A stretch of DNA of 34,472 nucleotides from Chitinophagales bacterium (GTDB taxonomy: Bacteria; Bacteroidota; Bacteroidia; Chitinophagales; Chitinophagaceae). Made by a program: the position numbers and the translations under genes. Every line of letters begins with the position of its first letter. Positions within the stretch are counted from its first letter, which is position 1. The stretch covers positions 1 to 34,472 of the forward strand of contig JAATGJ010000121.1 in the NCBI GenBank assembly GCA_015654695.1, written 5' to 3'. Below, one piece after another: positions 1 through 34,472 of the stretch. Under the pieces are notes generated by a model. That model searched no databases and was not told where the DNA came from. It saw only the letters and a program-made list of their open reading frames with translations.

Positions 1-1
1 G

Positions 2-307
2 GTAATGGGTGTTACCAATTTTAAAAAAGGAAGTGTCTGGAATACAATGCCACCCCATACGCATGACCGCAGGATGGAATCTTATTTTTATTTTGACCTG
101 CCGGAAGGGCAGCGTGTCATTCACTTTATGGGCGAACCGCAGGAAACAAGACATCTATTTTTGAATAATGAACAGGCTATTCTTTCACCTGCCTGGAGTA
201 TCCATAGTGGCGTAGCGACGGCAAATTATTCTTTCATCTGGGCAATGGCTGGTGAGAATATGGTATTCACGGATATGGATCCTGTGCCAGCATCCACTTT
301 AAAATAA
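2..307 (+). CDS. kduI: KduI, 5-keto-4-deoxyuronate isomerase (3' part only)
   Basis: This is the C-terminal ~101 residues of 4-deoxy-L-threo-5-hexosulose-uronate ketol-isomerase. The enzyme interconverts 5-keto-4-deoxyuronate and 3-deoxy-D-glycero-2,5-hexodiulosonate in pectin and uronate breakdown in the cytoplasm. The cupin metal site is visible: [10 protein letters not shown] supplies His, His and Glu, and SIHSGV supplies the last His. The spacing between the first and last His is 49 residues, the same as His196 to His245 in the E. coli enzyme. The reading frame is open at the window's left edge, so the ATG at position 5 is internal and the true start lies outside; the full family length is about 278 aa. 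The sequence runs normally to a TAA stop. The rest of the uronate operon is not visible here. Family assignment is near certain. Confidence 0.96.
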
Positions 308-417
308 TAAAAATCCCCGGAGAAAAACAGTTCATCACTCCTTCTTCTCACTTTATACATCCTGGCTGCCAGCAACCGGACCGGGGAAAATAATTTCGGC
401 ATTCAAATAAAGAAATT

Positions 418-1758
418 ATGAAACCAGCATCAGCCTTGTCCTTGCTTATAGCAATCGCTATCATCCTTCTAACAACTGGTAATACAGTTATTGCACAACA
501 ATATAAAATGCGGCAGGTTACTCACATGTCTGGCATGAAATCGGAAACTACCATCTATGTAAAAGGCATGCGCAAAAGAACAGAAGGCGGTGGTTTTGCC
601 GGAATGAATAATCCAACAACCATTGAACAATGCGATCTCCAACGCACCATCAAAATAAATGATAAGAAAAAGCTCTATTATATTGCGCCTTTTTCAACGC
701 AACCGGAAGAAATAACTGAAGATGAAGTGAAGCCTGCTTCGAACAACAAAAGCGTTAAACCCGTATCCAACCCCGTTAAGGAAAAGACGACGAAGACCGG
801 CGGCGTAATTTATATGTGGTATAACATTACGGATACCGCTGAGAGAAAAAAGATGTATGGCTTGACGGCAAGGCATATATGGACTACTCAAAAAATAAAA
901 CCTTCAGCGGACGCGTGTATGATGAAGGACAGTATGATCATAAAAACCGATGGCTGGTATATTGACCTGCCCCAGTTTAATTGCCCGGTAAACAGTTATG
1001 GCCAAACAGCGGCTTCAGGCGGTTGGCAGAAACCAGAATGCCAGGACCGGTTTGTATCCAAACACAGCGGTAAAGGAAAATTGGGCTTTCCTCTTTTAGA
1101 AAAAAGAACAATGATAATGGGCAATGGCCGGGCTACCACAAGTGAGTTTGAAACTTCATTGGAGACATTAGAGTTTTCTTCTGCAAAACTGGATTCTATG
1201 TTGTTTGAAATTCCGCCTGGTTACAAAGAAGCGAAAAGTGAAGAAGAATTACAGGATAGATTTAATGTAAACCAGGTGATGCAACAGTACAGCAATAACC
1301 ATAAGGCAACAACAGGAGAAACAAGGATGGTTAAGGAACAAAAGGCAACAGGTACGACACGGATAGGGGTATATGAACCGAGGGGTAATGACGAACTGCA
1401 ATTTTCCGTCCTGCAAAAACATCTTGTCAACTCATTGACGGAAGGAAATATCGAAGGGGTTGCTATTACCTCAGAAGAAGATGCAAAAAAATATAATTGC
1501 GATCTGCTGCTGACCACTGAATTTACAAAGGTTAAGCAGGCAGGCAAGGTGGGAAGTTTCCTGAAAGCGATAAAAAATACCGACCCCTCTGCTGCAAGCT
1601 CTTATACTATCGAAGCTAATTTATCATTGCTGAACCTCCCGGACGGATCACCCCGTTTACAACAAAAAGTAAATGGTAAATATGAAGGTAAAGCGGATGA
1701 AGCTGCCATGAAGGCTTTGGAGAAAGGATGTAATGATTTAATAAAAGAGTTGAATTAG
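418..1758 (+). CDS. Secreted DUF4412-like hypothetical protein
   Basis: A 446-aa exported protein of unknown function. Residues 1-27 form a typical Sec signal peptide (KPAS, a hydrophobic stretch, then cleavage near VIAQQ). The N-terminal half (about 30-240) has the look of DUF4412-type proteins: a methionine-rich 'vkGmrkRtE' strand followed by an 'IxxCDLQRTIKINDKKKLYYI' region. A Lys/Pro-rich linker lies near residues 105-125. The C-terminal half (about 300-446) looks like a separate alpha/beta domain that begins 'RIGVYEPRG' and contains 'CDLLLTTEFTKVK'. This recalls periplasmic TolB-N or CsgG-like folds, but that is only an impression. It starts 110 bases after kduI on the same strand and need not share a transcript. 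The ATG has an A-rich upstream region as expected for Bacteroidota. Confidence 0.85.
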   Translation: MKPASALSLLIAIAIILLTTGNTVIAQQYKMRQVTHMSGMKSETTIYVKGMRKRTEGGGFAGMNNPTTIEQCDLQRTIKINDKKKLYYIAPFSTQPEEITEDEVKPASNNKSVKPVSNPVKEKTTKTGGVIYMWYNITDTAERKKMYGLTARHIWTTQKIKPSADACMMKDSMIIKTDGWYIDLPQFNCPVNSYGQTAASGGWQKPECQDRFVSKHSGKGKLGFPLLEKRTMIMGNGRATTSEFETSLETLEFSSAKLDSMLFEIPPGYKEAKSEEELQDRFNVNQVMQQYSNNHKATTGETRMVKEQKATGTTRIGVYEPRGNDELQFSVLQKHLVNSLTEGNIEGVAITSEEDAKKYNCDLLLTTEFTKVKQAGKVGSFLKAIKNTDPSAASSYTIEANLSLLNLPDGSPRLQQKVNGKYEGKADEAAMKALEKGCNDLIKELN

Positions 1759-1835
1759 CCAGCCGGATGTTGAATATCTACTATATAAACCAGGCCTTAC
1801 ACACAAAAAGCTGAACAGAATGCTTGATTTTTCTT

Positions 1836-1877
1836 GCCGGAAGAACTAACAAATGCCGAACCAGTTTATTGAAGATT
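1836..1877. repeat. Degenerate dispersed repeat, copy 1
   Basis: This 42-base segment aligns with 26580-26622 at 35 of 43 positions with one gap, and all seven substitutions are transitions. The most conserved core is ACAAATG(C/T)CGAACCA. On the minus strand both copies read (D/N)KLVRHL. It lies in the gene-free gap between the DUF4412-like gene and the HxlR gene. Its nature (old mobile-element scar, decayed ORF, or structured element) is not known. Confidence 0.5.
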
Positions 1878-1985
1878 AAAAGATATTTTGGCGTTTTACA
1901 ATCCATCTGAAGGATTGCAGAAGGTCTCCAGCACTGATCTTTGGCATTAATTAATTCATATAGCGGATCAACCGACATGAAATTT

Positions 1986-2345
1986 TCAGTTTCGCTGCGA
2001 ATCATATTTTATAATATTCCTGTGCTGTTTACCCCAGTTGATCATTTCTGTCAGGAGCGGCCACAAGGTCTTCGCATAGCCGGTGAGTTCATACTTAATC
2101 AATACCGGTGTATCATTATAAACCGTCCGGGATACCAGTTTATTCAATTCCATTTCTTTCAACTCTTTGGACAGCATTCTAAAAGTGATCCGGGGAATGC
2201 TTTTGCTGATCTCTCTATAACGCCTGTTGCCATTTCGTAAAGAAATAATAATAAGCATTTTCCATTTGCCGCTGATCACATACAGCGTGTCATGGATATA
2301 CTTCATTTCAGGGCAAGAGTAGTCGCGGGTTGAAGTCTTTTTCAT
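1986..2345 (-). CDS. HxlR-family winged-helix transcriptional regulator
   Basis: A 119-aa HxlR/DUF24 regulator, a winged-helix DNA-binding protein that often senses quinones, aldehydes or oxidants through an N-terminal cysteine. The family signature runs through the whole protein. It includes Cys11 in 'YSCPEM', then 'ISGKWKMLII' (recognition scaffold), 'RYREISKSIPRIT', 'RMLSKELKEMELNKLVSR' and the wing 'YELTGYAKTLWPLL'. The frame extends 40 codons further upstream without a good start. The ATG at 2345 gives the standard family length and places the start directly beside the palindromic control region, so I chose it. It is divergent from the SDR gene at 2431, the usual arrangement in which HxlR proteins control an adjacent oxidoreductase. 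Autoregulation is likely by inference. Family assignment is firm; the inducer is unknown. Confidence 0.93.
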   Translation of the reverse strand: MKKTSTRDYSCPEMKYIHDTLYVISGKWKMLIIISLRNGNRRYREISKSIPRITFRMLSKELKEMELNKLVSRTVYNDTPVLIKYELTGYAKTLWPLLTEMINWGKQHRNIIKYDSQRN

Positions 2346-2358
2346 TTTAATAGTGCTA

Positions 2359-2366
2359 TACTTTTG
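2359..2366 (+). promoter_or_regulatory. -7 element (TACTTTTG) for the SDR gene
   Basis: TACTTTTG matches the Bacteroidota -7 consensus TAnnTTTG and lies 64 bases upstream of the SDR start, inside the left arm of the palindrome. No TTG at the usual -33 spacing is visible; the nearest TTG is at 2330-2332, which is too far. Confidence 0.5.
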
Positions 2367-2377
2367 TATACTGCACA

Positions 2378-2385
2378 CAAATGTA
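2378..2385 (-). promoter_or_regulatory. -7 element (TACATTTG) for the HxlR gene
   Basis: Read on the minus strand, the right arm of the palindrome gives TACATTTG, a match to TAnnTTTG, 32 bases upstream of the HxlR start. With the element at 2359-2366 it forms two opposed, overlapping promoters. A clear -33 element is not visible. Confidence 0.45.
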
Positions 2386-2430
2386 TAGCATATTGCGAAT
2401 ACCTTTGACATTAAATAAAGAATAAAGAAA

Positions 2431-3183
2431 ATGAAAAAATTACAAAATAAAGTCGCTGTGATCACAGGTGGTAACAGTGGAATAGGATTATCAACTGCAA
2501 AATTATTTGCTGACCAGGGTGCCAGGGTGGCGGTAACAGGCCGTAACCTTGCATCTTTAAAAAATGCGGCGGAATTAATCGGTCATGGCGCTATCGGTAT
2601 TGCAGCGGATGTTTCAGATATAAAAAGCATCCTGAATTCCTATGAAGAAATAAATAAACAATTTGGCAAGATTGATATACTGATCGTCAACGCAGGCGTA
2701 GCCATTTCAAGTCCTTTAGCTGAATTTAGCGAAGAACAATTTGATCAGACCAGCAACACCAATTTCAAAGGGGCGTTCTTTTCAGTTCAGCGTTCATTGA
2801 CCTATCTGAATGACGGCGCTTCCATTATCCTCACTTCCAGCTCTACGAACGAAAAAGGTTTCGTCGGCTATGCGGCTTATGCGGCTACCAAGGCCGCGGT
2901 AAGATCATTAGCCAGGAGTTTTTCGGCAGAATTAATGAATCGCAATATCAGGGTGAATGTTTTATCGCCCGGTGCAATTGATACCCCGATGTATGGCAGA
3001 GGTGGTGGTTCAAAAGAAGAGGTTGATGGCATAAAAGACTATATGGCCAATTATATGATCCCCGCCAAACGTTTAGGAACTTCCGAAGAAGTTGCTGAGG
3101 CTTTTTTGTACCTGGCGTCAAGCGCTTCTAAATATATGATTGGATCTGAGCTGGTACTGGATGGGGGAGTAAAAACGCTTTAG
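2431..3183 (+). CDS. SDR-family NAD(P)-dependent oxidoreductase
   Basis: A 250-aa classical short-chain dehydrogenase/reductase, presumably cytosolic. The Rossmann cofactor loop TGGNSGIG (about residues 12-19) follows a 'KVAVI' strand. The NAG motif is present (about 88-90), the active-site Ser lies in 'ILTSSST', and the YxxxK catalytic pair is in 'YAATKAA'. The C-terminus has the usual 'SPGAIDTPM' and 'GSELVLDGGV'. Basic residues after the glycine loop ('VTGRN') favour NADP(H), as known for this family. The length is normal for classical SDRs. Divergent transcription from an HxlR regulator suggests a role in reducing a reactive carbonyl or quinone, but the substrate cannot be read from sequence. 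The start ATG is preceded by an A-rich stretch. Confidence 0.95.
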   Translation: MKKLQNKVAVITGGNSGIGLSTAKLFADQGARVAVTGRNLASLKNAAELIGHGAIGIAADVSDIKSILNSYEEINKQFGKIDILIVNAGVAISSPLAEFSEEQFDQTSNTNFKGAFFSVQRSLTYLNDGASIILTSSSTNEKGFVGYAAYAATKAAVRSLARSFSAELMNRNIRVNVLSPGAIDTPMYGRGGGSKEEVDGIKDYMANYMIPAKRLGTSEEVAEAFLYLASSASKYMIGSELVLDGGVKTL

Positions 3184-3503
3184 ATTTTTGAATCAATATT
3201 TCCGGATGATGGTGAATAAAAAAGAAAGACTGGGGCAGACGCATTAAAATCCGGGCAGAATAGCACACGGATTACACGGATCAGACGGATCTTCACAGAT
3301 TTTATTTTATAGATGAGTCCGGGCCTCGTCATAAAATAGTAAGAAATAGTTATAAAAAGGATCAATACAGATGTATTCTGCTTCGCAGGATAAAAATCCG
3401 TTTATATCCCGTATTCCCATTTTTCATTTTTAAAGAAGTTCTAAAACAATTTATCTTGTTACGTCGTGCTTTCATATTCCGGCCTGCTTGTATATCATTT
3501 GTA
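3184..3503. other. Gene-free interval with nonamer repeats
   Basis: 320 bases between the convergent SDR and response-regulator genes hold no convincing ORF. The recognisable structure is the tandem 9-base repeat at 3265-3300. The rest is A/T-rich, and I found no strong terminator hairpin. Confidence 0.6.
3265..3300. repeat. Tandem 9-base repeats (ACACGGATT type)
   Basis: Four consecutive nonamers read ACACGGATT, ACACGGATC, AGACGGATC and TTCACAGAT. Short 'cacggattacacggat' runs like this are familiar from intergenic regions of Bacteroidota genomes (general knowledge, not checked here). No function is known to me. Confidence 0.6.
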
Positions 3504-4145
3504 TCACATCAAATGGATATTGTATAAATCAGCGAGCTTTTTAATATCAAAGAGATTATCTGTTCCTAATTTGTTAAATATTCTTGTCTTGTAGGTAGCA
3601 ATTGTTTGTGGCTTTACACAAAGCTCTACGGCTATAGCCTTTGTTTTATTACCTTTCAGGATCAACCCGAGCACCCGCAGCTCGTTTACAGACAACCTGA
3701 GAAAAGCTTTGTAGCAGATATTTTGGGTTTCTTCGTACCGGATAGATTTTAGCGTCTCGCTCATATAAACGCCCCCGGTTAAAAATATCTCCAGGGCCCT
3801 TAGTATTTCTTTTTCATCAGCAGATTTACTTAAGAAACCTGAAGTACCGGCTTCCAGGATTTTCCTCGCATATACTCCTTCGGAGGCCATACTGTAAATA
3901 AGTATCTTTAACAGGGGATACTGTTCAATTATACCCGGAAGCGCTTCCATAGCGTTATAATCGCCAAGGGTGAGGTCCAGAATCAGGTGAGTGAAGTTGC
4001 CGGCCGGCAAAATTAATTGCATCTTTTCGAGCGATACTACTTCATTTACAACACAAGACAGGAAGTTTTGCGAGATTAAGTATTGCAGTCCGCGGGATAC
4101 GATACGGTGATCTTCTACGATCAGAATATTCTTTATATTGTCCAT
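3504..4145 (-). CDS. NarL/BvgA-type response regulator, intact paralogue
   Basis: A 213-aa two-component response regulator: receiver (about 5-122) then LuxR/GerE-type helix-turn-helix (about 148-205). The acidic pocket is E11/D12, the phospho-acceptor is Asp57 in 'LILDLTLGD', and the conserved Lys lies in 'FLSKSADE'. The HTH reads 'LSVNELRVLGLILKGNKTK' followed by 'TIATYKTRIFNKLGT', closer to the BvgA/EvgA subgroup (TYKTR) than to NarL itself. It lies 229 bases downstream of the hybrid kinase gene on the same strand, its most likely partner. A close paralogue, split by a frameshift, lies at 12390-13038. Its upstream region holds the shared palindromic element at 4208-4231, so auto- or cross-regulation is plausible (inference). 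Confidence 0.95.
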   Translation of the reverse strand: MDNIKNILIVEDHRIVSRGLQYLISQNFLSCVVNEVVSLEKMQLILPAGNFTHLILDLTLGDYNAMEALPGIIEQYPLLKILIYSMASEGVYARKILEAGTSGFLSKSADEKEILRALEIFLTGGVYMSETLKSIRYEETQNICYKAFLRLSVNELRVLGLILKGNKTKAIAVELCVKPQTIATYKTRIFNKLGTDNLFDIKKLADLYNIHLM

Positions 4146-4207
4146 ATTTCCTCAAAGCCTTAACCCCCGATGGGAAGATGGCAAATATCCAACACGATGA
4201 GTTATCA

Positions 4208-4231
4208 TTTTGTAGAATTGATAAGACAAAA
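4208..4231. promoter_or_regulatory. Shared palindromic element, copy 1
   Basis: TTTTGTAG, then AATTGATA, then AGACAAAA: an imperfect palindrome whose outer TTTTGT/ACAAAA arms pair perfectly. Copies at 6011-6034 and 13137-13160 match nearly base for base while flanking sequence differs. It begins 63 bases upstream of the response-regulator ATG at 4145. It is a candidate binding site for the island's NarL-type regulators, by inference. Confidence 0.6.
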
Positions 4232-4374
4232 TTTATCGGTCCCGGACGGCAAATTTGATGGAACAGGCAGGGTACCGGCATCATTCACCGGGAGAATTGA
4301 AACACCTCAACACGTCCCGGTAGAAACCGGGGACTTTCGCTTTAAATAAGATACCGCTAATGCTGATGAATCAA

Positions 4375-5808
4375 TTATTCAATGCTACCCATCCTGAACT
4401 CACATTGTATGGTGCATCCATTACCCGGTGAACTATCAATGAAAACGGTTCCATTAAAAGACTCCACCCTGTTGATCACATTGGAAATACCAATCCCTGT
4501 TCTTTTATTGGTCATATCAAACCCCGACCCGTCATCGCCGATTCTTATATCTATTTTTTCGCTGTCACCGACGACGGAAATAAACAGGTTTTTTGCCCCG
4601 GAATGTTTTAATGAATTGTACACCAGTTCCTGTGTGATCCGGTATATGTTTACTTTCAAATCATCATTAATATAGTTGTCCGGGACTTTGTAGGTAAATT
4701 CCGTTTTCATATCCGTGTTGGCTGACACCTGGTCCAATAACATTTCGATCATTTCCCTGAGATCAACATTTTTGAGCGGGGTTACATTCTGGCCGCTTAA
4801 TATCCGTATCTCACGTATAGATGTATCAATCAGATCCATGGGTTCCCTTATCAATTCCTTTGTTTTTTTATTTTTATCTGCTGCCAATTGTAAGAACAGT
4901 TTGATGCTGGCCAGTATCTGGTTGATATTATCATGTAATTCCTGGCCGATACGGTTCCTTTCTTTTTCCTGCGCATGAATTATAGCCCTTGTTATTTTCT
5001 TTTGTTCTTCTATTTTCTGGCTGAGTATCGTCTGCTCCATATCCCTGAGCAGGGCTTCAGCTTTTTTCCTCGCCGTAATATCCCTCATAAAAACGGAAAG
5101 TCCTTCCGGCGAAGGATAGATGTGACTTTCCAGCCAAATATCCAGCGGTGCATAATAATCAATAATACAATTATAACGCTGCTCCTCCATCGCTTTGACA
5201 AGACTTGAATAGGTGGCCGAGCCAACCACGTCAGGAAATTCTTTCCATACATTTTCCCCAAGCAATGATGTGGGGTGCCGCCGGATCAATGTCCCGGCCC
5301 TGCTATTAAGATATGTATAACGAAAGTATTTATCGAACGCTACAAACCCGTCAGATATGCGTTCCAGGAGACTCCGGTAATTTTCCTCGCTTAACCGGGT
5401 TTCCTCCTCCGCTTTTTGTTTTTCCAATTGAGCTTTTCGCTGTTTTACGGCAGCCTGTATGGCAGCCGGAAGCCTGGCGGGCCTGTCTTTTAAAATATAA
5501 TCATCTGCGCCTGATTTTATGATCTCAGCTCCAAACTCATCCGATGCTGTTGCAGTTATGAGTATAAATGGGATATGGGTTGAATGGGACCTTAGGATTT
5601 CCAGGGCTTCCTTTCCGTTAAACTGGGGCAGGGTATAGTCACATAATACTAAATGCGGCTGAAACTCATCCAACGACTGTAAATAAGAATGTTTATCAGT
5701 TACCACCAGGAAAATAAACGGTCGCAACGCTTTTTTGAGCAGGTCGTGTACCAGGTCGGCGTCGTACGGGTTATCCTCCAGCATCAGTATTTTCAATGGC
5801 TCGCTCAT
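4375..5808 (-). CDS. Hybrid sensor kinase: receiver-PAS-HisKA_3-HATPase
   Basis: A 477-aa soluble signalling protein with no signal peptide or membrane segment. Order: N-terminal receiver (about 5-125; acidic pair E11/D12, acceptor Asp57 in 'LVLCDYTLPQ', Lys in 'YILKDRPA'), a short coiled coil, a PAS domain (about 140-250), a second helix, then a HisKA_3 dimerisation domain. The phospho-acceptor is His292 in 'IGQELHDNINQIL'. The ATPase domain follows, with an N-box 'QELVYNSLKHSG', the G1 box 'DDGSGFD' and a later 'GIGISNV'. HisKA_3 kinases typically phosphorylate NarL-type regulators, and one lies directly downstream at 3504-4145. The N-terminal receiver suggests input from another kinase of the cluster. 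The PAS ligand is unknown. A shared palindrome (6011-6034) lies about 200 bases upstream. Confidence 0.94.
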   Translation of the reverse strand: MSEPLKILMLEDNPYDADLVHDLLKKALRPFIFLVVTDKHSYLQSLDEFQPHLVLCDYTLPQFNGKEALEILRSHSTHIPFILITATASDEFGAEIIKSGADDYILKDRPARLPAAIQAAVKQRKAQLEKQKAEEETRLSEENYRSLLERISDGFVAFDKYFRYTYLNSRAGTLIRRHPTSLLGENVWKEFPDVVGSATYSSLVKAMEEQRYNCIIDYYAPLDIWLESHIYPSPEGLSVFMRDITARKKAEALLRDMEQTILSQKIEEQKKITRAIIHAQEKERNRIGQELHDNINQILASIKLFLQLAADKNKKTKELIREPMDLIDTSIREIRILSGQNVTPLKNVDLREMIEMLLDQVSANTDMKTEFTYKVPDNYINDDLKVNIYRITQELVYNSLKHSGAKNLFISVVGDSEKIDIRIGDDGSGFDMTNKRTGIGISNVINRVESFNGTVFIDSSPGNGCTIQCEFRMGSIE

Positions 5809-6010
5809 GGGGGAATTTTCAAATCAGGTTTAATGAACACATAAGTGAAATACCGGTAAGGCTCATTTCATTTAAACGCTTTTTATATTGATATCTATTC
5901 TCTGAAAAACAAAGACCCTGTCAGGTTACTCTATTGTAATCCGTCTATAACCAGGTCAAATAAGGGTACTATTTTATTGAAATGTAAACCTAAGCAAGAA
6001 CGGAAATATC

Positions 6011-6034
6011 TTTTGTAGTATTAATAAGACAAAA
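6011..6034. promoter_or_regulatory. Shared palindromic element, copy 2
   Basis: TTTTGTAG, TATTAATA, AGACAAAA: same architecture as 4208-4231, with perfectly paired outer arms TTTTGT/ACAAAA. It lies in the 297-base gap between the downstream tandem sensor's 3' end and the hybrid kinase start. Apart from it and A/T-rich sequence, I see nothing else in that gap. Confidence 0.6.
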
Positions 6035-6105
6035 ATGTTCAATAATAAAATTAACTGCAGTAGTGTTTTTATTCGCCGGGGAACGTGCATGACATTTGAA
6101 AACAC

Positions 6106-9100
6106 TCAGCCAATGGTCAATGAGACGGTTGTGCCTTTGTTCAATCCACTTTCTATTGAAAGAGAAAAATCATGAATTTTTAACAGCTCTGCGATCATCA
6201 CGTAACCCAGGCCGGTGTTGATCTTATCAGTCGTTTTGACCGCATGCAAATTACCTTTGAGTATTTCCCTGATCACGTACAGGGTTTCCTCACTCATGCC
6301 CGACCCGGTATCGCTTATTTTTAAACCCGTTCTTCCGGCGATACCCGGTTTATTAAATGATATTCTTATTTCCCCGTTGGTAATATGTTTGATGGCATTG
6401 GAAACAAGGTTATTGAAAATGGTGGCCAGGATAGTATTATCCGCCTCAACAAATTTTGATTGAGGAACATCATTGATCAGGCTGACACCTTTACTTTTAG
6501 CAACCGGTATATAGATACCCAGCACTTCGTTGACAAGACTGTAAAGATGGATGGACCTCTTTTCAACGGTGATCTTCTTATTATTATACTTCATCCAATT
6601 GATGATCGTAAGGGACCCTGACAATAACTTTTCCGAAGTGGATTGAATGTCTGTCAACGCTTCCCTGGCTTTCTCCGGATCCTTTTCCAAGCCTTTTGCC
6701 AGGACGCCGGAAACAAAACTGATATGCCGGAGCGGTGTGGCCATGTCATGGGAAATAATGTTGATCAGCAGGTCTTTTACTACCACCTCTTTCGATAGCT
6801 CGGTGGTTTGCTCATCCACTTTTTTTTGCAACGCAGCCTTTTTCCTGCTAATGTTCCTTATTTTTAAGTGTAAAAAAAGCCAGATTAAAAAACCAACCGC
6901 GGCTGCCACGGCAATATAGAACCATACTTTTTCGTAAATACTTTTTTTCCTGGTAATAGTGATGGTCTTATAAGTAAAATCCATATTCCCAAAGCCGGTA
7001 CGTTTGCGTATAACCAGTTGATGTCTTCCGGAAGAAATTTCCACCAGCGTTATCCGTTGCTTATCCGCAACAGGTATTTTTTTCCATTCTTTATTATCAA
7101 AATTATATTCTAAAAACAGGTTATTGGGTTCGCCAAAATGGGGAACAACCAGGTCAATGGAAAGGTATTTAAAGCCTGGCGCAAGACTGATACTGTCCTT
7201 AGAATACTCAGTTTCTTTATTATCAATCAATACCTTCTCAATGACCGGGGTATCATCCGCAATTGTATTAATGAGGTCTCCCGGTTTAAACGTTACTATC
7301 CCCCCCATCGAAGGATAAAAGACCTGGCCGTTATTCAGTACTGCATAAGTGGGCACTCCTCTTCCATTAAATTCAGTATTATCAATGCCATCCGCTTTAC
7401 CGTAACTGAAGAAAAACGGGACTTCCGATCCATTACTTAAGGCCGACCCCACCACCGAAGCGGCCGTGGATTTGTACAAACCCCTGTCTGTGGGTATCCA
7501 TATAAAATTATCTTTATCAATATAAGTTGAATGACAGGAAACGAGCCCCTGGTCATCAATCCCTAAGGGAACCTTTAAAAACAGGTTCTTCTTAAGTACA
7601 TATAATCCTTCCCTGTAAACGGAAAGAATGAGTACATCTTTATACGGGCTGATATGCCTGACCTGCTTTCCCTGCATTTCCGGGATGCGGGTCATTTTAT
7701 ATGGGTACGATGTTTTCAGGATGTAAAGACCTGTTTCATTAGCTACAAAAGCCTCGTGCTTATTGATGCGGTAAAAAAGCCGGAGATCACAATGGTCTTT
7801 GTCGCTATCCCGTTTTCTGTCCAGTATAAGTCTTATCGTATTCAGCGTAAGGCAATGCAATTGATTGTTGGTGCTGACCCATACCGAATCGCCTTCAGGG
7901 AATACCATCATCACGTCTCCGGAGCTATCCAGCTTATTAAATGACTCATTATACGTGTGCCTGGCCCGGTAATTATCCCGGTGAGAATAATAATAAAGTT
8001 TGCCATTTTGAGTACATAAAATGCTCTTGTCATTCAGCAGTCCTATGGTTTCCCTCTGGCTAAATATGCTGCCTATTTTCCTGATTTCAGTTGCAGACGA
8101 AGTAGCCGTAAATTGAAACCCACTGGGAATGACAACAGTACTGTCACTCGTTTTAAGTACAGAATAGTTAATGACACCGTTCAGGATAGAATTCTGCAAC
8201 AGCATTTGCGTTGTATTGAATGTCTTTATCTTTTTCAACTTCACCTGGAAAAAACCTTCGTTTTCAGTACGAAGGAAAAAAGTAGAATTGATGCTGTCAT
8301 ATAGCATACCGGACCATATATGATTTTCACCGGGCAGGTTAAATTGAGGGAGAAATTTTATGGAATTTTTACCGGGATCAAAACTCAATAGGTAAAAACC
8401 GGACTTATAATAACAAATAGTTTCATCGCTGAAGGGATCACTATAAAAAAGAACATCCGCAGGTTTTGCACCCCTATTTTTAAAAATGCCCCAGTCAGTC
8501 TCTGTTTTGTTGAACTGCCCGGTAGTGGTGTCGTACACATACATGATATTTTGTACATCCAAAAGAAAACGTCGTCCTTTTGACAACAAAAAATTACTCG
8601 GACTATTAGCCACATTTATCAATCTTTCCCTGACCCCGTTTTTAAAATAGGCCAGCGTACCGGGCGCTGAGCCAGGATACCTCACAATAAAATCCGTCCC
8701 GTTCACCGGTAACACTGCATCTATCCTGGAATACCAATTTTCTTCATGATCAGAATGAGGCATTGCAAGATCAAATTTTTTAAACAGGGCAAGTGAGGGA
8801 TAATATCCCCGGGTTGGTGTTTCAAAATTGGCCATAGCCGTATCATAAAATAAAGTGAGAATACCGTTCCCTATAGAATAAGATGACCCGTCCCTTGTTT
8901 TCACTATTACCTTCTTTTCGGAGGGAATATGCATCATATACAATACTGCGCTTGTCCATTCATTCTTGTTCCTCTTGTTAAATAAATATGTTTTGAAATG
9001 GCTCCCATCATAACGTACTAGCCCGCTTCTGGTACCTACCCATAAATATCCATCATAATCCATCGTCATGGCGGTAATTTCATTTTGAAGCAGGCCATTT

Positions 9101-9210
9101 TCTGTATTAAAATTTTTAACCGTGCATTCGTACTGAGCGGGCAGATCACCGGTTGAAAAACATAACACAGAAAACAACAGAACCTTATATGTGGCTAAAG
9201 ATGTTTGCAA
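6106..9210 (-). CDS. Reg_prop/Y_Y_Y periplasmic sensor histidine kinase, tandem copy 2
   Basis: A 1034-aa inner-membrane sensor kinase. A signal peptide (about 1-26) leads into a periplasmic propeller-type sensor with Reg_prop repeats, for example 'ITAMTMDYDGYLWVGTRSGL' and 'DKDNFIWIPTDRGLYK'. A Y_Y_Y domain follows (about 680-750), then one membrane span (about 763-785), a basic helix, HisKA with His821 in 'IISHDMATPLRH', and HATPase_c (N-box 'NNLVSNAIKH', 'DTGSGMS', 'GLGYVMIAEL'). This is the sensor half of hybrid two-component systems, which usually also carry receiver and AraC domains. Here the protein ends after the ATPase, so output must go through a separate regulator. The start is TTG: an in-frame TAG lies just upstream and the next Met would remove the signal peptide. 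It follows its paralogue by 63 bases and is probably co-transcribed. Confidence 0.95.
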   Translation of the reverse strand: MQTSLATYKVLLFSVLCFSTGDLPAQYECTVKNFNTENGLLQNEITAMTMDYDGYLWVGTRSGLVRYDGSHFKTYLFNKRNKNEWTSAVLYMMHIPSEKKVIVKTRDGSSYSIGNGILTLFYDTAMANFETPTRGYYPSLALFKKFDLAMPHSDHEENWYSRIDAVLPVNGTDFIVRYPGSAPGTLAYFKNGVRERLINVANSPSNFLLSKGRRFLLDVQNIMYVYDTTTGQFNKTETDWGIFKNRGAKPADVLFYSDPFSDETICYYKSGFYLLSFDPGKNSIKFLPQFNLPGENHIWSGMLYDSINSTFFLRTENEGFFQVKLKKIKTFNTTQMLLQNSILNGVINYSVLKTSDSTVVIPSGFQFTATSSATEIRKIGSIFSQRETIGLLNDKSILCTQNGKLYYYSHRDNYRARHTYNESFNKLDSSGDVMMVFPEGDSVWVSTNNQLHCLTLNTIRLILDRKRDSDKDHCDLRLFYRINKHEAFVANETGLYILKTSYPYKMTRIPEMQGKQVRHISPYKDVLILSVYREGLYVLKKNLFLKVPLGIDDQGLVSCHSTYIDKDNFIWIPTDRGLYKSTAASVVGSALSNGSEVPFFFSYGKADGIDNTEFNGRGVPTYAVLNNGQVFYPSMGGIVTFKPGDLINTIADDTPVIEKVLIDNKETEYSKDSISLAPGFKYLSIDLVVPHFGEPNNLFLEYNFDNKEWKKIPVADKQRITLVEISSGRHQLVIRKRTGFGNMDFTYKTITITRKKSIYEKVWFYIAVAAAVGFLIWLFLHLKIRNISRKKAALQKKVDEQTTELSKEVVVKDLLINIISHDMATPLRHISFVSGVLAKGLEKDPEKAREALTDIQSTSEKLLSGSLTIINWMKYNNKKITVEKRSIHLYSLVNEVLGIYIPVAKSKGVSLINDVPQSKFVEADNTILATIFNNLVSNAIKHITNGEIRISFNKPGIAGRTGLKISDTGSGMSEETLYVIREILKGNLHAVKTTDKINTGLGYVMIAELLKIHDFSLSIESGLNKGTTVSLTIG

Positions 9211-9273
9211 GCCCTGTATTTTAATAGTATTCTATTTTGTCTTGTTTGTTTACAGATCAGATTTTTTGTTCAA

Positions 9274-12200
9274 TCAGGCGTTGCCTGGATTCATCGTAAT
9301 TGAGACAATGGTGCCCTTACCCATTTTACTTTCGATGGACACAGATAAATTATGAATTTTTTGGAGTTCTGAAATCATCAGGTAACCTAACCCGCTGCTT
9401 CTATCGGTTGATTTTAGCACCTGCAGATTGCCTTTGAGAACCTCCCTGACCATATCCAGTCTTTGTTCACTTATTCCCCTGCCCGTGTCAGCTATCTTTA
9501 ATACTATTGTTTTTCGACCGCCTGTCTCTTCCGCAAATATCCTGATCGTTCCCTCATCCGTATATTTCACCGCATTTGAAATAATATTGGTGAAGATGGT
9601 GTGCAGGATATTATAGTCGGCATTGATAGCCGTTGACTTTGGCACATCGTTTACAAAAACGATATTTTTACTTTTGGCGATGGGTATATATATATCCAGC
9701 GCTTCGTTTACAAGATCCCTTACATGGATCGCCTGTACACTTATCCCTATTTTTTTACTATTATACTTCATCCAGTTGATGACGGTGGCTGATCCGGCTA
9801 ATATCCGCTCCGAAGTCGTTTGAATGTCAGACAAGGCCTCATTGATTTTTTGGGAATCTTTTTCAAGTCCCATTCTTAAAGACTTTGCTACAATGGCCAC
9901 GTGCCGCTGCGGCGACATCATATCATGCGAGATAATGCTGATCAGCAGATCTTTTACCTCCATCTCTTTCGATAGCTCAATAGTTTGCTCGTCCACCCTT
10001 TTTTGCAACGTAGCTTTTTTCCGCTTGATATTCCGCGTTTTTAAGTGCAGGAAAAGCCAGATCAGGAAGCCGAAGACTCCTGCGAGAACAATATAGAACC
10101 ATACTTTCTCGTAAATGCCTTTTTGCCTGATGATAGTAATGGTCTTGTAAACATAATCCTCATTCCCAAAGCCCGTACGTTTGCGTATCACCAGTTGGTG
10201 TTTACCGGAAGATATATCCACGAGTGTTATCCGCTGACGGTCGTTGGCTAATACTTTTTTCCATCCTTTGCTGTCTATATTATACTCTAAAAAGAGATTT
10301 TGGGGATCACTGAAATTCGCTATACTTAAATCGATAGTAAGGTATTTAAAACTGGCATTTAAGTAAATACTGTCAGATACCTGGCTGGTTTCTTTATTAT
10401 CAATTACTATTTTTTCAATAATGACAGGTGAACTGGCAATGCTGTCAGCCAGCTCATTTAAATTAAATGTCACCACACCTCCCATAGAGGGATAAAATGC
10501 CTGTCCGTTATCCAGTACGGCATAAGTCGGCATTCCCCGGCCGTTAAATTCGATATTGTCAATGCCGTCTGCTTTACCATAGCTGAAAAAGAAAGGATAG
10601 TTTGATCCTGGCGTTAAAGCAGATTCAACAAGAGAAGCTACAGTAGACTTGTATAAACCTTTATCTGTAGGGATCCATATAAAACCATTTTTATCAAGAT
10701 AAGTTGAATGGCACGAACTGAGCTCCGGTTGATCCGGCATTACAGGTACTTTATAAAATTGATCATTTTTCATGACATATACTCCATTCCTGTACACGGA
10801 AAGAATGAGCATATCTTTATACGGACTGATATGCCGTACTTGTTTTCCAGTCATTTCCGGGATAATGGCCGTACTATACGGGTACGATGTTTTCAGCCTG
10901 TACAAATTTGAATCGTTGGCAATAAATGCTTCGTTATTATTGATACGATAAAAAAGCCGCAGGCCAAAATACTTCCAGCTCTTATCCCTTTCTATATCAT
11001 ATAAAAGCGTGAATTTATTCTTAGTAATATAGTGAAACTGGTTATCGCAGGCTACCCAAATTGAATCGCCTTCGGGATATATCAACTCAACCTTAGAAAG
11101 TTTACTTCTTTTATTATAAGCATCATTATATGCTTTTCTGGCCCGGTATCCATCATCAGGCGAATAAGCATTAATGCTGCCGCCATCAGTAGTTAAAATA
11201 CTTTTTTTGTCCACAAGGCTTATGGTTTCCCGCTCTCCGGTTACGTTTCCCAACTTTTTAGCGCTTATGCCGGAAGAACCGGAGGTAAACTGAAAACCGC
11301 TGGGGATAATAACAGTACTATCGCTTATTTTGAGGACGGCATAAATGGTGGCGCTGTTCAGGGCAGAGTTGGGCAACATTTCATTGATATTAAAGGTTTT
11401 TATTTTCTTTAATTTAACCTGGAAGAAACCTTCGTTTTGCGTGGAAAGAAAAAAAGTCGAATTGAGTTTATCATATACAACTCCTGTCCAGAAATGGCCT
11501 TTGTCTTTTATGGAAAATTGTGGTAAAAACTTCATTGTATTGCTTCCGGCATCAAATTGCAGCAAATAAAACGTGCCGTTATAAAAACAAAAAGATTCAT
11601 TACTGAAACTGTCGGAAAAAAAAAGAAGATGTCCCGGGGGTATATCGGCTTTTTTTAAGAGGCCCGGGTCTATGTTTATTTTACGGAACCGGTCGGTTGC
11701 CCGGTCATATAAATGCATCTCCTGACTATTGTCTGCAATAAAATAGGATCCGCTGGAAGGTAAAAGCTGGTCCAGTTTTATCCCGGTTTCTATAGCCCGC
11801 CACCTTATACCATCTTTCAGGTAGATAATGCCGCTGCTTGCAGAACTGCCGAGTATGAATGTGTTTTCATCAACAGGTAATACTTTCTTATAAAGACCTG
11901 TCCAGCCGGGCTGACTGGCCTTGCCTTTGCTTTTTAAAAAAAACTTGTTGAAAACAGCAAGGGAAGGAAAGCTTCCCTGGAACATCTCCCAGCCTTCGTT
12001 AAAATAAGTAGTATCAAAGCAGGAAACGGGTCTGCCGTTTTCAATTAAATAAAACCGGCCCGCCCTTGTTTTTATGATTGTTTTTCTATCCGACAAGGTA
12101 TGGATAGCATCAATAACATAATTTACTGTTGTATTACCAATATTATGGTCTTGTTCAAAGGAGAATATTTTTACGTCGGAGCCGTCATAACGCACAAGCC

Positions 12201-12387
12201 CGTTGCGGGTACCCACCCAGAGATAGCCGTCACTACCCATCGTCATGGCGGTAACTTCATTTAACGGCAGCCCGTTTTCTGTATTGATGTTTTTAATAGT
12301 GTAGTCGGATTGAGCAAAAACTACAGCGGCTATAAAGCAAAAAACAGCCGGCAAAACGGCTCTGTATATGATGGCGGATTTTTTCAA
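9274..12387 (-). CDS. Reg_prop/Y_Y_Y periplasmic sensor histidine kinase, tandem copy 1
   Basis: A 1037-aa paralogue of the protein encoded just downstream, with the same order: signal peptide ending near VVFAQ, Reg_prop propeller ('VTAMTMGSDGYLWVGTRNGL'), Y_Y_Y, one membrane span, HisKA and HATPase_c, and no receiver or DNA-binding domain. The phospho-acceptor is His821 in 'IISHDMMSPQRH', at the same residue number as in the copy. Long blocks are identical or nearly so, for example 'GKQVRHISPYKDMLILSVYR' and 'SYGKADGIDN', indicating tandem duplication followed by divergence, more marked in the sensor half. The start codon is TTG, two bases after the TGA of the regulator HTH fragment, which implies translational coupling. 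It likely responds to an extracytoplasmic ligand such as a glycan by family analogy; the ligand is unknown. Confidence 0.95.
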   Translation of the reverse strand: MKKSAIIYRAVLPAVFCFIAAVVFAQSDYTIKNINTENGLPLNEVTAMTMGSDGYLWVGTRNGLVRYDGSDVKIFSFEQDHNIGNTTVNYVIDAIHTLSDRKTIIKTRAGRFYLIENGRPVSCFDTTYFNEGWEMFQGSFPSLAVFNKFFLKSKGKASQPGWTGLYKKVLPVDENTFILGSSASSGIIYLKDGIRWRAIETGIKLDQLLPSSGSYFIADNSQEMHLYDRATDRFRKINIDPGLLKKADIPPGHLLFFSDSFSNESFCFYNGTFYLLQFDAGSNTMKFLPQFSIKDKGHFWTGVVYDKLNSTFFLSTQNEGFFQVKLKKIKTFNINEMLPNSALNSATIYAVLKISDSTVIIPSGFQFTSGSSGISAKKLGNVTGERETISLVDKKSILTTDGGSINAYSPDDGYRARKAYNDAYNKRSKLSKVELIYPEGDSIWVACDNQFHYITKNKFTLLYDIERDKSWKYFGLRLFYRINNNEAFIANDSNLYRLKTSYPYSTAIIPEMTGKQVRHISPYKDMLILSVYRNGVYVMKNDQFYKVPVMPDQPELSSCHSTYLDKNGFIWIPTDKGLYKSTVASLVESALTPGSNYPFFFSYGKADGIDNIEFNGRGMPTYAVLDNGQAFYPSMGGVVTFNLNELADSIASSPVIIEKIVIDNKETSQVSDSIYLNASFKYLTIDLSIANFSDPQNLFLEYNIDSKGWKKVLANDRQRITLVDISSGKHQLVIRKRTGFGNEDYVYKTITIIRQKGIYEKVWFYIVLAGVFGFLIWLFLHLKTRNIKRKKATLQKRVDEQTIELSKEMEVKDLLISIISHDMMSPQRHVAIVAKSLRMGLEKDSQKINEALSDIQTTSERILAGSATVINWMKYNSKKIGISVQAIHVRDLVNEALDIYIPIAKSKNIVFVNDVPKSTAINADYNILHTIFTNIISNAVKYTDEGTIRIFAEETGGRKTIVLKIADTGRGISEQRLDMVREVLKGNLQVLKSTDRSSGLGYLMISELQKIHNLSVSIESKMGKGTIVSITMNPGNA

Positions 12388-12389
12388 GA

Positions 12390-12593
12390 TCAGGAAAAAT
12401 TAATATTGTAGAGCTCGGCCAGCTTTTGTATATCGAAAATATTATCCGTTCCCAGCTTTTTAAATATCCGTGTTTTATAGGTGGCTATGGTTTGCTGCGC
12501 TACATTCATCTCACTGACGATCTCTTTTGTTTTATTTCCTTTGAGAATGGAACCAAGCACTTTTAACTCGGTAATAGATAAATGCTGGAACAT
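12390..12593 (-). CDS. LuxR-type HTH fragment of frameshifted response regulator
   Basis: A 67-aa ORF encoding only the DNA-binding domain of a NarL/BvgA-type regulator: 'LSITELKVLGSILKGNKTK' and 'TIATYKTRIFKKLGT'. It is roughly 70% identical to the HTH of the intact paralogue at 3504-4145. It is out of frame with the receiver ORF upstream. Removing one G from the G8 tract at 12660-12667 joins the two into one ~215-aa protein with a natural linker. Translation of this fragment alone from the ATG at 12593 would need re-initiation. Its TGA stop lies two bases before the TTG of the tandem sensor kinase, so it sits in the same transcript. It may be part of a pseudogene, a phase-variable gene or a sequencing artefact. 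Confidence 0.75.
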   Translation of the reverse strand: MFQHLSITELKVLGSILKGNKTKEIVSEMNVAQQTIATYKTRIFKKLGTDNIFDIQKLAELYNINFS

Positions 12594-12624
12594 ATTTTCA
12601 CCGGGGCCATCCTGGTGGGCGGAA

Positions 12625-13038
12625 TCAATTGATCGTTTTAATTTTTTGCTGAGAAATATCCCCCCCCTGCAAAAAGACCTGTAATGCCCTTACTACCTCG
12701 TCTTCCGGAGATTTCTTGCTCAGGAAGCCGGAAATATTGAACTGCATTAATTTTTTACCAAAGACTTCTTCGGAGGCCATGCTGTAAATGAGTATATACA
12801 GGTCGGGGTACTTGCCTGTTACTTCCGGGAGCACATCAATAGAATTACCATCATCCAGGTTTAAGTCTAATATTAAATGCGTAAAGTCATCTGAAGGCAA
12901 CCGTAGCAATAGCTCTTTCAGCGATGAAACTTCCGTAATAATGCAACCGCTAAAGTTTAATGTGATCAGGTAACGCAATCCTCTTGAAACGATGCTATGG
13001 TCATCAGCAATCAGAATTTTCTTTATACTGTCCATCAT
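12625..13038 (-). CDS. Receiver fragment of frameshifted response regulator
   Basis: The receiver half of a NarL/BvgA-type response regulator that should be about 215 aa. It has 'KKILIADDHSIVSRG' (acidic pair), the acceptor Asp in 'LILDLNLDDG', and the Lys in 'FLSKKSPED'. All parallel the intact paralogue at 3504-4145. After 'VFLQGG' the frame leaves the homology and stops at TGA, giving 137 aa from the ATG at 13038. A TTG-initiated extension to 13089 is possible but has no counterpart in the paralogue. The frame break falls exactly at the G8 run. With G7 the reading continues 'GGIFLSKKLKRSI' into the HTH ORF. As it stands, the product would be a phosphorylatable receiver without a DNA-binding domain. 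It heads the likely operon with both tandem sensor kinases. Confidence 0.8.
   Translation of the reverse strand: MMDSIKKILIADDHSIVSRGLRYLITLNFSGCIITEVSSLKELLLRLPSDDFTHLILDLNLDDGNSIDVLPEVTGKYPDLYILIYSMASEEVFGKKLMQFNISGFLSKKSPEDEVVRALQVFLQGGDISQQKIKTIN
12660..12667 (-). other. G8 homopolymer tract causing the frameshift
   Basis: Eight consecutive C on the plus strand (G8 in the coding direction) encode the Gly-Gly after the receiver's last helix. Eight Gs put the HTH out of frame; seven Gs would restore a full regulator. The intact paralogue has only a five-G run at the equivalent place. Such runs are prone to slipped-strand changes, and also to sequencing miscalls. Confidence 0.8.
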
Positions 13039-13136
13039 CAGCGAAAAGTTTTTAAGTGATCCCGGGATCGGATAGCTAAGTGTTTTCAAATGGTGAAGTG
13101 ATAATACTATAGTGAAAGCCAGTCGTTAAAACCTCA

Positions 13137-13160
13137 TTTTGTAGTATTGATAAGACAACC
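13137..13160. promoter_or_regulatory. Shared palindromic element, copy 3
   Basis: TTTTGTAG, TATTGATA, AGACAA then CC: 22 bases match the copies at 4208 and 6011 closely, though the outermost right arm is degraded. A second half-like TAAGACAAAA follows at 13173-13182. It lies between the divergent regulator (13038) and membrane kinase (13233) genes, so a bound regulator could act on both. Confidence 0.6.
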
Positions 13161-13200
13161 TGTAATTAAAAGTAAGACAAAAAGGGCTTTACCGCCATTC

Positions 13201-13208
13201 TATTTTTG
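13201..13208 (+). promoter_or_regulatory. -7 element (TATTTTTG) for the membrane kinase gene
   Basis: TATTTTTG matches TAnnTTTG and ends 24 bases before the ATG at 13233. The shared palindrome lies about 40 bases further upstream, a position compatible with activation. No clear -33 TTG is seen. Confidence 0.4.
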
Positions 13209-13232
13209 TTCTAACCAATAAGAACTACAATC

Positions 13233-14741
13233 ATGACCAGCCTTAAATCATTCATCAGCCATTTACCTCTTGCCGGGTGTTTATCCCCAGCCGCTTATAA
13301 TGGAAACTTTATAAGCCATTTAACGGGTTTTCATCCTCCCGTACCAAATCCTTTACCTGAAAAACCATTAACCATGAAAAAGTTCCGACTGAAATTTCCT
13401 GAACTCGTTTACCTGCAAAAAACAAGGGATGGCCTCCTGCTAAAGCAGGCGGAAATATTGAAAGCTTTCAGTGTACTCACTGCCGGGTTGCTTATCATTT
13501 ATTTCTTTGTATTTAAAATATTTCATTTTATCCAGTCGGGTGTATCCGCTACTTTAATCATCGCCTCTCCTTTACTGCTTGCTCTTGTTCTGGTGAGAAT
13601 AGTGTACAGCAAAAGATATTTATATGGTTTGTTTATTATCACCTGGCTGCTGCCCGCACTCATGATGCTTGTTTCCATCTGCTACCCTGAAATTAATTAC
13701 TCCAAAATTTTACTGGTATTCGTACTGGCGACGCTCCTGCTTAATAATTCAAAACGGAAAAGACTGATTGGTTTTTCCTGGTTAACGATCTCTTATGCTT
13801 TTATCCAGCTCAGGTTCTTTTTTATTCATATAGGCATAGAAAGCGACAGGCGCCTGCCCCTGGAAATAATTATGCTTCCCATATTCTGCTTTACTGTATT
13901 CCTGATACTGTCAAGGATCAAAAAAGAATTTACCGTTTATCAAAGAGAGATCGGGCAGCAAAAAGAAACGCTGGAAAAAAAGAATGAATCGCTGGAAAGC
14001 GTGGTTTCCTTCAGCGAGCAACAAAGAGAAAAATTAAAACGCACTGTTTTATTAAAAGAGAAACTGATCTCTATTATTTCACATGATGTACGTGTTCCCA
14101 TCAATTCTTTTAAATTCTTAATTGACAATTTTGAAAAGGGATATATACCGGAGAAAATGTTTTTGGATGGCATTATTGAAACCAAAAAGGATTTAATAAA
14201 AATGGACAATATGGTGGTGGACCTGGTGAATTGGTCGAAGAACGAAAAAGTAAATGACACCCCGCAGTTGATTTCACATCAACAGCTACACGATATTATG
14301 GAATCCGTGCTGTCCATCTATACATTATGCGCGAAGAATAAAAACATAGATATCGTTCCGCTTATAGAACTGCCTGAGAATACCTGCCTTTCTATCCCGA
14401 AACCTGAATTAGAAATTATCATCCGGAACCTTTTGTCCAATGCTATCAAATTTTCCAATCCCGGGGAAAAGATCATTGTCAGCATCAAAGCAAAGCCCGG
14501 CGTTTCATCACAGGTAACATTGAGCGTTAAAGATACCGGCACCGGCATTTATCCTTCTGTATTAGAGAGGTTAAATGGCAACAGGGTGATCTCCACCATC
14601 GGTACCCTGCATGAAGTGGGGCTGGGAGTAGGGCTAAGCATTGTATTCGATGTGATCAATAACCACAACCTCCAGTATGATATCCAAAGCGAAATGGGCA
14701 AGGGAACAAAATTTTCAATCATTATCCCTATGGTAGTCTGA
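13233..14741 (+). CDS. Multi-pass membrane sensor histidine kinase
   Basis: A 502-aa HisKA histidine kinase. After a start-proximal stretch without family features come five or six hydrophobic spans (about 70-235), for example 'FSVLTAGLLIIYFFVFKIF' and 'LEIIMLPIFCFTVFLIL'. A coiled coil (about 235-275) follows, then HisKA with His284 in 'IISHDVRVPINSF', and HATPase_c with 'RNLLSNAIKFSN', 'DTGTGI' and 'GLGVGLSIV'. No receiver or output domain is present. The kinase core resembles those of the two tandem Reg_prop sensors, so it may feed the same regulators. Start choice is uncertain: ATG 13233 has a typical A-rich leader and a promoter element, but ATG 13374 (MKKFRLK) begins where conserved sequence seems to begin. 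It is divergent from the frameshifted regulator. Confidence 0.92.
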   Translation: MTSLKSFISHLPLAGCLSPAAYNGNFISHLTGFHPPVPNPLPEKPLTMKKFRLKFPELVYLQKTRDGLLLKQAEILKAFSVLTAGLLIIYFFVFKIFHFIQSGVSATLIIASPLLLALVLVRIVYSKRYLYGLFIITWLLPALMMLVSICYPEINYSKILLVFVLATLLLNNSKRKRLIGFSWLTISYAFIQLRFFFIHIGIESDRRLPLEIIMLPIFCFTVFLILSRIKKEFTVYQREIGQQKETLEKKNESLESVVSFSEQQREKLKRTVLLKEKLISIISHDVRVPINSFKFLIDNFEKGYIPEKMFLDGIIETKKDLIKMDNMVVDLVNWSKNEKVNDTPQLISHQQLHDIMESVLSIYTLCAKNKNIDIVPLIELPENTCLSIPKPELEIIIRNLLSNAIKFSNPGEKIIVSIKAKPGVSSQVTLSVKDTGTGIYPSVLERLNGNRVISTIGTLHEVGLGVGLSIVFDVINNHNLQYDIQSEMGKGTKFSIIIPMVV

Positions 14742-14825
14742 TAAACAATCCGTATTCATGAGAGAAGAAACCATACCCTGTAAATAAAAAACCCGTACCC
14801 TATTCTTTTAAACCTATAGAAAATT

Positions 14826-16661
14826 ATGAAATCAATTATCCTCTTTTTATTATTTCTTCCTTTAGCCACATTTTCGCAGGCGCCCGGCGGTGTTTCTTCG
14901 AATATTAAATTGTGGGTAAAAGCAGAACTTGGGATCAGCACTTCCGGCGCAAATATTATTGACTGGGATGACCAAACCAACACCAACACATTTTCGGTTA
15001 CCGGAACACCAAAGTTTGCTTCCCATGACGTGAACTACAACTTCTCTATTGCCTTCGACGGTTCAAGCCGTTTTGTCGGTAATACATCCATTGCAAATAC
15101 CACGCATGCATTTGTCGTTGGCAAAATTGCAAACCCATCCGGTGTCACTGCTTCGGGAGCATTGATGGGCAGCACAACTGTATCTTCCCATCAATATTTT
15201 TTTCATACCCAGGGCGGAACGCTTTATTGTGGTGGAAATACAAACAGCATTTACACCGGTTATACCAGCACTAACTCTGTTCCTTACAGTATTCTTTCCG
15301 AAGACCTGGGTAAAACGCCTGCAGCAGCCGACATGATAAGGCTTAACGGGGAAAATAAAACCAATAGTTCAGGTAATGACCCGGCTGTTTACAACGGTAT
15401 TCCGACTATCGGATCAAGAGGAACGGAAAATATACTGAATGGAAGCGAAATAGCCGAAGCTATACTATATAACACTTCCTTAAGCGCTGTCAATGTCAAC
15501 AAAATAGAATCTTATCTCGCTATAAAATATGGTATTACTTTAAGCAATGCCGGCGGTGGTACAGCCGGCGATTATACATCGAGCGGGGGAACGATCATCT
15601 GGGATGCAGATAATGGCAGCGGTTACCATAATGATGTAATCGGTATCGGCAGAAATGATAATTCGGCTTTGATACAACGCCAGTCACGTCAATCGGATGA
15701 CAGCACGAGAATATACCTGTCAGAACTTGGATGGGATAATTGGGACAACGACGGAGTATTTGCCACCAATAATCAATTTATCATGATGGGGCATAATGGC
15801 CAGAAACTAAGGCACACGTTTGGTAATAATGAATACCCCGCCGGTCTCGGCATTTACAGTCGTATAGACCGGGAGTGGAAAATAACCAATACCAATTTTA
15901 CCGGAACTTTTTCCTTAGATGTAAAACTGAATACTTCGCCCGTTACTGCTTCCCATCTGCGCATCCTGGTAGATGATGACGGTAATTTCAGCAATGCTGC
16001 GTTATACAACCCAACTATAAGTTATTCCGGCGGAGAGGTTACCATATCCGGTATATCTAATTCGATGATACCGGCTAACACTACGAAATACCTCACGATC
16101 GTGTCAATAAACTCCTCAACTCCTTTACCTGTGGGGCTTGTCAATTTTACGGCAGCGGCTTTTGAAAACAAATATGTAAACCTTAACTGGCAAACAGCTT
16201 CGGAGAACAATAACCGCTTTTTTGGCATTGAACGTTCAACGGACGGTAATCAATGGCAGGAAATCGGCAGGGTGAACGGTGCGGATAATTCTGCCCGGTT
16301 ATTATCTTATTCCTATGTGGACAACAACCCGGTTGAAAGAACCTGTTACTACAGGTTGAAACAAGTTGATAATGATGGAAACTTTTCTTATTCGGAGATA
16401 AGGATTGTTAAGCCTGACCTTTCGGCCGGTAAAGAACTGATGATATATCCTAATCCTGCAACCGGCCAGATCATTATTAAAGCAAAAGAAAAAATATTAC
16501 CCGGTATCATCGTTTACGATGCAACGGGCAGGAATGTCAGCCCCTATGTTAAAACTACAGTAACGGATGACTGGCGTTTAATGGTTGATTTGGCAAACCT
16601 GCCCCCGGGCATATATATTCTTAAAACAAAAAATGCAGTAGCGAAATTAATGAGGCTTTAA
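14826..16661 (+). CDS. T9SS-secreted protein with C-terminal sorting domain
   Basis: A 611-aa exported protein. It has a signal peptide (about 1-18, ending FSQA) and an N-terminal jelly-roll-like region starting 'GVSSNIKLWVKAELGI'. This is typical of DUF8202/LamG-like domains in large Bacteroidota surface proteins, with 'AEAILYN...LSAVNVNKIESYLAIKYGI' closing it. A middle region (about 250-420) is rich in Asp, Asn and Gly. A fibronectin-like linker contains 'VNLNWQTASENNNRFFGIERS'. The last ~75 residues are a type-A type IX secretion sorting domain: 'MIYPNPATGQIIIKA', 'VYDATGRNV', 'LANLPPGIYILKTK' and a basic end. It is therefore probably released or anchored on the cell surface by T9SS. Its binding target is unknown. 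A hairpin terminator lies about 55 bases downstream. Confidence 0.93.
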   Translation: MKSIILFLLFLPLATFSQAPGGVSSNIKLWVKAELGISTSGANIIDWDDQTNTNTFSVTGTPKFASHDVNYNFSIAFDGSSRFVGNTSIANTTHAFVVGKIANPSGVTASGALMGSTTVSSHQYFFHTQGGTLYCGGNTNSIYTGYTSTNSVPYSILSEDLGKTPAAADMIRLNGENKTNSSGNDPAVYNGIPTIGSRGTENILNGSEIAEAILYNTSLSAVNVNKIESYLAIKYGITLSNAGGGTAGDYTSSGGTIIWDADNGSGYHNDVIGIGRNDNSALIQRQSRQSDDSTRIYLSELGWDNWDNDGVFATNNQFIMMGHNGQKLRHTFGNNEYPAGLGIYSRIDREWKITNTNFTGTFSLDVKLNTSPVTASHLRILVDDDGNFSNAALYNPTISYSGGEVTISGISNSMIPANTTKYLTIVSINSSTPLPVGLVNFTAAAFENKYVNLNWQTASENNNRFFGIERSTDGNQWQEIGRVNGADNSARLLSYSYVDNNPVERTCYYRLKQVDNDGNFSYSEIRIVKPDLSAGKELMIYPNPATGQIIIKAKEKILPGIIVYDATGRNVSPYVKTTVTDDWRLMVDLANLPPGIYILKTKNAVAKLMRL

Positions 16662-16693
16662 AATAGTAAAAATTTCACAGGCTGGTTAAATCT

Positions 16694-16713
16694 AATGGTT
16701 ATTGATAACCATT
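16694..16713. repeat. Perfect 9-bp palindrome downstream of T9SS gene
   Basis: AATGGTTAT TG ATAACCATT: two perfectly complementary 9-base arms around a 2-base centre, 32 bases after the stop and two bases before the terminator hairpin. A 2-base loop is too tight for an RNA hairpin to close fully, so it could instead be a protein site. Confidence 0.5.
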
Positions 16714-16715
16714 AC

Positions 16716-16745
16716 ATCCCCTGTTTTTACAGGGGATTCTTTTTC
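16716..16745 (+). terminator. Intrinsic terminator after the T9SS gene
   Basis: An 8-bp perfect stem ATCCCCTG/CAGGGGAT with a TTTTTA loop, followed by TCTTTTTCC. The stem and T run have the right form and position to end the transcript of the T9SS-secreted protein gene. Confidence 0.8.
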
Positions 16746-16909
16746 CCGGGTAACCCGGCTGAAGATGTTACAGGCAGGTTATCTGAAAGCAGAGTGGTTG
16801 ACGTAAAAGAACAATACGCCACCGGGTACCTGTTTATAAGAACCGGTGGACCTGGTTAATTATATGAGCGCAGGTATCACTTATTGAATAAAAAATAATT
16901 AGTCTTTAT

Positions 16910-17194
16910 ATGAACGATAAATTATTACCCCGTACAATTTGTTATTTATCTCATACCATTATGGTAATGCAGGCGATAAATACAGAAGATGCTTTTAAGC
17001 TTTGCTGTTGCAGGTTCCCGGAACTGCTTCACAACAGAGATATTTTTGACGAAGCGGTGAAGCTTTGCAAAGAATACAATGTTTTTACAGGCATCAGCAA
17101 TGGATACTTGTACCAGACCATTTCTGTTGTAACTGATAAAAAAACGGTTAAAGAAATAACAGAGATGGTATCGTCAGCTAAGGAAGGGCAGTAA
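16910..17194 (+). CDS. Small hypothetical protein
   Basis: A 94-aa protein of unknown family. It is probably cytosolic, has no signal peptide or membrane span, and includes a cluster of cysteines ('KLCCCRFPELL'). Predicted helices alternate with short turns, and the last 25 residues are rich in Thr, Lys and Glu. The ATG is preceded by an A/T-rich stretch as in other genes here, and composition looks coding, but no homology or neighbour logic supports a role. The gene stands alone between two gene-free gaps on the same strand as the Crp-like regulator. It may be a lineage-specific gene or a chance ORF. Confidence 0.5.
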   Translation: MNDKLLPRTICYLSHTIMVMQAINTEDAFKLCCCRFPELLHNRDIFDEAVKLCKEYNVFTGISNGYLYQTISVVTDKKTVKEITEMVSSAKEGQ

Positions 17195-17458
17195 TTGAGA
17201 TAAAATGCGGATGGGGTTTGGCACGACCCGGTTATAAAAAAAATTATCAAAAAGAGTTGTCTTCCCGGAAGGGGTCTTATTCAATTAATTTGCGCCAGCA
17301 GGGCTTTAGCTGAACTTAAAGGCGCCATCACTCATCTTCCCGTATATTTTGAGTTTTTATTAAATTCGCCTGGCGGATTACTATTTCCGCCGCAGGCAAA
17401 TACCTGATCGTTAGCTACCAGGCTATTTATATCTTAAACAACAAGACAATACGTTAAA

Positions 17459-18055
17459 TTGGAAGACGCGATTAATACATATTTAAGGTCAGTCAAGGCA
17501 CTTTGTCCCGGGGTTACAACTGCTGAATTGGACTACCTGGTAAGCGGCCTGACAGTTTCTGAACTAAAACCAAAGCATTTTTACATTCATGCAAATACTA
17601 TTCAAAAAGAAATAGGATTTGTGTTTTCAGGCTTATTGCGGGCATTCTATATTGACGATAAAGGCGATCAGATTTCAGTGAATTTTGTCCGGGAAAACCG
17701 GTATGTAACCCATTATCCTGCATTCATCACTCAAACTCCCAGTAAGTATTATTTTCAATGTATAGAACTGACAATTATTGTCAATCTTGCATACAAACAC
17801 ATCCAGGAGGGTTATAACAGGTTTCCCATTTTGGAACGATATGGCAGATTGGTGGCAGAGGAAGCTTTGAAAATTCAGCACAGAAGAGTTGAGAGTTTTC
17901 TGTTTGACAATGCCGAAACCAGGTACCTCGGTTTCATAGAAGAGAATCCCGATTTGTTTAACAGGGTATCTTTATCTTACTTATCATCTTACCTTGGTAT
18001 TGAGAGACAATCTCTGACCCGGATAAGAAAAAAATTGACGCATAATTCATTTTGA
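17459..18055 (+). CDS. Crp/Fnr-family transcriptional regulator
   Basis: A 198-aa Crp/Fnr-like regulator. Residues about 20-120 form the cyclic-nucleotide-binding-type beta barrel ('LVSGLTVSELKPKHFYIHA', 'EIGFVFSGLLRAFYIDDKGDQISVNFV'). A long dimer helix follows, and the C-terminal HTH is 'SLSYLSSYLGIERQSLTRIRKKL'. As in most Bacteroidota members of this group, the classic cAMP-binding Arg/Glu phosphate cassette is not apparent, so the ligand is unknown. The start codon is TTG at 17459; no in-frame ATG gives a better N-terminus, and this start yields the usual family beginning (MEDAINTYL). The following gene (NmrA-like, 18123) starts 67 bases after its stop, and a palindrome spanning the stop codon may be its operator. 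Confidence 0.92.
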   Translation: MEDAINTYLRSVKALCPGVTTAELDYLVSGLTVSELKPKHFYIHANTIQKEIGFVFSGLLRAFYIDDKGDQISVNFVRENRYVTHYPAFITQTPSKYYFQCIELTIIVNLAYKHIQEGYNRFPILERYGRLVAEEALKIQHRRVESFLFDNAETRYLGFIEENPDLFNRVSLSYLSSYLGIERQSLTRIRKKLTHNSF

Positions 18056-18068
18056 CACTTTTGTGTCA
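18053..18068. promoter_or_regulatory. Palindrome TGACAC-N4-GTGTCA, possible Crp-type site
   Basis: A perfect 6+6 inverted repeat around TTTT that overlaps the regulator's TGA stop. Its geometry (short arms, 4-base centre) resembles Crp/Fnr sites. Its centre at 18060.5 lies about 41 bases before the start point expected from the -7 element at 18091, the class II activator position. Confidence 0.5.
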
Positions 18069-18090
18069 GGACCGGCGTTCCAGGCACGAC

Positions 18091-18098
18091 TACTTTTG
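18091..18098 (+). promoter_or_regulatory. -7 element (TACTTTTG) for the NmrA-like gene
   Basis: TACTTTTG matches TAnnTTTG, 24 bases upstream of the ATG at 18123. No -33 TTG at normal spacing is visible, which fits an activator-dependent promoter. Confidence 0.5.
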
Positions 18099-18122
18099 GT
18101 TTGAAAATAAACCAGTATAAAA

Positions 18123-18761
18123 ATGAAAGTAGTCATCTTCGGCGCTACAGGTTTCGCAGGTAATGCCATTTTGAAAGAAGCCTTAGCACAACATCACCAG
18201 GTAACCATACTAGTCAGAAACAAATCCTCGGTTTCACTCAATGATAAAAAGCTGACCATCATTGAAGGGAATGTCATGGACAGAAAGAAAGTTTCGGAAG
18301 TAGTAGAAAACCAGGATGCAGTAATTCAATGTCTTGGTACCGGGGGAAAAAGCGCTAAACCAACAACTTTTATTTCTGATGCGACAAAGATAATTGTTGA
18401 AGAAATGGAAAAATCAGGTGCTAAACGGTTGCTGGCAATGAGTAATACCGGAACGGGAAACAGTATCGGTTATAACCCCTGGTATTTTACCACCATCATT
18501 CTCCCCTGCTTTATGAAATGGTTAAAAGTAGTTATTGAAGACAAGAACCGGATGGAACCCATTATCATGAACAGCCAACTGAACTGGACTATTGTTCGCT
18601 GTCCCAATATTGTAAACAAACCTGCAAAAGGAAGCTATCACGCAACCTTAGATGGTAAAGGGCTAAAGCTATCCATTACTTTAGGCGCCATGTCAAAGTT
18701 CATAGTTCAGCAATTAACTGACGGCGGCTTCTCCAGGCAAGCACCTTCAATAAGCAATTAA
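18123..18761 (+). CDS. NmrA-like/atypical SDR NAD(P)-binding oxidoreductase
   Basis: A 212-aa atypical short-chain dehydrogenase. It starts directly with the Rossmann strand and cofactor loop 'KVVIFGATGFAGNAIL' (GxxGxxG), followed by 'VTILVRN', where the Arg favours NADP(H). Further landmarks are 'IEGNVMDRKKV', 'AVIQCLGTGGKS' and 'LNWTIVRCPNIVN'. The classical YxxxK pair is absent, as usual in this subgroup, which includes flavin-reductase-like and redox-sensing members. Location immediately after a Crp/Fnr-like regulator and before an alpha/beta hydrolase gene (46-base gap) suggests a small co-regulated group. The substrate is not known. Confidence 0.92.
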   Translation: MKVVIFGATGFAGNAILKEALAQHHQVTILVRNKSSVSLNDKKLTIIEGNVMDRKKVSEVVENQDAVIQCLGTGGKSAKPTTFISDATKIIVEEMEKSGAKRLLAMSNTGTGNSIGYNPWYFTTIILPCFMKWLKVVIEDKNRMEPIIMNSQLNWTIVRCPNIVNKPAKGSYHATLDGKGLKLSITLGAMSKFIVQQLTDGGFSRQAPSISN

Positions 18762-18807
18762 CAGCAGGCAGATATATATTTCTTAAACTATTTTATAGAT
18801 TATAACA

Positions 18808-19590
18808 ATGAATGCAACAGCACAAAAAACTGAAATAATAACCAACATTGGAAAAATTTCAGTTCATATAAAAGAAAACACATCCGGCAAACTACCCCTT
18901 ATTTTCTTACACGGAATATATTTTGACCACCATCTGTGGAACAAACAATTTGAAGAAATAAAAGACCGCACCGTAATTTCAGTTGACATGCCTTTTCATG
19001 GCGATAGCCGGAAAAACATCAGGCCCGATTGGACTTTGAATGATTGCGCGGATATGCTGGTTGAGATTTTAGATAGTTTACAAATCTCAAGGGCTATTGC
19101 AATTGGACATTCATGGGGTAGTATGACTATTTTGAGAGCTGCAAATAAACAACCGGAAAGGTTTGAATCTATTGGGTTGTGTAATATGTCGTTCCTGGCG
19201 GCAACAAAAAAACAAAAGGCCACCATCAGTTTACAACATTCAATGATAGTGTTCAGGGATTTTTATACAAATCAGTCTGTTAAGGCTATGTTTGGCAAAA
19301 CGTCACTAAAAGAAAATCCTTCATTAACAAATCAGCTTAGACGGCCAATGAGTATCTTATCTAACAGGCAGATTAAGCAAATTGACAAAGCTGTTATAAT
19401 AAACGCAGATGATACTTCTTACTTAATCGAAACACTGAAAGTTAAAGCCATTGCTTTAAAAGGCGAAGATGACTTTGTGCCAACACCACCCCATATTGAA
19501 ACAATAATAGTTAAAAGCGGACATGTTAGTCCTTTAGAAAGACCATTGGAGGTTTCTAATTTAATCAGCAGGTTGCTCGAGCAGGATTAA
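18808..19590 (+). CDS. Alpha/beta-fold hydrolase
   Basis: A 260-aa alpha/beta hydrolase without a signal peptide. The oxyanion region 'IFLHGIYFDHHLW' precedes 'VISVDMPFHGDS'. The nucleophile elbow is 'GHSWGSM' with Ser102, the acid is probably in 'KGEDDFVPTP', and the base is the His of 'SGHVSPLERP'. The triad is therefore complete. Family members include esterases, lactonases and C-C bond hydrolases; nothing here narrows the substrate. It lies 46 bases after the NmrA-like gene on the same strand and could share its transcript, with the monooxygenase gene next. Confidence 0.93.
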   Translation: MNATAQKTEIITNIGKISVHIKENTSGKLPLIFLHGIYFDHHLWNKQFEEIKDRTVISVDMPFHGDSRKNIRPDWTLNDCADMLVEILDSLQISRAIAIGHSWGSMTILRAANKQPERFESIGLCNMSFLAATKKQKATISLQHSMIVFRDFYTNQSVKAMFGKTSLKENPSLTNQLRRPMSILSNRQIKQIDKAVIINADDTSYLIETLKVKAIALKGEDDFVPTPPHIETIIVKSGHVSPLERPLEVSNLISRLLEQD

Positions 19591-19669
19591 CGTGTAGCTT
19601 ATCATCTATCCTATGTGGCAAATGCTGCTTATTATAAAAAATATTTCTTACTAATTAAAATTGAATACA

Positions 19670-20035
19670 ATGACAAAACAAGTTCAATACATATCAGAAT
19701 TTACAATTATTGAGGGTAAAATGGAAGAGTTCAAAAGAATGATGCATTCCATCATTGAATCTGCTGAAAAAAATGAACATGACCTGAATGCTTACCAGGT
19801 TTACCTTAACGCTGAAGAAAACAAAGCATTTATTGTTGAGTGGTTTAAAAATTCCGAAGCTATTTTAATACATTTAGCAAACGCAGGACCTATGTTTCCC
19901 GGGCTCCTGGCGATAGCACCAATTGTGCGCTTAGAAGTTTTTGGTAACTTAACGAAAAGCGCAGAAGAAGCATTAAAATCTATTGGCGCCAAAATTTTTA
20001 AATACCATGAAGGATTTATACGTGGAGACGTTTAA
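19670..20035 (+). CDS. Antibiotic biosynthesis monooxygenase (ABM) family protein
   Basis: A 121-aa ferredoxin-like ABM/quinol-monooxygenase-type protein. It begins 'VQYISEFTIIEGKMEEFKRM', continues 'AYQVYLNAEENKAFIVEWF' and ends with 'KIFKYHEGF', the usual strand-helix-strand order. Such proteins act as cofactor-free oxygenases on quinols or polyketides, or simply bind small molecules. Ser/Asn/His catalytic residues are not clearly assignable. The ATG at 19670 is preferred over the upstream TTG at 19661 because it follows an A-rich stretch and gives a typical N-terminus. It lies 79 bases after the alpha/beta hydrolase, completing the group behind the Crp-like regulator. Confidence 0.88.
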   Translation: MTKQVQYISEFTIIEGKMEEFKRMMHSIIESAEKNEHDLNAYQVYLNAEENKAFIVEWFKNSEAILIHLANAGPMFPGLLAIAPIVRLEVFGNLTKSAEEALKSIGAKIFKYHEGFIRGDV

Positions 20036-20225
20036 TTGTATTGTGGGTAACCAGGTGCAGGTATTTACCGAAGGTTAGAAGCAAACCATCAAACAACAAT
20101 CAGCCTGGTTTTTACAGCATCTTTGAAGGACAGCTTAATCATCATCCGCTGTATGTTGATATTAATGCGATAAAAATAGTATGACTCCAGATGTTCGAAG
20201 TAAATAAATTGAAATCATATTGCAA

Positions 20226-20666
20226 TTAATCAGTTCGCTTCATCCTGGAGAACGGATATCCATTACATCCTTTTTTTGGATTCTCTCTGTCCGCCTTTGC
20301 TTTTTCCTGCGCTTCTTCAATCGTCTTTGCGTTATAAGTCGTTAAGCAGTATCCCCAGAGAAAAGGCGCCATATTACTGAAGATCATATAATCTATCCGG
20401 GTATATAATCCCGGTTCGCCCGGGTTTTTCTCATCATTCCTGGCCAGCAGGTATTGTTCTGTCGTATTCCGGTTTATGATATGATATTTTATATTGGGTA
20501 ACTGTGTCCAAATGGTATCGTTTATAGTATAGCGGATTCCATAGTCATCCATGAAATTGCCTTTTACCATATAGGGAATAGTGTCATTTACAATATCATT
20601 GCCGGCATAAGCCCCCGCCCTGGCAGCAAGCATGAATAATATTAAAAATGCTCTTGTTATTTTCAT
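20226..20666 (-). CDS. Secreted hypothetical protein
   Basis: A 146-aa protein with a clear signal peptide (MKITRAFLILFMLAARAGAYAG). The mature part contains 'IRYTINDTIWTQLPNIKYHI', 'EQYLLARND' and a C-terminal Lys/Glu-rich helix with 'NPKKGCNGYPFSRM'. No family is recognised. The ATG at 20666 was chosen because it begins the signal peptide; the open frame continues 16 codons upstream without signal-like sequence. It stands alone, with its 5' end facing the lipoprotein gene across a 488-base gap. Confidence 0.75.
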   Translation of the reverse strand: MKITRAFLILFMLAARAGAYAGNDIVNDTIPYMVKGNFMDDYGIRYTINDTIWTQLPNIKYHIINRNTTEQYLLARNDEKNPGEPGLYTRIDYMIFSNMAPFLWGYCLTTYNAKTIEEAQEKAKADRENPKKGCNGYPFSRMKRTD

Positions 20667-21154
20667 GGTATATTTTTTTACTTTTCCCGGACTTTCCAAT
20701 GCAATCCCCCGCAATTATTTTCTTTTGTTCAGGAAAATGATAACACTTTACCATTTTCACATCGCTATTAATTTTTGCAAGACAGCTTTTTATAAACAAT
20801 CATCATTGGTGCCTGATAAAAAACTGGTTGTATCACAGGTTAGCTTTAATGAAATACAACAGCCAGCCGGCAGGCAAAGAGTAAAAACTAATCCTTTGTA
20901 TTTCCAATAATAGCTGACATATAAACTTAACGCTTTCCTGCAGATTCAATAGTCATGTAACAGGATAAACCATTTTCGGCCTGATTTAACGGCTTTTCAA
21001 AATAAATTGATATGCTCTATCCGTTATTCAAACTCCGACGGCTGTTAACTGAATCCTGCCAAATGGAATGCAGGGGTGCGTTTCACTATGGCCTTTCAGC
21101 AGCGAAACTATCTTTGTGATTGCAATATCCCATTATAAAATAAATCCGTAAAAA
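20667..21154. other. 488-base intergenic region
   Basis: A gap between divergent genes for two small exported proteins. The only assignable element is a -7 motif (21109-21116) for the lipoprotein. A plus-strand open frame crosses 20632-20910 but overlaps the signal-peptide region of the opposite gene and looks spurious. I see no RNA gene or repeat. Confidence 0.5.
21109..21116 (+). promoter_or_regulatory. -7 element (TATCTTTG) for the lipoprotein gene
   Basis: TATCTTTG matches TAnnTTTG, 38 bases before the ATG at 21155. A -33 TTG is not evident. Confidence 0.45.
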
Positions 21155-21586
21155 ATGAAAAAATTACTGTACCCTGTCGCGATCAGTTCGCTGTTCGCTG
21201 TTTTTTTAACATTAACAAGTTGTGAGAGAGAAGAACTTGATCCTCCCCCGGTAGAAGATCTGCTTGTTGGTAAATGGACCTTTGAAGCTGCTATCGGAAA
21301 CTATACCAATTACGGTGTCAACCGGAAGGATACTACCTGGTTCACAAACGATGATTATTTCGATTTCAAAGCTGATGGTACTATTTCCATTATGGCATCG
21401 GGGGTTTCTTACAACGGAACCTGGAAAATCACCGGGGAGAGATTATTTTTTACCAACACTCACTATGTTGATTATACAACAGGTTTCGAATTGTCCATCC
21501 TCACTCAATCGGACCTGCAACTGCATCATACACAGGATGCGCCGCCTGACCATTACTTTGAAGGAAAACTCAATTTCAAACGATAA
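21155..21586 (+). CDS. Lipocalin-like lipoprotein
   Basis: A 143-aa lipoprotein. The type II signal peptide ends at a lipobox-like 'LTLTSC' (Cys23), followed by an acidic stretch 'EREELDPPP' that in Bacteroidota may promote surface export. The mature domain has the lipocalin-like pattern of small Bacteroidota lipoproteins: 'LLVGKWTFEAA', 'YFDFKADGTISI', 'YNGTWKITGERLFFT', and closing strands 'LSILTQSDLQLHH'. These proteins are predicted small beta-barrels of unknown ligand. The gene is single, with a strong terminator just downstream, and converges with the LytTR regulator gene. Confidence 0.85.
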   Translation: MKKLLYPVAISSLFAVFLTLTSCEREELDPPPVEDLLVGKWTFEAAIGNYTNYGVNRKDTTWFTNDDYFDFKADGTISIMASGVSYNGTWKITGERLFFTNTHYVDYTTGFELSILTQSDLQLHHTQDAPPDHYFEGKLNFKR

Positions 21587-21615
21587 GCGATTTTCATAAC
21601 AGTACACGGCGACCG

Positions 21616-21636
21616 GCCCCCTTGCGGGGGCTTTTT
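21616..21636 (+). terminator. Intrinsic terminator after the lipoprotein gene
   Basis: A GCCCCC/GGGGGC stem with a TTGC loop, followed by T5. It begins 30 bases after the lipoprotein stop and ends 12 bases before the convergent LytTR gene. The T run serves only the plus strand. Confidence 0.85.
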
Positions 21637-21647
21637 GCGTGCATCAG

Positions 21648-22400
21648 CTATTGTATCCCGAGTAGTTGGGCCAGCCTGTCTTTGTTTGACCGGGAAACCC
21701 TGATCACGTCATCATTGATCATGATTGCCTCCGGCGATTCACCTTTCCGGAATTTCTTAATATGGTTCAGGTTCACCAGGTAGGATTGGTGTACCCGCTC
21801 AAACAACCCGGCTGGCATAAGTTCCTGCGTGCGACCAAGGTTTCTGGAGATCAGGAAACTTTTTTCATTGTCCAAAATGATCTGTGTATAGGCGCCGGCG
21901 GCTTTGCAATAGATGATATGTGCAGGATCTACCAGGTGATGGCCATTGTTAACCGGTAAGGCCAGTTTTCCTTTCGGGCTTTCTGCTACCGGGTAATCCA
22001 TTATATTTTTCAGGAGACTATGGTAATCCGGGGGAACGCTGCCGCGATCAATGACCTTCTTTACAGCATCCTGCAGTTCACCCGGGTCAACCGGCTTTAA
22101 TAGATAATCCACCGCATTGACTTTAAACGCCCGGACCGCAAATTCACTATACGCCGAAACAAAAATGATCTGTGAACGGATGGGTTGTTTTAGTTCCCTG
22201 ACAAAGTCAAACCCATTCATGACCGGCATGTCTATGTCCAGGAAGATCACCTGCGTGGTATGAGATTGTAAAAACTCCAGCGCCCCGGAAGCTTTTATGA
22301 AAACGGCTTTTACCCGCACATCCGGGCAATAAGTTTCCAGGTCAAACTTCAGTGCTGTAATTGCTTTTTTCTCATCGTCTATTATTATAGCTTCAATCAT
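21648..22400 (-). CDS. LytTR-family response regulator
   Basis: A 250-aa response regulator: receiver (about 1-120) and LytTR DNA-binding domain (about 145-245). The receiver has 'IIIDDEKKA', acceptor Asp55 in 'VIFLDIDMPVMNG', 'VSAYSEFAVRAF' and the Lys in 'YLLKPVDP'. The LytTR part has 'HIIYCKAAGAYTQIIL', 'LISRNLGRTQELM' and 'FERVHQSYLVNLNHIKKF', all family signatures. Its start overlaps the end of the upstream sensor kinase gene by 8 bases, which indicates a cognate pair made by coupled translation. LytTR regulators of this type in Bacteroidota act next to surface-sugar or extracellular-structure genes; no such target lies adjacent here. Confidence 0.96.
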   Translation of the reverse strand: MIEAIIIDDEKKAITALKFDLETYCPDVRVKAVFIKASGALEFLQSHTTQVIFLDIDMPVMNGFDFVRELKQPIRSQIIFVSAYSEFAVRAFKVNAVDYLLKPVDPGELQDAVKKVIDRGSVPPDYHSLLKNIMDYPVAESPKGKLALPVNNGHHLVDPAHIIYCKAAGAYTQIILDNEKSFLISRNLGRTQELMPAGLFERVHQSYLVNLNHIKKFRKGESPEAIMINDDVIRVSRSNKDRLAQLLGIQ

Positions 22401-25400
22401 AATTAGTATTAAATTTAATGATTACCCGTGTGCCGGCCGGTTGCCCGTTTGAGTGGTAAAGGTCTGTCGTCTCCAGGCTATTGAACTTTTGATTGATGAG
22501 GCCATGCAGGTTGATCCGCTCTTCCAGTAAATGTATCCCTTTTGATTGGTGAAGCAGGCTGCTTTTTTCTTTAAGCTTTGCAGCGGCAGCACGTCCAATA
22601 CCATTGTCTTTAATCTCGCATATTACCTGGTTGTTTTTGCTGTGGACTTTAATGTCTATCCATCCACCCTCTTCCCTGGGAAGCAAACCGTGAATAATGG
22701 CGTTCTCGATCACCGGCTGTACTATCAATGGGGGTACCATGACCTGCTTCACTAATTCGTCTTCAGCAATGTCGAAATGGAAATTGATGCGTTCATCAAA
22801 CCGCATAGCCTCCAGCTCAAGATAAAGGCGGCAGGTTTGCAATTCATCGGTCAGCTTTACCTGGTTGTTGGTATTGTTTAATTGTTTCCTGATCAGCGAA
22901 ACAAAAGTGGTCAGGTATTTAATAGCTTTGGTATCCTGTTTTTCCTGGATCAATGCCTTGATGGAATTCAGGCAGTTGAAAATAAAATGGGGATTCATTT
23001 GCGCCCGCAATGCCATCGCATGCAGTTCCCCGGCCTCGCGTTCAAACTGCAATTGCCGGGCATGCGCTTTTTTTATACGGCGAATCCGCGCATGAAGGAA
23101 GAGATAGATTAACACGCATAGCGTTATTCCCGTGATCAAATAGAACCACCATGTTTTCCAAAACGGCGGCGCAATAATAATGTGAATGCTGCGCACATGG
23201 CTGCTCCATTTGCCACTGGTATTGGAGGCGTTCAACAGTAAGGTATAATCGCCTGGCGGGAGGCTTGTGTACGAAGCTTTGTTTTCATTGCCGGTCATTA
23301 CCCAGTTTTTATCGAAGCCGGTTAATTGATAGCGATACCGGATCTTATCAGGGACATCAAATTGCATGGCGGCAAATTCTGCCGTAATAAAATTCTGGTT
23401 GTGTGTCAAACGGAGTTCTTTCAGCCTGGCAAGAGAACCGGGCAATTGCGGTAGATTGGAAACCGAAATATCCGTAAGCGCAATGGTCGGATCAAATTCG
23501 TCCACTTGCAGGGCTCCGGGTTTGAATAGTGTGTAACCCATCGGACCGCCAAAAGCAAGACTTGTATCAGGCAGCATCATATAATAATAGCGGTTGAACT
23601 CGTCGTCAATCAACCCGTCACGTGAAGTGAAAGAACGGATGTCCGCTGTCTTTTTATTGAATGCAAAAATCCCTTTATTGGAACTGCACCAGAGCTCGTG
23701 ATCGCTGACGGGAATAATGCTATAGATCGTATTGTTGGGAAGACCTGTTGCGATACTATACACCTGCGTTTTCCTGGTAGATTTATTGAAACGTATCAGG
23801 CCATCGGAAAGTGTCCCTATCCAAAGTACTTCCTTATCATCGGGATCGTTGCTGATGGTGAGTAAATCCTTGCTGGGAAGGCTGGTTGTCAGGCTTTCGG
23901 TTACACCCGTTGAGGCGTCAAATTTAACTAGGTCATTGGGATTGCTGATATAGAATATATTTTCCCCACCAGGGACAAGTCCGTTGATCTCATTAACAGG
24001 TTCAAGATTAATTTTTGGGTAAACAGTAAACGTCAGCTTATCAGTATTGAATTGAAGTAAGTGAGCCAGTTGATCAATTCCCCATAACAAGCCGTTTTGA
24101 TCGTAACTGATAAATTTTACGCTATGTGTTTCGCTTTTTCCAGCCGCATCATCCCGGAGAAATGTTTTTACCGATAGCATTTTATTCGCAAACAAAACGA
24201 GTTGCGGATCGGGCGTTTGATGGTGAACATCGGCTATCCAAACCATTTCTTTCCGGGTGGCTGTACGGTTGGCGAATGGTACCGAATTGCGCAGGAATGT
24301 TTGCGTAGCGTATTGGGGCGCCAGGCCATAATGGCTGAGTACATCCATCACAAATGAATGTTGATTGGTATATCCGGGCATCCCGAACTTCATTAAATTG
24401 TATTGACGCAAGCCATAGCCATTTGTTCCGACCCATAAAACACCTGAGCGATCAATGTACATGCTGGTGGGGCTGCCTTTTACGGATTCCGTTGCTGGTA
24501 ATAAGGGTACTATCGAATCATCCGGCCGGATGATATAGACGCCGCCATTGTATTCAAAAAAATAGTTACCCGTATCGTTGGAATGTGCGATGAGTTTAGC
24601 TGATCCGGTTTTCCTGGGAAGCGATAATTGTTTAAATGTATGGGAAGCCGGGTTCCAGATAATAATGCCATTCGCATCAGAGATGATGAGTTCCCCATTT
24701 TCCCGTATCCAGGGAGAATAAAAATTGCCTGATTTGAAGTTGGATGCTTTTACAATGCTGAAGGGATAGTAACTTGTTTGCGCGGCCCCAGTGATTTTTT
24801 TCCGGGTGGACAGCAATGTTTGTGTCAGTATAAAAAGTTGTTCTTTTTGAAATGCCAGTCCTGAAACAGGTTCCTTCAACTCCAGTTGACTGGCCGTAAA
24901 ATGTTCAATGTTATTATGGTAAATATCAATTTGGTTAATGCCTCCATCACTTGCTATCATCCAGCATAAACCCTTGTTATTGGTGACAAGACTTTTAAAG
25001 AAGCCGGATTCACTTTTAAGCCGGTCGAATGGAAGTTTATTGCCCAGGTGTATTATTTTTTCCGATTCCGTATTGAAGATGTCCAGCTTTCCATCCATAT
25101 AGCAAAGTAAAAGTTGATCGTTGCCCACGTCCATTATGTGCAGGATGATATTGCTGCTCATGCCGGTGGTATCACCGGAGTTATGCCAGTAGTGTTTAAA
25201 GCCGCGTCCATCGTAACGGCTGAATCCGTTCAATGTGGAGATCCAGAGAAATCCGTATTGATCCTGTAATATCCCGCTCACATAAGATTGGGGTAGCCCG
25301 TCCCGAACTGTAATAATCCTGCTGACCTGCGGTTGTTGCGCAACCAGTTTGCCAGTTAAGATGAAACAGCAGAAATAAGCCAGAAGCTTAACGAATTGGG

Positions 25401-25407
25401 GTATCAC
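22393..25407 (-). CDS. LytS-type sensor histidine kinase with Reg_prop/Y_Y_Y periplasmic sensor
   Basis: A 1004-aa membrane sensor kinase. After a signal peptide (about 1-23) come Reg_prop propeller repeats ('VSGILQDQYGFLWISTLNGF', 'MYIDRSGVLWVGTNGYGL', 'LWCSSNKGIFAF'), a Y_Y_Y domain ('IRYRYQLTGFDKNW', 'LPPGDYTLLLNAS'), and one membrane span (about 745-770). A short helix leads to a His_kinase (PF06580-type) domain with His807 in 'MNPHFIFNCLNS', then HATPase_c ('PVIENAIIHGL', 'DNGIGRAAA'). It differs from the two tandem Reg_prop sensors at 6106-12387 in using the LytS-type core instead of HisKA. The start is GTG at 25407, directly before the signal peptide. It overlaps the LytTR regulator gene by 8 bases, its partner. 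Confidence 0.96.
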   Translation of the reverse strand: MIPQFVKLLAYFCCFILTGKLVAQQPQVSRIITVRDGLPQSYVSGILQDQYGFLWISTLNGFSRYDGRGFKHYWHNSGDTTGMSSNIILHIMDVGNDQLLLCYMDGKLDIFNTESEKIIHLGNKLPFDRLKSESGFFKSLVTNNKGLCWMIASDGGINQIDIYHNNIEHFTASQLELKEPVSGLAFQKEQLFILTQTLLSTRKKITGAAQTSYYPFSIVKASNFKSGNFYSPWIRENGELIISDANGIIIWNPASHTFKQLSLPRKTGSAKLIAHSNDTGNYFFEYNGGVYIIRPDDSIVPLLPATESVKGSPTSMYIDRSGVLWVGTNGYGLRQYNLMKFGMPGYTNQHSFVMDVLSHYGLAPQYATQTFLRNSVPFANRTATRKEMVWIADVHHQTPDPQLVLFANKMLSVKTFLRDDAAGKSETHSVKFISYDQNGLLWGIDQLAHLLQFNTDKLTFTVYPKINLEPVNEINGLVPGGENIFYISNPNDLVKFDASTGVTESLTTSLPSKDLLTISNDPDDKEVLWIGTLSDGLIRFNKSTRKTQVYSIATGLPNNTIYSIIPVSDHELWCSSNKGIFAFNKKTADIRSFTSRDGLIDDEFNRYYYMMLPDTSLAFGGPMGYTLFKPGALQVDEFDPTIALTDISVSNLPQLPGSLARLKELRLTHNQNFITAEFAAMQFDVPDKIRYRYQLTGFDKNWVMTGNENKASYTSLPPGDYTLLLNASNTSGKWSSHVRSIHIIIAPPFWKTWWFYLITGITLCVLIYLFLHARIRRIKKAHARQLQFEREAGELHAMALRAQMNPHFIFNCLNSIKALIQEKQDTKAIKYLTTFVSLIRKQLNNTNNQVKLTDELQTCRLYLELEAMRFDERINFHFDIAEDELVKQVMVPPLIVQPVIENAIIHGLLPREEGGWIDIKVHSKNNQVICEIKDNGIGRAAAAKLKEKSSLLHQSKGIHLLEERINLHGLINQKFNSLETTDLYHSNGQPAGTRVIIKFNTNYD

Positions 25408-25585
25408 AATAGAATTGGACTGGGTTTAGTAGGGAAATTTAGGAATTTATGTTGAGTAAAATCTGGCAAGAAACAACCCGATATAAATTTAAGTACACAG
25501 TTCGTGCAGTAAACAGGGGTAATGCTCAACTTTACCTGGCAGATCACATCACCCTGATAAGTTTGGGAAAAAGAAAATTAATCAT

Positions 25586-25600
25586 ACGATTTTAAATCGT
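25586..25600. promoter_or_regulatory. 15-base palindrome ACGATTT-T-AAATCGT
   Basis: A perfect 7+7 inverted repeat with a one-base centre between the VOC gene's 3' end and the sensor kinase start, both transcribed leftward. It lacks a T run, so it is more likely a protein site than a terminator. Function unknown. Confidence 0.35.
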
Positions 25601-25637
25601 GGAAATATTCTCAAACCAGGTGAAAAAAGTAACAGGA

Positions 25638-26042
25638 TTAAAAACCTTCCATATAAAAGACATTAAACCTATGGCCATCCGGGTCGGCAAAAACAAAACC
25701 ATAATATCCTTTTCCAAATTCTTCCGGCCTTGAAATAATCTTTCCTCCTGCTCTTTCGACCTCTTTTTCCCAATTGTTCACCTGGTCTTTGCTTTTGGCG
25801 GAAAGAGTGAATATAATTTCATTTGTTTTTTGGGAATCGGCTATTTCACCCTTTATGCTGGTTTTGAGTATGTCTTTCAAAAAAAAGTGGATTACAAAAT
25901 CATCTTCCCCAAATAAAAAACTTGTCAACTCTCTGGTGCTGCTGTGTATGCCGTTGGGTTTAAAGCCCAATTCAGTATAAAATTTAGTGGTTCGCTCTAA
26001 ATCGCTTACGGCAAAATTTGCCCATATCTTTTTTGGGGTCAT
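25638..26042 (-). CDS. VOC-superfamily (glyoxalase/bleomycin-resistance-like) protein
   Basis: A 134-aa vicinal-oxygen-chelate protein. The opening 'KIWANFAVSDLERTTKFYTELGF' is the typical first beta-alpha unit, and 'GYYGFVFADPDGHRFNVFYMEG' is the typical last. The middle 'EDDFVIHFFLKDILK' and 'SKDQVNNWEKEVERAGGKII' complete the paired beta-alpha-beta-beta-beta fold. Members range from metal-dependent lyases and dioxygenases to drug-binding proteins. The first metal ligand position appears to be Asn ('WANFAV'), so an enzymatic role is uncertain. Monocistronic, with a gene-poor stretch upstream. Confidence 0.92.
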   Translation of the reverse strand: MTPKKIWANFAVSDLERTTKFYTELGFKPNGIHSSTRELTSFLFGEDDFVIHFFLKDILKTSIKGEIADSQKTNEIIFTLSAKSKDQVNNWEKEVERAGGKIISRPEEFGKGYYGFVFADPDGHRFNVFYMEGF

Positions 26043-26847
26043 ACTATTTAAATTTAGAAAGTTACTGGCTTATCTGTTCGCCAACTCATCCATCAACCTA
26101 TCCCAATACCTGACCTGCAACGTCAAACGGTAACACATAAATTTATGACAAAAATTAATAAAGGACTGTGCGCCGATTGACCTGGAGAAAATGAGGGAGG
26201 ATTATTTAAAAGCAAAAAACGAAATCGAAGGCATAAACAGTAAGTAGTATTTCAAGATTTTCATTTCCGTCCAGCTTTATCGTAAATAGTATTCTTTGTA
26301 CAGGCATATAAAGCGATAATGGAAAATAAAAATCCGCAAAACTCCAGCGCTAATCTTATCCTGTTTCCCGGCATCCACTCTTTGGCACCTGAAATTATTT
26401 GATTAAGTACCGGAATTTAGAAAGTAGGTGTTCAAATAGGTGACAGGAAATTTTCGCTTCTTTCTGTTCATCAAAAAAGTAAAAACTTAAACACTTTCTA
26501 AATCCTTAATGGTTTTGGCTTTCCCACTGAAAACCAAAAAGCCTCTCATTGCGGAAAGGCGTTTTGGTGGGATTTGATAGTCGGGAGAACTGGACAAATG
26601 TCGAACCAATTTATCGAGGATTTGAAAGCCATACCAGGTTTTATCGAACAATTTGGAGGACTATAAGAATAATTCGAGTAAATCAAAAGACCACATTCTG
26701 AAAAGTTTCAATATGACTTCTGCAATTTTATTGTATAAACAAACCCTCAATTTTCAGAACTGAAATTTATAAGCCTTTGAGCTTTTTTGATACTTTTTCT
26801 TAAATTTATAGCAGTGTTTAGTCTTGTAAAAAGGATCAGAAATTAAT
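26043..26847. other. 805-base gene-poor stretch with decayed fragments
   Basis: No full-length gene fits here. An open plus-strand frame at 26149-26247 reads 'DLEKMREDYLKAKNEIEG' before a TAG stop, without a start; it looks like the coiled-coil tail of a lost gene. On the minus strand, 26487-26660 is an uninterrupted but start-poor frame containing 'KLVRHLSSSPDYQIPPKR', which overlaps the dispersed repeat at 26580-26622. Together these suggest remnants of an old insertion or gene loss. No terminal inverted repeats, transposase or integrase was found. Confidence 0.45.
26580..26622. repeat. Degenerate dispersed repeat, copy 2
   Basis: The partner of 1836-1877, about 24.7 kb away, with 35 of 43 positions identical, one gap and only transitions. 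It lies inside a minus-strand frame that reads 'ILDKLVRHLSSSPDYQI'. Copy 1 reads 'IFNKLVRHL' on the same strand. Confidence 0.5.
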
Positions 26848-29580
26848 TTATCCCGAGTGTTCTTTTTTAATACCCAATCGCTTAATTCTTGAATTTAACG
26901 TGCTGGTTGGAACTCCAAGAAGTTCGGCTGCTCCCCCCACACCACCTATTTTCCCATTGACGTGTTTCAGTATTTTTAAGATATGTTCCTTTTCATTCTC
27001 ATATATGGTTTTTATAGTAAGATCTTCTTTGTCCATAGCGCCGGTTAGATTCCTTTTTTGCTGTGGTAAATGAATCTCTTTAATTGTATCTCCTGTGGCC
27101 AGCAAAACACTTCGTTCAATTAAATGCTCCAGTTCCCTGATATTACCCGGCCAATCGTAGTGTATTAGTTCCTGTAATGCTTTGTTGCTGATTGTGTTTA
27201 TTTTTTTTCCTGCCTTCTTCGAATACCTTACTATGAAAAAGGAAGCTAAATCCTGGATATCCTCCCTCCTTTCCCTGAGCGGCGGTAGCATGATTGGAAA
27301 TATGTTTAACCGGTAATACAAATCATGTCTGAATTTTCCCTCCTGCATTAATTTTTCAAGTTCCCGATTAGTAGCTGCAATGATCCGGACATCCGTTTTA
27401 ATGGTCGTTTTACCACCAACACGTTCGATTTCCTTTTCCTGTAATGCACGTAATAGTTTTACCTGGAGGTCAGGAGGCATCTCTCCGATTTCATCGAGAA
27501 ATAATGTCCCGTTATTTGCCAATTCAAATTTGCCAATTCTACGTTCAATGGCCCCTGTAAAACTACCCCGCTCATGGCCAAATAATTCACTTTCGATTAA
27601 GTTGGCGGGTAATGCAGCACAATTTACTTTAACCATCAACTTATTCTTACGTGTCGAGGAATTATGTATTGCCCGTGCAATTAATTCTTTCCCCGTACCA
27701 GTTTCTCCCAATATTAACACCGTGCTGTCAGAGTATGCCACCTGCGTTACCATTTTGAAGACTTTTCTTATTTCGGAGCTTTCGCCAATAATTTCGCTGT
27801 AATTATGCGAATGTTCTATTTCTTCTTTTAAGTAAATCTTTTCTTCTTCCAGTTGCTGTTTATATTTGCTGATTTCATGCAACTTTTCAATCAACTTTTC
27901 ATGCGCTAAAATATTTGAAACGGCCACAGCCAACTGTGCACAAACCCCCTTTAGCAGGTTTGTTTTCAGATTATTAATTTCATTGGGCCTGATGTTAAAA
28001 AAGATTACACCAATTGGTTCGCCGCCCACACATAACGCCAAACATAACAGTTGTTTGAATCCTATTGCTTGCCAAAACTTCACATAGGGTGGCGCATTCT
28101 TTTCTTTGCTAAGATCGTCCACATCCAGAATAACAGGATCATCAGAGGCCACAATGGTACTAAAGGCCGTATCCGTAATACTATATTTTAAAGAAGTAAT
28201 GTCTTTGAAATCAATTTCACCGCTTACATGATCTCCAAGATCCATTATAAAAGCACTGTGAGTAATCCGGTCCTCATTAATCTGTGCAATACCGAATTGC
28301 GTTATTCCGAATAAATTTTTAATTCTTGCATTAACCACCTGAAATAAATCATTCTTATTTTTTAGAGAGGCAATTTCGCCACTTAAATAAAGCAGGATGG
28401 ATTTTTCTTTTTCTCTATTTGCAATTTCTTCGTTGGCCAGAATATTGGATATGGAAACTGAAATTTGGCCACCGAGACTTTTAAGCAGATGATTGTTTAT
28501 ATTATTAGTAAGCTGATGATCACGAAGTAAAATAAAACATCCAAGATTAGTTTCACCGATCCCAATGGGTGTTCCAACAACCTCCTTGATCCCCATTTTT
28601 TCCCAAAAATGAACATAGGCTGGCGCCTCGGGCATTACTGCCAGTTCCTCTACATACAAATTAAGGGGTTCACTTGCATTAATTATGTTGTTGAATACCC
28701 CATCATTAACGTCGTATAGCTGAGTAGTGACTTTTTGAAATTCAACATCATTTCTGATTTCATCCTGCACATCGACCACAAAAGGACTATGGGTTTCACC
28801 ATTTTCACTCAATAATGTAATTCCAAATCCTTTAATTGGGAATAGTTCTTTTAGATTTATATTAAGCAGATCAAGTAATTCATTCTTGTTTCTTACAACA
28901 GCAATTTTATAACTTAGCGAAAGTAAAACTGATTTTTCTTCCTCTCTTTTTTCAATTTCCTCATTGGCTAAAATATTTACGACTACCAGGGAGATTTGAT
29001 TTGCGATTTCTGCTATTAAATGTCTATATCGGGCTGTGAAAAAGTTGCTGGTCTCTGACCATAAGGTGAGGATGCCAATAACTTCTCCCGCGCTAATAAG
29101 TCTAATGGAAAGTGATTCAACCAATCCCGAAGTCCTGAAGAATTTTATACAATCATTGGCATTTGAAAGTTTTAAAAGATCAACTACAATGGGCTCATTT
29201 GAATCTAATATCTTATCAATAAATCCGTCGTGTATGGGGTAATTGGTATTTATTATTTGATCATAGCCTGGAAGTTCAATGCGGTTTGCACCCCCGATTC
29301 TGAGAACCGGGTTTAATGTTTCATTCACTGCATCAAGAAAACAAATAAATATATCGTCCGTATTAAAGAGAAGTCTGAGCTTAGGACGAATAAACGTTAA
29401 GATGTCTTTTTTATTCCTCACCTTAACTATGTCATTTCCTAAAGAACGTAAAATTTCTGTATCGGTAATAGTTTTTTGAAGATCGGGAAATACATTTGTT
29501 TTTCTCCCTGAACGTTTTTCGCCGTCGGTCGCTAATGGACTTCCCGCCATTGCTTTTGCTTTAAGATTCTCCGATGGCAT
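26848..29580 (-). CDS. Sigma-54-dependent activator with three GAF domains
   Basis: A 910-aa bacterial enhancer-binding protein, cytosolic. Three similar GAF modules occupy about 35-200, 210-385 and 395-560, separated by the repeated helix 'ILANEEIxxREKEKSxLL'. The second and third share '[10 protein letters not shown]' and '[10 protein letters not shown]' strands. A helix leads to the AAA+ domain (about 595-835): Walker A 'GETGTGKE' (625-632), sigma-54 contact loop 'GSFTGA' (672-677) in place of the usual GAFTGA, Walker B 'LFLDEIGEM', and '[13 protein letters not shown]'. A Fis-type HTH closes it ('[20 protein letters not shown]'). GAF domains usually bind small ligands such as nitric oxide, formate or cyclic nucleotides; the ligand here is unknown. 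It is divergent from a LytTR gene that has a sigma-54-like promoter. Confidence 0.96.
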
Positions 29581-29759
29581 AAAATTAAAGGTAGGGGAAA
29601 CTGCCAGCCTTTCTTTTTATTTAAATTATAGACATAAAGTTCATCTGAGAGGTCAGCCGGGAGCGAAATAGAAATTATCTTATCGCTGATTAGCGATATA
29701 TCGCCGCCATTGAATTCCCTTTTTCGAAGTAAACTGCTAATAGTCAGATAATTGAAACA

Positions 29760-29775
29760 TGGCATTCCATTTGAA
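29760..29775 (+). promoter_or_regulatory. Sigma-54-like promoter upstream of LytTR gene
   Basis: TGGCATTCCATTTGAA matches the -24/-12 pattern TGGCAcgNNNNTTGcW at the -24 GG and at the -12 TTG with exact spacing, but has GA instead of GC at -12. The predicted start point near 29786 is 14 bases before the ATG at 29800. The sigma-54 activator gene is divergent and adjacent, which supports the call. Weak match; unproven. Confidence 0.4.
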
Positions 29776-29799
29776 AATAAAGGCATACAAACAAAATAA

Positions 29800-30252
29800 A
29801 TGGGAGCTCAAGCTAACAAAAACAATCTGACCGTTGCAGGATACAAACCGGAAGTACAATACCAGCAATTTAATGTGGATGATTTAATATCGAAATTCAC
29901 AGCTCCAACTGGTAAAAAGAGTTTCCTGGTGTTTAAACACAATAAATACGTCACTGTACCTACTGAAAACATTGCTTTCTTTTTTGTCAAATATGAGTCT
30001 TCAACAATTATGTCTTTTGATAACCAGGAATTCTTTTTGAATCATTCACTAGACCAAATCCAAAACCTTTTACCTGAAATCCAATTTTTCAGATTAAACA
30101 GGCAATACCTCATTAATTTTAATGCGATAAAAGAAGTGGAGCATTATTTTGCCCGAAAATTGTTAGTGAATCTTACTGTTCCTGTTTCCGACCAACTCCT
30201 TATCACTAAAGAAAAAGTTACTGGTTTTCTTCGCTGGCTTGATAATAGGTGA
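29800..30252 (+). CDS. Stand-alone LytTR DNA-binding protein
   Basis: A 150-aa protein with only a LytTR domain (about 35-148) behind a short N-terminal extension and no receiver. Signatures: 'SFLVFKHNKYVTVPTENIAFF', 'IMSFDNQEFFLNHSLDQI', 'FFRLNRQYLINFNAIKEV' and the basic strand 'ARKLLVNLTVPV'. Such orphan LytTR proteins bind DNA without known phosphorylation, so control probably acts on its level. It starts 219 bases from the divergent sigma-54 activator, with a sigma-54-like promoter at 29760-29775, suggesting the activator raises its expression in response to a GAF ligand (inference). It converges with the YceI gene. Confidence 0.92.
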   Translation: MGAQANKNNLTVAGYKPEVQYQQFNVDDLISKFTAPTGKKSFLVFKHNKYVTVPTENIAFFFVKYESSTIMSFDNQEFFLNHSLDQIQNLLPEIQFFRLNRQYLINFNAIKEVEHYFARKLLVNLTVPVSDQLLITKEKVTGFLRWLDNR

Positions 30253-30345
30253 GTGTGATACTAAGAGTGATCTTAAACGTGACGTCGCTTGACAATGAGT
30301 AGTTGAATAATGTTAATCCATAACGAAAAGGTTACGAGCAATTTA

Positions 30346-30900
30346 CTATAATTGTTTTATTAATTGCATTTCACAATTAATCCAAACATCTTCACTTACT
30401 AAAACGCCGCCTGTTTCCAGGAGGGCGTTCCAATGCAGACCCCAATCTTTACGATTAATCTTCCCATTGATATTGAGCACTGCTTTATCATTTCCAAAAG
30501 GGTCCTTGATAATCCCGCCAAATTCAACATCTAATTGGACTTTATTTTTTATTCCTTTCATGGTGAGTTCTCCATACATTTCATAGCTGGCTTCTTTGCC
30601 GCCACTTACAAAAGTGGTCGCAGTAAAATTAATTACTTTGAATTGTTCAACATCAAAAAAGTCAGCACTCCTTAAATGTTCATCTCTCTTCTCTACACCT
30701 GTGTTTATTGATCCAGGATTTAACCAGAAATTAATTTCAGCGTGCATAAAATCGTCTCCTGTCGTATAAATGCTTGCATCAAATTCTTTAAAACCTCCAC
30801 GAACATTTGAAAAGCCCAGGTGTTTTACCCGGAAGCCAATTTGACTATGAGCGGGGTCAATGACCCACTTTGTTTTTATATTAACTGGAGTTGTTTGCAC
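30346..30900 (-). CDS. YceI family protein
   Basis: A 184-aa YceI-like lipocalin-fold protein that typically binds isoprenoid or fatty-acid-like ligands. Landmarks: 'WVIDPAHSQIGFRVKHLGFSNVRG' at the N-terminus, 'HLRSADFFDVEQF', 'YGELTMKGIKNKVQLDV' and 'INRKDWGLHWN'. Many YceI proteins are periplasmic, but this one starts directly with the fold after a short polar leader, so it is predicted cytosolic. The start codon is GTG at 30900; no in-frame ATG gives the conserved N-terminus. It lies 67 bases downstream of the alpha/beta hydrolase on the same strand and may be co-transcribed with it. Confidence 0.94.
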   Translation of the reverse strand: MQTTPVNIKTKWVIDPAHSQIGFRVKHLGFSNVRGGFKEFDASIYTTGDDFMHAEINFWLNPGSINTGVEKRDEHLRSADFFDVEQFKVINFTATTFVSGGKEASYEMYGELTMKGIKNKVQLDVEFGGIIKDPFGNDKAVLNINGKINRKDWGLHWNALLETGGVLVSEDVWINCEMQLIKQL

Positions 30901-30967
30901 TTTATATATTTTTATTACCTGTAATTGGAATTTATTTTTCCGTATTCAAAAGCATACCCGTTTTAAT

Positions 30968-32014
30968 TCATTCGGTGAGGCTATCCGCCTTGATAATCGC
31001 TTCTGCAAAAGCTTTCGGATCTTCATGCGGAGGATTGTGGCCTATCCCCTTTAAGAGAATATGAAAATACTTACCTGAAAATTTCTTTGCATAAACGCTG
31101 GCATCCGGATGTGGTGCACCATTGGCATCACCTTCCAGCGTTATCGCAGGCACGGAAATTATTGGGGCTTCCGCAAGTCTTTTTTCAAATTCGTCATACT
31201 TTAATTCCCCTTCCGCCAGGCCAAGTCGCCAGCGGTAATTATGAATTACAATAGCTACATGGTCAGGATTTTTAAGGGAGTCGGCACTGCGATTGAATGT
31301 GGCATCATCAAAATTCCACTTCGGCGAAGCGGTCTGCCAAATGAGTTTCGCAAACTCGTTCCGGTTTTTATCATAGCCAGCTTGGCCACGTTCGGTAGCA
31401 AAATAAAACTGATACCACCATTGAAGTTCAGCTCGTGGCGGCAAAGGCATCTTGCCCAATTCCTGGTTCCCAATCAGGTAACCGCTTACTGAGACGATCG
31501 CTTTGCAACGTTCAGGCCAAAGTGCTGCTATAATACAAGTTGTTCTTGCTCCCCAATCAAAGCCTGCAACAATTGCTTTCTGTATTTGGAGTGCATCCAT
31601 CAAAGCGATCGTATCAACAGCAAATGCTGATTGCTGACAATTCCGGAAGGCTTTATCCGAAAGAAATAACGTGGACCCATATCCACGTTGATAGGGAATG
31701 ATAACACGATAACCTTTTGCGACTAACAATGGAACAACATCAACAAAACTGTGAATATCGTATGGCCATCCATGCAAAAGAATTATCGCTGCTCCATCGG
31801 CAGGCCCGGCTTCCGCATACCCAACATTCAAAACCCCGGCATTAATTTGCTTTATTGCGTCGAATGATTTATTTGATCCGTATTTAGGTGTCATTGTTTC
31901 TGCCAGGTTCTTTGTCGGGTTAGAAAAATCAAACATTGCAAACCCGGTACCAGCCAGGGTCATTGAAGCGTCGCCCAGAAATTTGCGACGATTATATTTA
32001 TGATGTTCAGACAT
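30968..32014 (-). CDS. Exported alpha/beta hydrolase, epoxide-hydrolase-like, with Tat-type signal
   Basis: A 348-aa alpha/beta hydrolase. The N-terminus 'NRRKFLGDASMTLAGTGFA' has twin arginines followed by Phe-Leu and a hydrophobic stretch, suggesting Tat export. The hydrolase part has the HGxP oxyanion motif in 'LLHGWPYD'. Its nucleophile elbow carries Asp rather than Ser ('GFDWGA', Asp153), and the C-terminal His is in 'KGIGHNPPHEDP'. Asp nucleophile plus HGxP is the pattern of epoxide hydrolases and haloalkane dehalogenases. The substrate is unknown. It is the middle member of a leftward run of hydrolase genes (32062, 32916, 34241), separated from the next by 47 bases. Confidence 0.92.
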   Translation of the reverse strand: MSEHHKYNRRKFLGDASMTLAGTGFAMFDFSNPTKNLAETMTPKYGSNKSFDAIKQINAGVLNVGYAEAGPADGAAIILLHGWPYDIHSFVDVVPLLVAKGYRVIIPYQRGYGSTLFLSDKAFRNCQQSAFAVDTIALMDALQIQKAIVAGFDWGARTTCIIAALWPERCKAIVSVSGYLIGNQELGKMPLPPRAELQWWYQFYFATERGQAGYDKNRNEFAKLIWQTASPKWNFDDATFNRSADSLKNPDHVAIVIHNYRWRLGLAEGELKYDEFEKRLAEAPIISVPAITLEGDANGAPHPDASVYAKKFSGKYFHILLKGIGHNPPHEDPKAFAEAIIKADSLTE

Positions 32015-32061
32015 GTTATCGCTTTATTATTTCTTTAAAAATCTTATTCTGACAAGTTTGA

Positions 32062-32811
32062 TTATTTTGTTATTATTCCTATTGCTGCCTGGTCAAGAAT
32101 ATCAGCAACCTTCTTCGATTGTGAAATAAAAACCAGGTGACTCGCTTTTATTTCCGATGTTTTACCTCCAGTTCTTTTACCCATGAACCTTTCCAGCGCT
32201 ACCGGTATCGAATGATCTTCAGTTGCCACAATATGCCAGCTTGGTTTTGTTTTCCATGCAATATCATTGAACACATACGTAAAAGCCGATACAGCAACCG
32301 GAACCTGCGAAGCAGCCATAAAATCAGCTTCTTCTTTTGACAAGTCGGCACAAAAACCTGAATGATACTTCGCAAGGTCGTACCATGCAAAACCATTTAC
32401 CGGAGGCAATATTCCCGACAAAGTATCGGCGGGGTATGAACCAAGTAATCCTCCCAATGTCTCTCCTTTATCCGGGGCAAATGCGGCTATGTAAACAAGC
32501 CCAACAACTTTATCTGAATTACCCGCAACAGTAATGATTGCTCCTCCGTAGGAATGACCTACTAAAATAACCGGGCCTGTCTGCCTGTCCAATACTCTTT
32601 TCGTTGCAGCCACATCATCTTCTAAACCTGTATTTGGATTTCCAACCACGCTTACGTTGTAGCCACGTGCTTTTAGAATCGTATAGACCTTTTGCCAGCC
32701 AGACCCATCTGCAAAGGCGCCATGAACCAGCACAATATTTTTTACTTGTGCCTGTGACGTGATGCTCATAACCACAATTATAGAGAGCATTATGGAAAAT
32801 ATTTTTTTCAT
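32062..32811 (-). CDS. Secreted alpha/beta hydrolase
   Basis: A 249-aa alpha/beta hydrolase with a Sec signal peptide (about 1-21, ending SQAQ). The mature protein has 'NIVLVHGAFADGSGW', the serine nucleophile elbow 'GHSYGGA' (Ser87), a probable acid in 'VATEDHSIP' and a terminal His in 'KASHLVFIS'. It resembles the small esterase-like proteins of the 'AB_hydrolase_6' type, in which 'HGAFADGSGW' is a common opening. It differs from its Asp-nucleophile neighbours, so the cluster is not simply duplicated. It probably acts in the periplasm. The substrate is unknown. Confidence 0.93.
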   Translation of the reverse strand: MKKIFSIMLSIIVVMSITSQAQVKNIVLVHGAFADGSGWQKVYTILKARGYNVSVVGNPNTGLEDDVAATKRVLDRQTGPVILVGHSYGGAIITVAGNSDKVVGLVYIAAFAPDKGETLGGLLGSYPADTLSGILPPVNGFAWYDLAKYHSGFCADLSKEEADFMAASQVPVAVSAFTYVFNDIAWKTKPSWHIVATEDHSIPVALERFMGKRTGGKTSEIKASHLVFISQSKKVADILDQAAIGIITK

Positions 32812-32915
32812 GATTGTTGTTTTATTGTCTGTTATTAATATTTATGACCGACTATTCTTATGAATTCAGCAAATGAAAGGGGGCAAGTACTATATATAAC
32901 GTATTCCTTATCGAA

Positions 32916-34205
32916 TCAACGCAATGTTTTGAAAGCTGCTCTTAATTCTTCAGCGAAAACCTTAGGTTGTTCCCATGCAGCAAAATGACCGCCTTTATCA
33001 AGCTTGTTGAAATAAATGAGTTTGGGATATGCTTTCATTGCCCAACTTTTCGGAGCTGCATAAATTTCATCCGGGAAAACGCTCACCGCTACCGGTATGG
33101 CAACATTTCGCGGATCAAAAAAGCCACCCGTTGATATCTGAAAAGTCTCCCAATAAAGGCGGGCCGAAGAGATCGCCGTATTGGTAACCCAGTACAAAGT
33201 GATATTGTCAAGAATATCATCCCTGGTGAGCCCTTCTGACTTTCCATTAAACACACGTGCGATGAGTGAGTAACTTCTTGCATCGTGGTCAAGTATCCAT
33301 GCTGCAAGGCCGATAGGTGAATCGGCAATTCCATAAAGCGTCTGCGGACGGAGGCCCATCTCATTCGCATAGCCCAATCCTTTCTTATAAAAAAAGTCCA
33401 ACTGCCCGTATGCATTCTTTTCATCGGCTGAGAGATCCGATGGTACAACACCTGAAGCCAATGCTTTTGAAATATCTGCCGGAACAGTAGCAGCCATATT
33501 AGTATGGATGCCGAGCAATTCGGGAGGAGCCATCAATGCCATTATCTCCGAGATGGCATTGCCCCAATCACCACCTTGTGCTACAAATTTTTTATATCCA
33601 AGCCGTTTCATCAGCACTATCCAGGCTTTTGCAATGTGAACTGGTTCCCATCCAAGTGTAGTTGGCTTACCAGAAAAACCATAGCCCGGAATGGAAGGTA
33701 TTATCACATCAAAAGCATCTTCCGCTTTTCCTCCAAACGCAGTAGGATCGGTGAGCGGGCCAATAATCTTTAATTGTTCAATGATTGATCCGGGCCAGCC
33801 GTGAGTAATGATGACAGGCATGGCATTTTTAAGTTTTGAACGGACATGAATGAAATGAATGTCAACTCCATCTATCGTCGTTGTGAATTGTGGTAATGCA
33901 TTCAGCCTGGCTTCTACCTTACGCCAGTCATATTCTTTCACCCAGTATTTAGCAATCGCCTGCATAGTAGCGAACTGGACGCCCTGGGATTCATCTTTTA
34001 CATTCTCTGGTTCAGGCCACATCGTAGCTGAAACCCGGCGTTTAAGATCAACTAGTTTTTCTTCAGGAATTTGTACGTGAAAAGGACGGATGGTTTCGTC
34101 CGATGATGGAATGATTGATGCTCCTGTTTGTGCATCGCTTACGGTGACCTGCATCAGCATGGCGCCTGTCACAACTGCATTCGAAAGAATGTTTTTCTTT
34201 GTCAT
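32916..34205 (-). CDS. EHN-type epoxide hydrolase, intact tandem copy
   Basis: A 429-aa microsomal-type epoxide hydrolase, with a signal peptide-like start (about 1-25). The EHN domain (about 40-150) contains 'IRPFHVQIPEEKLVDLKRRV' and the cap 'WPEPENV'. The catalytic domain follows, with HGWPG ('THGWPGSI'), Asp213 as nucleophile in 'GGDWGN', and His407 in 'KGGHFAAWEQP'; the acidic partner is not firmly placed. These enzymes hydrolyse epoxides to diols through an ester intermediate on Asp. The next gene downstream in the array is the secreted alpha/beta hydrolase at 32062. A close tandem paralogue begins to the right, 35 bases away. Confidence 0.95.
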   Translation of the reverse strand: MTKKNILSNAVVTGAMLMQVTVSDAQTGASIIPSSDETIRPFHVQIPEEKLVDLKRRVSATMWPEPENVKDESQGVQFATMQAIAKYWVKEYDWRKVEARLNALPQFTTTIDGVDIHFIHVRSKLKNAMPVIITHGWPGSIIEQLKIIGPLTDPTAFGGKAEDAFDVIIPSIPGYGFSGKPTTLGWEPVHIAKAWIVLMKRLGYKKFVAQGGDWGNAISEIMALMAPPELLGIHTNMAATVPADISKALASGVVPSDLSADEKNAYGQLDFFYKKGLGYANEMGLRPQTLYGIADSPIGLAAWILDHDARSYSLIARVFNGKSEGLTRDDILDNITLYWVTNTAISSARLYWETFQISTGGFFDPRNVAIPVAVSVFPDEIYAAPKSWAMKAYPKLIYFNKLDKGGHFAAWEQPKVFAEELRAAFKTLR

Positions 34206-34240
34206 TGTTTTATTTTTTACTCGTTATTTTATTGTTTTCA

Positions 34241-34472
34241 TCAACGCAATGATTTGAACGCAGCACGCAGTTCTTCAGCAAATAATTGCGGTTGCTCCCA
34301 TTGAGCAAAGCGACCTCCCTTTTTTACTTCATTAAAATAAATGAGTTTGGGGTAGCTGCGTTCAGCCCAACTCCTTGGAGCCTGGTATATTTCACCCGGA
34401 AATACGGTTATAGCAACAGGTACTGAGATCTCGGCGGTTTTCTGTTCAGCAGCATTAAAGTTATTGTTGTTA
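34241..34472 (-). CDS. EHN-type epoxide hydrolase paralogue, 3' part, catalytic His replaced
   Basis: The last ~76 residues of a second epoxide hydrolase, cut by the window's right edge. It aligns closely with the neighbouring copy: 'VAITVFPGEIYQAPRSWAE', 'YPKLIYFNEVKKGG', 'WEQPQLFAEELRAAFKSLR'. Where the neighbour has 'GGHFAAWEQP' this copy reads 'GGRFAQWEQP': the catalytic-base codon CAT in the neighbour corresponds to CGC (Arg) here. If the base call is right, the enzyme is probably inactive as an epoxide hydrolase, or serves another role. It ends with TGA at 34241-34243, 35 bases before the intact copy starts, so it lies upstream in the same transcription direction. Confidence 0.88.
   Translation of the reverse strand, partial: NNNNFNAAEQKTAEISVPVAITVFPGEIYQAPRSWAERSYPKLIYFNEVKKGGRFAQWEQPQLFAEELRAAFKSLR

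Follow-up and report, generated by a model that had tools for sequence, protein, structure and literature searches.

The operators of NarL/FixJ-family response regulators, among them NarL, RcsB, DevR, EvgA and VraR, are short inverted repeats with a small spacer, a form that fits a dimer of LuxR-type helix-turn-helix (HTH) domains. NarL sites consist of 7-2-7 heptamers, those of RcsB and EvgA are related but spaced differently, and the sites of class II activators are centred near −41.5. In a window of 34,472 nucleotides from a Chitinophagales bacterium (the whole stretch of DNA analysed here), a signalling island contains three copies of an element that shares the inverted-repeat form and small spacer of the NarL/FixJ-family operators, but neither the TGTAGAA half-site of the wider family, arranged 7-N4-7, nor the asymmetric version in the island is known to match their sequences. 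The intact response regulator of the island, termed RR1, has EvgA, DevR, VraR, NarL and RcsB among its solved relatives by sequence. A previous sequence-only reading of this DNA knew of no described site of such a form, and our survey of the open-access literature likewise found none, nor any binding site described for the RR1 branch.

We interpret the three elements as probable operators of RR1, and of its paralogue RR2 while that was or is functional, which would act in class II positive feedback (probability about 0.85). The element is probably the autoregulatory operator of RR1, and of the frameshifted paralogue as well. Binding by RR1 or RR2, its dependence on phosphorylation and the activating sign are features that we infer from the DNA and protein sequences.

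Three copies of an inverted repeat in a signalling island

The island, annotated with Pfam, encodes RR1 (3504..4145, minus strand; Response_reg + GerE), an intact regulator of the NarL/FixJ type with PF00072 at 7-118 followed by PF00196 at 151-201. Also on the minus strand are the genes for a REC-PAS-HisKA_3-HATPase kinase (4375..5808) and for two propeller sensor kinases (Reg_prop ... HATPase; kinase 1, 6106..9210; kinase 2, 9274..12387) that are 56% identical to each other. RR2 (12399..13044, minus strand), a paralogue with 53-59% identity to RR1 across their parts, is split into two overlapping frames (receiver, 12625-13044; HTH, 12399-12677), with a C8 run at 12660-12667 inside the overlap. 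On the plus strand, a divergent kinase gene (HATPase_c; 13233..14741) lies ahead of one that encodes a protein bearing a type IX secretion tail (14826-16661).

Near-identical copies of the element lie at 4208-4231 (TTTTGTAGAATTGATAAGACAAAA), 6011-6034 (TTTTGTAGTATTAATAAGACAAAA) and 13137-13160 (TTTTGTAGTATTGATAAGACAACC), as the sequence-only reading had reported, and differ pairwise by one or two bases over their first 22 bases. In copies 1 and 2 the outer arms TTTTGT/ACAAAA are completely complementary, again as reported; copy 3 ends in ACAACC. The flanks, described earlier as unrelated, are so in general but not at the left of copies 1 and 3, where four further bases (TCAT) are held in common and the 22-mer pairs start at 4204/13133.

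Comparison with relatives delimits the conserved core as the inner 18 bp, the inverted repeat TGTNNTANNANTNCTACA. The three cores, termed putative operators O1 (TGTCTTATCAATTCTACA; 4211..4228), O2 (TGTCTTATTAATACTACA; 6014..6031) and O3 (TGTCTTATCAATACTACA; 13140..13157), all lie on the minus strand in the same orientation, pointing to the minus-strand signalling genes. Their placement agrees with the earlier assignment of the sites to the upstream regions of the intact regulator, the hybrid kinase and the divergent pair of frameshifted regulator and kinase: the 5' end of O1 is 83 bases ahead of the RR1 start, that of O2 is 223 bases ahead of the REC-PAS-HisKA_3 kinase gene, and O3 is located ahead of RR2, facing the divergent kinase gene. 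The core pattern, which was built partly from O1 itself, is matched at 12/12 positions by all three sites, a score reached by 0/4000 shuffles at O1 and at O2.

Counted on both strands, the half-site AAGACAAAA occurs exactly as written four times in the window, every time in a gap of the island. An additional half-site (13174..13182, plus strand) stands just ahead of the divergent −7 box, and an isolated one (9235..9243, minus strand) occupies the gap ahead of propeller kinase 1, where no core scores at least 9/12. At up to three mismatches, TTTTGTAGN8AGACAAAA has four matches in the window (the three sites and one at 30035) versus 0.91 expected, a count reached by 0/100 shuffles. Pairs of 22-mers separated by 200 bases or more and differing at no more than two positions occurred in 0/10 dinucleotide-shuffled windows; nearly all the other such pairs in the real window fall within the paralogous response regulator and kinase genes.

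Spacing to the −7 box and a proposed circuit

The sigma-A −7 box of Flavobacterium psychrophilum, TAnnTTTG, covers −12 to −5 according to a published report (PMC9723704). Similar boxes with 5/6 of these positions lie 21 bases downstream of O1 (GATATTTG; 4182..4189, minus strand) and of O2 (TAGGTTTA; 5985..5992, minus strand), and the composite pattern of core plus box has one mismatch at each of them. The spacer is also 21 at two sites in genome G498 and at one in G438, 23 in G232 and 20 in G025 (see below). At 7/9 sites of the clade, a box with at least 5/6 positions is found at a spacer of 20-23, the exceptions being RR2 and G128. On the RR2 side of O3 there is no −7 box 19-24 bases off, and 72/4000 shuffles matched the core-plus-box score; a perfect box of the divergent kinase gene (TATTTTTG; 13201..13208, plus strand) stands 43 bases past O3. 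The G128 promoter carries the core, yet a −7 box is missing where the spacing predicts one, and 54/4000 shuffles matched its core-plus-box score.

Taking the box at −12 to −5 (PMC9723704) together with the core-to-box distance, the core would be centred near −42 of the inferred start sites in 7/9 clade sites, like the sites of class II activators. Relative to Bacteroidota sigma-A promoters as that report presents them (PMC9723704), perfect TAnnTTTG boxes occur at both G498 sites, in G232 and in G025, whereas those of RR1 and the PAS kinase carry one mismatch and the operator apparently takes the place of the −33 element. Together with the type IX tail and the propeller kinases, the −7 box points to the Bacteroidota as the source phylum. 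A scan for sigma-70-type promoters gave 34 versus 38.0 in shuffles and was set aside for lack of excess; composite matches with three mismatches (10/14) were at control level and were discarded.

In the mechanism that we propose, a sensor kinase would phosphorylate RR1, and RR1, once phosphorylated, would occupy the 18-bp inverted repeat as a dimer formed by way of its LuxR-type HTH domains. At O1 and O2, a dimer centred near −42 would adjoin sigma-A on a weak promoter (a −7-like box, with the operator at the −33 position) and would activate, rather than repress, transcription of the genes for RR1 and the PAS kinase, a class II arrangement with positive feedback. O3, between the RR2-kinase2-kinase1 genes and the divergent genes for the kinase and the secreted protein, appears placed for control both ways. 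The sequence-only reading had suggested that both paralogous regulators, or the functional one, control the whole island including themselves. The use of the same sites by both is supported because the recognition helices of RR1 and RR2 are nearly identical (QTIATYKTRIFNKLGTDN vs QTIATYKTRIFKKLGTDN), as are those in G498 and G128; the site itself is refined here to the 18-bp core, at a mostly fixed distance from the box.

Negative feedback by its own regulator through the identical operator, or binding of another regulator of the cell, is in our view unlikely. The sign of regulation is not revealed by the sequence, and a repressor would also fit the extended copies, which overlap the place expected for a −33 element; however, the arrangement proposed at O1 and O2, a centre near −42 with a weak −7 box and no recognisable −33 box, is typical of promoters under activation. 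Another regulator is disfavoured by the site tracking the RR1 clade across genera, and by the other regulators of the same genome (L178-L186), 8/9 of which, as sampled, score below 11/14 for the family palindrome described below. The site, at its near-fixed distance from the −7 box, provides a cheap direct test of what RR1-branch regulators bind.

Conservation of the core in other genera

Comparison with related genomes had been proposed along with the sequence-only reading. Six genomes of the same genus, of which one is 64% complete, were searched without yielding an RR1 orthologue, so conservation was judged from other genera. With at most seven candidates scored per genome, we found five RR1 orthologues outside the window at E ≤ 1e-36 (39-51% identity), distributed over four genomes of other genera or families than the source (G498 twice, G128, G232 and G025). 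The core is present upstream of all five at 11-12/12 positions, its 5' end 72-82 bases ahead of the start codon, and in 4/5 it is followed 20-23 bases downstream by a perfect TAnnTTTG. The pattern was derived from the window, G498 and G128, and only afterwards applied to G232 and G025; the G025 upstream sequence had been viewed earlier, yet was unused in setting the pattern. For G232 and G025, the core scores were reached by 4 and 3 of 4000 shuffles, respectively, and the core-plus-box scores by 0/4000. At a sixth locus, in G438, a receiver-only relative (44% over 131 residues) carries TGTCTTATAAAACCTACA and, 21 bases on, TAATTTTA, a site whose score was reached by 7/4000 shuffles.

A kinase of about 1030 aa comes next after the regulator in G498-C12, G128 and G025, with propeller repeats detected by Pfam in 2/3. 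Autoregulation may be built into this regulator-propeller kinase module, and the site offers a sequence-based route to the targets of RR1-branch regulators. The core is not exclusive to the RR1 clade, since it also occurs at 11-12/12 positions in 2/52 discovery regulators and 2/59 other later-fetched regulators (sets defined below). When the genome contigs were searched with RR1, the matches were limited to two remote relatives, at 31% and 22% identity, and genomes related to the source gave up to 43 RR1 matches each.

It is very improbable that the elements are functionless remnants of a duplication of the regulator-kinase unit. The paralogy of RR1 with RR2 and of kinase 1 with kinase 2 would suit such an origin, as would the four extra bases common to copies 1 and 3, but copy 2 precedes an unrelated kinase gene, no 22-mer pairs other than the elements themselves occur in the gaps that separate the paralogous units, and the core is kept in other genera. 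These observations favour selection on a site, as the sequence-only reading had argued.

A short, palindromic and intergenic element could also be a recombination site or a dispersed repeat of the REP or MITE-like kind, a reading that we reject as exceedingly improbable. The genome-wide count proposed earlier revealed no scattered copies: the 18-bp core has three exact matches in its own genome (5.42 Mb, 187 contigs), all at the window sites, each ahead of signalling genes and in one orientation. With up to three mismatches, the 24-mer matches the three window sites and one site within a long ORF in the whole genome, and a single site in each of 7 genomes among 194 others of the family versus 18 reversed-control matches. 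The 12-position core, derived partly from the G000 and G498 sites that it matches exactly, occurs three times in G000 (the window sites) and twice in G498 (two regulator promoters), nowhere else in these genomes and not at all in G128, G025 or G232; its reversed control has 11 matches in the same five genomes. A looser pattern gave 15 sites in 13/395 genomes versus 12 for its control. None of the 23 loci fetched for such near-matches (L041-L063) encoded a family regulator by local HMM, and two identical matches in G314 were discounted as a repeated coding segment. An RNA element acting after transcription (leader hairpin, riboswitch or terminator), as an inverted repeat upstream of genes might indicate, was also rejected, with next to no probability left to it: folding is no better than in shuffles (z +0.82, +0.54, +1.35), the region 3000-14800 has no Rfam match at gathering scores, and the element precedes the predicted start of transcription.

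A wider palindrome ahead of related regulators

In the island, the core resembles a diverged form of a more widespread family operator, TGTAGAA-N4-TTCTACA, a symmetric site present ahead of some more distantly related regulators. At least 12/14 positions of this palindrome were found for 13/52 discovery regulators (54 loci taken, two dropped without a suitable ORF), versus 2/520 tests at ten other spacings. The form was read off this discovery set, therefore only the later-fetched set tests it. That set comprised 60 rows without a prior locus from two RR1 searches (all 40 usable and 20 of many), from which two near-duplicates were dropped. Among its 58 promoters, 12 reached at least 12/14, versus 2/580 at ten other spacings and 0/290 shuffles at N4, and 46 scored lower. 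Some dependence between the later set and the discovery set remains: 17/58 promoters align by BLAST to a discovery promoter, including 6 of the 12 strong sites; once every promoter with any such hit is removed, 6/41 have at least 12/14.

A universal class-wide palindrome confined to regulator promoters was tested and found no support: the perfect palindrome has 22 exact sites in 395 genomes versus 25 for its reversed control, and a strong family regulator lay directly downstream in 2/19 of the loci fetched. A strict, perfect TAnnTTTG at 21 bases accompanies 1/25 wider-family sites, and a relaxed box, selected after viewing the sites, accompanies 9/25 at 20-22.

Some related regulators are preceded by similar sites, which suggests that a little-studied regulator family has a DNA code in common. 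We lean slightly towards the view that TGTAGAA-N4-TTCTACA and its clade variants amount to a readable code that serves a large branch of the NarL-type regulators in Bacteroidota, many of which have propeller or related sensor kinases as partners, and that the whole strong-site regulon of RR1 in the genome studied here would be its own signalling island, a nearly closed feedback circuit. If this code is true, sequence could be used to predict, for many two-component systems as yet unstudied, the wiring of their self-regulation and some of their outputs; one such output could be the large, probably secreted protein beside the G025 system, whose gene is preceded by a site.

Three elements in one signalling island

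The three palindromic elements O1, O2 and O3 (cores at 4211-4228, 6014-6031 and 13140-13157) were found in the window exactly where the sequence-only reading had placed them, and the near-identity that it had claimed was borne out, with pairwise differences of 1-2 bases across 22. An equally similar 22-mer pair at least 200 bases apart was present in 0 of 10 shuffled windows. All three lie in the gaps of a single minus-strand signalling gene cluster encoding the response regulator RR1 (3504-4145; REC plus LuxR-type HTH), its frameshifted paralogue RR2 (12399-13044), a REC-PAS-HisKA_3 kinase and a pair of propeller sensor kinases with 56% identity to each other. The three elements share one orientation on the minus strand, and the 9-mer AAGACAAAA has 4 exact copies in the whole window, counting both strands, every one in island gaps.

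The overlap between the two RR2 frames falls on a homopolymer of eight C at 12660-12667 (eight G in the coding sense); the frame change could be an assembly error, a sign of decay or an on/off switch driven by slippage. Another propeller kinase, of the His_kinase/Y_Y_Y type (22393-25407), is located outside the island with no strong core match nearby. Near the window end, 32915-33029 and 34240-34353 have similar 22-mers 1325 bases apart, which suggests that a tandem gene duplication is truncated where the contig stops.

The proposal of a dedicated site had been set against many scattered copies; in the 5.42 Mb genome, the 24-mer at up to 3 mismatches occurs at the three elements and once more, inside an ORF. 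A scan of 194 further genomes from the family gave a single match in each of 7, below the 18 matches of the reversed control, and a looser pattern gave 15 sites in 395 further genomes from the order vs 12 for its control; of the 23 loci retrieved for either kind of match, none encodes a family regulator. The exact core was found at 5 sites in five whole genomes, namely the three window sites and two regulator promoters of genome G498, all of which also helped define the core pattern, and its reversed control at 11.

Conservation of the core and promoter geometry

No RR1 orthologue was detected in 6 same-genus genomes (best identity 34%). We searched 33 and 15 genomes from the genera of G498 and G128, 16 from the family of G025, and 394 and 396 genomes across the family and order; these sets overlap, and up to 7 candidates per genome were scored in the two largest. 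Among the candidates scored were five clear orthologues from four genomes: two in G498 (48% and 49% identity) and one each in G128 (51%), G232 (41%) and G025 (39%). The core, written as TGTNNTANNANTNCTACA with 12 fixed positions, was derived from the window, G498 and G128. It is present at 11-12 of 12 positions upstream of all five orthologues, its 5' end 72-82 bases ahead of the start codon. The pattern was settled before G232 and G025 were scored, the G025 upstream region having been seen earlier, and shuffles equalled their core scores in 4/4000 and 3/4000 cases, respectively. Elsewhere, 2 of 52 more distant regulators scored at least 11, as did 2 of 59 others fetched later.

A receiver-only relative of RR1 from G438, fetched later, has TGTCTTATAAAACCTACA (score equalled by 7/4000 shuffles). 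This protein (locus L169) lacks the HTH and retains an operator-like site closely resembling those of the window, and could be either a relic or a competitor. Two further core-like sites were seen in G498, TGACTTATTATTTCTACA about 1 kb upstream of a regulator (L094, 7794-7817) and CGTAATAGTATTTCTACA 413 bases upstream of another (L095, 7754-7771); the long gaps that hold them also contain repeated palindromic stretches, as judged by eye.

The Bacteroidota -7 box usually follows downstream of the core. A perfect TAnnTTTG box lies 21 bases from it in both G498 promoters, 23 in G232 and 20 in G025, and a one-mismatch box lies at 21 bases for RR1, the PAS kinase and G438; none was found downstream of the core at RR2 and G128, whose core-plus-box scores were equalled by 72/4000 and 54/4000 shuffles, respectively. 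For G232 and G025 the combined scores were equalled by 0/4000. Since the box covers -12 to -5 in a flavobacterium with mapped promoters, according to PMC9723704, a 21-base spacer would place the core centre near -42, the class II activator position. Ahead of the divergent kinase gene, a perfect box, TATTTTTG (13201-13208), lies 43 bases past the O3 core, about two helical turns farther out and with an extra half-site between, and O3 is thus probably a divergently acting site.

A wider family palindrome

The 52 more distant regulators, most of them at about 25-38% identity, initially served as controls; near-perfect palindromes before several of them suggested a family form, TGTAGAA-N4-TTCTACA, and they became the discovery set. 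At least 12 of its 14 positions were matched by 13/52 at spacer 4 vs 2/520 at ten other spacings. We then fetched 60 regulators new to the analysis, kept 58 and left the test unchanged: 12/58 reached this score at spacer 4 vs 2/580 at other spacings, and 0/290 shuffles did so at spacer 4. BLAST similarity to some discovery promoter was found for 17 of the 58, without which the count is 6/41. Non-regulator neighbour genes in the discovery loci reached 11/14 in 11 of 61 cases, 9 of them being the regulator's own site viewed from a divergent gene. Among 25 strong sites, a -7 box relaxed to [TG]AnnTTnG, a form chosen after these sites had been inspected, lies at 20-22 bases in 9 and elsewhere within 50 bases in 1; the strict box is perfect at 20-22 bases in 1 of 25.

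Across 395 genomes of the class, the perfect palindrome was not commoner than its reversed control (22 vs 25). A strong family regulator lies immediately downstream at only 2 of the 19 perfect-palindrome loci fetched, one of which (L137) encodes the regulator followed by a propeller-repeat protein. Nine other regulators of the window's own genome, in the later set, include 1 that reaches 11/14 and 0 that reach 12/14. These three results confine the code to part of the family, many members of which deviate from it or lack it.

Proposed mechanism and candidate outputs

Regulators that control their own genes from an inverted repeat near -42 are a familiar type of system. Neither this site, its conservation with the RR1 clade nor the TGTAGAA-N4-TTCTACA signal turned up in the open-access full-text literature searched. 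In the simplest reading of the sequence, a dimer of phosphorylated RR1 would bind each of O1, O2 and O3. RR2, if made, would bind the same sites, because its recognition helix (QTIATYKTRIFKKLGTDN) is almost identical to that of RR1 (QTIATYKTRIFNKLGTDN); the helices of the G128 and G498 orthologues are close to these, and those from G232 and G025 are less similar.

In G128, G025 and one of the two G498 loci (G498-C12), the gene after the regulator encodes a kinase of about 1030 residues, so that the operator usually precedes a regulator-kinase module as a unit. The other G498 locus (G498-C1) has no such kinase after the regulator, and the G232 contig ends too early to show one. In locus L094 of G498 (10167-11702), no kinase gene comes immediately after the regulator and a sulfatase gene lies downstream, a hint of a role close to genes for polysaccharide use.

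G025 carries a second core-like site, TGTAGTCGAAATTCTACA (L097, 2037-2054), with AATATTTG 21 bases downstream. The gene that it precedes comes immediately after the regulator-kinase pair and is a candidate output; its product is large, probably secreted, and matches SdrD_B at a score under the Pfam cut-off. In the window, a type IX secreted protein gene (14826-16661) comes after the divergent kinase, and the two proteins together hint weakly at outputs on the cell surface.
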